Source: Hoylesella timonensis 4401737 = DSM 22865 = JCM 15640
GTDB taxonomy: Bacteria; Bacteroidota; Bacteroidia; Bacteroidales; Bacteroidaceae
Length of the DNA stretch: 64,000 bases
NCBI RefSeq assembly: GCF_000455445.1
Contig: NZ_HG417094.1
Coordinates: 12,834 to 76,833 of the forward strand
Reading direction: 5' to 3'
Every line of letters begins with the position of its first letter. Positions within the stretch are counted from its first letter, which is position 1. The position numbers and the translations under genes were made by a program. Of the stretch, positions 1 through 64,000 are shown in pieces. Below the pieces are notes generated by a model. The model ran no database searches. It had not been told where the DNA came from and worked only from the letters and a program-made list of their open reading frames with translations.

Positions 1-42
1 ATGAGTGTACCGTGACATGCGATACATAAAAGAATATGAATA

Positions 43-74
43 TTTGGCACTATCTGATAAAATTCTTATCTTTG
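43..74 (+). promoter_or_regulatory. Bacteroidetes-type promoter for tRNA-Arg
   Basis: TTTG at 43-46 and TATCTTTG at 67-74 are separated by 20 bases, which fits the Bacteroidetes sigma-ABfr consensus TTTG-N19/21-TAnnTTTG. Transcription would begin near base 80, about 30 bases before the tRNA. Confidence 0.6.
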
Positions 75-109
75 CAACGCTTTCCAACTTAGAAAGCTGC
101 CACACAATT

Positions 110-181
110 GCTCCCATAGTTAAATGGATAGAACGTAGGTTTCCTAAACCTTTGATCCGAGTTCGATTCTCGGTGGGAGTA
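110..181 (+). tRNA. tRNA-Arg (anticodon CCT)
   Basis: A full cloverleaf can be folded by eye. The acceptor arm GCTCCCA (110-116) pairs with TGGGAGT (174-180), with one G-T pair at the first position. The anticodon stem carries the loop TTCCTAA, giving anticodon CCT (arginine, AGG codons). The T arm is CCGAG-TTCGATT-CTCGG, followed by discriminator A at 181. CCA is not encoded. A T-run (185-190) follows directly and probably ends transcription. Confidence 0.93.
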
Positions 182-529
182 CTGTTTTTTAGAAAAAGAA
201 GACAGTCAAAATTAGCTAAGTTGAAAAGAAACGAAATGCACACAAGTCGTCGATTGACAAATTTATGTTAAATTTCATTAGCTTAACAGTGATATCGTTT
301 CTTATTTCTTTTATTTATCCTATATTTGTACTAAACAAGAGGTATCCCAATGAGGGGACAACGCTTGCGTATCAATCACTAACGAAAAAACACAAGAGCA
401 TTACAATCATTGAATGTACGTGATATTACGCTTAGTGTATCATGTCATTGTTGAGCGAGAGCGTACCTTATTTAGACTATCTTTTGTTATTGTTTGGCAA
501 TTCAGTTTCACAAAGTAACCTTCAAAAAC
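182..529. other. Intergenic stretch between tRNA-Arg and the ADP-ribosylglycohydrolase-like gene
   Basis: Apart from the T-run after the tRNA, I see no gene or clear structured element here. A weak TATCTTTT at 478-485 could be a -7 box for the next gene but has no convincing TTTG partner. Confidence 0.5.
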
Positions 530-1327
530 ATGACAGGCGCAATCATAGGAGATATTGTAGGATCTCAATTCAGATTTAACACCACTGACGTAAAAGATAA
601 CGTCGAATTGTTTACTAATGAGTGTAGTTTTACAGATAATACGATTTGTGCAGTTGCAATTGCAGATGCAATTATGAACAATGGCTCTTATCAAGAAGCG
701 TTATTAGACTGGTGTCATCGTTATCCAAATCCACAAGGCGGATACAGCGACATGGTTAAACAATGGTTGAAAGACCCCACAACCTCTACAGTCAGTTCAT
801 TTGACAATAGTGCTGCCAAGCGCATTGGTGCTGTGGGTTGGTTGTTCAATGACTATCATCAGGTGGTATCAGAAAGCAAAAGATGTGCCGAGGTGAGTCA
901 TACTCATCCTGAAGCCATTAAGGGGGCGCAGTGCGTTGCCACTTTAATTTATTGGCTACGTACCTGTAGAATACGAAGAGAGGAAATAGAAAAAGCGGTG
1001 AAACATAATTTTGGGTATGAAATTCCAAGTCTTCGAGAGATATATGCCTCCATTCATCATGGACAGAATGATGCTGCGTGCCAGGAGATTGTACCTTGGT
1101 CTATTAGATGTTTTTTAGAAAGTGAGAATTTCGAAGATGCGCTACGGATAGCTATAAGTATAAGTGGAGATTCTGTTGCCGAAGCGGTTATATGTGGGAG
1201 TATAGCCGAAGCGTATTACCAAATACCTGATGAGTTGATAGAAAAGGCTTTTGGCTACCTAACAAAAGATATATTGCAAATCGTTGAGCAATATTATGAA
1301 TATTTGGGAAGCCATCTAAATAAATAG
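530..1327 (+). CDS. ADP-ribosylglycohydrolase-family protein, metal site degraded
   Basis: The 265-residue product matches the ADP-ribosylglycohydrolase (DraG/ARH) fold: MTGAIIGDIVGS at the N-terminus, a FTDNT motif at residues 34-38, NSAAKRIGAVGW in the middle and SGDSVAEAV...GSIAEAYYQIP near the C-terminus. Active members bind two Mg2+ through T-D-D-T near the N-terminus and G-G-D-S-D-T near the C-terminus. Here these read T-D-N-T (Asn37) and S-G-D-S-V-A (Val216, Ala217), so at least three metal ligands are replaced. The ATG at 530 is preferred over an upstream TTG at 494 because family homology starts there. It is a single gene, separated from its neighbours. It may have lost hydrolase activity and kept ligand binding; that is inferred. 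Confidence 0.85.
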   Translation: MTGAIIGDIVGSQFRFNTTDVKDNVELFTNECSFTDNTICAVAIADAIMNNGSYQEALLDWCHRYPNPQGGYSDMVKQWLKDPTTSTVSSFDNSAAKRIGAVGWLFNDYHQVVSESKRCAEVSHTHPEAIKGAQCVATLIYWLRTCRIRREEIEKAVKHNFGYEIPSLREIYASIHHGQNDAACQEIVPWSIRCFLESENFEDALRIAISISGDSVAEAVICGSIAEAYYQIPDELIEKAFGYLTKDILQIVEQYYEYLGSHLNK

Positions 1328-1340
1328 TCGTCTATTTTTT
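1322..1340 (+). terminator. Terminator overlapping the stop codon
   Basis: AAATAG (1322-1327) and CTATTT (1332-1337) form a short stem with loop TCGT, followed by T residues. The TAG stop codon of the preceding gene lies inside the 5' arm. The stem is short and AT-rich, so it is weak. Confidence 0.45.
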
Positions 1341-1476
1341 TAGAACAATGCCTCCCAAATACGTGCTTGTTTAATATATCGTTGTGAGAATGAAATGCTC
1401 TTCTCAAAATACAATTCTTACATTGAACGACAGTTCCTCGAAGAAAGGGACGAAGGAGGAGTTGAGAGATGAGCAA

Positions 1477-2868
1477 CTACAATCCTTGTAACTTCTCTTT
1501 TACACTTGCTAATTTCTTGTCTTGGTCACCCGTTAGCTCTAAATATTTCTGCAAATCTATGAGCATGTCTTTTGCCTCTTTCGTTTTTCCCATACCTACT
1601 AATTTATCAGCGATAGGTAGTGCTAAGTCTGCATCTCTATATGTAGCATAAAACAGTTTTAGCCATTCCGCAGCTTGTTCACGTTGATTGGCAGGGGGAA
1701 CTTTGTTGTCCCAATAATAATCCCACGAACTAAAAAGAGACCCAGCTACTAATTGAGAACTAACACCTGTCAGTAGTTGTAGAAATCCATAATTTTGCGT
1801 TTGTTCCTTTTTCTCTTGTTCGCTCACATTGGGGTCATTCATAAAATCTGAATACGACTTTGCCTTTTCTGTGGAACGTTTCAACAAGGTGTCTGAGGGA
1901 GCTTGTTGCTGCAACTCTTTAATGAAAGCAGCATAATGGGATTTGAATTCTTCACGATAATTGTTTTTCCTGAAGAACGTTAGCTGAATAATCTCTTTCT
2001 TCATGTAGCCAAGTCCACCACCTAAAGAAGCCAGCATGCCATTGTTCTGATTAGAAGGTTCTAACTCATCAAGTTTCACCTTAAATTCATACAATTCATT
2101 AAAATCTTTTTTATGATTATTATCAATGGCTTCATTTAAGAAATTGCTTAAAATACTCATCACCGTCTTGTCGAATCGCAGGAAATCTTTTCGATTCGCC
2201 GATTCTTTCTTGGATGCGAGGACTTTCAACAACTTCTGCATGACCTCATTTTCATAAGTGTTGGTCTCAAGTAATAGTTTAGAAATATTGACATCGGTGA
2301 GTTCGTCATCAGAGAGTAATAATATCAATTCGTTCAAAGGTCGTTCGCCCTTGTAGCCAAACGCCATTCGTTTACTGCAATATTGTTTCAGAAAATCCTT
2401 TCCTCGTTCCCCCTTTTGGTATTGTGCTTCCATTTTTTCTAAGTCGGGCAACAAGGTTCCATTTTCTATCGCTTTCTGTCCTTGCTTGAGTATCTGCTTT
2501 ACATTTTGGTAAGCCGAAAAAGAGTGTACAGGCTTTCCATCTGGTAGAAGGAACAAACAGGTGGGATAAGCTTTTACTCCATAACGTTTAGCAATTTCTA
2601 CACCTTCTCCTTTTTCTGCATCAATCTGATAATTTATAAAGTGAGTGTTGAAATAATCGCCCACTTCTTTTTGAGTAAAGGTCTCTCTTGCCATCTTTTT
2701 ACAGGGACCGCACCAGGAGGTGTACACATCCATAAAAATGGGCTTATTCTCCATTTTGGCTTTTTCTACCAACTGCTTCCACGTCCCTGTGAAGAACACA
2801 ATACCCTGTGCTTTTACATTTTGAGTACATAAAGCAAGCAGAGTACAAATGGTTATTAAATATTTCAT
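1477..2868 (-). CDS. Secreted thioredoxin-fold protein with C-terminal helical domain
   Basis: The start is set at ATG 2868, which overlaps the previous gene's stop as ATGA. This gives 463 residues with a signal peptide (MKYLITICTLLALC...KAQ). A thioredoxin domain follows, with W-C-G-P-C at 52-56 and the cis-Pro loop AYPTC. About 300 residues of mostly helical, repeat-like sequence fill the C-terminus. The N-terminal domain closely resembles that of the protein at 3964-5202 (shared KEVGDYFN and EKGEG), so the two are paralogues. It is the last gene of the SusC/SusD operon. Its role is probably periplasmic thiol-disulfide exchange on a partner or cargo of the transporter, which is inferred. 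Both active-site cysteines are present. Confidence 0.85.
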   Translation of the reverse strand: MKYLITICTLLALCTQNVKAQGIVFFTGTWKQLVEKAKMENKPIFMDVYTSWCGPCKKMARETFTQKEVGDYFNTHFINYQIDAEKGEGVEIAKRYGVKAYPTCLFLLPDGKPVHSFSAYQNVKQILKQGQKAIENGTLLPDLEKMEAQYQKGERGKDFLKQYCSKRMAFGYKGERPLNELILLLSDDELTDVNISKLLLETNTYENEVMQKLLKVLASKKESANRKDFLRFDKTVMSILSNFLNEAIDNNHKKDFNELYEFKVKLDELEPSNQNNGMLASLGGGLGYMKKEIIQLTFFRKNNYREEFKSHYAAFIKELQQQAPSDTLLKRSTEKAKSYSDFMNDPNVSEQEKKEQTQNYGFLQLLTGVSSQLVAGSLFSSWDYYWDNKVPPANQREQAAEWLKLFYATYRDADLALPIADKLVGMGKTKEAKDMLIDLQKYLELTGDQDKKLASVKEKLQGL

Positions 2869-3959
2869 TTGTCGCATAATTTAGATACTTCAATTTTTAA
2901 CTTCTCTCCTCTAAGATCATTGGAAACGATAACACCATTTTCATCCAGTAAGAACATCGCTGGAACGCCTGAAACATTATAAAGCTGAGCCACAGGACAC
3001 TTCCATCCTTGTAGTGATGAAAGTTGCAACCATGGTAAATTATATTTCTTGATGGCTGTTGTCCAATTTTCTTTTTTTTGATCGAGGGATACTGATACAA
3101 TCTCAAATCCTTTTGAATGGTATTCAGCATAAACCGCTTTTACATTTGGAAACTCTCTTATGCACGGTGCACACCATGACGCCCAAAAGTCGATAAGTAC
3201 ACATTTACCTTTGATTGATGACAGAGAAACAGACTTACCTTCTGGTGTTTGTAATGTAAAGTCTGGAGCCTTAACATCTACCCCTACTGCTTTCATCTTC
3301 GCTAATGTTTCTTGTAAGTCAGTTCCAATCGAAGAGTTTTTAACCCGATTACTCAACTGGTTATATAACTTCTGCACTTCAGAATATGTCCTATCTTTAC
3401 TCAAATACTTATTGATAATAACCCCAGCCACATAACTATCAGGGCACTGCGTGGCAATGCTATCAAAAACCGATAATTTTTCTTTGTGAGTCGTTATAAA
3501 TAATTGTTGCAGCGTGTCTTTTTGCTGTTCAGTAATCTCTTTCCCAGCCATGGATAAAGCAAGCATAGACATCATCTCCATAGAGAGCGCATTATTCATC
3601 TTATCGAGCAATTTCTGATCTTTCGAACCCTTTATGGTTATGTCAGGGCGCATTATCGTTTTGCCTTTGATGTCTATGGGCGTTTCAACATAAGTCACTT
3701 GGGTAGGAAATTCATCGAGCATAAAAACCTTATTGGTTCTTCCTACTTTAAGGTAGGCGGGACCAACCAATGTTAATTTATTGGACATGTTAAACTTCCC
3801 ATTAGAAACAATAGTAGAATCAATAGGTTGTTTCTTTTCGTTAGACAAAAGTACCTTTAGACCGTCATGTCCCACAGCCGTACCTTGAATGTTGTATTGA
3901 TTTTGTGATGTTGCTGTTAAGCTTACCAGCAACAATAACGCCATTAGAATTTGTTTCAT
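2865..3959 (-). CDS. TlpA/ResA-type thiol-disulfide oxidoreductase with N-terminal DUF4369-like domain
   Basis: The start at ATG 3959 lies 4 bases after the previous stop; an upstream in-frame ATG at 4007 would overlap the neighbour. The product is 364 residues: a signal peptide (MKQILMALLLLVSLTA), a beta-rich region (about 20-110) resembling DUF4369, a helical linker, then an AhpC/TSA-thioredoxin domain with A-S-W-C-A-P-C (cysteines at 263 and 266) and cis-Pro in SGVPAMFLL. Proteins of this architecture are common periplasmic reductases in Bacteroidetes, related to ResA/TlpA. It sits between the two paralogous thioredoxin-fold genes, so three redox proteins are made together from one transcript. 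Confidence 0.88.
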   Translation of the reverse strand: MKQILMALLLLVSLTATSQNQYNIQGTAVGHDGLKVLLSNEKKQPIDSTIVSNGKFNMSNKLTLVGPAYLKVGRTNKVFMLDEFPTQVTYVETPIDIKGKTIMRPDITIKGSKDQKLLDKMNNALSMEMMSMLALSMAGKEITEQQKDTLQQLFITTHKEKLSVFDSIATQCPDSYVAGVIINKYLSKDRTYSEVQKLYNQLSNRVKNSSIGTDLQETLAKMKAVGVDVKAPDFTLQTPEGKSVSLSSIKGKCVLIDFWASWCAPCIREFPNVKAVYAEYHSKGFEIVSVSLDQKKENWTTAIKKYNLPWLQLSSLQGWKCPVAQLYNVSGVPAMFLLDENGVIVSNDLRGEKLKIEVSKLCDK

Positions 3960-3963
3960 TTCG

Positions 3964-5202
3964 TTATTTCTTAAAATATTGTTCAACAGATTTACGAGCC
4001 TTTTCATTCTCTTGATTAAACTTCTCCATCTGTTGGCGAGCTAATGATTTCTTTCCAAGCTTCTGATTGATGTTCGCCATTGTTTCATACATCGTAAATG
4101 CGTAGTTCTGCTTTGACGAACTGTTTACAAAAGAGTCAAGCGTCTGTAGAAATTCTTTCAACATACTCTTATCATTCACCACCGTAACCAAATATCGGAT
4201 ATATTTATCCATATTGAGTGGATTATAATAATTTAATTTCATTCGATGCGCTAACTTGATAACTTTCCAAGCCTCGTTATATTGCTTATTCAACAAAAGT
4301 TTATGAACATAAAAGCGTATTTTGTAATCGTTAACACATGCCAGTTGGGCTTGCTCCATGAGTGCTATCATTTTTTGAGCTTGAACCGTATCAGTATTCA
4401 ATGGCAAATAAGATTTTTGCGCTTCATCATATTTTAATTGAAACAATCTGCGCAATTCATAAGTACAAGCATTTGATATCTGCTGATTTATCTTAAAGCG
4501 ATCTCGATTTAAGGCGTATCCGTAACGTGCAGCATTCCTTACTAAATAGGCAAATGTTGGAGAGTTTACGTCGGTGATGTACCTTCCAAAAGCATTCCAC
4601 ACCTTATCCTTGTCCAACTCTTTAGGGTCATTTTTGCCTAAATATTCTTCTGCAATAATTCTGGCACTATCTTTTAAGAAGGCATTATTCAGACTCGCTA
4701 CGTATTCACACAAGAAATCAAGCTGACGATTACCTGCATGATATTCTTTACTCAGTGTGAAAAGGTCGCGACCTTCCAATGCTCGTTTGGCTCCTGCAAT
4801 GAGCTGAGCAGCATCTTTATATCCTGCCATTTGCTGAACTACTTCTCCTTTCTTATTGATAAAGAGAAGTGTAGGGTAGCCAACGATATTCTTCTTGTAA
4901 CGATCGTGAAGCATTTTACCTTCGCCTTTTTCCATATCGTACTTCACATTGATAAAATGCTGATTAAAATAATCACCTACTTCTTTCAGTGGAAATATAT
5001 CACGTGCTAATAATTTACATGGACCACACCAAGTGGTGTAACAATCCATAAAAATAATCTGCTCTTTTTCTTGAGCCAACTTTAGCATATCGCTCCATGT
5101 CGGATTGTCATGAAAAACAATGCCTTCAGCTGATTGTGCAGCAGAAAACGAACTGTATAACAACAAACAAGACAGGACGACTAAAAATTTTTGTTTCAAC
5201 AT
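3964..5202 (-). CDS. Secreted thioredoxin-fold protein with C-terminal helical domain (paralogue)
   Basis: This 412-residue protein has a signal peptide (MLKQKFLVVLSCLLLYSSFSAAQ) and a thioredoxin domain with W-C-G-P-C at 58-62 and the cis-Pro motif GYPTLLF. A helical C-terminal half of about 250 residues looks like TPR-type repeats, although I cannot define individual repeats. It is paralogous to the protein at 1477-2868 over the first 130 residues. Only 3 bases separate its start from the stop of the lipoprotein gene upstream, so it belongs to the same operon. The function is inferred as periplasmic thiol-disulfide exchange. Confidence 0.87.
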   Translation of the reverse strand: MLKQKFLVVLSCLLLYSSFSAAQSAEGIVFHDNPTWSDMLKLAQEKEQIIFMDCYTTWCGPCKLLARDIFPLKEVGDYFNQHFINVKYDMEKGEGKMLHDRYKKNIVGYPTLLFINKKGEVVQQMAGYKDAAQLIAGAKRALEGRDLFTLSKEYHAGNRQLDFLCEYVASLNNAFLKDSARIIAEEYLGKNDPKELDKDKVWNAFGRYITDVNSPTFAYLVRNAARYGYALNRDRFKINQQISNACTYELRRLFQLKYDEAQKSYLPLNTDTVQAQKMIALMEQAQLACVNDYKIRFYVHKLLLNKQYNEAWKVIKLAHRMKLNYYNPLNMDKYIRYLVTVVNDKSMLKEFLQTLDSFVNSSSKQNYAFTMYETMANINQKLGKKSLARQQMEKFNQENEKARKSVEQYFKK

Positions 5203-5205
5203 GTT

Positions 5206-6165
5206 TTATTTCTCTTTATAATCAAAATCAGACAACTTCACTTGATCGTCTGGGAAGTGAGCATTCTGTTCGGCTATCAAGTCTCGTTTCTGAACCTCTT
5301 TGAAGAACTTAATAAACAGAACGCTACGCTTTGCCAATCGCCAATAATACGATGTGTGCTGACGAATATAGCTACCTTTGTTTTTGGTAATGAAGGTAAG
5401 AAAATCTGTATAATCTTGTGCTTCGGTAGGTTGGAACACCCCAGTGCTTCCATATCCTTTTACATAGCCACAGACATTCGCACTGTGTTGAGCATTCTTC
5501 CAGTCAGGTTTTTTCTTCATTTCATTTGCTATTGACTTATCAACGGGCCATGTTACTAATCTAAATTTACACTCTACGCGAGAACTCAAAAACTTTTCAG
5601 GTTTAGCAGGTAAATTATCGTAGAAATATGTACCAAAAATATTACCTAATTCCTTTTCGTATTGAGATTTAAAAAAAGGCTTTCCTTTTTTTCTTTCACA
5701 ACCGATGATAAAAGCTTCTTGACCATTGCTGGTGGCTGCAATTAAATCTGATTCTGCATTTGACGTCTTATGAAGTTCTTTTACCAAAAACATTTTATAG
5801 GGAAGATTCTCTTTTAAGAAATCCTCATCGTAAAGTTTTAGAAAGCCTTCTTCTATATAAGAAACTAATTGATGTAGGTTTTCAACATCCTCGGCGTTGT
5901 TGAGATCAAATTTGGAATAACTGTTACGAAACTTTCCTGCCCAAAGCCAAGTAATATCGGCATCAGAAAAATCGTAAAGAACAGCCATACCAAACTTCTT
6001 GTGCCATTGGTTGATCATGGAATCAGCTTGCGATTTACCTGCATTGGCTTTCAACTGCGCTGCATATTCGGGAGTAGTATCAACAGCTGGAACGATGTCT
6101 TCCTCGGAACAAGCGGCAAATACGCCAACAAGTACTATCCATCCAATATATACTAATTTCTTCAT
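5206..6165 (-). CDS. Lipoprotein related to SusD-linked zinc metallopeptidases, HExxH lost
   Basis: The 319-residue protein starts with a lipoprotein signal (VFAAC, Cys19). Its layout resembles the putative zinc-binding metallopeptidase lipoproteins (Mx1 type) that lie next to SusD genes in many Bacteroidetes. In those proteins an HExxH helix is followed by a downstream Y-x-x-Y/E-D-F segment. Here the helix reads K-E-L-G-N at 171-175, so both zinc-binding histidines are absent while the glutamate remains; the later part reads GYVKGYGSTGVF...DYTDFLTF. It lies 18 bases downstream of the SusD stop and just before the thioredoxin genes. It is probably a surface lipoprotein that binds rather than cuts substrate. 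The family assignment is from memory of motif order, so moderate. Confidence 0.62.
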   Translation of the reverse strand: MKKLVYIGWIVLVGVFAACSEEDIVPAVDTTPEYAAQLKANAGKSQADSMINQWHKKFGMAVLYDFSDADITWLWAGKFRNSYSKFDLNNAEDVENLHQLVSYIEEGFLKLYDEDFLKENLPYKMFLVKELHKTSNAESDLIAATSNGQEAFIIGCERKKGKPFFKSQYEKELGNIFGTYFYDNLPAKPEKFLSSRVECKFRLVTWPVDKSIANEMKKKPDWKNAQHSANVCGYVKGYGSTGVFQPTEAQDYTDFLTFITKNKGSYIRQHTSYYWRLAKRSVLFIKFFKEVQKRDLIAEQNAHFPDDQVKLSDFDYKEK

Positions 6166-6183
6166 TGCTCTTTGTTTTTAAGT

Positions 6184-7716
6184 TTATTGTGCTTGAATCA
6201 CTCTTCTGTTGGTTCGCTCAACTGCGCTATTATAGTTGAGCTCGCTATAAGGCAATTCTAACGTATAATTTTTATCACCACTCTTAAGAATGTAAGTCTC
6301 AGGGGTTGCATTTTTAGCTGCATAGAAGATATGTTCTATTTGTGGCATTCCATAGCGGCGAAGGTCAGTCCAACGATGTGTCTCTTCAAAGCATAGTTCA
6401 CGGCGTCGTTCAACACGAACAGCTTGTAGTAGTCCCTCTTTCGATGAGAACTCTTCCACTGTAAGCGGTTGATAGGCATCTGACGTGAAACGTTTCTTGC
6501 GCAAAAGGTTCAGTAGATTTATCGCTTCTGCCGAATTTCCCTTATGAACATAAGCCTCAGCCATATTCAACAAAGCCTCCGAAGTGCGAAAAGCTTGTGA
6601 ATAACTCTCAAACGAATTATGCTTATAGGGCAAGTGTCGATAATCCTCATATACCGTATATTTCTTTTTGCTGTCATCATACTCGGTATCATTTTGACAG
6701 AAAAAAGCATAAATGCGATTGTCACCAACGGCATAGCTGTTGATTAAGTCGTCTTTCTTCGTTTGTGAGGGAGCATAACCAGCACCAGTGATTAGTTTCA
6801 AGTTGTCCATATAATCGTTGGTTGTAACTATTCTACCACCGAACAAAAATACTGCTTCTGGATTTTTAGAAGAAATAAAACTAAACTTTTTTCTTACCAA
6901 TTCTTCTTTAGATAGGGACGAAAGATCATACAAGTTGAAATCATCATCAGCCAACTTAGCTCCATAGGTTATCACATCGTCCCAATTTTCCATAAATAAG
7001 GCAACGCGACATCTCAGTAGAGAAACAGCTTTTTGATTCATTAGATACAGATTATTTGTTTTCTTCGCCTTGTCAAAGAGTTGTTGAGCTTGTTCCAAGT
7101 CACTATTTATTTGTTGGTAAACAGCTGCAACAGAAGCTCTCTTAGGCGTATCACGCACCATTTCACTCTTCAAACGCAGGATCACACCCATGTCTTTATC
7201 GGCAGTTGTCTTGTTATATGGCGTACCGTACCAGTTTACCAAGTAAAAATAATTCATGGCGCGAAGCGCATAAGCCTGTGCTATGCACGAATAGATAGAA
7301 GCATTGTCGCCAATCATTGAACCTTCATTTTCTATAATGGTGTTACATGCCATAATATTTTTGTAACGATTCTGATAAGGTTTGGCATAATTTGCATCGT
7401 AAAATTCTATATCCTGTGCCCAAGTAAAAGCTCCCTTTCCTACTGGTAGGAAAACGTTGTCATCGGCTTCGGCTTGCGTGCTATTCGCATTGGCAGAAGC
7501 GGAAACCTCCACATCGTCTGTTAACAAATCCATCCACATAACATCGTTAGTAAAAGAGTTAGGATAGCCATCACCCACTAACAAGGAATGAAACTCCTCT
7601 ACTTTCTGAGGAATGAGCAAATCTTCTGACGTTTCTTTTAGATAGTCGTCACATGAGGTCGCTCCAACTATCATACCTAAAGCAACGATATAAATATAAA
7701 GATGATATTTTTTCAT
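6184..7716 (-). CDS. SusD/RagB-family nutrient-binding lipoprotein
   Basis: The product is about 510 residues, with a lipoprotein signal (VGATSC) followed by DDYLKE, typical of the mature N-terminus of SusD proteins. Late motifs fit RagB/SusD, for example RTSEALLNMAEAYV and VRVERRRELCFEETHRWTDL. It begins just after the SusC stop (alternative start ATG 7725, 9 bases upstream). SusD proteins cap the SusC barrel at the cell surface and deliver glycans or peptides. The partner genes are thioredoxin-like and peptidase-like rather than glycoside hydrolases, which suggests a peptide or protein cargo; this is inferred. Confidence 0.93.
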   Translation of the reverse strand: MKKYHLYIYIVALGMIVGATSCDDYLKETSEDLLIPQKVEEFHSLLVGDGYPNSFTNDVMWMDLLTDDVEVSASANANSTQAEADDNVFLPVGKGAFTWAQDIEFYDANYAKPYQNRYKNIMACNTIIENEGSMIGDNASIYSCIAQAYALRAMNYFYLVNWYGTPYNKTTADKDMGVILRLKSEMVRDTPKRASVAAVYQQINSDLEQAQQLFDKAKKTNNLYLMNQKAVSLLRCRVALFMENWDDVITYGAKLADDDFNLYDLSSLSKEELVRKKFSFISSKNPEAVFLFGGRIVTTNDYMDNLKLITGAGYAPSQTKKDDLINSYAVGDNRIYAFFCQNDTEYDDSKKKYTVYEDYRHLPYKHNSFESYSQAFRTSEALLNMAEAYVHKGNSAEAINLLNLLRKKRFTSDAYQPLTVEEFSSKEGLLQAVRVERRRELCFEETHRWTDLRRYGMPQIEHIFYAAKNATPETYILKSGDKNYTLELPYSELNYNSAVERTNRRVIQAQ

Positions 7717-7727
7717 GATTCTCAAGT

Positions 7728-10700
7728 TTAAAATAAAATATTCACTCCAAAGTTGAAACTCGGCATCAACGGCATATTGGCATACGCTGTTTCAGGATCC
7801 ATGCCCTCCCATTTCTTAGACTTCCAAATTTTTAGATTGCTTGCAGTCATTCTCAAAGTCATCGCTTTCACATTGATAGATTTGAGCCATGCTTCAGGCA
7901 GACGATAGCTAAGCATTACATTTCGTAAACGTAAAAAGTCGCTACTTGCTACCCGAATATCACTATTGTCGTACATGCTTACCATTCGCACATCTACATC
8001 TCGGCCAATATCATATAAACCCTTTAATTCTTCAGGGAAATCATCGGCTATACGAGTATCATACAAGGCGGGAATATCCGTTTTAGTCTCGTCTCCTTTG
8101 CTACGCCAGCGATTATTGAAGAGGGTAGACACGTTTTGTGTGGGGTCGAAAGCCTTGCTTGCATCTTTGTATATAGATGGTAGTCGGCGCTTGCCTCCTA
8201 ACTGATAAGAAAATCCAACACTAAGGCTCAGATTTTTCTTAAAGGTTAAGCGGGTGTCGAAACCTCCTGAAAGTCGTGGATAAATACTTCCCGATGCTAC
8301 GAGTTCCATTACTTGATAATCGCCTTCGTGAACTTTTCTTCCATCTTTGGTATAGAATAATGGATATCCATTATCTGGTGATAATCCTGCAAAACGGAAA
8401 GAGTAAATAGTACCTAAAGGTTGACCTATCGTTGCCACATTGCCACGTAACATCGCTTCGTAGGTCTCTTTCTCAGACAGTGCTGCGTCGTAGGCGTACC
8501 GTACCTCATTTGAATTATGACTGAAGTTATATGAAACGTTCCATTCCACGTTTTTATTTCTAATAGCATCCAAACTGATAACGCCCTCAAGTCCTTCGTT
8601 AATCGCCTCACCGGCATTCATAAACATAAACAGTCTGCCAGTTGATGGTGAAACTTGCATATCAGTAATCAAATCTGATGTTTTCTTCTTATAGTAATCC
8701 ACCGTAAACGTAAGCCTGCGTTGCCAGAAAGAAGCATCCAAGCCAATATTATATGAACGAGTCTTCTCCCAGCGTAAATCAGGATTTGGCAGGTGTCGAA
8801 TGTATCCAGAACGCAAACCTGTGATATCATCAATCCGGCCCATTTGAGCTATTAAATAAGGTGAAGAGTCATCGTGTATGTTACCTTGCAATCCGTAAGA
8901 AGCGCGGATAGAAAGATTATCAATCATCTTAACGTTCTTCATAAACGCTTCGTTAGAGATAAACCACTTGCCCGCAACCGACCAAGTTGGTAACCAACGG
9001 TATTTAGGATTGCTACCAAATTTGTTGGCTCCATCGGAACGAATGTTTGCATTGAATACATACCGATTATCGAAAGTATAGCTTGCAGTACCAAAGTACG
9101 AAGCTATTTGTGTAACTCTATCTGTTAATCTTGGATTGAACATGCCACCTACCATCAAAGCATTATATCGTTTGGTATAAGCAGGCGACACGGATTGTCC
9201 ATAAGTTGGGTCCCAACCATAAGAGAGTTGAGAGGAACCACTGTATTTGTCCGAACGTATTTCAATACCTCCAAACAAATTTATCTCATGCTTATCCGAA
9301 TATACTTGAATATAGTTCAGGGTGTTACGCCACGAATAAGAATGCTTTGAAGTGTTGGCTTCATTCAAAATTCCGCCCACAGGTAAGGGTGAATTGTCAA
9401 ATTGTGTACTTCCTCGATCGTATGCACCATAGTTATAACCTCTGACTTTTCCCACTTCGTAAGAATGTTCGTTGGCGAATTTTTTACTGCGTGTATTTCC
9501 CCAATAGCTGGAGAAAGTAGAGGTGTACTTTAAGCCATTTAGTAAATGGGCATTCAAGTTGATTAATCCTCCCAGTCTGCGAATATTGGTTTCCATTCCT
9601 GTTGTAGCTAATTCGTTAAGGATATTAAAATCAATCTCGTTCGAAAAAGAACTTTTGGAATAGTAATATAATTCATCATGGTTGTATAATGGGAGAGAAC
9701 GTGAAGTGTTAAAAGCATACGAGAAAGGATTAACACCGTAAAAGCCTTCGTTGGTTTGATTGCTTAAATCAAATTTTACATCCACATCAAATATGCGGTT
9801 AATCTTTACGAATACTTTACTTAGGCCTGTAAAGCGATTACTCTCCGAACCTTTGGCAATACCAGGAGCGTCGTTATAACTCAAAGAGGCATAATAATGT
9901 ACCCTACTTGTACCACCGTTGAGTGACACATTATGGCTCTGGCTCAATGTTTCGCGGAACAAATGCTTAAACCAATTGGTGTTCATTGTTTCATATCGCT
10001 GAACTTCTGATGCAAACTGTTTGTGCGTTATTTTCCGTTTCAAATAGCGTTGCAAAGCTCCCTCGTAGCTTTCATCTGTAGGGACACGAGGGTATTGTAA
10101 GCGAGCATCATAAATATCTTTAGATAATTGCACACGCTCTTGAGAATTCATCAAATCAAACATACCATAAGTAGGACGAGTACTCATATTTAAGTTCATG
10201 TCATAGGTAATTGTCGGAGCCATGACTCTACCTTTTTTCGTCGTTACAACAATTACACCATTGGCAGCCTTCACACCATAAATTGCGGTGGCAGAAGCAT
10301 CTTTAAGCACACTGATAGATTCTATGTCTTGAGGACTCAAACCTGAAATGCTGTTACCAATCAAATAAGAAGCATCGGGACTGTTCAAATCAGAAACTGA
10401 AAAAGGAACAGTTTCTGACATAATAACTCCGTCTACCACCCAAACAGGTGCTTTATTTCCGTTAATTGTAGAGTTACCACGGATGCGAATGACAGGTGTA
10501 CTGCTGGGTTCCCCCGACTGCAACATCACAGACATGCCTGGTATCTTGCCTTGTAGCATTTGGTCTAAGCTCATGGCGGATGGCGTAAACACATCTTTCA
10601 TTTTCACCGTTGATATGGCGGCGGCTGATTCTCTACGACTCAAGTTTTGGTAACCTGTCACCACCACTTCTTCAATCGCTTTCGAGTCATCCTCCATCAC

Positions 10701-11003
10701 AACAATCTTGAGTAATCCATCTCTTAACGTTTCGGTTACACTTTTCATACCCAAGTACGAAAAAATGAAATCTCGTTTCTCTTGTCCTTTGGCTTCAAAC
10801 CTAAATTCCCCATCTACATTGGTAACAACGCCTTGTTTCGCATCGACTGGTCTTACTGACACTCCGATTATTGGCATGCCTTGCTGATCGACCACCTTTC
10901 CAATAAAGAATCCTGATGTTTGCGCATGAGAAAAAATGCTGAACGTAAGGCACAAAAGCAATAAGCTAATACCCCGAAGCCTAAAACATGTTGTATGTTC
11001 CAT
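7728..11003 (-). CDS. SusC/RagA-family TonB-dependent outer-membrane transporter
   Basis: The start is placed at ATG 11003 because it begins a clean signal peptide (FRLRGISLLLLCLTFSIFSHAQ); the upstream ATG at 11033 adds a charged tail. The product is 1091 residues. A carboxypeptidase-like regulatory domain (GKVVDQQGMPIIGVSV) comes first. A TonB plug follows with VWVVDGVIM and SVLKDASATAIYGVKAANGVI, then a large beta barrel ending in an aromatic-rich strand (FGVNILF). It has no STN domain, unlike the two other SusC genes here, so it is probably not coupled to an ECF sigma/FecR relay. It heads the operon that runs down to 1477. Confidence 0.95.
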   Translation of the reverse strand: MEHTTCFRLRGISLLLLCLTFSIFSHAQTSGFFIGKVVDQQGMPIIGVSVRPVDAKQGVVTNVDGEFRFEAKGQEKRDFIFSYLGMKSVTETLRDGLLKIVVMEDDSKAIEEVVVTGYQNLSRRESAAAISTVKMKDVFTPSAMSLDQMLQGKIPGMSVMLQSGEPSSTPVIRIRGNSTINGNKAPVWVVDGVIMSETVPFSVSDLNSPDASYLIGNSISGLSPQDIESISVLKDASATAIYGVKAANGVIVVTTKKGRVMAPTITYDMNLNMSTRPTYGMFDLMNSQERVQLSKDIYDARLQYPRVPTDESYEGALQRYLKRKITHKQFASEVQRYETMNTNWFKHLFRETLSQSHNVSLNGGTSRVHYYASLSYNDAPGIAKGSESNRFTGLSKVFVKINRIFDVDVKFDLSNQTNEGFYGVNPFSYAFNTSRSLPLYNHDELYYYSKSSFSNEIDFNILNELATTGMETNIRRLGGLINLNAHLLNGLKYTSTFSSYWGNTRSKKFANEHSYEVGKVRGYNYGAYDRGSTQFDNSPLPVGGILNEANTSKHSYSWRNTLNYIQVYSDKHEINLFGGIEIRSDKYSGSSQLSYGWDPTYGQSVSPAYTKRYNALMVGGMFNPRLTDRVTQIASYFGTASYTFDNRYVFNANIRSDGANKFGSNPKYRWLPTWSVAGKWFISNEAFMKNVKMIDNLSIRASYGLQGNIHDDSSPYLIAQMGRIDDITGLRSGYIRHLPNPDLRWEKTRSYNIGLDASFWQRRLTFTVDYYKKKTSDLITDMQVSPSTGRLFMFMNAGEAINEGLEGVISLDAIRNKNVEWNVSYNFSHNSNEVRYAYDAALSEKETYEAMLRGNVATIGQPLGTIYSFRFAGLSPDNGYPLFYTKDGRKVHEGDYQVMELVASGSIYPRLSGGFDTRLTFKKNLSLSVGFSYQLGGKRRLPSIYKDASKAFDPTQNVSTLFNNRWRSKGDETKTDIPALYDTRIADDFPEELKGLYDIGRDVDVRMVSMYDNSDIRVASSDFLRLRNVMLSYRLPEAWLKSINVKAMTLRMTASNLKIWKSKKWEGMDPETAYANMPLMPSFNFGVNILF

Positions 11004-11400
11004 ACTTTTTCTTTTTTTATTGTTTCGGTACAATGATTATTTGTTAATATATTAAGATAATTTATCAAATGAGCACGAATACTTTTTTATGGTATTCAAT
11101 AAATCTTAAAGTTTACTTTGTTCACAAAGATAAGTAAATATAATGAATTAAAGACAAAATAGAAAAGAAATTAAGGAAGAAGATATAAAAATATTTGTAT
11201 ATTTTCAACTTTTCTAACAAAAATGATGCTAAGATGGAAAGTAAGAATGAAACAAAGAATACGATTATATCGTTCTTAGAATTAAACAAGATTAACAATT
11301 TTGGGCGCTTGACCATGCATGAATAAGCGCAACTTATCGCCATACTACCATTAACTCATGTTATCTATAAAAGGATAGCTTGTATACAGAGAAAAAAGCC
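11004..11400. other. AT-rich intergenic region upstream of the SusC operon
   Basis: This stretch contains the probable promoter and leader (about 115 bases) of the SusC operon on the minus strand. An open frame of 73 codons at 11122-11343 (minus) is AT-rich, overlaps that promoter and has no recognisable family, so I do not call it a gene. Confidence 0.5.
11125..11158 (-). promoter_or_regulatory. Probable Bacteroidetes-type promoter of the SusC operon
   Basis: On the minus strand TATCTTTG (11125-11132) is preceded by TTTG (11155-11158) with a 22-base spacer, slightly longer than the usual 19-21. Transcription would start near 11119, about 115 bases before the chosen SusC start. Confidence 0.45.
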
Positions 11401-12639
11401 TTATATGAAGAGCGCAGCATATAACAGATATCCCCAATGTGCGGCAAGCGCAGCTGCAAGTCCTCCGATAGTATGAGAAACAATGGCCTTAGAGGTAAGT
11501 TCCCGATAGCCAATGGTGTCAAGCATTGCTGTATGTGTACTAAGGAAACCGCTCCAACACATTCCAATACCAGTGAATACAGCTATGGCATTGCCATCCA
11601 GCCACCCTTGTGACATAAAGTTGGGCACTAAGCTCAATGCAGCACCAACTGCTCCGAGCGCAGTGATAGGGAAGGCAATCTGGTGTGGGTCTGAAAATCC
11701 AAAGAGCGGATTTAGTAGCCAATCTAATTTGTTTGCAATGGCTGGTAAAATGGCAATTCCCTCATAAGCTTTGCCTGTGAAATTGCCTTCTGCACTGGCT
11801 CCAAACGTGAGTATCATTACTAACGTAGAAATAATAAGCACACCGGGGATGATGGAAACACCAACGTCGACGCCCGATTTTCCTCCGTCTAACAGAGAAT
11901 TGAGTATGCGCAGAAACACCGATGTTTCTTCACGGTGTAACTGACGAATGGGTTGCTGGCGAAACTTCTCTCCATCCAAAGCTTCTTCGGAACGATATTG
12001 CGGATAAGCTTTGAGTACAAAGTGTTGCATGAGCCTTGTTGAGACTACGCACCCAATGCAGGCGCCTGTAAAACCAATGAGGGGTTCCACGAAATAACCG
12101 TTGCCTAACATGAAGACGATGACAATGAGCCCCATGCCAAACGCTGTGCCGAAATTGGTGAGCGAAATATACTGATACTTTTTGAAATAACTACCGAAAT
12201 GCTTGTCTTGTGCCAAAGTGATAATGGCAGGATTGTCGGAGAGAAACGTTAATACCGCTCCAAGTGAAGCCACTCCTGGCAGTCTGAACACGGGTTTCAT
12301 CAATGGTCGCAAGACTCGTTCTATTAAGTCTACAACTCCAAACTCAACAAATAGCTTCCCTAAGGCACCTGTCAACACACAGATGCCCATGAGATAAAAG
12401 CAGGTGTTGAGCAACAAGTCGTGAGCCGTGTGCATAATGGTGTTGAGCATGTTAGCCACTCCCATAATGCTTGCTATTCCTCCAAACAGTCCAGTGATGA
12501 TAAGCAGACATATAATCCCCTTTGGCATTCTTTTCTTTTTCTTATCATTGCTCCTGTCTGTTGTTTGCTGTTGGGGCAATTCATCCTGTGTAGAGACAGT
12601 TTCTCTCTTGACCTCTGTATTATTCACTTTGTTTGTCAT
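11401..12639 (-). CDS. Nucleoside-recognition (Gate) domain membrane protein, YjiH-like
   Basis: The 412-residue protein has a charged cytoplasmic N-terminus of about 40 residues (KKKKRMPKG) and then around ten hydrophobic segments. Two Gate-type halves are visible, with FLSDNPAIITLA and FGTAFGMGLIVIVFMLGNGYF in the first half and SQGWLDGNAIAVFTGIGMCW in the second. Such nucleoside-recognition domain proteins are inner-membrane proteins related to concentrative nucleoside transporters. The substrate of this subgroup is not established. It lies downstream of the GH20 gene, separated by 327 bases that contain a hairpin, so it may have its own promoter. Confidence 0.82.
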   Translation of the reverse strand: MTNKVNNTEVKRETVSTQDELPQQQTTDRSNDKKKKRMPKGIICLLIITGLFGGIASIMGVANMLNTIMHTAHDLLLNTCFYLMGICVLTGALGKLFVEFGVVDLIERVLRPLMKPVFRLPGVASLGAVLTFLSDNPAIITLAQDKHFGSYFKKYQYISLTNFGTAFGMGLIVIVFMLGNGYFVEPLIGFTGACIGCVVSTRLMQHFVLKAYPQYRSEEALDGEKFRQQPIRQLHREETSVFLRILNSLLDGGKSGVDVGVSIIPGVLIISTLVMILTFGASAEGNFTGKAYEGIAILPAIANKLDWLLNPLFGFSDPHQIAFPITALGAVGAALSLVPNFMSQGWLDGNAIAVFTGIGMCWSGFLSTHTAMLDTIGYRELTSKAIVSHTIGGLAAALAAHWGYLLYAALFI

Positions 12640-12966
12640 TAAGGTTCGTAATCGTGTGTATCTTTTACTCTCATTATTGAAAGATATCTGTAAACGCCAC
12701 CATTCTATGAGGTTGGAGCCGTGGCGTTTTCAGATATTGCTTTCATATAATGGTTCTATATTTGCGACTTCATTTGTATTTTGCTGGCAAATTTAAGATT
12801 TTTATTAGTATCTATCTTATTTCTGACTTTATTTTTTGTTCATCATTGATATTTTCTGATTCGATAATGACATTTCAATTGTTTTATCAATGTTTGCCAA
12901 ATATCTTTTATGAATCATGCTGCCAATAGTCACAAGGCTTACAAAAAGAGCACTGCAACTTTTGGT
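12640..12966. other. Intergenic region with a 9-bp stem hairpin
   Basis: AAACGCCAC (12692-12700) and GTGGCGTTT (12721-12729) form a perfect 9-bp stem with a 20-base loop. Short T-runs occur on both sides, so the hairpin could terminate the GH20 transcript or lie in the leader of the Gate-protein gene. I see no gene in this stretch. Confidence 0.5.
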
Positions 12967-14916
12967 TTATTGCAAGCTTTCTACTTTTAAGTGGGTTATC
13001 TTGCTATTGAAACTGCCTGTCTGTAACAGAGGGAAGACAAGTGTACGAATGTAATAAAGGTCTCCTCGCTTTCCAAAATTAATTTTCTTAACATTCAGTT
13101 CACTCACTAATTTGCCATTGACGAAAAGACTTGTTTGCTCACGATTTCCTTCTATCATCACTTGCGCCTTTGCATGTGGAAAGAATTGATAACCAAATGT
13201 GTTCAGATAGCCGTCTCTACTAAATCCTAACAGTCCAGAGATGGGGTCAGATAAGTAAAATTTGGCATTTGGTGAGCTAAACAAGACCGTTCCCGGAGCT
13301 TCCTCGGCTGCTTCAATATGAAAAGAAATTCGGTAGTTCCAGCCTATCTGTTCTATTGCGTTGCGCTCGTTAGGCGTCACCACATCTTTAGTCAGTACGA
13401 CACCCGGTTGGTATCGCCCAGCATAGTTTACGCCAGGAGCTTCGCTAAGTTGTTTCTTTTTGTCTGTAAAGTAGGCGTAATCAAAGGAAGGCTTTGCACC
13501 TGTCCACATTTTCGTAGACAACGTTTGCAGTGCTGGCATCACTCTATAATGCACGTCTTGTGGACTAATACCATTGCCAACAATATCGTTCCACACCGCA
13601 AACATTCCTCCTTTTATTTTGGGATGACGCTCTGGGAATATCACATCATTGATATTGGCTGGTGTCCACTGCTTATACAGATGTTCGGTATTAAGATAAT
13701 CGTAATAGTAGCCTGCCTTTGGTACAATGTACAAGTAACGGTCTGGAATGCTCACTAAATCGTATCCAAGGTCAATCATTTCCTTTGGTTGCGAATAATC
13801 GTTGGACCATGCGTACATGAGTACATCTTTCACTTTTATAGGAGTCTTTCCTTTTGCGTGCGTTTGTTGTCCCCATACCAAAGCTTGTTTGCCAAAACTC
13901 TCCACATATTTTATATATCTATCGGTAAAATATCTGAATTTCTCTACCACAGCTTGGTCTTTATTCGAATATTCATCGGTGCCAATGTGTACACGCTTCC
14001 CACGAAAAACGGGGTCAACACCTCCTAAATATTCTTTGAACAACCCATCTAAGAATGTATATGTTTCGGGATTAAAAAGGTCTAAGTGATCCATGTCATA
14101 TTCCTTGCTGGCTATCTCTGGTTTGTAATGTGTAAACGCCAACGAATGAGCTGGGACATCAATTTCTGGAATAATCTCGACATGAAGACTATCAGCGAGT
14201 TTCTGTAACTCGATAAATCCTTTTTTTGTGTAATAACCATCACGAGCGGTAAGTCCTGGATAAGTATCACATTCCAATCTAAAAGCGGCTTGCGTTTTAT
14301 TCCAGTCGTTATCGAAAAACTGTTTGAAACCATTGTCATTCAAATGAATATGCAGCGCATTCATTTTATAATAAGCCATGATTTTAACATATTCCCGAAG
14401 CATATCTATAGGAAAGAACTTGCGCCCACAGTCAATCATCAACCCACGGAACGGATAGTCTGGTGCGTCGGTGATAGTGCCGCATGGTAAAGAACCTTTG
14501 TTTTGTTCAGACAATTGGAGCAATGTACGAGTACCCCAATACAGCCCCTGCACCGTCGGCGCAATTATTTTAATGCTGGAGCCAATAACCATTGTATAAG
14601 ATTCGGGGTTCGCTTTCTTGTTTTTCTTTACAACTAATTCTATATTTCCTACTTTATTTTTCCCCTTCAGAACGTTTAATCTCTGACCAAACATCTGTTG
14701 GTAATCGCTTGATAGTTGTGTGGCTATTTGCTGAACCCCTGTCTCATTACTTCGATAAGTAATACACGTTTGTGACTTTATGGCAAAAGAACCACTTCCT
14801 CCTTTCCATGTTTTAATTTCTGGAATGGTAAAAGGTTTTTCGTTTGTAACTGAATAAATGTTGTTGCAGATGCTCAGCAATAAGAGCAGTAGTAAAGTTT
14901 TAAGTTGTGTTCTCAT
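12967..14916 (-). CDS. Beta-N-acetylhexosaminidase, glycoside hydrolase family 20
   Basis: The 649-residue protein has a signal peptide (MRTQLKTLLLLLLLSICNNIYS). A GH20 N-terminal alpha/beta domain (about 30-145) precedes the catalytic barrel (about 150-480). The catalytic Asp-Glu pair is visible as HIGTDEY (Asp314-Glu315). Other GH20 motifs are IDCGRKFFPIDMLREY, NALHIHLND and EIIPEIDVPAHS. A C-terminal beta-sandwich follows (about 500-649) with a LamG-like segment. GH20 enzymes remove terminal GlcNAc or GalNAc from glycans through substrate-assisted catalysis. It lies 35 bases after dusB on the same strand and may be co-transcribed. Its substrate fits the GH85, GH29 and GH92 genes further along. 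Confidence 0.94.
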   Translation of the reverse strand: MRTQLKTLLLLLLLSICNNIYSVTNEKPFTIPEIKTWKGGSGSFAIKSQTCITYRSNETGVQQIATQLSSDYQQMFGQRLNVLKGKNKVGNIELVVKKNKKANPESYTMVIGSSIKIIAPTVQGLYWGTRTLLQLSEQNKGSLPCGTITDAPDYPFRGLMIDCGRKFFPIDMLREYVKIMAYYKMNALHIHLNDNGFKQFFDNDWNKTQAAFRLECDTYPGLTARDGYYTKKGFIELQKLADSLHVEIIPEIDVPAHSLAFTHYKPEIASKEYDMDHLDLFNPETYTFLDGLFKEYLGGVDPVFRGKRVHIGTDEYSNKDQAVVEKFRYFTDRYIKYVESFGKQALVWGQQTHAKGKTPIKVKDVLMYAWSNDYSQPKEMIDLGYDLVSIPDRYLYIVPKAGYYYDYLNTEHLYKQWTPANINDVIFPERHPKIKGGMFAVWNDIVGNGISPQDVHYRVMPALQTLSTKMWTGAKPSFDYAYFTDKKKQLSEAPGVNYAGRYQPGVVLTKDVVTPNERNAIEQIGWNYRISFHIEAAEEAPGTVLFSSPNAKFYLSDPISGLLGFSRDGYLNTFGYQFFPHAKAQVMIEGNREQTSLFVNGKLVSELNVKKINFGKRGDLYYIRTLVFPLLQTGSFNSKITHLKVESLQ

Positions 14917-14951
14917 TTTTTTTATCTCTTTCTGTCTTGTTGAATTAGTAA

Positions 14952-15935
14952 TTATTTTACAATTATTTCACGGCATTTTGCAAGGATATCTTCCAGTTCT
15001 TTTACCGTTGTGGCACGTAACATGGCAATTCGTGTCTGCCTAAAGTCGGGTATTCCCTTGAATATTGGACTTGCAGCCAAGTGTCTGCGCGTGTGCAAAA
15101 TGCCACGATATTCGTCAATGCGATCCACGTTGATGTGCAATTGCTCTAACAAGATGTCCAACTTCTTGTTTAGATCAAAGCTTTCATCAATTGGTTTCCC
15201 GTCTAAGTAGTTGCGCATCTCTTTGAATATCCAAGGGCATCCAAACGAGGCGCGTCCCACCATAACACCGTCTACACCGTATGTCTCGAAGGCGTGCTTG
15301 GCTTCTTCTGCAGAGGTGATGTCTCCGTTTCCGATGATAGGAATGTGGATGCGTGGATTCTTTTTCACTTCACCTATCAGCGTCCAGTCTGCTTTTCCTG
15401 TGTACATCTGACTTCGTGTACGTCCATGAATGGTCAGTGCCTGTATGCCACAGTCTTGTAATTGCTCTGCCAGTTCGGTAATAATGAGATGGCTTGCATC
15501 CCATCCCAACCGAGTTTTCACGGTTACGGGAATATGTACAGCCTTTACTACTTCACGTGTGATTTCCAACATCAAGGGAATATTCTGCAACATTCCTGCT
15601 CCTGCTCCTTTTCCTGCAACTTTCTTTACAGGACATCCAAAGTTAAGATCAATGACATCGGGTTTACTTTGTGCTACAATCTGTGCCGCTTCAACCATTG
15701 ATGCCACATCTCTTCCATAAATCTGAATACCCACAGGGCGTTCTTCTTCACAGATAGTGAGCTTGCTGACCGTCGATTTGATGGAACGCACCAATGCTTC
15801 GGCACTCACAAACTCGGTGTACACCATGGATACTCCAAAGCGTTTGCAGAGCAATCTAAATCCTATATCAGTAACATCCTCCATGGGTGCTAAAAATAGA
15901 GGGTACTTTCCTAAATCAATATTTCCTATTCGCAT
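14952..15935 (-). CDS. dusB: tRNA-dihydrouridine synthase (DusB type)
   Basis: The 327-residue protein opens with IDLGKYPLFLAPMEDVTD, the flavin-binding start of Dus proteins. It has the signature DLNFGCPVKKVAGKGAGAGM with the catalytic Cys, and the phosphate-binding segments IIGNGDITSAEEA and GVDGVMVGRASFG. It reduces specific uridines in tRNA D-loops using FMN and NADPH. Length and motifs match the DusB subgroup. It lies between dprA and the GH20 gene, with a 16-bp tandem repeat in the gap to dprA. Confidence 0.95.
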   Translation of the reverse strand: MRIGNIDLGKYPLFLAPMEDVTDIGFRLLCKRFGVSMVYTEFVSAEALVRSIKSTVSKLTICEEERPVGIQIYGRDVASMVEAAQIVAQSKPDVIDLNFGCPVKKVAGKGAGAGMLQNIPLMLEITREVVKAVHIPVTVKTRLGWDASHLIITELAEQLQDCGIQALTIHGRTRSQMYTGKADWTLIGEVKKNPRIHIPIIGNGDITSAEEAKHAFETYGVDGVMVGRASFGCPWIFKEMRNYLDGKPIDESFDLNKKLDILLEQLHINVDRIDEYRGILHTRRHLAASPIFKGIPDFRQTRIAMLRATTVKELEDILAKCREIIVK

Positions 15936-15943
15936 ATTTTAGA

Positions 15944-15975
15944 GTTGACGAGTTCACAAGTTGACGAGTTCACAA
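15944..15975. repeat. Perfect 16-bp tandem direct repeat
   Basis: GTTGACGAGTTCACAA occurs twice head to tail at 15944-15959 and 15960-15975, in the 104-base gap between dprA and dusB. It could be a local slippage repeat or a member of a short intergenic repeat family. Confidence 0.85.
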
Positions 15976-16039
15976 TGCAAGTTTCGGAGAGGGAGGGAAG
16001 CCTGCAGGGAAGCTAAATACGGAATGAAGAGATGAGCAT

Positions 16040-17173
16040 TTACATCATTAACAGATGATACATCCCACCAGGAAGAGCTTTCAAAACACCTTTCATTTCT
16101 AACGAAAACAGAATGGCAGTGAGGTGAGCAATGGGAATGTCTGCTTGTACACTTAGCATGTTTATCTGTAAGTCGTTGTGCTTTTTCAACGCACTGACCA
16201 CTTGTCGCTCTTCTGTTGACAGATCAGGAAACAGTTGTCGCTCAATTCCTACTTGTTGGGCACGCTGCAATTTTACGTCATCATCCCAATTCATGCTCTT
16301 TACAAAGTCATCGGCATTACTAATTAGTCCTGCTACATTGTCGCGAATCAAGTTGTTGCAACCTTCACTGTACTGGCTTCCTACGTTTCCCGGAAAGGCA
16401 AAGACCTCTCGATTGTAAGTTCGAGCCAAGCTTGCTGTGATGAGTCCTCCACCATGTGCGGCACTTTCTACGACCACACAGGCATCAGAAATACCTGCAA
16501 CAATCCGATTGCGTCGTACAAAATTTACTTTGTCGGCATTGGTCTGTGTCAGAAATTCGGTGAGCAATCCTCCTTTTTTCACCATTTCATCGGCTGTTTG
16601 TTTGTGTCGAGCAGGATAAAGATAGTCCACTCCATGGGCAAGTACCCCTACAGTAGGGTAGCCATTTTGCAAAGCTTGTCGATGCGCGATGATGTCAACG
16701 CCATAAGCAAGTCCGCTTATCACCAATAGTTGTGGGCACAGTTGTCTTAGTTCTCTCATGAACCGACGTATCAAATCCTCTCCATAAACCGTATTGCGTC
16801 GAGTTCCTACCACACAAATAACACGGCGTTGGTTCAAATTGATGTTTCCTTTATAGAAGAGCATCAGTGGCGCATCATCACATTGCCTTAATCGTTGAGG
16901 GTAATTCTCATCATTCATGCAGAGCGGCATCACTCCATTTTCCAAATCCCATTGAAGTTCTATCTCGGCACGATGCAGCGGTTCGTCAAGTTGTTGAAGC
17001 GACTGCACCAACTTGGGTGAGGCATCGGGCAAGACGTCTCTAATATTACGTCGATGCTCTATCACTGCTGTGGCAGACCCCAACCGACGATAGAGCTGTA
17101 GCATCCCTGTGAGATGAAAATAATTGATGCGTGTGAGCGCAATGGTATTGATGATTTCTTGCGTGTCCAGCAT
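16040..17173 (-). CDS. dprA: DNA-processing protein DprA
   Basis: The 377-residue protein contains the Rossmann-like DprA domain with VGTRRNTVYGEDL, VISGLAYGVDIIAH and LLTEFL. VVESAAHGGGLITASLA and EVFAFPGNVGS follow. An N-terminal helical region with a helix-hairpin-helix-like feature and a C-terminal winged-helix segment (about 315-377) complete the usual layout. DprA loads RecA on incoming single-stranded DNA during natural transformation. The thioesterase gene ends 2 bases before its start, so the two are co-transcribed. ComF and RecX are encoded elsewhere in this window. Confidence 0.95.
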   Translation of the reverse strand: MLDTQEIINTIALTRINYFHLTGMLQLYRRLGSATAVIEHRRNIRDVLPDASPKLVQSLQQLDEPLHRAEIELQWDLENGVMPLCMNDENYPQRLRQCDDAPLMLFYKGNINLNQRRVICVVGTRRNTVYGEDLIRRFMRELRQLCPQLLVISGLAYGVDIIAHRQALQNGYPTVGVLAHGVDYLYPARHKQTADEMVKKGGLLTEFLTQTNADKVNFVRRNRIVAGISDACVVVESAAHGGGLITASLARTYNREVFAFPGNVGSQYSEGCNNLIRDNVAGLISNADDFVKSMNWDDDVKLQRAQQVGIERQLFPDLSTEERQVVSALKKHNDLQINMLSVQADIPIAHLTAILFSLEMKGVLKALPGGMYHLLMM

Positions 17174-17175
17174 GG

Positions 17176-17574
17176 TTATAAGTATTTGGCAAAGGCTTTA
17201 TCGTAGTCTTCGCTGTGTCCCAATCGCCCATTGATTAAGCACACTAAATCTGCTTGACAAGAGAAACATAGCTTTTCATCTGTTGCTCGATATAGGTCAT
17301 GATAGAACTCATATCTCAACCCTTTCTTTTTCAAAGACAGTCTGGATATAAAGTGGTCATCGCATTTCAGTGGCACTTTATATTCTAACTTCATACGTGC
17401 CACCACTGCATCTACGCCTTCTTCGTGGAGTTTAGCAAAGCTCACGCCCAATGACTTCAAGAACAAATGACGGGTATGTTCTGTGTAGTGAAGATAATTG
17501 GCATTGTTGACGATACCCTGAATGTCGCACTCATAGTCGCGAACTTCCATTTCTGTTTCAAAAATATATTCCAT
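17176..17574 (-). CDS. Acyl-CoA thioesterase, 4-hydroxybenzoyl-CoA thioesterase (hotdog) family
   Basis: The 132-residue protein is the size of a single hotdog domain. The motif VRDYECDIQGIVNNANYLHYTEHTR contains the conserved Asp near D-x-x-G-x-V-N-N, typical of YbgC/4HBT-type thioesterases. It hydrolyses acyl-CoA or acyl-ACP; the exact substrate cannot be read from the sequence. It directly precedes dprA on the same strand with a 2-base gap. Confidence 0.9.
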   Translation of the reverse strand: MEYIFETEMEVRDYECDIQGIVNNANYLHYTEHTRHLFLKSLGVSFAKLHEEGVDAVVARMKLEYKVPLKCDDHFISRLSLKKKGLRYEFYHDLYRATDEKLCFSCQADLVCLINGRLGHSEDYDKAFAKYL

Positions 17575-17634
17575 TTTTTCAAATTCTTTGGTTATAAAAT
17601 AATATTTATAGAAGGCATATAGCCATTGATTCTC

Positions 17635-18945
17635 TTACCTATTGTGTTGTTTACCTTTCAAGTATTCATAGCCAAAGCGGCAACGTAAACATTCTTTACG
17701 TTCACAATATTGCCTCTGTAGCTGGACGAGAGCTTGTGTGTCTCCAGCATTTTCCACCTTGATTCCGCTCTCTTGCCATTTCCTGACAATGTGATTTGTC
17801 TCTGGCTGAAGCTGTTCTAAGTAATTCAAAGCTTTATCACATAGCTCCTCCTCATCGTGATATTTTCCATAAGCAAAAAGGATGGGGATTACCGTGTTGA
17901 TGAGTAATACATTAAGGGAGGACTCAGATATTCTTTTTTCCGATTTCTTACTCACCGCTCCAAACACATAATGGGTCTGCCAATAGGCAGAAACGCCCGA
18001 TTTCATCGTGTCTTTTAAGGCCTTTAATGATTCGCTTTCTACCAAATTTCTTAAGCCGAATCGGTGAGAGTGATACAAGGTAGCCAATTGAGCAATGCGA
18101 ATATTGGGGAAATTTTGAGGTCGTAATCGTAAGAATTTCCATCTCTTACCCTCCATTGGCTGCAAGTTAAATTTGTGTTGTAAATACAGATATTCGTTTT
18201 GCAACCGCTCAAAATAACCCTCTGTATCCATTGTTGCATGGTATTTCTCGAGTATCAATGAGCGTTCCAAAAGCCCTGCTTGCCCCATAAAAAACGCCTC
18301 TACCTGAAAAAGGTCATCACGATGGTGAGCCACACTGTGCAAAGGAATGTGCATCGCCCATTGCTCAAACGCATCGCCATTGACGCCAAAGCCAAAATTG
18401 CGTGCCAAAGTAACAAATAAAACTGTCTCCCAATCGCCTTGGCAAAGAGCCAAGCGTTGTTTTATTTGCAATGTTTTTTGCTCCAATCGTTCTGTTTGCA
18501 AGGCAGACAACCACGCATGAACAGTGATTCGAGGCATTTCCGAAACCACTTCATGGCAAGGAGGATAAGCGTCAGCCATGAGCAGTTGTTCGTATTGCTG
18601 TTCCACCTGCTGGGGTACTTGAAGTTCCAATTGTGGAATTTCCCTGCCCGTTGTTGTGCGAACAGGCGTATCTACGTCCCCAGATACATGTAAGACAACA
18701 TTATTATAGTTGGTATCTTGATCATGATGATGTGCATACCAATCGCTCGATTTGTTGTGAATCTCAATATTTCCCACCCAAACAGTGTCCGCCAACTTAA
18801 TCTTTGCGTTGATAAAGTCAGGACCTGCATCGCTATTGTGCAATCCTGTATCTATCACCTCAACCAACTGACCATCCGTAGTGGCCAGTTGTGTCAAGGG
18901 AAACAGTCGATGTTTCCAACAATAGTGCAGCAGTTGCTCTGTCAT
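17635..18945 (-). CDS. DUF2851 family protein
   Basis: The 436-residue protein matches DUF2851, a family common in Bacteroidetes and of unknown function. It begins MTEQLLHYCWKHRLFP and carries the typical HNSDAGPDFINAKI and WVGNIEIHNKSSDWYAHHHD segments. The C-terminus has four clustered cysteines in CERKECLRCRFGY, a plausible metal site. The N-terminal Asp/Glu-rich segment (NSDAGPDF...GNIEIH) resembles nuclease-like acidic motifs, though that is only a suggestion. There is no signal peptide. It lies 60 bases upstream of the thioesterase gene on the same strand. Confidence 0.88.
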   Translation of the reverse strand: MTEQLLHYCWKHRLFPLTQLATTDGQLVEVIDTGLHNSDAGPDFINAKIKLADTVWVGNIEIHNKSSDWYAHHHDQDTNYNNVVLHVSGDVDTPVRTTTGREIPQLELQVPQQVEQQYEQLLMADAYPPCHEVVSEMPRITVHAWLSALQTERLEQKTLQIKQRLALCQGDWETVLFVTLARNFGFGVNGDAFEQWAMHIPLHSVAHHRDDLFQVEAFFMGQAGLLERSLILEKYHATMDTEGYFERLQNEYLYLQHKFNLQPMEGKRWKFLRLRPQNFPNIRIAQLATLYHSHRFGLRNLVESESLKALKDTMKSGVSAYWQTHYVFGAVSKKSEKRISESSLNVLLINTVIPILFAYGKYHDEEELCDKALNYLEQLQPETNHIVRKWQESGIKVENAGDTQALVQLQRQYCERKECLRCRFGYEYLKGKQHNR

Positions 18946-19084
18946 CTTTAGTGGGATAAAGTCTTCTGCAAAGCTACAAAATATTTTCTATTTATGGTAT
19001 CAACAGCTCTTTTCTTTTGTTATGAATCTTTAGTCTCTCCACATATTGTTGGACAAAGAGGTGTGTGCAACAGAAAAAATGTCC

Positions 19085-19924
19085 TTACATGTTAATGCCG
19101 ATACCTACGCCAAAGGGCATCGCATGGATACCTTTTTTGAATAACGGTGTCAGGGCGTAGTGCGCATAAAGGTTTACACTGCCATAGCCCACGTATGCCT
19201 CTGCGTTTATGCCTAAGGCGTTGATGCCCAAATCGCGTGATACTGTGTGTTTTTGTTTACCTATGCGGTATTTTGAAACTTCCTTATAACGATATTCCAA
19301 GGCGAGACCGCCGCCAGCAAAGATTTTCCTTCTCCCAATACGCTTTTGCCATTCTACCATGATTGGTAACTTGACGTAATAATATTTCAAGAAGCTGGTG
19401 GTCACATCTTTTTCTTCCAACGGTAGCATACGTGTTTCTTCCTCAACTCTGTTGATGACAGATGAAGTGTTGAAGTGGTTGTGAACAAAGCCAAACTGCA
19501 AGGAAGAAACCAAGCCAAGCGTGTTTTGCTTGTTGAGCGACAAACCTATTTGGCAAGGCGAGAAGCCCCATTCGCTCGATTTGGTGTCACGCATTACTAC
19601 ATTGCTGTTGGCATTTAGCAAATTGGCACCATAGTAGAAATCGGGGAAATGTGGGTAAAATGTTCGTTTAGAATTCTTCCGAATAGGGATAAAAGGAGAG
19701 AAAACAAACACCTGTTCTACCTCTTGTCCGTCAACAAAGTTCACCTCGCGCGTCTTTTTCCATTGGTGTCCCTGACTATCAAAGATGCTGACAGAGATTC
19801 CAAGTGAATCGTTGTGAATCACAACCTTGTTCTTACCAAGCATCACACTGGTGGTATCAGTTCCTTCGGCTGCATACGATAATGTTGCTGTGCAAAGCAT
19901 GAATGCAAAAAATAGTTTTTTCAT
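19085..19924 (-). CDS. Outer-membrane beta-barrel protein
   Basis: The 279-residue protein has a signal peptide (MKKLFFAFMLCTATLSYA) and alternating hydrophobic/polar strands. The second half (LGLVSSLQFGF, YYVKLPIMVEWQKR, NAEAYVGYGSVNLYAHYAL) matches porin-like small barrels of the PorT type in Bacteroidetes. The barrel probably has 8 strands, ending MPFGVGIGINM. It is the last gene of a four-gene set headed by an ECF sigma factor. The function is unknown; a cell-envelope stress or sensing role is inferred from the operon. Confidence 0.8.
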   Translation of the reverse strand: MKKLFFAFMLCTATLSYAAEGTDTTSVMLGKNKVVIHNDSLGISVSIFDSQGHQWKKTREVNFVDGQEVEQVFVFSPFIPIRKNSKRTFYPHFPDFYYGANLLNANSNVVMRDTKSSEWGFSPCQIGLSLNKQNTLGLVSSLQFGFVHNHFNTSSVINRVEEETRMLPLEEKDVTTSFLKYYYVKLPIMVEWQKRIGRRKIFAGGGLALEYRYKEVSKYRIGKQKHTVSRDLGINALGINAEAYVGYGSVNLYAHYALTPLFKKGIHAMPFGVGIGINM

Positions 19925-19963
19925 ATTGTATAAATTTTTATGTTGTCAATTGCTTGTGATGTA

Positions 19964-20416
19964 TCATCGTTGAGAATAGCACATTTTCATGATTTCATCG
20001 GGGGTTAAGGCTCCTTCGATATAAATCACGGTTCCGCTATTTTTCGTGCCTTTCCCAAAAAGAATGTAACGGTTAATACCTTCTTTTAGGGGCGTCATCA
20101 TGTAATATCCACTGATCACCCGCCCATCTTCTATCACCTCTTTTATCTTTTTTGCCTGCTTTCTGTCCGCTTTCAAATAAGGTTCTATCACGGGTGCAAG
20201 ATTTTTGTAGGTAAGCGACTTGTAGACATCAAGTTGGAAACCACGTAAGGAGGTGTGGCGTAGAAGCACCATCTTACAGTTTTTGGCACGTGCAAAACGG
20301 TCAAAAACTTGTTCTATTTGTAGTTTTTGTTGTGCCGACATTGATAGTGTAGCGCCGAAAAGCAACACGCACAAAATCAGTCTTTGCCATTTGTCAGCGA
20401 GTAGGTTAGTTCTCAT
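19964..20416 (-). CDS. Small secreted protein of unknown function in a sigma-factor operon
   Basis: The 150-residue product has a signal peptide (about residues 10-28, ending TLSMSAQQ) and a compact mature domain of about 120 residues with mixed alpha/beta character. I do not recognise the family with confidence; the size and sigma/anti-sigma context resemble small Bacteroidetes proteins of the DUF4252/DUF6108 kind. Its start overlaps the stop of the anti-sigma candidate by 11 bases, so expression is coupled. It may be secreted or periplasmic. Confidence 0.72.
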   Translation of the reverse strand: MRTNLLADKWQRLILCVLLFGATLSMSAQQKLQIEQVFDRFARAKNCKMVLLRHTSLRGFQLDVYKSLTYKNLAPVIEPYLKADRKQAKKIKEVIEDGRVISGYYMMTPLKEGINRYILFGKGTKNSGTVIYIEGALTPDEIMKMCYSQR

Positions 20417-20846
20417 GATTGGTTTCTCCTATTTGAAAAAGTGCATTAAAATCTTCTTGCTGGGTAGAGGATACGTTGCCGAGTGCATTTTCCGCCTCCC
20501 GTATCACCGTTTCTTGGTTCGTTGTCTTCTCGCCATTGATGATGACGTAATTAGCCGATGAAGATTGAAATTGAAAGGTGAGCATAAAGAGGAATATGAA
20601 GACTGCTGCCACAGAGACGGCAGTGGCAAGCCATGACCAATGTAGCCTCCTGCGATGCGGATAGGACTCTTTGTGCTGTTGTCGCTGGTGTAGTTCCCAA
20701 ACAAAGAGTTGTCGAAGGGGTTGCCACGCCTCAGGTATATCGCCTTTAACAGTAGCGAAGTACATGCGCAACTCATCTTCTTCCCGACACGACGTGTCAC
20801 CGTTAAGATATTTCTCTATCAGTTGGTTAATTTTCTGTTCGTTCAT
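20406..20846 (-). CDS. Probable membrane anti-sigma factor
   Basis: The start at ATG 20846 is preferred over the far upstream in-frame ATG at 20999, because a GGGAAAC-like purine tract sits just before it and the upstream stretch overlaps the sigma gene. The product is 146 residues: a cytoplasmic helical N-terminus (about 1-55) with MNEQKINQLIEKYLNG, similar to anti-sigma N-termini, then one transmembrane helix (about 60-85, WLATAVSVAAVFIFLFMLTF) and a short periplasmic tail. It directly follows an ECF sigma gene. The role is inferred from position and topology. Confidence 0.78.
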   Translation of the reverse strand: MNEQKINQLIEKYLNGDTSCREEDELRMYFATVKGDIPEAWQPLRQLFVWELHQRQQHKESYPHRRRLHWSWLATAVSVAAVFIFLFMLTFQFQSSSANYVIINGEKTTNQETVIREAENALGNVSSTQQEDFNALFQIGETNHEN

Positions 20847-20871
20847 CTTGTTTCCCTTTCTTTCAATAGAC

Positions 20872-21381
20872 CTATTTTCTCCCCATTTCATCGGTGATAC
20901 GCAACAACTCTTTTCTGACGAATCGGCGTGCTCGTGACAAGTTTTGTCGTAAGGCTTCAGGACTGCATCCGCATAGGGTTTGTATTTCATGTGCCTCATA
21001 TCCTTCTATCTCCTTGAGCATAAATATTTGTTGTTGCAACGGTGGCAGCTGTTGTACTACGCACCGCACCATTCGCAATTCGTCGTTGAGTTCACACTCG
21101 TGCGTGAACTCTATAGCCTGCTCTGGTTGTTGTAGTCGTTGTTCACACTCTAATTGGCGATGCCGATAATGGTCTATTGCTATTCCTTTGAGCGTTTTGA
21201 TAGCCAATGCCTCAAGGTTAGGATGTGTTTCTAACGTTTCGCGCATGCCCCACAGCTTGAGCAACGTCTCTTGCACCAAGTCTTGTGCGTCTACATTGCC
21301 TGGTTTCATGGCACTTGCCTGCTTGAGCAACACACTTTGTAGTGCCACGACTTTCTTGCCAAAGGTTTGAATGTCTATCAT
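20872..21381 (-). CDS. ECF-type RNA polymerase sigma factor
   Basis: The 169-residue protein has region 2 (DAQDLVQETLLKLWG) and region 4 (LPPLQQQIFMLKEIEGYEAHEIQTLCG, then SPEALRQNLSRARRFVRKEL) as in ECF sigma factors. It heads an operon with a membrane anti-sigma candidate, a secreted protein and an outer-membrane barrel. No promoter was obvious directly upstream, consistent with autoregulation through an unknown ECF promoter. Confidence 0.93.
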   Translation of the reverse strand: MIDIQTFGKKVVALQSVLLKQASAMKPGNVDAQDLVQETLLKLWGMRETLETHPNLEALAIKTLKGIAIDHYRHRQLECEQRLQQPEQAIEFTHECELNDELRMVRCVVQQLPPLQQQIFMLKEIEGYEAHEIQTLCGCSPEALRQNLSRARRFVRKELLRITDEMGRK

Positions 21382-21756
21382 CTATATCGTAAACGAATGA
21401 AATCGCATTTTGTGACATCAATTCATCATTATTTTTTTCGGTGTGCTATTTTCGGTTTGCAACCGTTTACGAAAATCGTCTAAAAATGAGTGGAAATAAG
21501 TCCTTTTTGTTAAAATAATTGACATTTTTCAAATCGCGAAATAGAAATTTTTAAGGTAAAAATAGGAGGCAAAAGTGCGATTTTTTTGCCCTTTCTTGGT
21601 TGAAGCATTGAGATAAGGCTGCTAAAACGTGCAATCAAGCCCGTTATTACATTAACCTTGAAGTGCTAACTGCATGAGTTAAGCCTCCAAAAGCAATGCT
21701 TGAATGACATGAAGAATAGGGAAGATTTGCTTAATGTATTGATTGTTAGCATATTG

Positions 21757-21807
21757 CAAAATTCGCGTATTTGCGACCGAGGAATGGGTTGGTTGCAAAT
21801 ATGCGCG
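21757..21807 (+). repeat. Hairpin related to the end of the 400-bp repeat
   Basis: The first 22 bases (21757-21778) are identical to 58851-58872 inside the second 400-bp repeat. CGCGTATTTGCGACC (21764-21778) pairs with GGTTGCAAATATGCGCG (21791-21807), apart from a 2-base bulge and one G-T pair. It lies in the 574-base gap between the ECF sigma gene and dapB, about 150 bases before the dapB start. Otherwise that gap holds only the dapB promoter. Confidence 0.75.
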
Positions 21808-21902
21808 TATTTTGGACGTTACGCAAAATTTTTCAAAAAAATAAATTCCTGTGAAGAAAAAGCCGAAATGGCGTCAATAAAATTTAAAAACAAATGCAAT
21901 AT

Positions 21903-21933
21903 TTTGATTTTCAACCGTTTTACACTATCTTTG
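21903..21933 (+). promoter_or_regulatory. Promoter of the dapB-lepB cluster
   Basis: TTTG at 21903-21906 and TATCTTTG at 21926-21933 have an exact 19-base spacer, matching the Bacteroidetes consensus. The dapB ATG is at 21956, leaving a leader of about 17 bases. Confidence 0.7.
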
Positions 21934-21955
21934 TCATCATTTAAAAGTATGTGAT

Positions 21956-22711
21956 ATGAAGATAGCACTGATAGGATATGGCAAGATGGGCAAGATGATA
22001 GAACAAATTGCCAAAGATAGAGGGCATGAAATTGTGTGCGTTATCGACCTCAATAACCAAGAAGATTTTGATAGTCAGGAATTTATATCGGCTGATGTGG
22101 CAATAGAGTTTACCACACCTACGGCAGCCTATGGTAACTATTTGCGAGCCTTTGCACATCATGTAAAGGTGGTGAGTGGATCTACAGGTTGGATGAAAGA
22201 ACACGGCGAAGACGTGAAGCGCATGTGTAGCGAGGAGGGACAAACCTTGTTTTGGGCATCAAACTTCAGTATTGGGGTGGCAATCTTCTCGGCAGTCAAT
22301 CGTTATTTGGCTAAAATTATGAACCAATATCCACAATATGAAGTGAGAATGGAAGAAACTCACCATGTTCATAAACTGGATGCACCCTCGGGAACAGCCA
22401 TCACCTTAGCTGAAGAAATTGTCGATGAAATGGACAGAATTCACGGTTGGAAGAAGGGAGTGCTGCATGCAGCTGATGGCAGTGTGAGTGGTAACAACTC
22501 TATGGTTGCGGATCAAATATCCATTGACAGTGTCAGAAAGGGAGAGGTGCCTGGCATCCATACCGTAACTTATGACAGTGAAGCCGACCAAATTACCATT
22601 TCGCACAGTGCGCATAATCGAAAGGGGTTTGCCTTAGGTGCTGTTTTGGCTGCTGAATATACGGCTCAGCATACAGGACTGCTTACAACAAGCGACCTTT
22701 TCAAATTTTAA
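21956..22711 (+). CDS. dapB: 4-hydroxy-tetrahydrodipicolinate reductase
   Basis: The 251-residue protein has the N-terminal NAD(P)-binding segment MKIALIGYGKMGKMIE and the DapB signature EETHHVHKLDAPSGTAITLA, with the catalytic His-His and Lys residues. The C-terminal segment GFALGAVLAAEYTAQHTG is typical. It reduces 4-hydroxy-tetrahydrodipicolinate in the lysine/diaminopimelate pathway. It is the first gene of a plus-strand cluster with lepB (44-base gap), the S26-like gene and the WbqC-like gene. Confidence 0.96.
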   Translation: MKIALIGYGKMGKMIEQIAKDRGHEIVCVIDLNNQEDFDSQEFISADVAIEFTTPTAAYGNYLRAFAHHVKVVSGSTGWMKEHGEDVKRMCSEEGQTLFWASNFSIGVAIFSAVNRYLAKIMNQYPQYEVRMEETHHVHKLDAPSGTAITLAEEIVDEMDRIHGWKKGVLHAADGSVSGNNSMVADQISIDSVRKGEVPGIHTVTYDSEADQITISHSAHNRKGFALGAVLAAEYTAQHTGLLTTSDLFKF

Positions 22712-22755
22712 GTAACCATCCACTTCGTTTGTATATATAGATTTTTAGATACATC

Positions 22756-24201
22756 ATGATTGATAAAGAGAAAGCAAAACTGAATATGAAGGCACAATGG
22801 GCCAAGTTCGTTGTCGTACTTATTTTATATCTTTTATTTCTTTACTGGGTAGAAAGTTGGTGGGGACTTTTGGTTGTACCATTCATCTTTGACGTATATA
22901 TCACCAAGAAGATACGTTGGCAGTGGTGGAAAGATGCCGAACCTCCTGTAAGGTTTGTGATGAGTTGGGTAGATGCCTTGGTATTTGCCTTGGTGGCGGT
23001 GTACTTCATCAACCTCTTCGTATTTCAAAATTACGTCATTCCATCGTCCTCTTTAGAGAAATCATTGCTCACTGGAGATTATCTTTTCGTGAGCAAGGTG
23101 AGTTATGGACCGCGTATTCCACAGACACCACTTACAATGCCCCTAACTCAGCACACTCTTCCTGTCATCAACACGAAGAGCTATTTGGAATTTCCTCATT
23201 GGGACTATCGGCGAGTGAAAGGGCTGGGGGCAGTGAAGCTTAACGACATTGTGGTGTTCAATTATCCCGCAGGCGATACTATCTGTACAGAACTTCCTTA
23301 TCAAACAGAATACTATAATATGGTGTATGGCTTTGGACAACAAATCTACGCACAAAATAATGGCGGTGAAGTAAATCTCAATACGTTGAACAGACAGCAG
23401 CAACACGATTATTTTCAGCAGGTTTATGCCTTAGGAAGACAGTACATTGCCAGCAATCCAGTAGAGTTTGGCGATATTGACAGTCGGCCTACCGATAGGC
23501 GTGAAAACTATGTGAAACGCTGTGTTGGCTTGCCAGGACAAACATTACAGATAAAAAACCGTATCGTATATCTGGACGGGAAACCTAACAAAGAACCCGA
23601 AAATGTGCAGTACACTTATTATGTGAAACTGAAAAACGAAATTCCAGAGTCGCTCATAGAAGAGTTGGGCATTTCGATGGAAGACCTTGCCAGCTTGCAG
23701 CGCAATGGTTTTATGCCGCTTACAAAGAAGGCAGTTCGCACATTGGCAGCTCGCAAAGATATTGTAGAGAGCATTCGGATAAATACCGATGCCACCGTTG
23801 GTGACCTATATCCACAGAATGCCGTGACGGGTTGGACACGTGATAACTATGGACCGATATGGATTCCCGCTAAGGGAAAAAGTTTACAGATAGATATGAA
23901 CAACATTGCCATCTACGAACGACCTATCAGAGTGTATGAGGGCAATCAATTGGAAGTTAAAAACAATCAGATATATATCAACGGTAGGCTGGCTCATCGT
24001 TATACTTTTAAGTTGGACTACTACTGGATGATGGGTGACAATCGACACAATTCGGCAGATAGTCGCTATTGGGGATTTGTTCCAGAAGACCACATTGTGG
24101 GCAAGCCTATTTTCATTTGGTGGTCGTCTGACCCTGATCGAAAAGGCTTCAAAGGCATTCGATGGAATCGACTATTTCGACTGGTTGACAATATTAAATA
24201 G
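22756..24201 (+). CDS. lepB: Signal peptidase I
   Basis: The 481-residue protein is longer than typical LepB (about 320) because of an insertion in the periplasmic domain, which is usual in Bacteroidetes. Hydrophobic segments lie at about 15-50 and 70-95. Family boxes are visible: IPSSSLEKSL with the catalytic Ser, NYVKRCVGLPG with the catalytic Lys, and GDNRHNSADSRYWGFV. It cleaves signal peptides at the outer face of the inner membrane. Many gene products in this window carry such signals. Confidence 0.95.
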   Translation: MIDKEKAKLNMKAQWAKFVVVLILYLLFLYWVESWWGLLVVPFIFDVYITKKIRWQWWKDAEPPVRFVMSWVDALVFALVAVYFINLFVFQNYVIPSSSLEKSLLTGDYLFVSKVSYGPRIPQTPLTMPLTQHTLPVINTKSYLEFPHWDYRRVKGLGAVKLNDIVVFNYPAGDTICTELPYQTEYYNMVYGFGQQIYAQNNGGEVNLNTLNRQQQHDYFQQVYALGRQYIASNPVEFGDIDSRPTDRRENYVKRCVGLPGQTLQIKNRIVYLDGKPNKEPENVQYTYYVKLKNEIPESLIEELGISMEDLASLQRNGFMPLTKKAVRTLAARKDIVESIRINTDATVGDLYPQNAVTGWTRDNYGPIWIPAKGKSLQIDMNNIAIYERPIRVYEGNQLEVKNNQIYINGRLAHRYTFKLDYYWMMGDNRHNSADSRYWGFVPEDHIVGKPIFIWWSSDPDRKGFKGIRWNRLFRLVDNIK

Positions 24202-24216
24202 ATAGAAAACCATACC

Positions 24217-24678
24217 TTGCGAAACATTTTACAATGGATGCTGTCCATCGTAGTGTGTACGGTAGTGATGTTAGCTATACGTGCATATCTGTTTACCATC
24301 TTTATTGTACCCAATGAGGAGTTGCGACCAGCACTTCAGAAGGGAGACAGAGTATTGGTGAACAGACTTTCGCACACTCATTTTTCAAAGGGAGACGTGG
24401 TGTTGTTCCGTTTCAAACAAGAGGCTTTGGGGCGCATCATAGCAATACCTGGCGATACCATCGTAGTAAAGGGAGAACAATATAAAATACCAAACTACTG
24501 CCATGGTAGTTGTACTTGTGGTGAATGCCAATTCGTACTCGTCAGCAATGGGCAACAACAAGCATTGGTGAGACAAGGAGATATTATTGGCAAGACGTAT
24601 TCGTTATGGAGATGGAAACATCGACAGAAAAAACACGAATACAACGTGCCAGCCCACAGGCAGAGTAATGGCAGTTAA
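24217..24678 (+). CDS. S26 signal-peptidase-like protein lacking the Ser-Lys dyad
   Basis: The 153-residue protein begins with a membrane helix (MLSIVVCTVVMLAIRAYLF) and continues as a short S26 fold. The Ser box, P-S-x-S in active enzymes, reads VPNEELRPAL, with Glu in place of the catalytic Ser. The Lys box (K-R-V-x-G-L-P-G-D in active enzymes) reads LGRIIAIPGD, with Gly in place of Lys. The GDN-x-x-x-S-x-D-S-R box is missing. It follows lepB by 15 bases. Start: TTG at 24217 or ATG at 24238; both are plausible. It carries a Cys cluster (CHGSCTCGEC) unlike active LepB. It is probably a non-catalytic paralogue, perhaps modulating LepB; that role is inferred. Confidence 0.8.
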   Translation: MRNILQWMLSIVVCTVVMLAIRAYLFTIFIVPNEELRPALQKGDRVLVNRLSHTHFSKGDVVLFRFKQEALGRIIAIPGDTIVVKGEQYKIPNYCHGSCTCGECQFVLVSNGQQQALVRQGDIIGKTYSLWRWKHRQKKHEYNVPAHRQSNGS

Positions 24679-24709
24679 GTAATGATAAGTTAAGATAATA
24701 CACAACCAA

Positions 24710-25339
24710 ATGGCATCTGTTCTTTTGTCATCCACCTATTTCGGTCCTATTCAGTGGTATCAGAAACTCTATCGCCATGAATGCTGTTACATAGAGAAGT
24801 ACGACCATTTCATCAAGCAAACTTATCGCAACCGTTGCCAAATAGCGACAACCCAAGGTGTACAAACGTTGAGCATCCCCGTAGAAAAATTCGACGCTCC
24901 TAAATGCTTGATGTGCGACGTACGCATTAGCGACCATGCGAATTGGCGGCATGTGCATTGGAATGCTTTAGTATCCGCTTACGGTGAGAGTCCTTTTTTT
25001 GAATTTTATGAAGACGATATTCGTCCTTTTTTTACCAAGAAATGGACTTTCTTATATGATTTTAATTTTGAAATCATGCAGAAAATGTGTGAACTCTTGG
25101 ATATTGAACCGAACGTTCGAGCGACAACAGAATATCTGAAGATAGGGGAGGGACACGGTGATGCGTCAGAAGTGGTAGACTTTCGTGAGGCTATTCATCC
25201 CAAACGCCCACAGCCTGATTGTTCGTTCCAACCACAGCCCTACTACCAAGTATATGCGGAGAAACATGGATTCCTTCCTAATTTAAGTATTATTGACTTG
25301 CTGATGAACTTAGGCAACGAAGCGATTTTGTTGCTTTAG
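24710..25339 (+). CDS. WbqC-like family protein
   Basis: The 209-residue protein shows the WbqC-like signature near its start: LSSTYFGPIQWYQKLYRHE, then YEKYDHFIKQTYRNRCQI-like residues at about 27-45 and TLSIPVE. WbqC-like proteins occur in glycan/O-antigen biosynthesis loci and in Bacteroidetes lepB clusters; their activity is poorly defined. The C-terminus QVYAEKHGFLPNLSIIDLLMNLG is also typical. It follows the S26-like gene by 31 bases on the same strand. Confidence 0.88.
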   Translation: MASVLLSSTYFGPIQWYQKLYRHECCYIEKYDHFIKQTYRNRCQIATTQGVQTLSIPVEKFDAPKCLMCDVRISDHANWRHVHWNALVSAYGESPFFEFYEDDIRPFFTKKWTFLYDFNFEIMQKMCELLDIEPNVRATTEYLKIGEGHGDASEVVDFREAIHPKRPQPDCSFQPQPYYQVYAEKHGFLPNLSIIDLLMNLGNEAILLL

Positions 25340-25480
25340 CAAACCTTTGCATCAAATAGGGTGTACGAGTACATTCAATTTTATTCGATAGCAGCTTAGT
25401 AATTACAGGTCAAACGGAGGACTGACAGTAAATCTATTGTTAAAAATAATAATAATCAAGTGATGTTTCAATTTTTCTCG

Positions 25481-25488
25481 TATCTTTG
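25481..25488 (+). promoter_or_regulatory. -7 element before the DUF3332 gene
   Basis: TATCTTTG matches the Bacteroidetes -7 consensus TAnnTTTG and lies 30 bases before the ATG. No clear TTTG partner was found at the expected distance. Confidence 0.4.
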
Positions 25489-25518
25489 AATTCCAAATAT
25501 TACTCACTAATAAATTGA

Positions 25519-26070
25519 ATGATGAAGACAAAAAAGATGAAGGTTGCCACCTTTTTATTAGCAGGCGCATTGGTTTCTACCTCATGTGTAGGAAGTTTTA
25601 GCTTGTTCAATAAGCTGGCAAGTTGGAACAGAACTGCGACAGACAGCAAGTTTCTCAATGAACTTATTTTCTTAATTATTTCTCCTGCTTATGGCATTTG
25701 TAGTGCAGCCGATGCATTGGTATTGAATACCATTGAGTTCTGGACTGGCGACAATCCTATGGCAAATGTTGGTAAGACGAAACAGGTAATGGGGCAAGAT
25801 GGAAAATATTACGCAGTGAAGACCCTTCAAGATGGCTATGAAATTACAAGTCCTGAAGGTCAAACGACGAAATTTATTTATGACAAATCCTTGAATGCTT
25901 GGTCGCAAGTGGTTGCAGGAAAGCAGACGGAGATGTTTCGCATCAATGAAGATGGAACCGTACGTGTAACACTTCCTGAAGGAAAACAAATGAATGTTGC
26001 GATGAACGAGGCTGGTCTTTACCAAGTAAGAATGGCAGTAAATGGCGGTACTTATTGGGCGATGAGATAA
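25519..26070 (+). CDS. DUF3332 family lipoprotein
   Basis: The 183-residue protein has a lipoprotein signal (LAGALVSTSC). The conserved segment SCVGSFSLFNKLASWN, followed by two hydrophobic stretches (LIFLIISPAYGICSAADALVLNTIEFWTG as separate parts), is typical of DUF3332. The function is unknown. The second half is a beta-rich domain with repeated EGQTTKF/EGKQMNV-like hairpins. It is flanked by its own promoter and a strong terminator, so it is probably monocistronic. Confidence 0.87.
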   Translation: MMKTKKMKVATFLLAGALVSTSCVGSFSLFNKLASWNRTATDSKFLNELIFLIISPAYGICSAADALVLNTIEFWTGDNPMANVGKTKQVMGQDGKYYAVKTLQDGYEITSPEGQTTKFIYDKSLNAWSQVVAGKQTEMFRINEDGTVRVTLPEGKQMNVAMNEAGLYQVRMAVNGGTYWAMR

Positions 26071-26101
26071 AGAAAAGATAACATTCTAAAAGATACAGTA
26101 C

Positions 26102-26148
26102 GAGCTACATAGCGCAAAATGTCATCAATATTTTGTGCTATGTAGCTC
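26102..26148. terminator. Strong bidirectional terminator
   Basis: A 19-bp stem (26102-26120 with 26130-26148, one G-T pair) encloses a 9-base loop. It lies between the converging DUF3332 gene (plus) and M16 peptidase gene (minus), so it can serve both. Confidence 0.8.
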
Positions 26149-26182
26149 AATTTTATGGACTATTCTTTGATCGCCAACGAAG

Positions 26183-27418
26183 TTATTGATAAATGAGCGT
26201 TAGAAGGCGGTCGTCCGCCATGATTTCTTGTGCTACTTGCTGTATTTGTCTTGCTGATATGGCATCGATTTGTGTATATAAAGAAGTGATATCCTTTTCC
26301 CAACCGTAATGCAGGAAGCACTTTCCAAAATCTAAAGCAAAGCTCTCTCGATTATCACAAGCAATGCCAATTTGTCCTTTTAACTGTTTTTGAGCAGCGT
26401 GCAACTGGTAAGATGTCATTGGTTCATTGATGACACGATGAAGTTCTTTTTTCACTAACTTGATACATTGAGAAACATCATGAATGTCACAACCGAAATA
26501 AATGCCCCATATTCCTGTGTCTCCATAACTTGCCATTGAACTTTCTACCGTATAGACTAAGCCATGATGTTCTCGTAAAGAAACATTGAGTCGAGCATTC
26601 ATCCCCGGACCGCCCAACAGATTGTTTAAGAGGTATAAAGCAATACGATTGGGGTGGTGTATATCATAAGCCCTACTACCTATCATGACATGCGCCTGAT
26701 GAGTTCCCTTGTCTTTGATGATGGGTGGAGGAACTTGTAAAGAGCCTTGATAGCGATTCAAAGACTCGGACTTAATTGGTGTTGAGGCAGGTTGGTCTGC
26801 CGTTGCCTTCTTAAGTAGGTGTACGAGGCGTTGAAAGTCTATATCCCCATCAATAAAAAAGACCGCATTCTCTGGACGATAATACTGATTTGTAAATCGT
26901 AGTGCGTCTTCGCTGGTAAATGCACGTACTTGCTGTGTGGTTCCCAAGATATTATGTCCTAAGGCATGATTATTGAATACCGTATTTTCAAATTCATCGT
27001 AAATTAAATCAGCGGGAGAGTCGTTATAACTCTCGATTTCATCGCAAATAACCTCTTTCTCTTTGTGAATTTCGGCGTCAGGATAAGTGCTATGAAAGAC
27101 AATATCAGTGAGTAAATCTACGGCACGTGCGACATCTTCTTTCAAGAGAGCTGCGTAGAAAACCGTTTCTTCTTTGTTGGTAAAAGCGTTGAGGTCGCCG
27201 CCCACTCTCTCCAAAAGGTTCAAGATGTGCCATGCCTTTCGATGCTTCGTACCCTTGAATGTCATGTGTTCACAGAAGTGTGCCAGTCCTTCCTCGTCTG
27301 CATTTTCATTTCGAGAGCCTGCCTTAATCTGATAACCACAATAAATCACAGGCGAAGGGGAAGGATGGTGAATGATACGCAAACCATTGGTTAGTACACT
27401 GGTATGATAATTCGTCAT
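26183..27418 (-). CDS. M16-family zinc metallopeptidase (insulinase/processing-peptidase type)
   Basis: The 411-residue protein carries the inverted zinc motif H-F-C-E-H at residues 47-51 within GLAHFCEHMTFKGT. The third ligand lies in KEKEVICDEIESYNDSP, about 75 residues further on. The C-terminal half resembles the second, inactive M16 domain (GPGMNARLNVSLREHHGLVYTVESS). No signal peptide is visible, so it may be cytoplasmic. Proteins of this size often process small peptides; the substrate cannot be deduced. Confidence 0.93.
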   Translation of the reverse strand: MTNYHTSVLTNGLRIIHHPSPSPVIYCGYQIKAGSRNENADEEGLAHFCEHMTFKGTKHRKAWHILNLLERVGGDLNAFTNKEETVFYAALLKEDVARAVDLLTDIVFHSTYPDAEIHKEKEVICDEIESYNDSPADLIYDEFENTVFNNHALGHNILGTTQQVRAFTSEDALRFTNQYYRPENAVFFIDGDIDFQRLVHLLKKATADQPASTPIKSESLNRYQGSLQVPPPIIKDKGTHQAHVMIGSRAYDIHHPNRIALYLLNNLLGGPGMNARLNVSLREHHGLVYTVESSMASYGDTGIWGIYFGCDIHDVSQCIKLVKKELHRVINEPMTSYQLHAAQKQLKGQIGIACDNRESFALDFGKCFLHYGWEKDITSLYTQIDAISARQIQQVAQEIMADDRLLTLIYQ

Positions 27419-27534
27419 GATGATTGCTTTATATTTTTTTGAATTGCACTAAATAATTCTCTTAGATGAGCTATTTCATTCCTTGTACAAAGGTACGCAT
27501 TCTGTCTATAATGAAATTATTATAGGCATTTTAT

Positions 27535-27565
27535 TTTGTCGTGCTACTGATTTGCAGTATATTTG
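27535..27565 (+). promoter_or_regulatory. Promoter of the PfkB sugar kinase gene
   Basis: TTTG (27535-27538) and TATATTTG (27558-27565) with a 19-base spacer match the Bacteroidetes consensus. The ATG at 27591 leaves a leader of about 20 bases. Confidence 0.68.
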
Positions 27566-27590
27566 CACGAAAGGTAAAAAAAATGTGTTT

Positions 27591-28535
27591 ATGCGTAAGG
27601 TAATAGGAATTGGTGAAACGGTTCTCGACATCATTTTCAAAGACAATCAGCCCATAGGAGCTTTCCCCGGTGGTTCAACATTCAACGGACTCATTTCTTT
27701 GGGGCGTTCAGGCGTCCATGCTACCTTTATTAGTGAAACAGGTAACGACCGTGTTGGTAAAATGATTACCACTTTTTTAGAGGATAATGGGGTAGATGCA
27801 AGCCATGTGAACGTATTTCCTGAAAGCAAATCGCCTATCTCTCTGGCATTTTTGAATGAAGATAATGATGCAGAATATTTGTTTTATAAGGATCATCCAC
27901 ACGACCAGCTTGACTTTACACTCCCTGATATCCAGCCGAACGATATTGTTATCTTTGGCTCTTACTATGCTGTAAACCCTGTGATACGTCCTCAAGTTGT
28001 TAGTTTGTTGGAACACGCAAAGAGTCATGGGGCGATTATCTACTATGATGTCAATTTCAGACCCGCACATCAGCGAAATGTCCTCCGTATTACTCCCAAC
28101 TTGTTGGAGAACCTTGAGTTTGCAGACATTGTGCGAGGGAGCCATGAAGACTTTCAAACGTTATACAAAATGGATGATGCTGCTAAAATTTATCAAGCAG
28201 AGATTTCATTCTATTGCAAGCATTTTATTTGCACACAAGGTAGCGCACAGGTGCGACTCTTTGCAGAAAATCGGTTTGAGAAAGCCTACGATGCACTTGC
28301 TTCTACACCCGTTAGTACAATTGGGGCTGGTGACAACTTCAACGCTGGTTTTATTTTTGGACTGATAAAATATGGAATCACACGCAGTATGTTGGAACAA
28401 GGGTTGTCAGAAACACAATGGGATAAACTCATAGACTGTGCATTACGCTTTGCAGCAGAAAGCTGCAAGAGCATTAACAACTATGTCTCAACCGATTTTG
28501 GAAATAAAATGAAAGCCGAAATCCAAACATCATAA
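27591..28535 (+). CDS. PfkB-family carbohydrate kinase (fructokinase-like)
   Basis: The ATG at 27591 is chosen because it follows the promoter and starts directly with RKVIGIGETVLDI, the usual PfkB N-terminus; an upstream in-frame ATG at 27483 lies before the promoter. The product is 314 residues. The sugar-binding glycine motif GAFPGGSTFNGLISLGR is near the N-terminus. The ATP/catalytic signature STIGAGDNFNAGFIFG is near the C-terminus, with its Asp acting as the base. The closest named activity is fructokinase, but ribokinase-family substrates are hard to assign. Confidence 0.88.
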   Translation: MRKVIGIGETVLDIIFKDNQPIGAFPGGSTFNGLISLGRSGVHATFISETGNDRVGKMITTFLEDNGVDASHVNVFPESKSPISLAFLNEDNDAEYLFYKDHPHDQLDFTLPDIQPNDIVIFGSYYAVNPVIRPQVVSLLEHAKSHGAIIYYDVNFRPAHQRNVLRITPNLLENLEFADIVRGSHEDFQTLYKMDDAAKIYQAEISFYCKHFICTQGSAQVRLFAENRFEKAYDALASTPVSTIGAGDNFNAGFIFGLIKYGITRSMLEQGLSETQWDKLIDCALRFAAESCKSINNYVSTDFGNKMKAEIQTS

Positions 28536-28582
28536 TTCGATATCAAACCATTTATTCAAATCAAAATATATTTAATAAATTT

Positions 28583-29776
28583 ATGATAGAACTAAAAAAT
28601 AAAGTCTATTATGTAGGGGTGAACGATCGCAACAAGTCTTTGTTTGAAGGTTTGTGGCCTCTGCCAGCGGGCGTTACATACAATTCGTTCCTGATAGACG
28701 ACGAAAAAGTGTGCCTCATCGACGCTGTTCAAGTGGATTTCTTCACGCAATTCATCGAAAACCTGCATGAGGTGCTGGGCGACCGACCCATCGATTACCT
28801 CGTAATCAACCACATGGAACCCGACCACAGCGGCTCTTTGGGACTGCTGAAGAAGTACTATCCCAACATTCAAGTCATCGGTAACAAGAAAACGTTCGAC
28901 TTGATGGCCGGATTCTACGGCATCAAAGACCAAACGATTGAAGTGAAACATGGCGAAGTGATAGACCTTGGTCATCACAAGTTGAAGTTCTTCATGACGC
29001 CCATGGTACATTGGCCCGAAACAATGATGACGCTCGACGAAACTGACCACATGCTGTTCTCGGGCGATGGCTTTGGATGTTTCGGCGCATTGAATGGTGG
29101 TATCCTGGACGAGGAGATAGACACCAGTTGGGCTTGGTTGGAGATGGTGCGCTATTATAGTAACATCGTAGGGAAATATGGCGTGCCCGTGCAGAACGCT
29201 TTGAAGAAGTTAGCCGATCAACAAATCGATTACATTTGTACTACCCATGGTCCTGTATGGCACGAGAATGCAGCGAAAGTGATAGACCTCTATGACAAAA
29301 TGTCCAAATATGAAACCGATGAGGGCATCGTCATCTGCTATGGAACCATGTATGGCAACACCGAACGCATGGCAGAAACCATCGCGAGAGCAGCCAGTCA
29401 GGCCGGCATCAAGAACATTTGCATGTACAACATCTCGAAGACGCACCACTCTTACATCCTCCGTGACATCTTCCGTTACCGCGGATTGATTGTGGGAGCG
29501 CCAACTTACAACAACGGATTGTACCACGAGATGTCCGAACTCCTGTCAGAAATAGCCAACCACGACATCAAGAACCATTACATCGGATGGTTTGGCAGCT
29601 ATGGATGGGCCAGCAAAGCCGTACCCACCATTGCCGAATGGGTAGACACCAAGCTCAAATTTGAGCCTGTGGGAACGCCCGTTGAAATGAAACAAGCCAT
29701 GTCAAAAGACGTACGTCGACAGTGCGAAGAACTGGGGAAGGCCATGGCTGACCGCTTGAAGGCAGATCGAAAATAA
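28583..29776 (+). CDS. FprA-type flavodiiron protein
   Basis: The 397-residue protein has an N-terminal metallo-beta-lactamase-like diiron domain with NHMEPDHSG (the H-x-E-x-D ligands), MVHWPETMM, LFSGDGFGCF and TTHGPVWH. A C-terminal flavodoxin domain follows (about 250-397, CYGTMYGNTERMAETIARA and GAPTYNNGLYHEMSELL). It reduces O2 to water (or NO), protecting anaerobes. Its G+C content looks higher than its neighbours, in keeping with strong codon bias and high expression. It starts 47 bases after the sugar kinase and ends in a strong terminator. Confidence 0.95.
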   Translation: MIELKNKVYYVGVNDRNKSLFEGLWPLPAGVTYNSFLIDDEKVCLIDAVQVDFFTQFIENLHEVLGDRPIDYLVINHMEPDHSGSLGLLKKYYPNIQVIGNKKTFDLMAGFYGIKDQTIEVKHGEVIDLGHHKLKFFMTPMVHWPETMMTLDETDHMLFSGDGFGCFGALNGGILDEEIDTSWAWLEMVRYYSNIVGKYGVPVQNALKKLADQQIDYICTTHGPVWHENAAKVIDLYDKMSKYETDEGIVICYGTMYGNTERMAETIARAASQAGIKNICMYNISKTHHSYILRDIFRYRGLIVGAPTYNNGLYHEMSELLSEIANHDIKNHYIGWFGSYGWASKAVPTIAEWVDTKLKFEPVGTPVEMKQAMSKDVRRQCEELGKAMADRLKADRK

Positions 29777-29805
29777 GAAAGATGTAACACATCTTAGCTA
29801 AATCA

Positions 29806-29844
29806 ACATGAGCAAGTTGCATGGAGAGTGCATCTTGCTCATGT
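29806..29844. terminator. Terminator between flavodiiron gene and sulfatase gene
   Basis: A 16-bp stem with one mismatch (29806-29821 with 29829-29844) and a 7-base loop lies between two converging genes and can serve both. Confidence 0.75.
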
Positions 29845-29903
29845 CGTTTCTTCTACATTCGCCTCTTTATTCTTTAGACAGACTTTCTGTATTGTCTTTC
29901 TGT

Positions 29904-31445
29904 TTATTGCTCATCAGGCCATGAACAAAGCTTGCCAGTATCCTTATAAGACGGACGTTGTGCTTGCATATTCCTGAGTTTCTTTCCCAACAGTGCTGAA
30001 AGCTCTCTTACCTTTTGAGGTTTTTGTGCTGCAACGTTTTTCTTCTCTCCTATATCAAGCATGATGTTGTACAACTCCTTATGTCCTGTGGGATAGTCAT
30101 AAATCAACTTCCAGTTGCCTTGGCGTATTGCACAGTTCATACTGATTCCTGGACCTGTGCTATCCCATATATTCGGTACGTTCCATATGATGGCTCTATG
30201 TTGCAGATTCTTGTCTGTACGTCCTTGCAACGAGGGCACCAAATCCATGCCATCAATGGTCTGTGGTACCTGATAATGGGTGATTTGCGCCATGTGAAGG
30301 ATGGTGGGGTACAAATCCTCTACCATGATGCTGGCATCGTTTCGCACGCCTTGCTTCACCTCACCGTTCCATTTCACAATAAAAGGAACTCGTATTCCTC
30401 CTTCATAGAGCGAACCTTTTCCGCTTTTCAAAGGAGCATTTTGAGTGTACAATGGTGTATCGCGCCATTCCTGAGAAGAGGCCAGTCCGCCATTATCTCC
30501 TAAAAAGATAATGATGGTATTCTCTGCCTCTTTGTTCTTTTCGAGCCAATCCATGATGTCGCCCAAGCTCTTATCCATACCCTCTATCAACGAAGCATAG
30601 GCAGCATCCTTGTTCGAAAGCCCTCTGCGGACATACTTTGGAAAGAAACGCATGTCCTTGTCAATAGGGATATGAAGTGCATAGTGCGACATGTAGAGAT
30701 AGAATGGTTGCTGGTAACGCTTGGCTTTGTCAAGTGCCTTGATAGCTTCTTTAGTGAGAGCCTCTGTGGCAAATGTTCCCGTTCCCCAATAGCTCTCCAA
30801 TCCAGGAATGGCATTGAGCGCATAAGGCTTTCCATCCTTGGTGTGACCATAGTTCAGCTCGCTAAGATAAGTGGCTAATCCTCCAGCCGCAGTACCTGTG
30901 ATGTTTACCTCGAAGCCAAAATGGCACGGATTCTCCCCTGGAGTGTCAATAGCACCCCAATGCGCTTTTCCGCAATGAATGGTGTGATAGCCGTTGTCTT
31001 TCAGTATTTGGACGAATGACTTGGCTATGGTGGTATGCGAAACCGTAGACACTTGAGCAATTCCGTTATAGTTCCAATCGGCAGGCTTCACTCGCCCGTC
31101 TTTTCCGTCAGTCATTTTGTCCCGCTGTAACGTCCAGTTCGTTACTCTATGGCGTGCCATATTCATGCCGGTCATCAAACTGCAACGTGTGGGAGAACTG
31201 ACTGGACAGGCGTATGCTTGCGTAAACATCATGCCTTGACGCGCCAGCCGCTCCATGTTTGGCGTATCATACATCTCATTGTAACGTGTCTTTTGGTTCC
31301 AAAATGGCACCGACGTATCCTGCCACCCCATATCATCGACGATGAAGACAATGATGTTGGGGCGGTTCTCCTTCTGCTGCGCACAAGTACCGCCACACCC
31401 CAAGAAGGATGCGGCAGCCGTTGTAAGCATTAACTGTTTATTCAT
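29904..31445 (-). CDS. Sulfatase with Ser-type formylglycine motif
   Basis: The start at ATG 31445 is chosen because it lies after the SusD stop and begins a signal sequence (NKQLMLTTAAASFLGCGG); the ATG at 31511 lies inside the SusD gene. The 513-residue product shows the metal-binding IVDDMGW (Asp37-Asp38) and the S-S-P-T-R motif (Ser83-Arg87) within YACPVSSPTRCSLMTG. In such motifs the Ser is oxidised to formylglycine by an anSME-type maturase, which is not in this window. GDNGG supplies later metal ligands. It is the last gene of the FecR-SusC-SusD locus and would remove sulfate from host glycans. Confidence 0.94.
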   Translation of the reverse strand: MNKQLMLTTAAASFLGCGGTCAQQKENRPNIIVFIVDDMGWQDTSVPFWNQKTRYNEMYDTPNMERLARQGMMFTQAYACPVSSPTRCSLMTGMNMARHRVTNWTLQRDKMTDGKDGRVKPADWNYNGIAQVSTVSHTTIAKSFVQILKDNGYHTIHCGKAHWGAIDTPGENPCHFGFEVNITGTAAGGLATYLSELNYGHTKDGKPYALNAIPGLESYWGTGTFATEALTKEAIKALDKAKRYQQPFYLYMSHYALHIPIDKDMRFFPKYVRRGLSNKDAAYASLIEGMDKSLGDIMDWLEKNKEAENTIIIFLGDNGGLASSQEWRDTPLYTQNAPLKSGKGSLYEGGIRVPFIVKWNGEVKQGVRNDASIMVEDLYPTILHMAQITHYQVPQTIDGMDLVPSLQGRTDKNLQHRAIIWNVPNIWDSTGPGISMNCAIRQGNWKLIYDYPTGHKELYNIMLDIGEKKNVAAQKPQKVRELSALLGKKLRNMQAQRPSYKDTGKLCSWPDEQ

Positions 31446-31474
31446 TGATAGCATAGAATTTGTATTGAAACTCC

Positions 31475-33523
31475 CTATTCGGCAGGCAGTGTTCCATCCT
31501 CGGTACTCCAATATGGGTTTTGATAAATAGACGAAGTTGTGTAATCGTTTGACCCGGGAACAGCTGTTGTCAATCTAAATTCTACATTGCTGATGGGATA
31601 AAGATAATTGGCTGTTGTCCAAGTCAGACCATCAAAACCAATATTCGATTTGCTCTTGCGGTAGGGCAGCAAGTATTTACCTTGGGCATATTTGTCACTC
31701 TTTGCTGATATATTGGCAGCCTTGTTGGAATTTCCATATTCTACGATGTCTATAGGCTTCAAAGGCAGTGAGGCATCGACAGCTGCGGGATGAGTGTACA
31801 GCTGGTATATCTGGTCCCAGAAATTAATACCTCGCACCTGATAGTTGCTCACCTGATCCAACGACCTCCAACGCTTAAGGTCCATGAGGCGCAACCCCTC
31901 TGCTACCAGCTCAACTCTTCTTTCACGCCGGATATTGTACAGCACGGGTGAGATTTGTTCACCTCGAGAGTAACTCCCCCAATCTTCTTTCTCCTTTTCC
32001 ATCTCCGTATGGGCAATGGTCTTCTCATAGTCTGCATCCATTCCTGCTCGTGTGCGTAATGCCTTCCAGTATTGGTCACACTTCCCGCCCAAGTTTCCAT
32101 GAAGCTCATAGTATGCCTCAATATAGTTGAGATAAGCCTCTGCCGCCCTAAATACAGGGCAACCTGTAAACGATTCTTTTGTAGGTTGCATGCTCCCATC
32201 TGTATTCAAACCTTTTCGCAAAGAGTAGCCCGTAGGACAGCTGTTCTCTACCTCGCCTTCAAAGATAGGCGATCGATAAAAGTAACCATACCCATCCGAC
32301 TTTTTGATGTATTCTATCAGGTTGGGACTGGTTGACAGCAAATCATTGGTCTTCAGTATCGTTTTATCCATCCTGGGGTCTCTCTGGTCAAACACATGCT
32401 GGTATGTGTCATCACCCTGATATTGAGACCCTGCGGCATATACAGGAAGTCCTGTCTTCATCAGATACGAGTCAACAAACGATTTTGACAGTCCTGCATT
32501 CCCACATCCATTGCGCTGCAGGTAGCTCACTACCCAATGGTGCGAAGTGTTGCCTGCTTGCAAGCCATAACGTCTCCACAGCAAAACCTCTGACATGTCA
32601 CTCAGGTCTACAGAGTTGAACAATGCAGCATAATCGTGATGGAGGCTATGGCTGGAGGCAACGATGTCAGCAGCCTCAACCGCCTGCTGAAGAAAATACT
32701 GTATCTCCTTGTCTATGTCAATAGTGAAATGCTTTAAGTACTCGACATTTGCGCCAGGCCACTGTTTGCCTCCGGGCACGAAGGCTGTGCCACGATGGTA
32801 TTTCTCCCACGTACCCTCAAACAAGGCCACCCTGCTCTTCATCAATGCAGCGCAATCGCGTGTCAGTCGGTTTGTCATGGGTGGAACGTTAGCCATGAGT
32901 TGGTATGCACGGTTGAGATCAGAAAGAATGAACCGAGCCACCTCATTGCGTGGACGGCGCTGTGAGGCAACACGCACACTATCATAATTCTCCTCCACGA
33001 CTTTCTTGACTATAGGGAAGTCGCCAAAATCACGCAAAGCCGTAAAGTAGATATAAGCCCGGAAGAAATAGACCTCCCCCAGATAATGTCTGACACGAGA
33101 GGCGTTGCCTGATATTTTACCTTGTTCTACCTGAGGAGCCACTTTGCTCAAGAAATAATTGGTGGCACGGATTTTCTTCATATAGGTGTTCCACAAATTA
33201 GAATTTCCTTCATTCACATGGAACTGCCCTTTGACAAAAAGTTTGGAGGGCACATTGGAGGTCTGGTTGTCTGTGCCATTGTCCAACCTGAACAAGCCCA
33301 AATGGTATGCTCCAGACCCATGTGAAGGAAGTATGTTGCCTGTGTGCTCGCCATCATCCTTGTCATCATAAAACTTTGCAGCATAAGCCGCCAAGTCGTT
33401 TTCGCTTTCAAGGTACACATTGGTACTGACTTCTGTTATAGGCTCACTGTCAAGAAAGTCATTACAAGAAACAGGAATGGCAGCCAATCCCAACAGTGCT
33501 ATATATACTAATTGCTTTTTCAT
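31475..33523 (-). CDS. SusD/RagB-family glycan-binding lipoprotein
   Basis: The 682-residue protein starts with a lipoprotein signal (LAAIPVSC) and NDFLDSEPITEVS, the classic mature SusD start. Motifs in the second half include FRAAEAYLNYIEAYYE and IRRERRVELVAEGLRLMDLKRW, both typical of SusD. It lies 14 bases after the SusC gene and 29 bases before the sulfatase gene. It would bind the glycan at the cell surface as the lid of SusC. Confidence 0.95.
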   Translation of the reverse strand: MKKQLVYIALLGLAAIPVSCNDFLDSEPITEVSTNVYLESENDLAAYAAKFYDDKDDGEHTGNILPSHGSGAYHLGLFRLDNGTDNQTSNVPSKLFVKGQFHVNEGNSNLWNTYMKKIRATNYFLSKVAPQVEQGKISGNASRVRHYLGEVYFFRAYIYFTALRDFGDFPIVKKVVEENYDSVRVASQRRPRNEVARFILSDLNRAYQLMANVPPMTNRLTRDCAALMKSRVALFEGTWEKYHRGTAFVPGGKQWPGANVEYLKHFTIDIDKEIQYFLQQAVEAADIVASSHSLHHDYAALFNSVDLSDMSEVLLWRRYGLQAGNTSHHWVVSYLQRNGCGNAGLSKSFVDSYLMKTGLPVYAAGSQYQGDDTYQHVFDQRDPRMDKTILKTNDLLSTSPNLIEYIKKSDGYGYFYRSPIFEGEVENSCPTGYSLRKGLNTDGSMQPTKESFTGCPVFRAAEAYLNYIEAYYELHGNLGGKCDQYWKALRTRAGMDADYEKTIAHTEMEKEKEDWGSYSRGEQISPVLYNIRRERRVELVAEGLRLMDLKRWRSLDQVSNYQVRGINFWDQIYQLYTHPAAVDASLPLKPIDIVEYGNSNKAANISAKSDKYAQGKYLLPYRKSKSNIGFDGLTWTTANYLYPISNVEFRLTTAVPGSNDYTTSSIYQNPYWSTEDGTLPAE

Positions 33524-33537
33524 TTTATACTTGTTTT

Positions 33538-36500
33538 TTAGAATGACACATTAAGACCAAAAGAGACCGTTTTCTGCAAGGGATAGGTCTTGCCTGTATT
33601 TGAGTCTGTGTAGTTTGAGTATGCCGTTTCAGGGTCGAACGCCTTGGGAAGGCTCTTGATGGTGAACAGGTTTTCTGCACTCACATATAGGTAAACTTTC
33701 TGTAGGTGTGCCTTGTCCACCAACTGTTTAGGCAAGGAATAGCCCAGCTGAATATTCTTCAGTCGCGCGTACGCCCCATTTCTGAGATAGCGCGTTTGTA
33801 CATACTGGTTCTTGTCTGAGTTCATATACACTCGTGGGAAATAGGCATCGGTATTAGGCCCGAATACGGATGTTGTATTCGCAGGGCGATAGTAGTCCAG
33901 CTGTTCTTTCAGGCCTGTTGATTGCCATTCGCCTCCATTTAACCCCCAAAACATGTTGCCACTGAGCCAAAGGTCTCGCTTTGCCACTCCTTGCCAGAAC
34001 ATACTGAAGTCGAATCCTTTCCAGCTCAAACCCATATTCACACCAAAATGATAGCGTGGCGTACTGTTGCCGATGATTCTCCGGTCTCCAGAGTCTGCCA
34101 ACGTATTCGCACCCTGATTAACAATGTGGTCTCCATCCAAATCCTCGTACATGATGTCACCTTCTGTCCAACCAGAGCCCCATGATGGCTTGTTGTCTTT
34201 TATCCAGGCGTCCATCTCATCTTGGCTTTTTGCAATACCATGGGTTACATATCCCCAAATCTCTCCCAACTCCTGACCTTCATAATAGGTGGTCAATGAT
34301 TTTGAGGCATTGGGGTATCTATCAATAAACGTACGGGCATCCGACAAGTTCAATCCTATATTATAACGTACCTCTCCTATATAATCTTGCCAAGCCATGG
34401 CTATTTCCCAGCCACGCGTATGCAGGTCAGTATTGTTGCTGTTAGGCAATTTGGTACCGAAGGCGGATGCGATTTCTCCAGCTGGCCCAACCATGTTGGA
34501 AGTCTTGCGGTTATAATAGTCAAAATTAACGTTGAGGCGATTACGCAACATAGACACATCAAATCCAACATTGACGGAACGTACGGTTTCCCATGTGAGC
34601 GAGGTGCTTACCGTAGAAGGCGCAAGAGCTACGGTAGGCTTCTTTCCATTCATCAACCAAGAACCACCATTCACCGTAATTTGCTGCAACAAATAGAACG
34701 GATAATATGAATTTGTGTTTTGGTTTCCTAACGTTCCCCATGAGATGCGTGGCTTCAGCAAACTGATAATTCTGTCGTCTACCTTGAAGAATTTCTCGCC
34801 TGCTATATTCCAACCTACCGATACGGAGCCAAACAGTCCCCAACGATCTTTGCTCAAGAAACGTGAAGAGCCGTCATAACGGATATTGCTCGTAAAGAAA
34901 TAACGATTTTCATAATCATAGTTCAATCTCCCAAAGAATCCTGCTGTAGCCCAGGAATATGCACTGGCATCACGTATCTTATCGACTCCTGTAGCAGCCC
35001 CTATCTCGGGTACCAACTCTGTTATCAAATCCATTCGTTGTAAATCCACATCGCGATTATTGAACTTCTCGGTGTTCAATCCCGCCATCAACTTAAACTT
35101 GTGACTGTTGATGTCAAATGAATAATCCGTGTAAAGGTTGGCTGTGACCATACTCGAACGCAACCAATACTGCATGGCACCTGTCTGTCCTGTGGCATAC
35201 GAGCTTCCGTATCCTAATGGAAGAGGGTCACCATTCACGTTGTGCTCATAAACTTTGTTCAGATTTTGCTTGTCAAACTGATTAACGGTTCTCAGTCCTA
35301 TATTTGCTGTTATATTCCAATTCTTCAACGGATGAAATACAAGCTGGCCTTGGAAATAAGCGTCGTTGGTTGATGATTCCGAACGGCTGCCATTCGTAAG
35401 TTGATTCAACTTGCCATTACGCATATAATACCCATTGGGGTCCTTGAACGGCATCATTGGCCACATACGGGAAATATCGTGGTAGAGAAGACCGTTTAAT
35501 ACTGTGTACAGAGGGTTATCCAATTGTTTATAGATATATCTTGCGTTTACCTGAACCTCCAACCACTCGTATGGAGCTGCATTGTATTTGAAATTGGTTG
35601 TCAAACGCTTGAACTTGTCCTTTCCATATCGCAGATTGCCATCCTGGCCAAGATAATTAGCCGAAAGATAATAGCGGTTCTTGCTGTTTCCGCCATTGAT
35701 GTTCAGATTATGTTCTTGCGCCCAAGACCACTTAAATTGCTTGTCCCACCAATTCACATTGTCATTGGCTTTCTCATGGAATTGCCAGTTTCCATTTGAA
35801 TTGGGAATAGTAGACGTTTTTATCTCACCTCTCATATACTTCTGGATGCGGTCAAGCGTGTCATCATTAAAGATAGGTGAGCCTCCGCCATTCACACTTC
35901 CTTCATTAAAATAATTCGCAAACTCCCATGCGTCCATCGGGTCAGGAAGATTGCCTGGGCCATAATACCGTACATTGCTTGTATACGATACGTTTGTTCG
36001 GTCTGCTCTGCCTGATTTAGTTGTAATCAGCACTACTCCAAAGGCTGCCCGGGAACCATATATGGAACTTGCTGCAGCATCCTTCAATACAGATATAGAT
36101 TCTATATCGCTGGGATTCACATCATCCATATTTCCCTCTATACCATCAATCAAGACAAGTGTCGCTGCTTTCGACCCTGTAGAGATTGTTCCTGTTCCGC
36201 GAATAGAAATTCCCATACTTTGCCCTAACTGTCCTCCAAATCCACCTACTGACATATTCAGTCCAGGAACAGTACCCTGAAGCGACTGACTAAGATTAGT
36301 AACTGGGCGGTCGGCAAGCATTTTCGTGTCTACGGTTGTAATGGCATCTGTAATGTTGGATTTTCTTTGTGTGCCAAAGCCCACAACTACCACTTCTGAC
36401 AATGCTTGAGCGTTTTCGTGCATTCTGACAGTTAAAGGCTGACCAGATTGCGCCTTTACTTGACTGGTTTCATAGCCTATGTACGACACATTGAGCATGA

Positions 36501-36978
36501 CACGAAGTGAAGACGTGTTCAACGAGAAATGACCGTCAATATCAGTTATTGCCTTATTGTCAGTCCCCTGTTCCACAACAGTAGCTCCAATAATAGGATC
36601 TCCAGTCTGGTCCACGATCACTCCTTTAACTTGGTACACCGTCTGCTGGGGTGTATTGTTAGACAGGTTATGAACCGTTTGACTTTCTACTATTGCTATA
36701 TGCCGATCAATAATCTTATAGGTTAGGCTTTGTCCCCTAAGCATCTCTTCAAGCAATGCTGACAAGGTCAGGCTTTTACTACTAATCTTAATTGTCCGAT
36801 GAAGGTCCAAAGTCTCTTGCGAGAAATCTACAGACATCTTAGTTTGTTTCTCGATAGCTTTTACAAGCTTGGACACAGTAGCCTTGTTTTGTTGAAGATG
36901 GATGATTTGGCTTTGACCAAATGCACCTATCGACATTGACAGACACAAGACTAATACTGCTGTCGTCTTTTTGTACAT
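33538..36978 (-). CDS. SusC-family TonB-dependent transporter with STN signalling domain
   Basis: The start at ATG 36978 gives a clean signal peptide (MYKKTTAVLVLCLSMSIGAFGQ); ATG 36990 is possible. The 1146-residue product has an STN domain (about 45-105, TVSKLVKAIEKQTKMSV) and a carboxypeptidase-like domain (GVIVDQTGDPIIGATV). A plug (LVLIDGIEGN, SVLKDAAASSIYGSRAAFGVV) and a barrel follow. The STN domain passes ligand occupancy to the adjacent FecR protein, as in TonB-dependent transducers. The FecR gene lies 113 bases upstream on the same strand. Confidence 0.95.
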   Translation of the reverse strand: MYKKTTAVLVLCLSMSIGAFGQSQIIHLQQNKATVSKLVKAIEKQTKMSVDFSQETLDLHRTIKISSKSLTLSALLEEMLRGQSLTYKIIDRHIAIVESQTVHNLSNNTPQQTVYQVKGVIVDQTGDPIIGATVVEQGTDNKAITDIDGHFSLNTSSLRVMLNVSYIGYETSQVKAQSGQPLTVRMHENAQALSEVVVVGFGTQRKSNITDAITTVDTKMLADRPVTNLSQSLQGTVPGLNMSVGGFGGQLGQSMGISIRGTGTISTGSKAATLVLIDGIEGNMDDVNPSDIESISVLKDAAASSIYGSRAAFGVVLITTKSGRADRTNVSYTSNVRYYGPGNLPDPMDAWEFANYFNEGSVNGGGSPIFNDDTLDRIQKYMRGEIKTSTIPNSNGNWQFHEKANDNVNWWDKQFKWSWAQEHNLNINGGNSKNRYYLSANYLGQDGNLRYGKDKFKRLTTNFKYNAAPYEWLEVQVNARYIYKQLDNPLYTVLNGLLYHDISRMWPMMPFKDPNGYYMRNGKLNQLTNGSRSESSTNDAYFQGQLVFHPLKNWNITANIGLRTVNQFDKQNLNKVYEHNVNGDPLPLGYGSSYATGQTGAMQYWLRSSMVTANLYTDYSFDINSHKFKLMAGLNTEKFNNRDVDLQRMDLITELVPEIGAATGVDKIRDASAYSWATAGFFGRLNYDYENRYFFTSNIRYDGSSRFLSKDRWGLFGSVSVGWNIAGEKFFKVDDRIISLLKPRISWGTLGNQNTNSYYPFYLLQQITVNGGSWLMNGKKPTVALAPSTVSTSLTWETVRSVNVGFDVSMLRNRLNVNFDYYNRKTSNMVGPAGEIASAFGTKLPNSNNTDLHTRGWEIAMAWQDYIGEVRYNIGLNLSDARTFIDRYPNASKSLTTYYEGQELGEIWGYVTHGIAKSQDEMDAWIKDNKPSWGSGWTEGDIMYEDLDGDHIVNQGANTLADSGDRRIIGNSTPRYHFGVNMGLSWKGFDFSMFWQGVAKRDLWLSGNMFWGLNGGEWQSTGLKEQLDYYRPANTTSVFGPNTDAYFPRVYMNSDKNQYVQTRYLRNGAYARLKNIQLGYSLPKQLVDKAHLQKVYLYVSAENLFTIKSLPKAFDPETAYSNYTDSNTGKTYPLQKTVSFGLNVSF

Positions 36979-37091
36979 ACTGATTTTCATTGTTTTGTTA
37001 GGTTAATTTAGATATTATAATTATTGTAACTGCAAATTCGGTATCACGTACACAGGTCTGAAGCGTTTGGTATCTCAGGACAGACCAGCAT

Positions 37092-37979
37092 TCATCGCTT
37101 GGAGATGAATATGCTGTCACCATCTTTAGTATAAGTCATATCTCCTGATACGAAAGTCAACACATTCATAATACGTTCTATGGTTTCGCCTTTCTTGAAA
37201 TTCATCGTATAGCATCTTTTCGAATCGACATCCTTTGCTATGCTGATAGTAACACGATAACGCCGTTCTATCGACTTCAGGATTTTCTCCAGAGGCTCCT
37301 GTGTGAAATTCAATCCGCCTTTTACCCACGAGTTATATGCCATTGCATCTACCATTTGTTTGTGCATTGTTCCAGCTGTTCTGCTGTATACCAGCTGTTC
37401 ATTAGGACTAAGCGTCATTGTTTGGATACTATCGGAGACATTGACAGATCCTTCCTCAAGTGTTACCACAACCTGCTCTTCATCACTATATGAGTTGACA
37501 GAAAAGTGTGTTCCTAATACTCGAACCTTCACATTTCCCAAATGGACAACAAAGGGGTGACTGGCATCCTTGGAAACTTCAAAATGACAGCTGCCATTTA
37601 CAAACACGCTCCGCTCCTTGGCATGCGAACTGAAACTGTGTGGATAGACAATTGTCGTCCCCGAATTGACTACAACCTTTGTATTATCAGATAACACAAG
37701 ACTGTCTATACATCCTTTTGGCACATAGTATTCTGCCAATTGCATGTCGTTCGCATAATAGCTTGCCGAGAAAAGCCAAACCAAAATAGCAGACAGCAGT
37801 GGAAGCATAAAAATAGCAGCATATCTCAAAATGGTAGACACTCTACTCCTACGTCTTACCGACTGGCTGTAAATGGTTCGGTTTTGCCGAAAAATATCGA
37901 GTGCTTGATGCAATTCTCCTTCTGGCATTTTATTTACATCTTCTTCCCATAATGTCTGTAAATATTTGTCAATCTTCAT
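37092..37979 (-). CDS. FecR-family anti-sigma regulator
   Basis: The 295-residue protein has a short cytoplasmic N-terminus (MKIDKYLQTLWEEDVNKMPEG) and one transmembrane helix (about 50-72, YAAIFMLPLLSAILVWLF). A periplasmic FecR domain follows, with VYPHSFSSHAKERSVFVNG, CHFEVSKDASHPFVVHLG and VRVLGTHFSVNSY. The C-terminal domain (KGGLNFTQEPLEKILKSIERRY) contacts the STN domain in known FecR systems. It probably controls the ECF sigma at 39492, with the GH29 gene lying between them. Confidence 0.93.
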   Translation of the reverse strand: MKIDKYLQTLWEEDVNKMPEGELHQALDIFRQNRTIYSQSVRRRSRVSTILRYAAIFMLPLLSAILVWLFSASYYANDMQLAEYYVPKGCIDSLVLSDNTKVVVNSGTTIVYPHSFSSHAKERSVFVNGSCHFEVSKDASHPFVVHLGNVKVRVLGTHFSVNSYSDEEQVVVTLEEGSVNVSDSIQTMTLSPNEQLVYSRTAGTMHKQMVDAMAYNSWVKGGLNFTQEPLEKILKSIERRYRVTISIAKDVDSKRCYTMNFKKGETIERIMNVLTFVSGDMTYTKDGDSIFISKR

Positions 37980-38029
37980 ATCGTACTTATTTTCTTGTAT
38001 TCCCTTTATTTTTATGCCTTTAATAAACT

Positions 38030-39424
38030 TTAATATCTATGAGCAGAAAAGGCTGATATGTATGGTTTGCCTTCCGACATCTTTATATATAGCCGCAATG
38101 CCGATACATTCTGAGGCTCCCATGTATCTATCTTCTTGTGACCTATACATGTACCAGAAGATAGAATTCGCCATTTTCCGTTTACTTTTCCTTGTACTTG
38201 GTAGCTTCGCACTCGCTCTCCTTTTGTTATGTCCTCCGAGATGACGGCCGCATTGACCGTGACCGCAGGCTTGAAATTCAAACTAAACACGTTTCCAACA
38301 CCTGAAACTGATGCTAAAGGAATACCGTATCGCCGTTTGATTTCATCGCCAAACTCTTTCAACCGCTTTACATCTTCATCAGGAACAAGACCACGATTGT
38401 CGGGTGCTACTCCTATGATTAAGGTTGAGTTATGCCCAACAGAGTTCTCATACATCTTCATCAAATTGTCTAAAGGGTAGATGTGTTCTTCGTCATGGGG
38501 TTCCCAAAACCATTCATGTCTCCCTTTGTAACCTCGCAAAGGACTGTCAGACATGGCAGGCATATAATATGTCCCATTGGCATCACCGTACTTGAGCAGC
38601 CGGTTATCGCATTTGAACACTATTGCCTGATTTTTTGAATGTGAATAGGGGAAAGGGTAAGTACCCCAGCACGGATAAGGAACCATACCCGTCTCAGAGC
38701 CTCCCCAACGAATATCGGCACGCTGACTATTATGATAGAAGATAATGTTCTTTTGATATTTCTCAACAATAGGTAAGATATCTGGACCTCCCAACTCGGG
38801 TCCATGTCCACCTCCGTCATACCAAACAATGGCTAAGTCACCATAGCGCGACATCAATTCTTTTGTCATACCTTCGCACATGTGGTTATAAAAAACTTGA
38901 CGGTTCGCCTGAAACTGGCTGCCGTCCTTTGGCATCATAAAGTCATGAACACCCAAAAAGGAATTCCAACGTATGCCGATATAAACACCAGGTAGGACAC
39001 CATACTTGCGACACGAGCGAACGAAGTCGCGCACTATGTCACCTTTACCATTGCACCATTTCAAAACTTTCATACAGTAAGGATTCGCATCCGACTGATA
39101 TATGGCGAAACCCGTCTCGTGTGTTGCTGTAATAATAGCTATTTTAGCCCCCATAGCTTTGACCGATCGTATCCATTGGTCGGTGTCTAACTGGTTTGGA
39201 TTAAAAATATTGACATCTTGGATTGGCGTGATTCTATTCAAGGTCTGGTTGTATGCCACACTATCAAAAACATGCAAGTCATAGTGAAAGATAGCGGCAA
39301 GCTCAGCATTCTGCCAAACCAATTGCGCTTGATGGGGTACAGGCACAAGTAATCTGTCTTTAGGGTTTGTGCCAAAAACAGGTAGGTTTATCAACAAACC
39401 GAGCAATAGATATAGAACTCTCAT
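38030..39424 (-). CDS. Alpha-L-fucosidase, glycoside hydrolase family 29
   Basis: The 464-residue protein has a signal peptide (MRVLYLLLGLLINLPVFG). The GH29 barrel shows FHYDLHVFDSV and ITATHETGFAIYQS. The nucleophile segment LAIVWYDGGG contains Asp203. A C-terminal beta-rich region (about 350-464) probably includes a discoidin-like module. It removes alpha-fucose from mucin or N-glycans. Unusually, it lies between the ECF sigma gene (39492) and the FecR gene (37092), which are normally adjacent. It has 67 bases to the sigma gene and 50 to FecR. Confidence 0.9.
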   Translation of the reverse strand: MRVLYLLLGLLINLPVFGTNPKDRLLVPVPHQAQLVWQNAELAAIFHYDLHVFDSVAYNQTLNRITPIQDVNIFNPNQLDTDQWIRSVKAMGAKIAIITATHETGFAIYQSDANPYCMKVLKWCNGKGDIVRDFVRSCRKYGVLPGVYIGIRWNSFLGVHDFMMPKDGSQFQANRQVFYNHMCEGMTKELMSRYGDLAIVWYDGGGHGPELGGPDILPIVEKYQKNIIFYHNSQRADIRWGGSETGMVPYPCWGTYPFPYSHSKNQAIVFKCDNRLLKYGDANGTYYMPAMSDSPLRGYKGRHEWFWEPHDEEHIYPLDNLMKMYENSVGHNSTLIIGVAPDNRGLVPDEDVKRLKEFGDEIKRRYGIPLASVSGVGNVFSLNFKPAVTVNAAVISEDITKGERVRSYQVQGKVNGKWRILSSGTCIGHKKIDTWEPQNVSALRLYIKMSEGKPYISAFSAHRY

Positions 39425-39491
39425 ATCATCGAATCTCCACGAATGGTTTTGATATAAAGAGTCAGAATTTCCTCAACGCACGCAATCAGAT

Positions 39492-40067
39492 TTAGTTAAG
39501 ATACGTTAATAATATAAATAGATAGAATATTTCTCGCAAATATGCAATTCCCAACGATATGTGTTTCTCAACGGTTCGCTTACTAACTCCTAATTTTTCG
39601 GCTATCTCTGCGTTGCTCATTCCTTCCACACGGCTCATAAGAAAGACTTTTCTTCGTTGTTCAGGCATCTTCTGGACTTCTTGCATCAGGAGTTTGTAAA
39701 GCTCCTCGTAACACAACCGTACTTCAGGATTCTCCATGTCATTGCTTTCTGGAATTATTCTTGCTGTTTCATTATATGTAAACGAATCTTTCAGACAGCG
39801 AAGGGCAGCATTGCGTGCGGATACAAAAAGGTAGTTGTCAATGTTCTTAATTCCAAGAAAGTGCGTACGATTAATCCATAATTGCATGAAAAGGTCTTGT
39901 ACGATGTCTTCTGCAACACTCTTGTCATGGTTGAAATGCATAACAAACTGCAGAACCTTGGGATAATATTTCACAAATAGTTCATCAAACGCCTTTTCAT
40001 CACCAATAGAAAGAGATAATAAGAAATGGCGATTGTTTGTAATATCAAAGGGGTTAGATGATTGCAT
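39492..40067 (-). CDS. ECF sigma factor of the fucosidase/sulfatase locus
   Basis: The 191-residue protein has sigma region 2 (DELFVKYYPKVLQFV, then VAEDIVQDLFMQLWIN) and region 4 (MPEQRRKVFLMSRVEGMSNAEIAEKLGVSKRTVEKHI). The last residues (IFYLFILLTYLN) are strongly hydrophobic, an extension seen in some Bacteroidetes ECF factors. It starts 20 bases after the stop of a second ECF sigma gene on the same strand. It probably activates the SusC/SusD genes downstream through release by FecR. Confidence 0.93.
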   Translation of the reverse strand: MQSSNPFDITNNRHFLLSLSIGDEKAFDELFVKYYPKVLQFVMHFNHDKSVAEDIVQDLFMQLWINRTHFLGIKNIDNYLFVSARNAALRCLKDSFTYNETARIIPESNDMENPEVRLCYEELYKLLMQEVQKMPEQRRKVFLMSRVEGMSNAEIAEKLGVSKRTVEKHISLGIAYLREIFYLFILLTYLN

Positions 40068-40087
40068 TGAATGAAAACGTTTTTATT

Positions 40088-40708
40088 CTATTGAATTCCA
40101 AATTGCAACGCCACGAAGAATAGCATCAACGAGATATCTTGGTGCTTTTTGGCAAATGCTTTGAGCATGGTTAAGGCTTTGGAAATGTGATATTCCACCG
40201 TCTTAATCGATATGTTAAGTCTTTCGGCAATCTCTCGGTTCTTCAGTCCTTCTTGGCGACTCAAATAAAAAATTTGTTTCGACTGATGCGGTAAGGAGTT
40301 TAATATTTGATCAATTTCATCAAGTAGTTCCTGATAAACCAACTCCTCTTCAGGATTATGATGAAAGAACAAACTATAAAGAGATTCTGATTCTTGTTGG
40401 GTAGGTAAGTCATCTATAGACCGTTGGTTTCTAATCAGTTGCTGTCGAATAAAGTTTAAGCACGCATTGCGTACCATGGTGTAAAGAAGTGAGGAGATAG
40501 AAATAGGTTTCAATTGCTCTCTGTTTAACCAAAGTTTGGTGAAGCAGTCTTGCAAAATGTCATTTAAGTCTTCCTCGGTAGGGATGTATCGTGTAGCGTA
40601 CGCCTTAAGCATGGGATAGTAAGTCTTAAAGACATATTCATACGCTTCTGCCTTTCCTGACTTAATATCCTCAAATAATTGGGCGGAATCCTTTGAGTAG
40701 GTTTTCAT
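40088..40708 (-). CDS. ECF sigma factor, probably serving the GH85 locus
   Basis: The 206-residue protein has region 2 (YVFKTYYPMLKAYA, then LNDILQDCFTKLWLN) and region 4 (LPHQSKQIFYLSRQEGLKNREIAERLNISIKTVEYHI). It ends with a hydrophobic tail (ISLMLFFVALQF). It is only distantly similar to the next sigma gene. Its divergent neighbour across 881 bases is the FecR gene at 41590, which makes that the likely partner. The pairing is inferred from position. Confidence 0.92.
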   Translation of the reverse strand: MKTYSKDSAQLFEDIKSGKAEAYEYVFKTYYPMLKAYATRYIPTEEDLNDILQDCFTKLWLNREQLKPISISSLLYTMVRNACLNFIRQQLIRNQRSIDDLPTQQESESLYSLFFHHNPEEELVYQELLDEIDQILNSLPHQSKQIFYLSRQEGLKNREIAERLNISIKTVEYHISKALTMLKAFAKKHQDISLMLFFVALQFGIQ

Positions 40709-41589
40709 AATACGCTGATGTATTCGGCAAAGATAGGTATTATCGTCCTAATTTACAAGAGAATGCTTTAATAATTCCACTTCATCGCACGCCTCTTTTA
40801 TGAAACAGAAACCACCAACTAAGTGTTTCATTTACTTTCAATGGGTTGTTGAAACAAAAGCTAATGGTTGATTTTGTCAACAAACAATCTATTGATATAA
40901 AAGAGCCATGTTTTTAATGATTATTTGGCGAATGTACTCGTTGCTTTTGTCCTATTATTTTACCAAAAATCGACCATTCAAAATCTTCAAAATAGAAAAA
41001 ATGAATAGGCAAGCGGTATGCAAAAATACGCTGATTTGAGCAAAATAAACGTCTTTTTAAGTTAGAACATCGACTTAACACGCTTGGAAACACGCTTTAG
41101 CGGTGTTATTCACATACAGTAGCAGCATTAAAGCATGCAAATAGTGAGCTTATCTCAATGGGTTAGTCGCCAAGAAAGGGTGAAAAATGGAATGAAAAGA
41201 TGCGGACTAAACGTAATATGTTCAATAACAATGAATTACAAACCTCGCTCATTTTCAGCGTATTTGCAACCAACTTTGCTGTTGGTTGTAAATACGCGAG
41301 TTATGAGAGGCTCTTTGTAAAGAAAATTCAGCATTTATTTTCCTTCCATGCTAAGGGCTGAAAGATCAAAAGATCTCCACCAACTTGACCTTCGTGAGGG
41401 GGTTCTTTGCTTATTTCTTCAGCGTGTTTACGTTCTTTCAGATAAAGTTTCATCGCAACAATTTTGTTCCTTTCGTGCTTTTTGTTGTCAAAATAGCAGT
41501 CTTCAATGAATGAATTTTAACTTTATTCATATTTTTGTTAGGGTAAAACTGTTCTTGCGTGTTATATATACAGAGTCCTTGAATTAAAT
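40709..41589. other. Long divergent intergenic region between ECF sigma and FecR genes
   Basis: The region has no convincing gene; a 61-codon frame at 41135-41320 is not conserved in the second copy of the repeat. It contains the first 400-bp repeat (40939-41338). TATTTTTG at 41530-41537 fits the -7 consensus but has no clear TTTG partner. An ECF-type promoter for the FecR gene probably lies in the last 150 bases. Confidence 0.6.
40939..41338 (+). repeat. 400-bp non-coding repeat, copy A
   Basis: This block aligns without gaps with 58540-58939 at a constant offset of 17601 bases; I count about 65 differences by eye, near 84% identity. Near its right end lies a hairpin, GCGTATTTGCAACCAAC (41258-41274) against 41281-41297, with a 6-base loop and one G-T pair. 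Confidence 0.88.
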
Positions 41590-42573
41590 ATGGAAAATAT
41601 AAACAATCAATTGTCAAATTTGGCTTTTCGCTTTTTCGAAGGTACGCTCACCAACGAAGAAGAGAGGGAATTATTCGCTCTTCTTGATGGAAATGCTGCA
41701 CAGCAACAGGCGTTTTACGAATTGGAGCAAAAGTGGAATGACAAACATACCCCTTCTTTAGAAACAGATATGCAGTGGCATCAGTTTTGGAACGGAATAG
41801 AGAAGTGCAAAACTCTAAAGCCAAAGAGAGCTATCATCTCACTGCGATACAAACTTGCTGCAGCTGCTGTCCTTTTGGTGTTGGTTGCTTCATTGTGTAC
41901 CTATTTATTAATGGGGCTCAATAAAAATAGCAATGCCTATTATACTTGTATTGCCCCGCTCGGTGGAAAAGCCGAAGTGGTGTTGCCAGACGGCTCGCAT
42001 GTCTGGCTGAATGCAGGTTCGCAATTGCGTTATCCAGCTTCTTTTGATACCAATAATCGTGAAGTACAACTCACAGGCGAGGGCTATTTTGAGGTTGCTC
42101 ATTGCAAACATGCCATGTTCACCGTGAACACGAAGTGGTATGATGTAAAAGTGCATGGAACCAAGTTTAATGTGACAGCTTACGCAGATGATCCAGATGT
42201 GACGACCACATTGTTAGAAGGAAGCGTTGAGATAAGCAACTCTAAACATAACCTCATGATGATACCCGGAGATAAAGTCGTCTTTGATAAATCTTCAGGA
42301 GTGTTGCAAAAGACAAAAACGTCTGTAAGGTCGAATGCATGGGTACAGGGAAACACAGAATTTGAAAGTATTACGTTGGCAGATTTGGCTAAAATACTGT
42401 CACGGAGATTTAATGTAAATATCAGGATACAAAGCCCTCAACTGAAAAACGAAAAGTTTGCCATTGTATTAAACAATGGTGAAAACTTGGATGGTATTCT
42501 ACAAGGATTAGAAAAAACCATCCCCATTAAGGTGGTTCAAAAGGGGAGAGATGTTGTCATTCAGAGCCTCTAA
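41590..42573 (+). CDS. FecR-family anti-sigma regulator of the GH85 locus
   Basis: The 327-residue protein has a cytoplasmic N-terminus with ENINNQLSNLAFRFFEG and a transmembrane helix (about 88-112, LAAAAVLLVLVASLCTYLLMG). The FecR domain includes GGKAEVVLPDGSHVWLNAGS, REVQLTGEGYFEVAH and VKVHGTKFNVTAYAD. The C-terminal part (WVQGNTEFESITLADLAKIL) matches the STN-interacting domain. It lies 84 bases before the STN-type SusC gene. It would hold the ECF sigma encoded at 40088. Confidence 0.94.
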   Translation: MENINNQLSNLAFRFFEGTLTNEEERELFALLDGNAAQQQAFYELEQKWNDKHTPSLETDMQWHQFWNGIEKCKTLKPKRAIISLRYKLAAAAVLLVLVASLCTYLLMGLNKNSNAYYTCIAPLGGKAEVVLPDGSHVWLNAGSQLRYPASFDTNNREVQLTGEGYFEVAHCKHAMFTVNTKWYDVKVHGTKFNVTAYADDPDVTTTLLEGSVEISNSKHNLMMIPGDKVVFDKSSGVLQKTKTSVRSNAWVQGNTEFESITLADLAKILSRRFNVNIRIQSPQLKNEKFAIVLNNGENLDGILQGLEKTIPIKVVQKGRDVVIQSL

Positions 42574-42657
42574 TCTTCATTACATCGTTGCCTAATCAAA
42601 TTAATAACCAAATAAATTAACTCTAACTAAAAGAATAAAAAAAAACAGTAAGAAACC

Positions 42658-45600
42658 ATGAGAGAGAAATACTTGTATTATTCAATTCTCGTTGCACTCC
42701 TTCTGTGTCCATTGGGCATCTCTGCTCAAACCGTCACAAAGGTTTTCAACAAAACGCCGCTGAAGACTGTCCTCAAGGAAGTTGAACGGCAAACAAAGAT
42801 GTCTATCATTTACAATGTAAGTGAGGTAAATGGTCAGAAAAAGATTACCGCTACATTTAACAACGAACCTGTGGCAAAAGTGTTAGACAGAGTGCTCGAT
42901 ACATCTTTAGATTACTCTATTGAGAATAAGATGATTACCATTTTTCATCGAAATAAAGCACAAGAGAAAGCAAAAACTACACCACAAAATAGAATCGGGC
43001 AGTCGCGCACAATTCAAGGTACTGTTGTTGATTCCCATGGAGAACCTCTCATTGGGGTGACGGTTCGTATAAAGAACGCACAGACAGGTGTCGTGACAGA
43101 CATCGATGGCAAGTATTCATTGGTGACTAAGGAGACAGCTCCAACGTTGGAATTTTCTTACATCGGTTATACACCTCAAAGTATTGTCGCAAATAGCAAC
43201 AATATTAATGTAAAGCTGAAAGAAGAAAGCAGCATGCTCAACGAGGTGGTGGTGACCGCCATGGGTATTCAACGTAAGGAGAAATCGCTGACTTATGCCA
43301 CACAACAGGTAAAGGCAGAAGACTTGATGCGTGTACAAGACCCCAACGCAGTGAACTCTTTGGAAGGTAAAGTGTCGGGCGTCGTTATCACGCCAAGTGC
43401 CGGTGGTGCCGGTGGTGCGTCAAAGATTATCCTCCGTGGTAACAAGTCGGTGTTGGGAAACAGCTCTCCACTCATTGTATTGGACGGAGTTCCGATGAGC
43501 AACGGTACACGTGGGCAAATCAATGGTTCGAACATCGAGTACGCAGGTGTTTCTGAAGGTGCTGACCCCTTGTCGATGATTAACCCTGACGATATTGAGT
43601 CGATGAACGTACTGAAGGGTGCCAATGCTGCCGCTCTCTACGGTTCGGCTGCCGCTAACGGTGTGGTGATGATTACGACAAAGAAAGGAAAGCAAGGAAA
43701 GCTATCTGTAAGTGTTACTTCTAACATTACTTTCGATACGCCGCTGCTCACACCAGAGATACAAAACGTCTATGGTGCACGCATCAAAGCAGCTGGTGGA
43801 CTTGATATTGGCAGCTGGGGAGACAAGGTGGCTAACCGCCCTGCAGACCAGTTAACCTTGCAATCGTCCTTTGACTCGTCGGCACCTTTTGCTCCTGGTT
43901 TCGTGAATACCGTTCATCTGCGTAATGCAGCCAAGAACGACTTGGACGACTTCTATCGCACGGGTACCACGATCAACAACTCGGTGTCGTTTTCTGGAGG
44001 TACAGAGAAGATACAGAGTTACTTCTCTTTCTCTAACTCGCACGCCAACGGTATGCTGGTTAGCAACTCATACAACCGTAATACGGTGAATTTCCGACAG
44101 TCGTACAACTTCCTCAAACGACTACACATCAATACCGCTATCAACTATATCCAGACCATTACCAACAACCGTCCTGGTGGTGGTACCGTGATGAACCCAG
44201 TGTACCACATGTACACAGCACCACGCAACTTGGACATGGACTACTATCGCAACCATTACTATCGTGAAAATGGTACGTGGATGGCGAAGAACGTTCCTGC
44301 ATACGTACAGCAAAATGGTAGTATTTACGAGCTTACCACTACTGATTTGACATTCAATGGTCCGATGCAAGACTGGGCATACTTGGAGAAGAGCCAAAAC
44401 AACCCTTACTGGCTTACCCGCATGAATAGTACCAAGCAGCGCACCGACCGTGTGTTTGGAACGGTGAGTGGTAAGATTGACATTTATGACGGGTTGGATT
44501 TCCAAGCACGTCTTAGCATTGACCACACCAAGTACGACAACGACGGAAAACGATATGCTACCACCTTCACCCCCGGAGGTATTGAGCCTTATGGTATCTA
44601 TTCAAAGACTTTGGACCGTACTTCGGAAATTTATACCGACTACTTGCTGTCTTACAACAAGACATTTGAAGATACATGGAGTGTATCGGCAACAGCAGGA
44701 TGGGTGGCTCACTTAATCAGAACAAAGTACCAAAATACTTATACCACTGCAACTCCGAAGGATGGCAACAAAATAAGATTCTCTAAACTCGTGAACTATT
44801 TTGAGACCGATGCTGCCACAGCAGGCGAAACACGTGCTTCGGTAAGCACCAATTGGGACAAGGCTGCCCTGTTCACCGCTCAACTCGGTTGGAAAGACAT
44901 GGTGTACTTTGATGCTTCCTATCGTCAGGACTGGTATCGTGCCTTCAGACAGTTCAAAGATCGCGGCACATCTGCGAGCTATGGTTACTTTGGCTTTGGT
45001 GCCAATGCCATCGTTAGCTCTATGGTAAAACTGCCCGAGGTGATTTCTTACTTGAAATATCGTGCTTCTTATTCAGAGGTAGGTAACTCTATTCCTAACA
45101 AAGTGTTAGCAAGATCATCACGTGACACGTTCACTGGAGCCGTTCCACCGTCACCATACTCGTCATTCAAGAATCCTAAACCCGAGAAAACTCGCTCATT
45201 CGAGACTGGTATTGAGTCGTCATGGTTCGGCAGTCGTCTCGACTTCGACTTCACGTTCTATCACGCACTCTCTACCGATCAATATATGGAGGGAGCCAAT
45301 GCTTCTGGAAAAATTGAGCCGATGAACTCTGGAAAGATTAGAAACATGGGTGTGGAGACGACCCTTGGTTATAACTTCCGTTTTGGAAAAGACTGGCGAT
45401 GGAAGACTTCTTACAACCTGTCGTACAACGATAACGAAATTATGGAGACCACCTACAACCCTGATGGCACCGAGAAGTTGGTGTTCCAAGATGTGGCTGA
45501 GGTGCGCGTAAGATATAAGAAAGGTGGCTCGATTGGTGACATGTATGTAACCGATTACAAACGCAATGCCGACGGAACACTCGTTACGACGAAAGACGGA

Positions 45601-46191
45601 AGACTGAGCTTTGAGTCTGAGGCTTCTAAAAAATACACGGTATATGCTGGCAACATGAACTCTAAGTGGCAAATGGGTTGGAGCAACACCCTTAGCTATA
45701 AGAACTTCCAGTTGTTCTTCCTCATCAATGGTCGCATTGGCGGTAAGGTGATTTCGCTCACCGAGTCGTACCTTGACAACTTAGGATTGTCACAGCGTAC
45801 CGCAGATGCACGCTTGTATGCCGAGCAACACAACTTGACAGTCAATGGACAACTGGCAATGCCCCTGCCAGATGGTAGTGGTCGACTGGTTCCCATTGAG
45901 AGTTATTACACAAGTATCGGTGGTGTGAAGAAGAGTCCATTGGAGTATATTTATGATGCCACTAACTTCCGCTTGCGCGAGTTGTCTATGGGCTATACGT
46001 TCCAAAATCTCTTTAAGAGCAATGCCAGCCTCAATGTGTCGTTCATTGCACGCAACTTATTCTTCTTGTACAAGAATTCACCCGTTGATCCTGATGTATC
46101 TTTGTCAACTGGCAACGGATTAGGTGCGTTCGAGATGTTCAACATGCCTTCTTCGCGCTCGTATGGATTATCAATGAAACTAACATTCTAA
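42658..46191 (+). CDS. SusC-family TonB-dependent transporter with STN domain (GH85 locus)
   Basis: The 1177-residue protein has a signal peptide (MREKYLYYSILVALLLCPLGISAQ) and an STN domain (about 30-95, TPLKTVLKEVERQTKMSI). A carboxypeptidase-like domain (GTVVDSHGEPLIGVTV), plug (LIVLDGVPMSN, NVLKGANAAALYGSAAANGVV) and barrel follow. It imports released N-glycans or glycopeptides in concert with the SusD-like protein 15 bases downstream; the cargo is inferred from the GH85 genes. Confidence 0.95.
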   Translation: MREKYLYYSILVALLLCPLGISAQTVTKVFNKTPLKTVLKEVERQTKMSIIYNVSEVNGQKKITATFNNEPVAKVLDRVLDTSLDYSIENKMITIFHRNKAQEKAKTTPQNRIGQSRTIQGTVVDSHGEPLIGVTVRIKNAQTGVVTDIDGKYSLVTKETAPTLEFSYIGYTPQSIVANSNNINVKLKEESSMLNEVVVTAMGIQRKEKSLTYATQQVKAEDLMRVQDPNAVNSLEGKVSGVVITPSAGGAGGASKIILRGNKSVLGNSSPLIVLDGVPMSNGTRGQINGSNIEYAGVSEGADPLSMINPDDIESMNVLKGANAAALYGSAAANGVVMITTKKGKQGKLSVSVTSNITFDTPLLTPEIQNVYGARIKAAGGLDIGSWGDKVANRPADQLTLQSSFDSSAPFAPGFVNTVHLRNAAKNDLDDFYRTGTTINNSVSFSGGTEKIQSYFSFSNSHANGMLVSNSYNRNTVNFRQSYNFLKRLHINTAINYIQTITNNRPGGGTVMNPVYHMYTAPRNLDMDYYRNHYYRENGTWMAKNVPAYVQQNGSIYELTTTDLTFNGPMQDWAYLEKSQNNPYWLTRMNSTKQRTDRVFGTVSGKIDIYDGLDFQARLSIDHTKYDNDGKRYATTFTPGGIEPYGIYSKTLDRTSEIYTDYLLSYNKTFEDTWSVSATAGWVAHLIRTKYQNTYTTATPKDGNKIRFSKLVNYFETDAATAGETRASVSTNWDKAALFTAQLGWKDMVYFDASYRQDWYRAFRQFKDRGTSASYGYFGFGANAIVSSMVKLPEVISYLKYRASYSEVGNSIPNKVLARSSRDTFTGAVPPSPYSSFKNPKPEKTRSFETGIESSWFGSRLDFDFTFYHALSTDQYMEGANASGKIEPMNSGKIRNMGVETTLGYNFRFGKDWRWKTSYNLSYNDNEIMETTYNPDGTEKLVFQDVAEVRVRYKKGGSIGDMYVTDYKRNADGTLVTTKDGRLSFESEASKKYTVYAGNMNSKWQMGWSNTLSYKNFQLFFLINGRIGGKVISLTESYLDNLGLSQRTADARLYAEQHNLTVNGQLAMPLPDGSGRLVPIESYYTSIGGVKKSPLEYIYDATNFRLRELSMGYTFQNLFKSNASLNVSFIARNLFFLYKNSPVDPDVSLSTGNGLGAFEMFNMPSSRSYGLSMKLTF

Positions 46192-46206
46192 ACAATCGTT
46201 CAAACA

Positions 46207-48012
46207 ATGAAAAGAATACAATATATTGCAATAGCAGCACTTACTACAGGGTTCATGACCCTGCAGTCGTGCTTGGATTTTGATGAGCCGACCGATGATT
46301 TTCGACCAAATGACATTACTATTGATGAGGGAGACATCGTGGGTGACGCTAACGCTGTAAATCTCATCAACTATAAGGCGTTGTACACAGAGGAGCAAGT
46401 AGATGCAGCAGCCAAGAGTTTGGATAAATATTTTGGCATGTTGAAGGTAGCTCAGTACTGTATGCGGGGTGGAAAGGAAGGGCAATATCCAGGTTCACAT
46501 GCTTACCAGCGTTATTATACGTTGCCCGATGTGTATGCACAATATGGTGTTGTTCCACATTCCGATTTTGCTCATGCTGGTGAGTTGATATCTTCCTATC
46601 ATGCCAGTCAGGATTGGATTTCTGGACCTAACGGTCAGTTTATGGGAGCACGTACCAGTTTGACGCCGCTGCTGAATCATAAATCTTCCGATTCCATTCC
46701 TGAAGTGAAGGCGATAGCCTTGTTGTTGTACAACTATGCAGCGATTGAGAATGTAGACATGTATGGAACCATTCCTTACAATGACTTCAAGGCAAACAAG
46801 GTAGACCCACCTTTCAAGTACGATGACATGAAGACCATCTACACAGGTGCCGAAGCCAATATTGATACCATTGTTAATTGTCTACGCTATTTTGACAGCA
46901 AACCTGCGTGGTATCAAGCCAAGGTGAAGGATATTGTCAACAATTTTAGCGAGGTAACGCAAGACAAAACAAACGGTGTTAAAAACATGGAGACATGGGT
47001 TCGCTTTGCCAATTCTCTGAAGTTGCGCATGGCGATGCACATGGTCAAGGCAGAACCTCAGTTGGCACAAAAGTGGGCAGAGGAAGCTGTGAAGAGTGGA
47101 GTGATTGATGATTTAAAATATGAAGTGGGTATGTTCCCATCCATTTATGGAGGTGTACATCCTTTGGTAGAAATTTCCGAAAGCTGGGGTGATATGCGTT
47201 TTAGTGCTTCGTTCGTTAGTTTGCTGAAGAGTTTGACACACCCTTACCGTTTCTCTCTTTGCATGAAAAACAGTGGAGATTTGCGTAATGACCAAGGTGT
47301 TTCTTTGCCTGCCGAATCAGACCAAGTAGGTATCCGCTCTGGTATTCACACAGGGAAAGGGCAGTCCTACGGTTCTAACCAGTTTGTTGGGTTCAGTCGA
47401 ATCAATCCTAAGCTGATAGAGAAAGCACCTTTGTACCTCTTTAAGTGGGCAGAAATTGACTTCTTGCGTGCAGAAGGTGCCTTGCGAGGATGGGACATGG
47501 GGGGTAAAGCCGAATTGTTCTATAACCGCGCTATTGAAAACTCTCCGTTCTTAGAGCCAGGCACTAAGTTTTACAACGGCTTAAAGTCTGTGATCTTGAA
47601 GAAATATATAAATGTTGAGAAGCCCACGCCTTATATGTATAAAGATCCTACCGGCTCATCACCAGATATGGAAAGCGTGACGAAGATTGGCGTCAAATGG
47701 AATGAAGCCGATGACAAGGAAACGAAGTTAGAGAAAATTATTACGCAGAAATACATTGCACTCTTCCCTAACAGCATGGAAGCATGGGGCGAAATGCGAC
47801 GCACTGGTTATCCGAAGATGTTCCCTGTTCTTAACGTTGAGGAAGGAGACGGCAGTTTGAAACCTGGCGATTTGGTTCGGCGCATTCTCTTCCCCAATAG
47901 CGATGATGCTTCGTTGAAAGACATTCAGGCTACTGGACTGAAAGCCTTGGGCGGTCCCGACCAGCAAGCTACGCGTGTGTGGTGGGATGTGAAAGGTAAA
48001 GGAAACTTTTAA
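46207..48012 (+). CDS. SusD/RagB-family lipoprotein (GH85 locus)
   Basis: The 601-residue protein has a lipoprotein signal (MTLQSC) and LDFDEPTDDF. It has a TPR-rich SusD layout: NYAAIENVDMYGTIPYNDF, WAEIDFLRAEGALRGW and MEAWGEMRRTGYP. These motifs fit the SusD-like subgroup (SusD-like_2 type) rather than classic RagB. It follows the SusC gene by 15 bases and precedes the first GH85 gene after a hairpin. Confidence 0.9.
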   Translation: MKRIQYIAIAALTTGFMTLQSCLDFDEPTDDFRPNDITIDEGDIVGDANAVNLINYKALYTEEQVDAAAKSLDKYFGMLKVAQYCMRGGKEGQYPGSHAYQRYYTLPDVYAQYGVVPHSDFAHAGELISSYHASQDWISGPNGQFMGARTSLTPLLNHKSSDSIPEVKAIALLLYNYAAIENVDMYGTIPYNDFKANKVDPPFKYDDMKTIYTGAEANIDTIVNCLRYFDSKPAWYQAKVKDIVNNFSEVTQDKTNGVKNMETWVRFANSLKLRMAMHMVKAEPQLAQKWAEEAVKSGVIDDLKYEVGMFPSIYGGVHPLVEISESWGDMRFSASFVSLLKSLTHPYRFSLCMKNSGDLRNDQGVSLPAESDQVGIRSGIHTGKGQSYGSNQFVGFSRINPKLIEKAPLYLFKWAEIDFLRAEGALRGWDMGGKAELFYNRAIENSPFLEPGTKFYNGLKSVILKKYINVEKPTPYMYKDPTGSSPDMESVTKIGVKWNEADDKETKLEKIITQKYIALFPNSMEAWGEMRRTGYPKMFPVLNVEEGDGSLKPGDLVRRILFPNSDDASLKDIQATGLKALGGPDQQATRVWWDVKGKGNF

Positions 48013-48029
48013 CTTATTACTAATATGGT

Positions 48030-48080
48030 GATAGGGAACTACCGTCTGTTCGCTGAAAAGGATCAGGCGGTTCCCTCATC
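48030..48080 (+). other. Structured hairpin between SusD and GH85 genes
   Basis: GGGAA (48034-48038) pairs with TTCCC (48071-48075). An inner arm, CCGTCTG with CAGGCGG, carries one T-G wobble, and the flanks GAT/ATC extend the stem. No T-run follows, so this looks less like a terminator and more like an RNA-processing or attenuation element that lowers or stabilises transcript downstream of SusD. Confidence 0.55.
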
Positions 48081-48124
48081 AATAATTTTATATTTATAAC
48101 TTAATCAATAAAACAACCAAATCT

Positions 48125-51100
48125 ATGAAGAAAAGATTTTTACCCCTGATGCTTTTGGCTTGTTTGGCTGGACCTGCAAATGCGCAGTCTGGCATGTCGC
48201 CAACGGCAACATCCACGATTTATGATTTCGCTGGATTTAATGAGGTTACTCTGCTGAACCTTTTCGATAAGGCTTTGCAGAACGGTCGCAACTATCCTAC
48301 CAAGGCAGAATTTGAGGCTGCAGGTATTCAAGCTTCTGACATTGCTTTTGTACGTTCGCATGTTAAGCAGCGTGCCATCTTGGATCGCAAAGACCGTTTG
48401 GTGAAAGACACCTACGAGAAGCGTAACCTATTTATGAATATTCCGAGCGGTTCGGGTAAGGGCATCGGTGGCTATCCATCGTCCAACTTTGCCAATGATG
48501 TGTTCTCTATGTGGAACTACACCAACCTCTTTGGTTCTTGGAACCATGGCTTATTCCAGGCTCCGGGAGCATGGACCGATGCAGCACACAAGAATGGTAC
48601 CGACATTATGAGTGGTATCAAGTTTTTTGAAAGCTGGACAGCTGGATCGCATGATACAGAATATGTACGCTTCTTATCAACCAAAAACTCGGATGGCACC
48701 TACAAGTATGTTAAACCCATGCTCAACTGTCTGCTGTTCTTCGGGTTCGATGGTATCAACTACAACTGGGAGGATAACTCTTACTCTAATTCTGATGTAA
48801 CAGCTTTCCACAAGGCTTTGTACAAGGAAGCAGAGAAGATGGGCTTCAATAACTTCCACGCAGCACTTTATACGCAAGGCTCCAGCCTGTCGAGTGCGGC
48901 AGTTGACTATTTATATGGTACAAAAGCCACTGGCAAGACCTTCGACTTGTTCCTCAACTACTCTGGTGGTGATTTCGCTGCTGGTGGTTATGAAAGCTCT
49001 GTTAAGGTTGCAGAGCAGGCGATGGGAACCGCAGAAGGCCTTTATGGAGGTGTCTGGATTGTTAATATGAATCGCAACTGGCAAGGATTGGTAGGAACGA
49101 CAGATTACGATTGGGAAACGGACAGCTATACTTTCCAACCTAACGAAACTGTGAAGCGAATTGGCGTCTGCCTTTGGGGAGAGCATGGCGACAGCCGTTT
49201 CTGGAGTTACAACTCTGGTTCGGATGCGCTGAATGCACAGTACAACTATCAACGCTTGTTGGAGCGTGGCTTCTCTGGCGGCAACAGAAGTCCATTGAAT
49301 CGTCCTGCTATTAAAAATACAGGACATGAATGGGAAGGCGAGAACGCATTAAAGAATTTCCATGGTTTAGCTTCGTTCATTCCAGAGCGTTCAGCGATAC
49401 AGGGAAATCTTCCTTTCTTGACACACTTTAACTTGGGTAATGGAGAGCGTTACAACTATAAAGGTAAGAAAACGGCTGGTACATGGTACAACATGGCGAA
49501 CCAAGATGTAGTGCCTACTTATCGCTGGTTGGTTTATGGCGAAGGAACAGAAACTGTTTCAAATGCTTTGCAGCCAGAATTTACACATATCGACTCGTAT
49601 AACGGTGGCTCATGCTTACTGTTGAAAGGACAGTCCGCAGCACAGGGTGTTGATGTAGTTCTGTTTAGAACCGACCTTAACGTGAGTGCGGCTAATCCTA
49701 TTGCCAAAGTTGCTTTGAAGACAAAACAAGCTGGCGAATCTAACTTGTATTTGATTGTAAAGGTAAACAATCAATGGAAAGAGGTAGCAGTAGGTGCTAC
49801 TGACGACAAGACATGGCAAGAGAAAAAGGTGAGCCTGCCTGTTAACATGGGCGACCGAATTACTCACATTGGTTTGCGTGCCAAGAACGTAACAGACAAG
49901 TATAATGTGTTGGTAGGTAAGCTCGAACTCAATGACGACGTGAAGGCTACACCTGCTAATGTAAAGAATCTCATGGTAGAAGTGAAAGAAGAATCACAGA
50001 AGAGCCTTTCTGCAAAACTGTATTGGGATGTAGACCATTCTACAGGTGTACGTGCAGACTATGGCATGATTTACAACTGCGAGGCTAACATCGACCACTT
50101 CGAGATTATGTATAAGAATGGTAAAGACGGTCGCATTTCAGAGGTAGGTCGTACCACTCAGTGGGGTACCTACGTTCCAAACATCGTATTTGCCGATGCT
50201 AATGAAAAACCATTTATCGGTGTACGCTCTGTATCAACAGACTTGAAGACTTATTCTCCTATCGAATGGGTAGAGATTACGCGTGCCGACGCTTCTCAAT
50301 TGCCAGAAGAAACGGTTGGTGGAACAGATACTTATGGAATTAGTAAGATTAATCCGAATGCCGATGGATTCAAGACAGCTGTAGAACAAAGATTTTTGAC
50401 AAGCGTTACAACTACAGGTGCTGTAAAAGACTTGAATTATACAGCTACGGAATCGCCACGCGATAGCTCACAGTATGCAAATGCTCGCGACCACAAGTTG
50501 GTTGTCAAGCAAGGACAACAGATTACGATGACCTTTAAGGCTCCCAATGAAAAAGACGGTTTGAAGTGGTGCTTTGCAGGTGGTTGGTTAGACTTAGACG
50601 GAAGTGGTACATTTAACTATCCTAAGGCTCCAAAAGACGACCCTATGGGTGAGCAGATTTTCTTTGCCGGAAAGATACGTGCGGCAACTCCTGAGATACA
50701 AGATCCGAACGGCTATACATTTAAGTTTACAGTACCTCAAGATGCTCACGTAGGTACAAGTCGTTTGCGTATTGTGTTTGCAGATGCTTGGTTTGGCGGA
50801 ACTTTCTTGCCAACTGGCTTGACTGCAAAAGGATTTACTATCGACTTTGATGTGGAGATACAAGGTGAGAAGAACGGACAGCGTCAATATGTGGATACAC
50901 AACATGATCAAGGTATTGCTGACCAGCCCGAGGGTTTATCAGGAACTGATGGCGTAGACAATACCGTGTTTGCTGGTGGTGTTTCTAATGTGACAGTAAA
51001 TGGCAATGACATTCTCTTTACCAATGTGGAGAAGGCTTGGATTTACACCGTTGACGGAAAGATGGTACAATATCTTACAAACCCAACATCACTTAGCCGA

Positions 51101-51181
51101 AACGAGCTTCAAGATGGTGTTTACCTTGTAAAGATGCAAAACAAGAATGTCATTAGAACGGAAAAGTTAGTGATTAAATAA
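48125..51181 (+). CDS. GH85 endo-beta-N-acetylglucosaminidase with T9SS sorting domain
   Basis: The 1018-residue protein has a signal peptide (MKKRFLPLMLLACLAGPANA). The GH85 barrel (about 100-420) shows GAWTDAAHKNGTDIMSGI and LFFGFDGINYNWED, with the N-x-E catalytic pair at Asn214 and Glu216. Beta-sandwich modules follow. A segment near 740-930 (LDLDGSGTFNYP, FKFTVPQDAHVGTSRLRIVF) resembles a GEVED-type domain. The end (KAWIYTVDGKMVQ, GVYLVKMQ, KLVIK) is a type IX secretion sorting domain, so the enzyme is probably exported to the surface. GH85 cleaves the chitobiose core of N-glycans. Confidence 0.88.
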   Translation: MKKRFLPLMLLACLAGPANAQSGMSPTATSTIYDFAGFNEVTLLNLFDKALQNGRNYPTKAEFEAAGIQASDIAFVRSHVKQRAILDRKDRLVKDTYEKRNLFMNIPSGSGKGIGGYPSSNFANDVFSMWNYTNLFGSWNHGLFQAPGAWTDAAHKNGTDIMSGIKFFESWTAGSHDTEYVRFLSTKNSDGTYKYVKPMLNCLLFFGFDGINYNWEDNSYSNSDVTAFHKALYKEAEKMGFNNFHAALYTQGSSLSSAAVDYLYGTKATGKTFDLFLNYSGGDFAAGGYESSVKVAEQAMGTAEGLYGGVWIVNMNRNWQGLVGTTDYDWETDSYTFQPNETVKRIGVCLWGEHGDSRFWSYNSGSDALNAQYNYQRLLERGFSGGNRSPLNRPAIKNTGHEWEGENALKNFHGLASFIPERSAIQGNLPFLTHFNLGNGERYNYKGKKTAGTWYNMANQDVVPTYRWLVYGEGTETVSNALQPEFTHIDSYNGGSCLLLKGQSAAQGVDVVLFRTDLNVSAANPIAKVALKTKQAGESNLYLIVKVNNQWKEVAVGATDDKTWQEKKVSLPVNMGDRITHIGLRAKNVTDKYNVLVGKLELNDDVKATPANVKNLMVEVKEESQKSLSAKLYWDVDHSTGVRADYGMIYNCEANIDHFEIMYKNGKDGRISEVGRTTQWGTYVPNIVFADANEKPFIGVRSVSTDLKTYSPIEWVEITRADASQLPEETVGGTDTYGISKINPNADGFKTAVEQRFLTSVTTTGAVKDLNYTATESPRDSSQYANARDHKLVVKQGQQITMTFKAPNEKDGLKWCFAGGWLDLDGSGTFNYPKAPKDDPMGEQIFFAGKIRAATPEIQDPNGYTFKFTVPQDAHVGTSRLRIVFADAWFGGTFLPTGLTAKGFTIDFDVEIQGEKNGQRQYVDTQHDQGIADQPEGLSGTDGVDNTVFAGGVSNVTVNGNDILFTNVEKAWIYTVDGKMVQYLTNPTSLSRNELQDGVYLVKMQNKNVIRTEKLVIK

Positions 51182-51211
51182 TTCACATAAAACTTTGACC
51201 ACATGAAAAAT

Positions 51212-51289
51212 AACCGTTAGGTAGTTGGTAGAACTTGAATGCGATGAGCAACAACAATGTTGAGAGTTCCAATTACCTAACGGTTTTTT
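51212..51289 (+). terminator. Terminator/attenuator between the two GH85 genes
   Basis: A 17-bp stem (51212-51228 with 51269-51285, one G-T pair) is followed by TTTTTT. The long loop holds a further inner pairing (AACT with AGTT). It lies 25 bases before the second GH85 start, so read-through would be needed unless that gene has its own promoter. Confidence 0.78.
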
Positions 51290-51313
51290 GTTAATCTAAA
51301 TATCAAAACCAAA

Positions 51314-54300
51314 ATGAAGAAAATTTTATTAGCTGCTGCAATATCTGTGGCAAGCACAGCCCTTTATGCCCAACGGACGCCTGAACATCCTTTGGACATT
51401 AAAGATGCAAAGTTTGAAAACCTGATTAACTACTTGGATCGGTGGAATGCAGGACAACAGCCAGACGGCGTTTCTCGCATGGACGATGAGTTTTTTATCT
51501 CTCGTGTCAAGCCGAAAGAGCGAATCAAGGACGGTGATTATTTGGCAGTAGACGGTGTAGACTCCAATCGAAAAATGTGTTTATGGGTTCCGTTGGACGA
51601 CCCTACGGTAACTTGGAAGTCGTTGCCAAGATATTGTTTCGAGGGCGATAACTTTAGTTTGTGGTCGTATGTTGACATTCATGGCAACTGGACATCGCCA
51701 TGGTTTCGCTCTACGGCAGGCATCTCGGATGTGGCTGCTAAGAATGGTGTCAAGGTAGGATGCCTATGGTCTATAGGTTGGTCGCAATCTGTTTATACCA
51801 CACCATGGTATGGATTTGGGGACGAATCTAAACTGATGCAGAAAGTCACCGAGAAAAATAATGACGGTACATTTAAGAATGCGGAGCGATTGGTGAAGTT
51901 GCTCAAATACTATGGCATCAATGGCATTGGCGTCAACTCAGAGTTTTATTCAGACCAACAGTCCATGGTTCAAATACAGGACTTCTTTAGAGCGTGTCAT
52001 CAAAAAGGAAAAGAATTAGGCTGGGACTTTCAAGTATATTGGTACGACGGTACTAATGACAATGGACAGATTACGTTTGATAATGGGCTAGGATCACACA
52101 ACCAGCGTATGTTTGGCGATAGTCAGAATGTTACCACGGACATGCTCTTCTTTAATTATAACTGGGACTCCCAAGACCTGACCGACTCGGAATACAAAGC
52201 CAAACAGATGGGACGTAGCAGTTATGACTTGTATGCTGGCTTCGATATTCAAGGGCGCGGACTTACCACACGAGGTTATAGTCAAAGTTGGGAAATCTTA
52301 AAGAATAAGAAAATCTCTGTGGGCTTCTGGGGTGCACATGCACAAAGCCTCATTCATCAGAGTGCCACCGATAATGGTACCTCGGACATTGCTATTCAGA
52401 ATGCATACCTGCAAAAGCAAGAGTTGATATTTAGTGGTGGTAACCGCAATCCTGTGGTTCGTCCAAGTATCAACAACGGTTGTAACCTGTCTAATGCAAG
52501 TCTCAAGAACTTCCATGGAATCGCAGAATTGGTATCTGCCAAATCTACCATTCAGACAGTTCCGTTCGTTTCGCGGTTTAACCTCGGCAACGGTTTGAAG
52601 TTCCGCAATGAGGGCGAGGTGACATTTGACCACAAATGGTATAATCTCAATACACAAGACTTGATGCCAACATGGCGTTGGTGGATTACTGACCGTAACG
52701 ATCAGGCAACAAACGCCAACCTTTCAGGATTGATAAAAGCCGACTTAACCTTTGATGAGGCTTATTTCGGTGGTTCGTGTCTATCTCTTCATGGCAATAC
52801 TAACTTCTCGCGCGTGAAGTTGTTCAAGACACTCCTAAAGGTACAACCCACTTACGAATTTTCTATTACTTATAAGTTGACAGGTGAGGACAAGAAGAAT
52901 ACACATGCGAAACTGTTTGTGGCGCTCAAGGGTAAAACCAATGAGTACAAGGAAATAGACATACCAGCAGCCACTAAGGCTGGCGAATGGAACACATTCA
53001 CTGCAACCATGGAAGAACTTCAGATTCCTGCCGAATCGGAGATTGCCATGTTGGGTATCGCTGTTGAAAATACTCCTGATGACTACAATATGTACGTGGG
53101 TGAAATGGCTGTGCGCAATCCTGCACAAACGTTCAATACACTGAAGCCAAAAATCAAGGAGACACAATTGTTACGTGGTCGCTATAATGCATTAGATTTC
53201 AAGGTGCGGTATGCCAGCAAGGAAGAAACGGGTGATACCAAATACTATAACGATGATGTAGATACTTGGTATTATGAAATTCTCTTCCAAGAAGAGGGAC
53301 AGTCGCAAATGGTGCTGACGGCAACCACCTCATGGGCAGGTTATGTAATCGATGCTCCTTTGGTGAGTCGTGAAAAGAATCGCAAGGCGCGATTGGGTGT
53401 TCGTGCAGTGGCACCTGATGGAAGGATGAAATCGGACATCTCATGGAGCGAATGGTTGGATGTTCCTTATAATAATCCTCTCTCTACCATGGTTATTGAC
53501 AAGCCTGTTGTTAAACCGAATGAACAGTTTACTATCAAACTTTTGGACGAGTTGGCTGATCCATTGGCAGAAATCAAGATTGTTGACCCGAGAACAGGAA
53601 AGACCATGGCGTCCGTCACCAACGCAACGATGATTCAAACAACAGTTCCTACCATTGGACTTTACGATTTGCATGTGAAAGACGGCAAGGGACAAGAAAA
53701 AGTAACTCGTGGCTTTGTGCAAATAACTCCCGAGGAGACAGGTGCTGTTCCACAGGTTACAGCGGTTACTGCCGATAAGGAGAATGCAAAGACCAACGAA
53801 CAAGTGAAGTGGACATATACATCAAAAGACGGTGAGGGTAAAGTGTCGCGCGCTATTGAGATAAGAGATCCACAGATGTTCATGATTCCCGGTGAGATAC
53901 AACAAGGCAAGACTTATACCTATGCCTTGTGGTTCAAGGTAGACAAGTTTGCTCACGACAAGCAGGGTACAAACTTGATTAACAAGAACACGGTAGCCGA
54001 CAAGTGGCCGCACAATAACTGGGGTGACCTTTGGGTACAAATCCGTCCTGAATGGAAAGGCAACACTAAGCATCCTGCCAATGAGGTGTCATTCAACGTC
54101 ATGGGTTGGGAGGCTCACGACAATCCTAATGAACAGATGATGTCTACAGGCTACAGCATCACACCGCGTATTTGGAATCACATTGCCGTGACGCAAAATG
54201 AGAGCGGACATCAGGTGATGTATTTCAACGGAAAGAAAGTTGCAGAGACAGATTTCTCTCCATGTCTGCGTCGTGAAACACGTAACGACAGCCGTATCAA

Positions 54301-55096
54301 CACCTCGGTAACAGCCAATATCTTTATCGGTGGCGGTGGTGTGTATAAGTCAGGCTTCAACGGCTGGATTGACGATGTACAGGTTTGGGACAAGGTTTTG
54401 ACAGAAGATGAAATCGCTCAAGCAATGAATGGCTATCAAAAGGATGCTGTACCTGACCATTTACAAGGCTATTATACCTTTGAAGAAAGAACAGAAGACA
54501 GCGTATTCCCAAACTGGGGCAAAGCTACAGGCAAGGATGGACAAGTGGTTGTAATGGATGGTAGCGGTGGCGAGAACACCAGCAATGCTTCCTATAAGAA
54601 GCAATCAGCCATGAACGATGCGTTGGGCTATCCTGGTATCGTAGGGAGCTTGGATGTAAAAACCACCCCAGCGTGGACTCTCGATCAAGCTACTGTGGTA
54701 GGCGAGGAAGGTAAAACAGCAACTGTTACTTATGCGAATGCAGGTAGTTACAGCGCTGTGATCAAACTCATGAACCGTTGGGGCGAGACAACTGCAACCT
54801 CTGCCAAGACTATTGAGATTGCTGAGTCGACAGGTATCGACAACGTCAACACGGAGGTGGAGTTGGCTGTTTATCCAAATCCGTTTGCTGAAAGTGTTAA
54901 TCTCCGATTTGCACAAGGTGGAACTTATAAGGTTAACATCCTCAATGCAGGAGGTATGTTGCTACAACAAAATGTTTTCGATGCTGGAGCAGGACAAGTT
55001 GCTAATATCCGCATCAATGGCGCAAAGGGTGTGTATTTCATTCAGGTGATGAAAAATAATCAATTGTACAAATCAATTAAAGCGATTAAGCGATAA
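51314..55096 (+). CDS. GH85 endo-beta-N-acetylglucosaminidase with LamG and T9SS domains
   Basis: The 1260-residue protein has a signal peptide (MKKILLAAAISVASTALYA). The GH85 barrel (about 85-390) shows LWSYVDIHGNWTSPWF, AAKNGVKVGCLWS and LLKYYGINGIGVNSEFYS. Its catalytic pair is Asn208 and Glu210. It diverges from the first GH85 enzyme. Bacterial Ig/PKD-like modules (about 700-850), then a LamG_3-like lectin domain (about 880-1040, YTYALWFKVD and NGWIDDVQVWD), precede another PKD-like segment. The end (LAVYPNPFAESVNLRF, GVYFIQVMKNNQLYKSIKAIKR as separate parts) is a T9SS type A sorting domain. Confidence 0.9.
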   Translation: MKKILLAAAISVASTALYAQRTPEHPLDIKDAKFENLINYLDRWNAGQQPDGVSRMDDEFFISRVKPKERIKDGDYLAVDGVDSNRKMCLWVPLDDPTVTWKSLPRYCFEGDNFSLWSYVDIHGNWTSPWFRSTAGISDVAAKNGVKVGCLWSIGWSQSVYTTPWYGFGDESKLMQKVTEKNNDGTFKNAERLVKLLKYYGINGIGVNSEFYSDQQSMVQIQDFFRACHQKGKELGWDFQVYWYDGTNDNGQITFDNGLGSHNQRMFGDSQNVTTDMLFFNYNWDSQDLTDSEYKAKQMGRSSYDLYAGFDIQGRGLTTRGYSQSWEILKNKKISVGFWGAHAQSLIHQSATDNGTSDIAIQNAYLQKQELIFSGGNRNPVVRPSINNGCNLSNASLKNFHGIAELVSAKSTIQTVPFVSRFNLGNGLKFRNEGEVTFDHKWYNLNTQDLMPTWRWWITDRNDQATNANLSGLIKADLTFDEAYFGGSCLSLHGNTNFSRVKLFKTLLKVQPTYEFSITYKLTGEDKKNTHAKLFVALKGKTNEYKEIDIPAATKAGEWNTFTATMEELQIPAESEIAMLGIAVENTPDDYNMYVGEMAVRNPAQTFNTLKPKIKETQLLRGRYNALDFKVRYASKEETGDTKYYNDDVDTWYYEILFQEEGQSQMVLTATTSWAGYVIDAPLVSREKNRKARLGVRAVAPDGRMKSDISWSEWLDVPYNNPLSTMVIDKPVVKPNEQFTIKLLDELADPLAEIKIVDPRTGKTMASVTNATMIQTTVPTIGLYDLHVKDGKGQEKVTRGFVQITPEETGAVPQVTAVTADKENAKTNEQVKWTYTSKDGEGKVSRAIEIRDPQMFMIPGEIQQGKTYTYALWFKVDKFAHDKQGTNLINKNTVADKWPHNNWGDLWVQIRPEWKGNTKHPANEVSFNVMGWEAHDNPNEQMMSTGYSITPRIWNHIAVTQNESGHQVMYFNGKKVAETDFSPCLRRETRNDSRINTSVTANIFIGGGGVYKSGFNGWIDDVQVWDKVLTEDEIAQAMNGYQKDAVPDHLQGYYTFEERTEDSVFPNWGKATGKDGQVVVMDGSGGENTSNASYKKQSAMNDALGYPGIVGSLDVKTTPAWTLDQATVVGEEGKTATVTYANAGSYSAVIKLMNRWGETTATSAKTIEIAESTGIDNVNTEVELAVYPNPFAESVNLRFAQGGTYKVNILNAGGMLLQQNVFDAGAGQVANIRINGAKGVYFIQVMKNNQLYKSIKAIKR

Positions 55097-55118
55097 TTGG
55101 TTTGCTTCAAACATCTAT

Positions 55119-55157
55119 GATAAAAAGGCTGGGCGGTTTTCGCTCAGCCTTTTTATC
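55119..55157. terminator. Bidirectional terminator after the GH85 locus
   Basis: A 17-bp stem (55119-55135 with 55141-55157, one G-T pair) has a GTTTT loop and A/T tracts at its base. It lies between the converging GH85 and ribD genes and can terminate both. Confidence 0.85.
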
Positions 55158-55164
55158 ATCAAGT

Positions 55165-56112
55165 TCATTCGTTTTCAGTCATTCGATAGAAAGTATCTAT
55201 GATATTTTCACCATAGACGCACTGATGAATAAGGGTTGAATCTTGTGGTACACGAGGAGCTGGGGTGCCTTGTGCTACGGTGACAGGTGCTGTCTCGATG
55301 CGAATTTCGTCCCAAAGATTTGCGTTGATGAAGCTCTGCAATGTGGTGGCACCACCTTCTACCATCAATGATTGTAAGTTGCGTTGATATAAATCGTCTA
55401 ACAACTCGGGTAAGGAGATGCCGTGATGTAAAACAAGGCGCAAGGGAGATGGACCGCTCCATTCACGCACATTGAGCTGTGGATGTTCGCGTTCATCGGT
55501 TACACGCCCCACTAAAATAGCATCGTATTCGCTGCGTAACTTGTGTACGAGCATCTTTGTGAATGGCGATGACAGCGCAATGGCACGCCCATTGTCATCG
55601 ATAAAGCCGTTGGCAGTTTGTGCCCATTTCAACAAGATATAGGGTCGGTGCAGGGTATTGAACACATTGAATTGACGATTTAGCAGCTTGCACTCTTCTT
55701 CTAACACACCAACCGTTACCTCAATACCCGCCTTTTGTAGTTTGTCGATACCTCTTCCTTGCACTTTTGCAAATACGTCTATACACCCGCAGACCACTCT
55801 CTTTACCCGTTTCTCTACGATGAGGTCAGCGCAGGGAGGTGTTTTCCCATAATGACAGCAAGGCTCCAAGCTCACATATAACGTACTTTCGGGCAACAGG
55901 TGCTCGTCTTGTTGCCGAACAGCAGCAAAGGCATTGACTTCGGCATGTGCTTCACCATATTTGATATGATAGCCCTCGCCAATGATTCTGTTGCCACATA
56001 CGAGAACAGCCCCCACCATAGGGTTGGGCTTTGCCAATGCTCGTCCCTGTTTCGCCAACTGAAGGCAGCGGCGCATGTACATTTTGTCAATGGCATCTTG
56101 GTTGATATTCAT
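55165..56112 (-). CDS. ribD: Bifunctional riboflavin biosynthesis deaminase/reductase RibD
   Basis: The start at ATG 56112 gives MNINQDAIDKMYMRRC, the usual N-terminus; a longer frame to 56163 overlaps prmC. The 315-residue product has the deaminase zinc site (GEAHAEVNAF and EPCCHYGKTPPC) and a reductase domain (about 150-315, KWAQTANGFIDD, ILVGRVTDEREHP). It catalyses two early steps of riboflavin synthesis. Its start lies 21 bases from the divergent prmC start. Confidence 0.95.
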   Translation of the reverse strand: MNINQDAIDKMYMRRCLQLAKQGRALAKPNPMVGAVLVCGNRIIGEGYHIKYGEAHAEVNAFAAVRQQDEHLLPESTLYVSLEPCCHYGKTPPCADLIVEKRVKRVVCGCIDVFAKVQGRGIDKLQKAGIEVTVGVLEEECKLLNRQFNVFNTLHRPYILLKWAQTANGFIDDNGRAIALSSPFTKMLVHKLRSEYDAILVGRVTDEREHPQLNVREWSGPSPLRLVLHHGISLPELLDDLYQRNLQSLMVEGGATTLQSFINANLWDEIRIETAPVTVAQGTPAPRVPQDSTLIHQCVYGENIIDTFYRMTENE

Positions 56113-56128
56113 ATTTTTACTATTTTTG
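56098..56128 (+). promoter_or_regulatory. Probable promoter of prmC inside the ribD start region
   Basis: TTG at 56098-56100 and TATTTTTG at 56121-56128, with a 20-base spacer, fit the Bacteroidetes consensus. The prmC ATG at 56134 would then be at or next to the transcription start, implying a leaderless or near-leaderless mRNA. Confidence 0.5.
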
Positions 56129-56133
56129 TTGTC

Positions 56134-56985
56134 ATGAAAAATTATCAGCAGTTGTGGTCGCAACTCACGCCCTTTTACGATGAAACCGAAGCAAAAGCTT
56201 TGATAAGAACAGTACTTGAGGTGCGTTATGGCATGTCGCTGACCGATATTATTTGTGGCAAAGTTAGTGAATTATCAACAGACGAACACCAATCGCTGCA
56301 AGAAATCATCTTGCGTCTGCAACGCTTCGAGCCTGTGCAATATATTCTCGGGGTGAAAGAATTTGGTGGTCGCACCTTCTATGTCTCTCCCGGAGTGTTG
56401 ATTCCGCGCGATGAAACAGCGGAATTGTGCAGGTGGATTGTCGATACCATACAAGACTCGAAACTGAAAAATCCTACCATCTTAGACATAGGAACAGGTT
56501 CGGGGTGCATTGCCATTACGCTGAGTTTGGAGCTTCAGCATGCGAAGGTTGCAGCCTGGGATATTTCCACGACTGCTATTCAGGTGGCAAGTCAGAATGC
56601 AAGAGACTTAGGAGCTACGGTTTCAATCGTATGCCAAGATGCTCTGAATGCCCCAAAAGATTCGATGAAATGGGATATAATAGTCTCGAACCCTCCTTAT
56701 ATATGTCCTAATGAGGCGGAAGATATGGAGCCGAATGTGCTTTCGTATGAACCGAAAGAAGCCCTCTTTGTGCCAGAAAACAAGCCTTTACTTTTCTATG
56801 ATGCCATTGCTCATTATGCCAAGACGGCTTTGAAACCACATGGGAAATTGTATTTTGAGATCAATCCTCTCTATCGAAAATCTGTAGTGGGAATGCTTAA
56901 AAACAAAGGATTCATCGGTGTCATGATACGAAAAGACGCCTTCGGGAAAGAAAGAATGGTTTGTGCAACAATGCCAGACAGATAG
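56134..56985 (+). CDS. prmC: Peptide chain release factor N5-glutamine methyltransferase PrmC
   Basis: The start at ATG 56134 is chosen because family homology starts there; the frame is open upstream to 55900 only because it crosses ribD. The 283-residue product has an N-terminal helical domain (about 1-80). A SAM-binding Rossmann fold follows (LIPRDETAELCRW, ILDIGTGSGCIAITLSL) with the catalytic N-P-P-Y motif at 186-189. It methylates the GGQ glutamine of RF1/RF2. RecX and ComF genes follow closely on the same strand. Confidence 0.95.
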   Translation: MKNYQQLWSQLTPFYDETEAKALIRTVLEVRYGMSLTDIICGKVSELSTDEHQSLQEIILRLQRFEPVQYILGVKEFGGRTFYVSPGVLIPRDETAELCRWIVDTIQDSKLKNPTILDIGTGSGCIAITLSLELQHAKVAAWDISTTAIQVASQNARDLGATVSIVCQDALNAPKDSMKWDIIVSNPPYICPNEAEDMEPNVLSYEPKEALFVPENKPLLFYDAIAHYAKTALKPHGKLYFEINPLYRKSVVGMLKNKGFIGVMIRKDAFGKERMVCATMPDR

Positions 56986-57008
56986 CAAATGGATTACAAG
57001 GAATAGAT

Positions 57009-57497
57009 ATGTTGAAAGAAAAGAAGCAGGTGACAGAACAAGAGGCTTGGCAGAAACTGTCCAACTGGTGTGCCAAAGCGGAGCATTCAAGTGGTGAGAT
57101 GCGGCAGAAAATGATGAGATGGGACATTGCCGAAGATGCGCAAGAAAGAATACTTGAACGTTTGGTCTCTGGTAAATATATTGACGATGAACGTTTTGCA
57201 CATGCTTACGCACACGACAAACTAACTTACGACAAGTGGGGAAGGCGGAAGATAGAACAAGGTTTGTTTCAAAAGGGAGTCTCAAAAGATATTTATGGCA
57301 AAGTCTTGGATGAGATTTCGGATGAGCGATATATCGAGGTGTTGAAGCCGTTGCTCTCGAAAAAATGGAAAACCATTACAGGGCGCAATGATTATGAGTG
57401 CGCCATGAAACTCATGAAGTACGCTTTGGGTAGGGGGTTCGAGCTGCCTGTGATACGCAAGTGCATTGATGACATGGAGATACCGACGGATGATTAG
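57009..57497 (+). CDS. recX: Regulatory protein RecX
   Basis: The start at ATG 57009 follows the prmC stop by 23 bases; an upstream frame start at 56961 overlaps prmC. The 162-residue product consists mostly of three-helix RecX repeats, with GEMRQKMMRWDI, YIDDERFAHAYAHDKL and WGRRKIEQGLFQKGVSKD. It modulates RecA filaments. It overlaps the next gene by 8 bases. Confidence 0.92.
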   Translation: MLKEKKQVTEQEAWQKLSNWCAKAEHSSGEMRQKMMRWDIAEDAQERILERLVSGKYIDDERFAHAYAHDKLTYDKWGRRKIEQGLFQKGVSKDIYGKVLDEISDERYIEVLKPLLSKKWKTITGRNDYECAMKLMKYALGRGFELPVIRKCIDDMEIPTDD

Positions 57498-58185
57498 CTT
57501 TTTTAGTCGACTGTTAGATATCTTAGCCCCGCGCTCGTGTGATGTCTGTGGAAGAAGGTTAGCTATTTCGGAGCAAGTGATGTGTGCCTCCTGCAATCGG
57601 CATTTGCCACGCACACATTTTGAACTCAACCCCTACGAGAACGAAATGGCAAAATTGTTTTGGGGCCGTATTCCCATTGAGCGTGCTGCTGCCTTGTTTT
57701 ATTATTATGCACAGTCGGAGATGAGCCATGTGATTTACGCACTGAAATATGACTATCGTCCCGAGATAGGGGAAGCGTTAGGACGTATGACTGCTGTGGA
57801 GTTTGGAGCGGTAGGATACTTCGAAAACATCGATTTCATCGTGCCAATTCCCTTAACTCGCTCCAGAAGACGAAAGCGAGGGTACAATCAGAGTGAGGAG
57901 ATAGCACGAGGGGTCAGCGAAGTAACTGGCATCCCTATCTTAAAGAATGTGGTGCGTCGCATTCAGTTCTATGGTAGTCAGACTCATAAGAATCGTTTGG
58001 AACGTGTAGAGAATGTAGAAAATGCTTTTGAACTCATCAATAGCACCCTCATCGTAGGGAAACATGTCCTGCTCATCGATGACATTGTAACTACTGGTGC
58101 TACCGTCTGTTCTTGTGCCGAAACTTTGCAAAGGGACGGAACGGTCAAGATAAGTGTGTTGGCTTTGGGGTGTACAAGGAAATAA
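57490..58185 (+). CDS. ComF family phosphoribosyltransferase-like protein
   Basis: The start at ATG 57490 overlaps the recX stop. The 231-residue protein has an N-terminal zinc-binding part (CDVCGRRL and CASCNRHL). A phosphoribosyltransferase domain follows, with IVPIPLTRSRRRKRGYNQSEEIA and the PRPP motif VLLIDDIVTTGATV. ComF proteins are linked to DNA uptake during competence in other bacteria. The competence gene dprA is also in this window, but 40 kb away. Confidence 0.93.
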   Translation: MISFFSRLLDILAPRSCDVCGRRLAISEQVMCASCNRHLPRTHFELNPYENEMAKLFWGRIPIERAAALFYYYAQSEMSHVIYALKYDYRPEIGEALGRMTAVEFGAVGYFENIDFIVPIPLTRSRRRKRGYNQSEEIARGVSEVTGIPILKNVVRRIQFYGSQTHKNRLERVENVENAFELINSTLIVGKHVLLIDDIVTTGATVCSCAETLQRDGTVKISVLALGCTRK

Positions 58186-58300
58186 ATATTACCAATCACG
58201 GCTCTTTCATTTATAAGGTCGTAGTTGTCAATAACAATCATGTTCTTTTGTTTTAACAACGAATTAAACCAATGGAACGAATTAAATTGTTGGAATTAAT

Positions 58301-58394
58301 GAACGCTGGCGTTCACCGAATGGAACGAATTTAGCAAAGGCACATAACATGTTTCTGTCGGCTGATTTGTTTCATTCGCAGAACGCTTGCGTTC
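58301..58394. repeat. Pair of GAACGC-N2-GCGTTC palindromes, 80 bp apart
   Basis: GAACGCTGGCGTTC (58301-58314) and GAACGCTTGCGTTC (58381-58394) are near-identical perfect palindromes. The spacing between their starts is exactly 80 bases. They may be protein-binding sites or small hairpins. Confidence 0.8.
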
Positions 58395-58495
58395 ATAGTC
58401 TTGTTTAGTTGATTTGTTTTATTGGTTTCATTTGTTGTTCAAAAAACCGCCCTTAAATGAATGAGCCATGTATTACCTATTCAGCAAAATTCTCT

Positions 58496-58517
58496 ATTCC
58501 CAATTCTGGGAATTTTT
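58496..58517 (+). terminator. Terminator downstream of comF
   Basis: ATTCCCA (58496-58502) and TGGGAAT (58507-58513) pair around the loop ATTC, followed by TTTT. It lies about 310 bases downstream of comF and 23 bases before repeat copy B. Confidence 0.65.
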
Positions 58518-58539
58518 ACCATTTTTGATAAATCTATTT

Positions 58540-58939
58540 CGTTGTTTCTGTCCTATTATTTTACCAAAAAACGACCATTCAAAATCTTCAAAATAGAAAA
58601 AATCAATAGGCAAACGACCAACAAAAATGCGCTGATTTGAACAAAATAAACGTCACTTGAAGCTAAAATATTGACTTAACGGTCTTGGAAACACTCTTTA
58701 GAGGTGTTATTCACATACAGTAGCAGCCTTAAAGCATGCAAATAGTAAGCTTATCTTAATGCTTTAATCGCCAATAAGTGGTAAAAATCGGAAAGAAAAG
58801 AGACGACATAAACGTAATGCCTTAAATAATAGCAATTTACAAACATCGCTCAAAATTCGCGTATTTGCGACCAACTTTGCCGTTGGTTGTTTTCACGCGA
58901 GTTATGAGAGGTTGTTTGTAAAGAAAATTCAGCATTTAT
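58540..58939 (+). repeat. 400-bp non-coding repeat, copy B
   Basis: It aligns without gaps with 40939-41338 over exactly 400 bases. Its hairpin (58858-58875 with 58882-58899) keeps the upper GACCAAC/GTTGGTTG and lower CGCG/CGCG stems but has a mismatch bubble between. Twenty-two bases (58851-58872) are identical to 21757-21778. Confidence 0.88.
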
Positions 58940-59063
58940 GATCCTCTAATATAGCGCATCACCAATTTCGCCTACTAACAGTAAAACATCATGACATTTC
59001 ATTCTTTAACAACGAAAAACACAAAAGAACCTAAAAACATTACCGCCAAAGACATTTCACGAA

Positions 59064-59180
59064 AGAACGTCCCGTTCTACCTAAAAAAACAAAAAACATA
59101 GTTACAGTCATTCTCTTTTGACGATAGTTTGGAGAGAGACTACAACGTATTTCTTTCCTTTCGTTTGAACGTCCACGTTC
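59064..59180. repeat. Second pair of GAACG/CGTTC palindromes
   Basis: AGAACG-TCC-CGTTCT (59064-59078) and GAACG-TCCA-CGTTC (59167-59180) share stem and part of the loop with each other. They resemble the pair at 58301 and 58381, so the four sites flank repeat copy B. Confidence 0.75.
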
Positions 59181-59314
59181 TTTGTCCTTTTTTATATTGT
59201 ACTTACATTTTCGTTTTTTCTGTTTGTTTCGTTTTTTGATTTCTTCTACGCTGTTTACAACAACAAAAGATATTGTTTTTGCGTGAAAGAGCCACGCATT
59301 TTCGTGCGTTACTT

Positions 59315-59345
59315 TTTGTTATCTTGTGTATTTCATTTAACTTTG
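59315..59345 (+). promoter_or_regulatory. Promoter of pyrE
   Basis: TTTG (59315-59318) and TAACTTTG (59338-59345) with a 19-base spacer match the Bacteroidetes consensus. The pyrE ATG is at 59369, leaving a leader of about 18 bases. Confidence 0.72.
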
Positions 59346-59368
59346 CAAAATAAAAATATCAATGAATT

Positions 59369-60007
59369 ATGGAAAAGACAACGCTCAAAAGAGAATTTGC
59401 TTCAAAACTGTTACAAATCAAAGCCATAAAGCTTCAGCCTAACGAACCGTTTACTTGGGCTTCGGGCTGGAAGTCTCCGTTTTATTGCGATAACCGCAAG
59501 ACACTTTCGTTTCCTGCGGTACGTACGTTTGTAAAGATAGGTATGGTGCATGCCATTTTGGAGCATTTCCCCGAGGTGGATGTCATCGCAGGTGTGGCAA
59601 CGGCAGGCATTCCGCAAGCTGCCCTCATTGCAGATACGTTGAATTTACCGCTGGTTTACGTTCGTAGCAAACCCAAAGACCACGGACTTGAAAACTTGAT
59701 AGAAGGTGAACTAAAGCCCAATGCAAAGGTCGTGGTGATAGAAGACTTGGTGTCTACAGGTGGTAGTTCGCTGAAAGCAGTAGAGGCTTTGCGCAAAGCA
59801 GGTGCTGATGTTGTGGGCATGGTGGCATCGTTTACATACGGTTTCCCCGTTGCAGCAAAAGCTTTTGAAGAGGCGAACCTTCAATTAGTTACTTTGACGG
59901 ATTATGAAAACATGGTTGAAGAAGCCCTGTCTATTGGTTATATTCAAGAGCGCGACTTAGACTTGTTGCACCAGTGGCGTGAAGACCCTGCCAATTGGAG
60001 AAAGTAG
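59369..60007 (+). CDS. pyrE: Orotate phosphoribosyltransferase
   Basis: The 212-residue protein has FTWASGWKSPFYCDNRK near the N-terminus and VIAGVATAGIPQAALIA. The PRPP-binding motif VVVIEDLVSTGGSSLKAVEAL follows. It converts orotate and PRPP to OMP in pyrimidine synthesis. The MITE-like element begins 45 bases after its stop. Confidence 0.97.
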   Translation: MEKTTLKREFASKLLQIKAIKLQPNEPFTWASGWKSPFYCDNRKTLSFPAVRTFVKIGMVHAILEHFPEVDVIAGVATAGIPQAALIADTLNLPLVYVRSKPKDHGLENLIEGELKPNAKVVVIEDLVSTGGSSLKAVEALRKAGADVVGMVASFTYGFPVAAKAFEEANLQLVTLTDYENMVEEALSIGYIQERDLDLLHQWREDPANWRK

Positions 60008-60051
60008 CCACCGAAGGCTTGTCAACAACTTACCAACTTTTTTATTCATTA

Positions 60052-60248
60052 AAGGCTGGTTCTATAAATTACCACCGCACATAGTCATTAAAATTTTATG
60101 AAATACGTTTTGTTATCTTTTGGCTTCTTTTTGGTTAAAAATGTAAGTTCGTTCAGTCGTGTAGCTCGCTACACTCCTTCACTCTCTTGCATTTTGACCT
60201 CAAAAATAAGCTCAAAATCTAACAAAGCTAATTTATAGAACCAGCCTT
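60052..60248. mobile_element. MITE-like element with 20-bp perfect terminal inverted repeats
   Basis: The left end AAGGCTGGTTCTATAAATTA (60052-60071) is the exact inverse of 60229-60248. The element is 197 bp long and holds no gene. An interior palindrome GTGTAGC-TC-GCTACAC lies at 60159-60174. The flanks show no clear target-site duplication. It could alternatively fold as one long-stem RNA. Confidence 0.7.
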
Positions 60249-60266
60249 ATCAAAAACCATATAAGC

Positions 60267-60680
60267 ATGTCTGCGAAATTTGAAAGTTCTATTCGAGAAA
60301 TTCCTTATCCTCAACTGGCAGTGTACCAAATGTTGAGCGATCTTAGCAACTTGGAGAAAGTTCGAGATAAGATTCCTGAAGATAAGCTCAAGGATTTGAA
60401 ATTCGATGCCGACTCGGTGTCCATCAATTCCCCCTTGGGTGCTGTGCAATTGAATATTGTTGAACGTGATGCACCTAAATGTATTAAGTTCCAAACACAG
60501 CAAAGTCCCATTCCACTCACGTTGTGGATACAAATAGTGCCTGTGACAGCACAATCAAGTAAGATGAAATTAACAATTCAGGCAGAAGTCAATATGTTCA
60601 TGAAGGGGATGATAAAGAAACCTTTGCAAGAGGGGATTGAGAAAGTGGCAGACGTGTTACAAATGATTCACTATGAATAA
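60267..60680 (+). CDS. SRPBCC (START-like) family protein
   Basis: The 137-residue protein begins SAKFESSIREIPYPQLAVYQML, typical of SRPBCC/polyketide-cyclase-like proteins. LTIQAEVNMFMKGMIKKPLQEGIEKVADVL forms, in two parts, the final strand and long C-terminal helix. Such proteins bind hydrophobic ligands; no function is known here. It starts 18 bases after the MITE-like element. It overlaps the lipoprotein gene by 8 bases. Confidence 0.85.
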   Translation: MSAKFESSIREIPYPQLAVYQMLSDLSNLEKVRDKIPEDKLKDLKFDADSVSINSPLGAVQLNIVERDAPKCIKFQTQQSPIPLTLWIQIVPVTAQSSKMKLTIQAEVNMFMKGMIKKPLQEGIEKVADVLQMIHYE

Positions 60681-61236
60681 AGTCGTTGTCTTTTTTTGTA
60701 TCATACTTTTATGGGTTTCTTGTGGCGACAGTAAAGAGGAATTCAGTTCTGTAAGATGTCACCTGTTGGTGAATAATCAAGAACATCAAGATGCGACACT
60801 TGCAAGTGCCATGAATCCTGCATCACCGGGCGTGTTCTGTTTAATTCAACAAACGATGAAAGCTGGTGCACCTCATTTCTTTTTTAAGAACAATCAGGGC
60901 AACCAGAGCTTGTCCATTTTCCATGCAAAGGAGCAACGTATGCACTTTATCATCGGTTACAACAACGGTGTGATTGTGGGCTATGGCAATCTCGACCAGC
61001 CCGCTCTCTTTTATGCGTACGATTATCAATGCCCAAACTGCTTTGATTGGCGTCAGATACCACGGAAAGATTATCCTTTAAGTTGTTCGTCTACGGGCAT
61101 TGCTTCTTGTAAGGCATGTCACCGAACTTATAATCTTAATACTGGTGGAAATATTGTTCAGGGAGAACCGGGGTATAAATTAACTCGATACCGAGCAACA
61201 ACCACGGGTCCTCATGGAGTACTAAGCGTCAATTAA
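60673..61236 (+). CDS. Lipoprotein with Rieske-like C-terminal domain and two Cys pairs
   Basis: The 187-residue protein has a lipoprotein signal (ILLWVSC, Cys17). The C-terminal part has C-P-N-C (120-123) and C-K-A-C-H (146-150), followed by RTYNLNTGGNIVQGEPGYKL. That last pattern resembles Rieske-fold proteins of Bacteroidetes. A Rieske centre normally uses C-x-H and C-x-x-H; here the pairs are CxxC and CxxCH. The latter could also be a haem c site, or the four Cys a zinc or iron-sulfur site. The family call is tentative. Confidence 0.72.
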   Translation: MNKVVVFFCIILLWVSCGDSKEEFSSVRCHLLVNNQEHQDATLASAMNPASPGVFCLIQQTMKAGAPHFFFKNNQGNQSLSIFHAKEQRMHFIIGYNNGVIVGYGNLDQPALFYAYDYQCPNCFDWRQIPRKDYPLSCSSTGIASCKACHRTYNLNTGGNIVQGEPGYKLTRYRATTTGPHGVLSVN

Positions 61237-61260
61237 GCATCTGTTCAGAATCAACTGCCG

Positions 61261-61548
61261 ATGATAGAAACTCACATTCACACACAATCCTGTAAAATTC
61301 AAGCCATAGAAGATGGGGATGAAGTGGGACTGCTTGAATTTGAAATACATGAAACCATCCTCACGATTACGCACACCTATGCTTATCAAGAAGGGCGAGG
61401 CATCGGGAAAATGTTGATGTCGGCAGCGATTGCCTATGCACGGGAACAGCATTATAAGATTCTTCCCGTTTGTTCGTTTGCACGCGTCATTCTACAAAAA
61501 AACGATGCCTACAAGAACTTATGGATAGATGAAGAACAGACGACTTGA
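61261..61548 (+). CDS. Small GNAT-family N-acetyltransferase
   Basis: The 95-residue protein has the acetyl-CoA binding pattern YQEGRGIGKMLMSAAIAYAREQHYKILPVCSFA (in adjoining parts), typical of the short YjdJ-type GNAT subgroup. The substrate is unknown. It follows the lipoprotein gene by 24 bases on the same strand. Confidence 0.87.
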   Translation: MIETHIHTQSCKIQAIEDGDEVGLLEFEIHETILTITHTYAYQEGRGIGKMLMSAAIAYAREQHYKILPVCSFARVILQKNDAYKNLWIDEEQTT

Positions 61549-61579
61549 CTTCTTAACCTTGTCTTTGCACCACGACTCT

Positions 61580-61596
61580 TTCATTAAAGGCTGGTT
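61580..61596 (+). repeat. Solitary copy of the MITE left end
   Basis: TTCATTAAAGGCTGGTT is identical to 60045-60061, which covers the left end of the MITE-like element plus 7 flanking bases. No matching right end follows, so it may be a remnant. Confidence 0.65.
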
Positions 61597-61712
61597 ATTT
61601 TGTGTCTTTCGTTGTTAAAGATAAGGTGTCACGGTGCTTTTCTGAATAACTCAGAGAGTGTGGTTTGTTAGCGATAAAAAGCGTGGAGCATCGGTGGTTT
61701 TAGCTTTCAGTA

Positions 61713-62678
61713 TTACGCAGAGCGTTCCAACCCTTTTCGTCTATAAAGCCAAATTTCAACACTATTGATGATGTTTTGCCAAAGGATGTAACAACCCGGA
61801 CCAACCGATGCAATGGGGTTGAGATAGGTGTAGGCAATCCAAATGGCAAATGCGGTGTTCTTTTGTCCAAGGGCTTGACCTGCATTGACCGTCGCATCAA
61901 AGCGGTGTCCAATCATTCTACCTGCTGCAAACTGTGTGACACATAGTACAAGCCCAAGCAAGCCAATAAGGACAAGGAAAGAAGTGGTGGTCTCGGCGTG
62001 TACAATGTTTTTCAGTGTTGTGCCTGTAACAATCATTAGCGAGCATCCCCAAAGGTAGTAAGACAGGTCTTTTATACCGATGACCCACCGATGAAATCGA
62101 TGAAAATGGTGCTTTACGATGTAAGCCATGAACATCGGAACCACCAATACGATACACACCTCGTTTAATATTTTTAGGAAGGCACTAAGAAAGGTAATAT
62201 GTTCGGAATGCTCTATCAGTGGGAAGCAAATGGGTATGAGTAATGCTGTGATGAAGTTAGAGAGAAAGGTATAAGTCGTCATCTCTTCTAAATTTCCCCC
62301 TAACTTCTGTGTCACCACTGCCGCAGCCGCCGCACAGGGACCAATAATACAGGTGAGCAAGGCTTCCATGAGGATAAGAGCGTTGCCTGTTAGCTTGCAT
62401 CCTAAGATAACAACCATGATGAGCAAAACAAAGACTACTTGGAAAACACCCACCCAAAAGTGCCATTTCACCGGTATGAGGCGTCTAAAATCTACCTTGC
62501 AGAAGGTAACAAATAGAATGAGGAACATGAAGAGAGGGAGGATAGCGTCCATGATAGGAGCAAAGAAAGTGGCTGCTCCGTCTAACGGAGGAATGAAGGC
62601 AAACACACTGTAAGTCGTCATACCAATTGCCATCGAGATGGGTAACGTCCAGTTTTTGATAAATCTAATAATGCTCAT
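61713..62678 (-). CDS. Bile acid:sodium symporter (BASS) family transporter
   Basis: The start at ATG 62678 gives MSIIRFIKN ahead of the first membrane segment; the longer frame to 62876 adds a non-homologous stretch. The 321-residue product has about nine or ten hydrophobic segments. It carries the BASS-type core motifs CIIGPCAAAAAVVTQKLGGN and NAGQALGQKNTAFAIW. The substrate is uncertain. It lies alone on the minus strand. Confidence 0.85.
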   Translation of the reverse strand: MSIIRFIKNWTLPISMAIGMTTYSVFAFIPPLDGAATFFAPIMDAILPLFMFLILFVTFCKVDFRRLIPVKWHFWVGVFQVVFVLLIMVVILGCKLTGNALILMEALLTCIIGPCAAAAAVVTQKLGGNLEEMTTYTFLSNFITALLIPICFPLIEHSEHITFLSAFLKILNEVCIVLVVPMFMAYIVKHHFHRFHRWVIGIKDLSYYLWGCSLMIVTGTTLKNIVHAETTTSFLVLIGLLGLVLCVTQFAAGRMIGHRFDATVNAGQALGQKNTAFAIWIAYTYLNPIASVGPGCYILWQNIINSVEIWLYRRKGLERSA

Positions 62679-62804
62679 ACTTCTTTTATTTGACGGTGCA
62701 ATATTCGTAAAAAATATTGAGACTGACAAATCTTTGCCCCTTTCGTTTATCAGTCTTGGGTGAAGTGCGTTGTTGTTATGCGCAAAAATGAGGCGGAGGA
62801 TGGG

Positions 62805-62834
62805 TTGGTAATCGGAATAAATTTCGTATCTTAG
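62805..62834 (+). promoter_or_regulatory. Probable promoter of the GH92 gene
   Basis: TTG at 62805-62807 and TATCTTAG at 62827-62834 with a 19-base spacer are close to the Bacteroidetes consensus (one mismatch in the -7 box). The leader would be about 60 bases. Confidence 0.45.
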
Positions 62835-62900
62835 CACTCTCAAAAGTGAGCATCCCATGGAAAAGGATGTTTGCAAACTAAAAACTCATGATTACAACCT

Positions 62901-64000
62901 ATGAAATTCGGAAAATTTTATCTTAAGACTCAACTGCTGGCTCTTGTGTTGGCTGGCTTCAGTATGTCTGTTTCGGCAGCGCAAGACTCTTTCACCCAGT
63001 TTGTCAATCCATACATCGGTACTGGTGGGCATGGACATGTGTTCCTTGGTGCCAACGTGCCGTTTGGTGCAGTGCAGTTGGGACCGACACAGATTACACG
63101 TGGGTGGGATTGGTGTTCTGGCTATCATTATAGCGATTCGCTCATTATCGGCTTTGGACACATGCACCTTAGTGGTACTGGCATTGGCGATTTGGGCGAT
63201 ATTGCCTTTTTACCAACGTTCGATGCCAAGACTTATACCGAGCGATTCTCGCACGATGCCGAATATGTGCGCCCGGGTTATTATACCGTTCGACTGGCAG
63301 ACAGCAAAATCTTGGTAGAGTTAACGGCTACCCAGCGAGCAGGCATGCATCGGTACACCTATCCATTGAGTAGCAAACAGCCCTTGTTAAAGCTGAATTT
63401 GAAACAAGGTATAGGTTGGGATAAGATGACTAAGTGCCAACTCACACAGGAAAATCCAACCACTGTAAGTGGTTATCGCTTATCAGAAGGCTGGGCAAAA
63501 GATCAGCGTGTGTACTTCGTGGCAGAGTTCTCACGTGCCGTGAAGTTGCAAGAGATGCAAGCTGACAGCGTGGGTGTATTTTCCTTTGATGACGCCACAA
63601 AACATTTGTTGGTGAGGGTGGGCATCTCTGCGGTGAGCGTGGATAATGCAAAAGCCAACCTGAGAGCAGAAATAAAGGACTGGAATTTTGACCGAGTGGC
63701 ACAGGAAGCTGATGCTGCATGGAACGATGAATTGGGGAAAATTAAGGTTGAAACGCCGAATTTAGATGACAAGACGATATTCTACACCGGCTTATATCAC
63801 ACCATGATAGCCCCTTCTGTCTTCTCAGATGTGAATGGACAATATCGTGGAAGTGATGGGAAGATTTATCAGGGTGATTTTGTGAATTATACGACCCTTT
63901 CACTTTGGGACACTTATCGGGCTGCTCATCCTTTGATGACGATTATTCATCCAGAAAAGCAACGTGACATTGCACAGACTTTATTACATATCTTCCAGCA
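62901..64000 (+). CDS. GH92 alpha-mannosidase, N-terminal part (runs off the window)
   Basis: The frame from ATG 62901 stays open to the last base. It starts with a signal peptide (KFYLKTQLLALVLAGFSMSVSA) and then the GH92 opening DSFTQFVNPYIGTGGHGHVF. Further GH92 motifs are NVPFGAVQLGPTQI, GWDWCSGYHYSDS, GFGHMHLSGTG and YTTLSLWDTYRAAHPL. GH92 enzymes are calcium-dependent exo-alpha-mannosidases that trim high-mannose N-glycans. The catalytic C-terminal half lies outside the window. It fits functionally with the two GH85 enzymes. Confidence 0.92.
   Translation, partial: MKFGKFYLKTQLLALVLAGFSMSVSAAQDSFTQFVNPYIGTGGHGHVFLGANVPFGAVQLGPTQITRGWDWCSGYHYSDSLIIGFGHMHLSGTGIGDLGDIAFLPTFDAKTYTERFSHDAEYVRPGYYTVRLADSKILVELTATQRAGMHRYTYPLSSKQPLLKLNLKQGIGWDKMTKCQLTQENPTTVSGYRLSEGWAKDQRVYFVAEFSRAVKLQEMQADSVGVFSFDDATKHLLVRVGISAVSVDNAKANLRAEIKDWNFDRVAQEADAAWNDELGKIKVETPNLDDKTIFYTGLYHTMIAPSVFSDVNGQYRGSDGKIYQGDFVNYTTLSLWDTYRAAHPLMTIIHPEKQRDIAQTLLHIFQ

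Follow-up and report, generated by a model that had tools for sequence, protein, structure and literature searches.

The DNA analysed here (64,000 nucleotides of Hoylesella timonensis, hereafter the window) carries an operon in which a SusC/SusD pair is followed by a lipoprotein (Lip) and three secreted thioredoxin-fold proteins; with a somewhat better than even chance, by our estimate, its products take up disulfide-bonded proteins or large peptides from outside the cell in the manner of RagAB, working through Lip and a DsbD-fed reduction in the periplasm. SusCD systems are mostly classed with the use of glycans; much less clear is how Bacteroidota of gut and rumen take up protein and handle its disulfide bonds.

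Layout of the operon and its SusCD pair

As a gene arrangement read from the ORF list of the window, the six-gene operon is real: all six ORFs lie on the - strand at intergenic distances of 2, 18, 3, -44 and -13 bases (longest starts), in agreement with the tight packing described in the sequence-only reading, and the spacing remains small when later ATGs are chosen (codon 17 of TlpA, codon 4 of Trx3, and codon 11 of SusC, which yields the end at 11003 given in that reading). In the order of transcription, the features are:

11125..11158, - strand, candidate promoter of the Bacteroides type (TTTG, 22 bases, TANNTTTG) upstream of SusC
7728..11033, - strand, SusC/RagA TonB-dependent outer-membrane channel (TIGR04056), likely ATG start at 11003
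6184..7725, - strand, SusD/RagB lid lipoprotein (PF07980, PF14322)
5206..6165, - strand, Lip, lipoprotein of zincin fold with HExxH lost, probably surface-exposed (lipobox then SEED; family and structure match)
3964..5202, - strand, Trx1, secreted, N-terminal thioredoxin domain (WCGPC) and all-alpha C-terminal part of ~270 aa
2865..4007, - strand, TlpA/ResA-like thiol-disulfide oxidoreductase with N-terminal DUF4369 and WCAPC, likely start at codon 17
1477..2877, - strand, Trx3, secreted, thioredoxin fold with WCGPC, followed by a long C-terminal part

The candidate promoter, found with the familiar Bacteroides-type consensus, is the sole - strand match between 1477 and 11400; taken alone it is weak, because the window contains 6 matches to the consensus where chance predicts 3.2. 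Sigma-70 and terminator-like sites are rarer in the DNA than in shuffles, and control by a riboswitch was rejected, the only Rfam match at the gathering threshold in window 1-16000 being a tRNA.

SusC scores 671.5 bits with TIGR04056 (cut-off 368.25), lies next to SusD, and contains a Plug (2.6e-14) and a CarbopepD_reg_2 domain, with no STN match up to E 0.1; the lack of STN, as previously read, is thus true of the window, but is not a feature of the whole class described below. SusD matches PF07980 and PF14322 at 68.4 and 68.1 bits (cut-offs 23.1 and 27). The solved structures closest to SusC are 8ypu/8ypt (E 7.6e-129), RagA being more distant (E 2.5e-62); neither the substrate of 8ypu/8ypt nor the nature of 8ypt/8ypu and 9urd was found in the literature searched. 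RagAB of Porphyromonas gingivalis is described, in passages of PMC11817032, as a peptide importer; the operon resembles it in its SusC/SusD-family TonB-dependent pair, which would likewise take up polypeptide, and differs from it in possessing Lip and the thioredoxins, neither of which is mentioned for RagAB in those passages, as well as in the closer affinity of its SusC to 8ypu/8ypt. Like Sus-like PULs, it unites SusC and SusD with an additional lipoprotein in a single operon; unlike them, it has reductases in the place of carbohydrate-active proteins. The assignment to a glycan PUL was rejected, since none of the six proteins has a carbohydrate-active domain; in particular, no Pfam match to a glycoside hydrolase was obtained, as anticipated from the sequence.

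Lip and the thioredoxin-fold proteins

Lip is a member of the TIGR04549/PF15890 group, which has the zincin fold, but it has lost HExxH. The window protein itself has no Pfam or NCBIfam match; of 16 aligned Lip members (that of the window counted), TIGR04549 recognises 6 and PF15890 recognises 7, with E values allowed up to 1, and the Lip model, whose mean pLDDT is only 70, matches the putative zinc metallopeptidase 4l7a (VIA-align Z 10.8 over 208 residues, rmsd 4.7; Foldseek prob 1.00, E 1.6e-3). Through the 4l7a match, and at that model quality, Lip is placed in the zincin-fold group of PF15890 (Peptidase_Mx1); it falls outside TIGR04549 proper, as it has neither a profile match nor HExxH. 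The earlier description of a degraded metallopeptidase-like lipoprotein is upheld because the relatives match TIGR04549/PF15890 and the model matches 4l7a. In the H, E and H columns of the motif the window Lip has I, F and Y; among 109 HExxH-less relatives both His are kept in none, and one of the three residues in 4. Operons of the TIGR04549/PF15890 'substrate import-associated zinc metallohydrolase lipoprotein' type have the same SusC-SusD-lipoprotein order and the 4l7a fold, but they retain HExxH and are accompanied by DUF4302 and BACON proteins, while the Lip class has thioredoxins and peptidases. The SEED motif of Lip resembles the SDDDD export signal (PMC5080379), so that Lip is probably located on the surface. 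A search for plasmid carriage of Lip gave no match.

The three secreted thioredoxin-fold proteins of the sequence-only reading are confirmed by their domains and by the active sites WCGPC (Trx1), WCAPC (TlpA) and WCGPC (Trx3). All 13 Trx1/Trx3-type sequences aligned, including the two of the window, have the CxPC motif and the cis-Pro-Thr pair without variation, and the Trx1 model (mean pLDDT 89.8) finds its best PDB match in 2kuc (Z 16.0); CxxC and cis-Pro within a thioredoxin domain identify these proteins as thioredoxin-fold reductases. They share with TlpA/ResA and DsbD-gamma reductases the fold, CxxC, cis-Pro, secretion and DsbD as putative electron source, and are distinguished from them by the DUF4369 and all-alpha C-terminal additions, by their location in a SusCD operon and by scores below the NCBIfam cut-offs: all listed scores of the three proteins with the ResA, TrxA and DsbD equivalogs (in the case of TlpA, the top 25 of 27 rows) are of this kind, the ResA profile giving 96.5 bits against a cut-off of 170. 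A DsbD comprising N-terminal, membrane and thioredoxin domains is encoded in the genome. Inspected by eye, Trx1, TlpA and Trx3 each begin with a signal peptide that has no convincing lipobox, which means that the reduction formerly proposed to be coupled to import would be sequential to it; disulfide reduction in the periplasm after import is the most likely arrangement suggested by these signals. Trx1 does have VLSC, a possible lipobox, and its relatives in L025 and L148 have no Cys there.

Recurrence of the arrangement in Bacteroidota

Judged from gene order, the arrangement is a recurrent Bacteroidota class present in several families, and no description of it was found in the literature searched. 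All six genes occur in the same order in L025 (same family, another genus), and the first five, SusC-SusD-Lip-Trx1-TlpA, in L148, L166 and L167, where Trx3 is not next to TlpA. In the pooled set, made nonredundant at 90% and limited to loci with 5 kb or more of downstream DNA, a thioredoxin-fold gene lies within 8 kb downstream in 67/91 HExxH-less vs 1/23 HExxH-bearing Lip loci, a profiled peptidase in 41/91 vs 0/23, and either of them in 81/91 vs 1/23, so that 24/91 HExxH-less loci have no thioredoxin gene within this distance. These counts refer to Lips found by the Lip profile (136, of which 125 nonredundant); 11 nonredundant HExxH-less loci had <5 kb downstream (reducing 102 to 91), and the loci that TIGR04549 alone detected (20 HExxH-bearing, 8 HExxH-less) lie outside them. 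The thioredoxin-profile match beside L056, an HExxH locus, resembles to the eye a peroxiredoxin beyond an unrelated gene, and was kept in the count.

Other samples gave similar pictures. Among the Lip-profile loci of a first sample (seeds and window counted, the seeds not picked for thioredoxins), a thioredoxin-fold gene lies within 8 kb downstream in 35/41 HExxH-less loci and upstream in 0/41; HExxH-bearing loci have one in 1/18, and those of a TIGR04549-found set in 1/20. In a genus sample, 14 of 18 loci have a thioredoxin and 16 of 18 a thioredoxin or met-zincin. When loci were anchored on SusC (the top 80 among 567 relatives, of which 69 had 7 kb or more downstream and 11 had less), thioredoxins were found within 10.5 kb of the SusC end in 31/48 HExxH-less loci, and thioredoxins or peptidases in 40/48, against 0/8 with either in HExxH-bearing loci; where no Lip was recognised, the figures were 3/13 and 4/13. 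The neighbours do not vary at random, which on this point bears out the sequence-only reading.

A tree, quickly built and with 36 of 111 inner branches weak, shows the loss of HExxH as a single change, and thus the contrast between the Lip groups amounts to one comparison, however small the nominal P. Accessory labels are clustered on this tree (26 changes vs 63 in shuffles, gain and loss not being distinguishable), and independent-pair tests of thioredoxin vs peptidase found few differing pairs. HExxH loss alone does not predict a thioredoxin: HExxH-less loci found only by TIGR04549 have it in 0/8 (one, L040, being an ORF-choice artefact), and the HExxH-less L023 carries DUF4302.

The peptidases of the HExxH-less class comprise DUF4953 met-zincins, S8, retropepsin-like, S9 and S41 types, and some are fused to thioredoxin: with DPP-IV/S9 in L034 and L081, and with S41 in L030 and L154 (Pfam-checked) and in L032, L158 and L160 (local profile). 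Apparent Asp-Trx fusions of the local profile were not counted; in the four that were Pfam-checked, the aspartyl protease was below cut-off (two) or missing (two). An example of such a row of genes is that of Bacteroides xylanisolvens XB1A, with a sigma-like gene, FecR, SusC with STN, SusD and Lip, followed by a TlpA-type protein, S8, two ASP-profile proteins (the first Pfam-confirmed) and a thioredoxin protein; the operon of the window has no peptidase. The frequent occurrence of peptidases beside or fused to thioredoxins favours proteins or peptides, presumably with disulfides, over the unspecified redox-active compound that the sequence-only reading had given as an alternative.

These fusions also bear on the idea that the thioredoxin-fold proteins serve redox housekeeping or quality control, keeping SusD, Lip and other envelope proteins reduced or isomerised, and are only passengers of a SusCD operon. 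Counting those of the lipoboxes, there are six cysteines in SusD and four in Lip, and in the same genome TlpA-type genes are also found after two SusCD pairs that belong to another class, a thioredoxin-fold gene being found at 3/24 of its SusD loci (window's locus counted; the 24 are those recognised by the SusD profile, and some SusC loci gave none). However, the only cysteines of SusC, at positions 16 and 28, are in the pre-sequence and mature SusC has none; thioredoxin-peptidase fusions would be unexpected, and thioredoxins are mostly missing from the HExxH-bearing sister operons, so that housekeeping is considered unlikely.

The HExxH-bearing operons carry instead DUF4302 (38/83 accessory proteins) and BACON (19/83); the accessory ORFs aligned were 83 of 94 in this control (11 short or far ones dropped) and 70 of 70 in the HExxH-less group, and the families are the 25 commonest of 33 and of 61, respectively, both sets including unrelated downstream genes. 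A literature listing places the TIGR04549 family name in an iron-limitation transcriptome paper (PMC5429918). BACON domains are associated with haem-binding-like neighbours, and the Sco/TlpA copper routes are a precedent for the handover of metal by thioredoxin-fold proteins; it may be asked whether the substrate of the operon is haem, a metal complex or another redox-active small molecule, with reduction or metal handover by the thioredoxin-fold proteins. Yet the iron and BACON signals belong to the HExxH/DUF4302 operons, no metal-handling family is among the 25 commonest of the HExxH-less class, and window 1-16000 lacks a riboswitch at the threshold given above, all of which makes this reading improbable.

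A SusC of at least 1150 aa is present in 73/89 scorable HExxH-less Lip loci (6/20 HExxH-bearing), and an upstream FecR gene in 67/89 (7/20), 14 loci being short of upstream DNA and 2 HExxH-less loci having no recognised SusC; both features are missing from the window and from L148, L166 and L167. Neither thioredoxin nor peptidase occurs in 10/91 HExxH-less loci, among them L191, with an M6 peptidase (not in the 41/91 or 81/91), and six with an ABC ATPase gene, accompanied in the loci checked by one for an ABC-2/ABC_transp_aux protein; these six ABC-2-type transporters are outside every part of the model proposed here. The sigma/anti-sigma wiring that the FecR genes mark in most of the class, the replacement of thioredoxins by a transporter in six loci and the patchy occurrence of the class (16/251 family and 15/249 genus genomes, own counted, in a single-sequence search) are what might be expected if SusCD-Lip sensed and imported specific disulfide-bonded antimicrobial or signalling peptides of neighbours, to be handled by thioredoxins, peptidases or transporters; against this, the clade of the window has no signalling genes, and the wide range of peptidases suggests general digestion, leaving such a role improbable.

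A proposed route for protein uptake

In the favoured reading, the uptake of disulfide-bonded polypeptides, Lip would sit beside SusCD on the cell surface and bind or present the polypeptide through its old substrate cleft, with no cutting; the zincin fold and the loss of the zinc site are supported, the export-signal-like motif suggests the location, and binding is presumed. SusD and SusC, whose family is established, would then bring in the substrate, presumably a polypeptide, with TonB energy. In the periplasm, Trx1, TlpA and Trx3 would reduce its disulfides with electrons from DsbD, a predicted reaction for which the active-site residues and the DsbD gene are in place. Finally, peptidases would complete the breakdown; many sister operons encode their own, some fused to a thioredoxin domain, and those serving the window would have to be encoded elsewhere.

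The combination of SusCD, a dead-peptidase lipoprotein and disulfide reductases, together with the peptidases that related operons often have beside or fused to the reductases, hints at a specialised pathway by which disulfide-bonded proteins are consumed. The broader proposal, that undescribed SusCD importers for such proteins exist throughout Bacteroidota, with a surface pseudo-peptidase receptor and a periplasmic 'reduce and cut' module, is more tentative, its chance being put a little below even. If true, the 'reduce and cut' module, with thioredoxin and peptidase domains separate or fused, would unfold imported proteins by reduction, either ahead of their digestion or in the course of it. 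An HExxH-less Lip adjoining SusCD serves as a sequence signature for candidate protein-uptake operons; the class also suggests that a surface peptidase fold has been turned into a non-cutting receptor, cutting and reducing having been moved inside.

The operon and its lipoprotein

The six ORFs proposed in the sequence-only reading as a tightly packed operon were all found on the - strand; its SusC without an STN domain, three thioredoxin-fold proteins and degraded metallopeptidase-like lipoprotein were likewise borne out by the searches described below. The features of the window are:

11158-11125, - strand: the sole Bacteroides-type promoter match on this strand between 1477 and 11400, upstream of SusC
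11033-1477, - strand: SusC, SusD, Lip (lipoprotein), Trx1, TlpA (TlpA/DUF4369) and Trx3, tightly packed
494-1327, opposite strand: ADP-ribosylglycohydrolase gene (PF03747), just past the operon 3' end
110-182: tRNA-Arg, the PF03747 gene lying between it and the operon
31475-36990 and 42658-48012: two more SusCD pairs, resembling ordinary glycan systems, with genes resembling FecR and sigma factors (by eye) between them

The promoter candidate is weak, because the window contains no fewer Bacteroides-type matches than chance would give, and nothing stood out in searches for a terminator or, over window positions 1-16000, for a riboswitch. In a Pfam and NCBIfam search of the six products, SusC was assigned to TIGR04056 (671.5 bits), with no STN match, SusD and the three thioredoxin-fold proteins were recognised, and Lip, the remaining product, had no match; none of the three reductases passed the NCBIfam cut-offs of the families listed. 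The channel pair is like RagAB/SusCD, RagA being a relative of SusC (E 2.5e-62), and 8ypu/8ypt are nearer still to the window SusC.

Relatives of Lip are present in 16 of 251 same-family genomes, including the window's own; among the 16 aligned members, six match TIGR04549 and seven PF15890. The Lip profile matched 9urd in the PDB (E 6e-4), and the AlphaFold2 model (mean pLDDT 70) matched the putative zinc-binding metallopeptidase 4l7a (Z 10.8, 208 residues); the matches next in rank, none above Z 7.1, are mostly other metallopeptidases. Across 136 aligned Lips, the zinc-site motif HExxH falls at one position in 27 cases out of 27; none of the 109 HExxH-less Lips keeps both histidines, four retain a single one of the three key residues, and the window Lip carries I, F and Y there. 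Given the vanished HExxH residues and the predicted metallopeptidase fold, Lip is best read as a pseudo-peptidase; it shares the TIGR04549 fold but fails membership because the zinc site is gone. Directly after its lipobox stands SEED, similar to the published surface-export signal SDDDD (PMC5080379). A lipobox is detectable in 104 of the 109 HExxH-less Lips, and 77 of these 104 have at least two acidic residues at +2 to +5, as do 20/27 HExxH-bearing Lips.

Thioredoxin genes and regulators across loci

The six-gene operon marks a widespread class, whose gene neighbours, proposed earlier as a check, are not random. All six genes recur in the window's order at L025 (L-numbers denote Lip or SusCD loci of Bacteroidota genomes), and L148, L166 and L167 run from SusC to TlpA in that order, without Trx3. 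In a first broad sample, a same-strand thioredoxin-fold gene lies within 8 kb downstream in 35/41 HExxH-less Lip loci (upstream, 0/41) and in 1/18 HExxH-bearing loci; HExxH-bearing loci found through TIGR04549 give 1/20. A genus sample gives 14/18. In a sample selected by SusC similarity alone (69 sufficiently long loci of the best 80 of 567 relatives), scored up to 10.5 kb from the end of SusC, HExxH-less Lip loci carry a thioredoxin in 31/48 and a thioredoxin or peptidase in 40/48, HExxH-bearing loci in 0/8, and loci without a recognised Lip in 3/13 and 4/13, respectively. With the samples pooled and made nonredundant at 90%, a thioredoxin is present at 67/91 HExxH-less versus 1/23 HExxH-bearing loci; the nominal Fisher P of 7.5e-10 overstates the link, since the tree places the loss of HExxH in one change.

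On a quick tree, on which gains and losses are inseparable, the HExxH-less side requires at least 13 changes in thioredoxin presence and at least 15 in peptidase presence, with nine independent pairs differing in thioredoxin on well-supported branches alone; accessory labels are clustered (26 changes versus 63 in shuffles), and the link is therefore part plain inheritance, part turnover. HExxH loss alone is not the predictor: of the eight loci without HExxH that TIGR04549 alone picked up, one of them an artefact of ORF choice, none has a thioredoxin; L023, the one put to Pfam, has DUF4302. L023 (7088-14563), L074, L076-L079 and L099 form a further HExxH-less TIGR04549 branch, in which several genes of similar size follow SusD in a row and no thioredoxin was found.

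Within the window's genome, 3/24 recognised SusD loci, the window's included, have a thioredoxin-fold gene. Two other SusCD operons there (L105:8487-13698 and L112:5084-10127) end in a TlpA/thioredoxin-type protein (WCAPC, WCLPC); they lack Lip, carry DUF4843 and PKD_2 lipoproteins, and are a second thioredoxin-linked SusCD class.

FecR lies upstream of 67/89 scorable HExxH-less loci versus 7/20 HExxH-bearing ones; sigma-like genes accompany 58/89 of the former, and SusC reaches at least 1150 aa in 73/89, STN itself having been checked by Pfam in L195 (present) and L025 (where the long N-terminus matches FecR_C, not STN) only. By gene content, much of the HExxH-less class looks like a sigma/anti-sigma system. 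Since FecR, the sigma-like gene and the long SusC, all found in L025, are common in the class and absent from the window, L148, L166 and L167, the missing STN of the window SusC looks like a local loss.

Accessory genes and the substrate

In Trx1/Trx3-type sequences CxPC and the cis-Pro are invariant, as are CxxC and the cis-Pro in TlpA-type sequences. The high-confidence Trx1 model (mean pLDDT 89.8) comprises a thioredoxin domain, whose closest match is 2kuc from Bacteroides thetaiotaomicron (Z 16.0), and an all-alpha C-terminal part. The genome has a single DsbD, a plausible electron source for the thioredoxins, in which an N-terminal, a membrane and a thioredoxin domain are present. SusC cysteines are confined to the pre-sequence (SusD and Lip have some); the thioredoxins are therefore not for the channel's own folding.

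Among the 25 commonest of 61 families, the 70 non-thioredoxin downstream ORFs of HExxH-less loci include, besides unrelated genes, eight DUF4953 met-zincins, five retropepsin-like aspartyl proteases, four subtilases, and two matches each to S41, S9, M16 and S33, some sharing one protein. The 83 control ORFs, from 38 HExxH-bearing loci, yielded 38 DUF4302 and 19 BACON proteins, and one C10 peptidase among the 25 commonest of 33 families. In these TIGR04549 operons (L022, L041-L073 and others) the DUF4302 lipoprotein is very often the next gene, and a BACON protein is present in many; they are an operon class of their own. In the complete genome of Bacteroides xylanisolvens XB1A, a sigma-like gene, FecR, SusC with STN, SusD and Lip are followed, in one row, by a TlpA-type protein, a subtilase, two aspartyl-protease-profile proteins, of which Pfam confirmed the first, and lastly a thioredoxin protein. 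Thioredoxin domains are also fused in single proteins to DPP-IV/S9 peptidases (L034, L081) and S41 peptidases (L030, L154; by local profile L032, L158, L160), and no other single clue hints as strongly at one shared substrate for reduction and proteolysis.

Exceptions apart, these accessory genes point to protein, and uptake of protein is the best-supported reading of the operon, which we hold with somewhat better than even confidence. Of the uptake of disulfide-containing proteins proposed earlier, the protein part is supported by peptidase accessories and fusions; the disulfide part is suggested by domain content and fusions. The exceptions are the ten of 91 HExxH-less loci with neither thioredoxin nor profiled peptidase. 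One (L191) has an M6 peptidase, and six (L090, L152, L175, L176, L189, L193) have a downstream ABC ATPase, which leaves room for a reading as peptide sensing or export; being unexplained by protein uptake, they slightly lower our confidence in it. The two of them examined further, L175 and L152, add an ABC-2 membrane protein that has an ABC_transp_aux part (weak in L152). In the six loci the transporter genes occupy the place of thioredoxins and peptidases; by profile an ABC ATPase occurs in 7/91 HExxH-less and 0/23 HExxH-bearing loci, in L179 together with thioredoxins.

No description of the operon class was found in the literature searched, mostly without subscription papers and thus weak evidence of novelty, nor in passages of PMC10434189, PMC5080379, PMC7618045, PMC4936053 and PMC11817032. 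Butyricimonas genomes carry several paralogous operons of the HExxH-less Lip class (L173, L181, L184-L186, L188, L194, L198, L200 and L226 among them), whose accessory sets vary between thioredoxins, met-zincins, a subtilase, an ABC transporter and none that was found, and are a good place for studying substrate partitioning.
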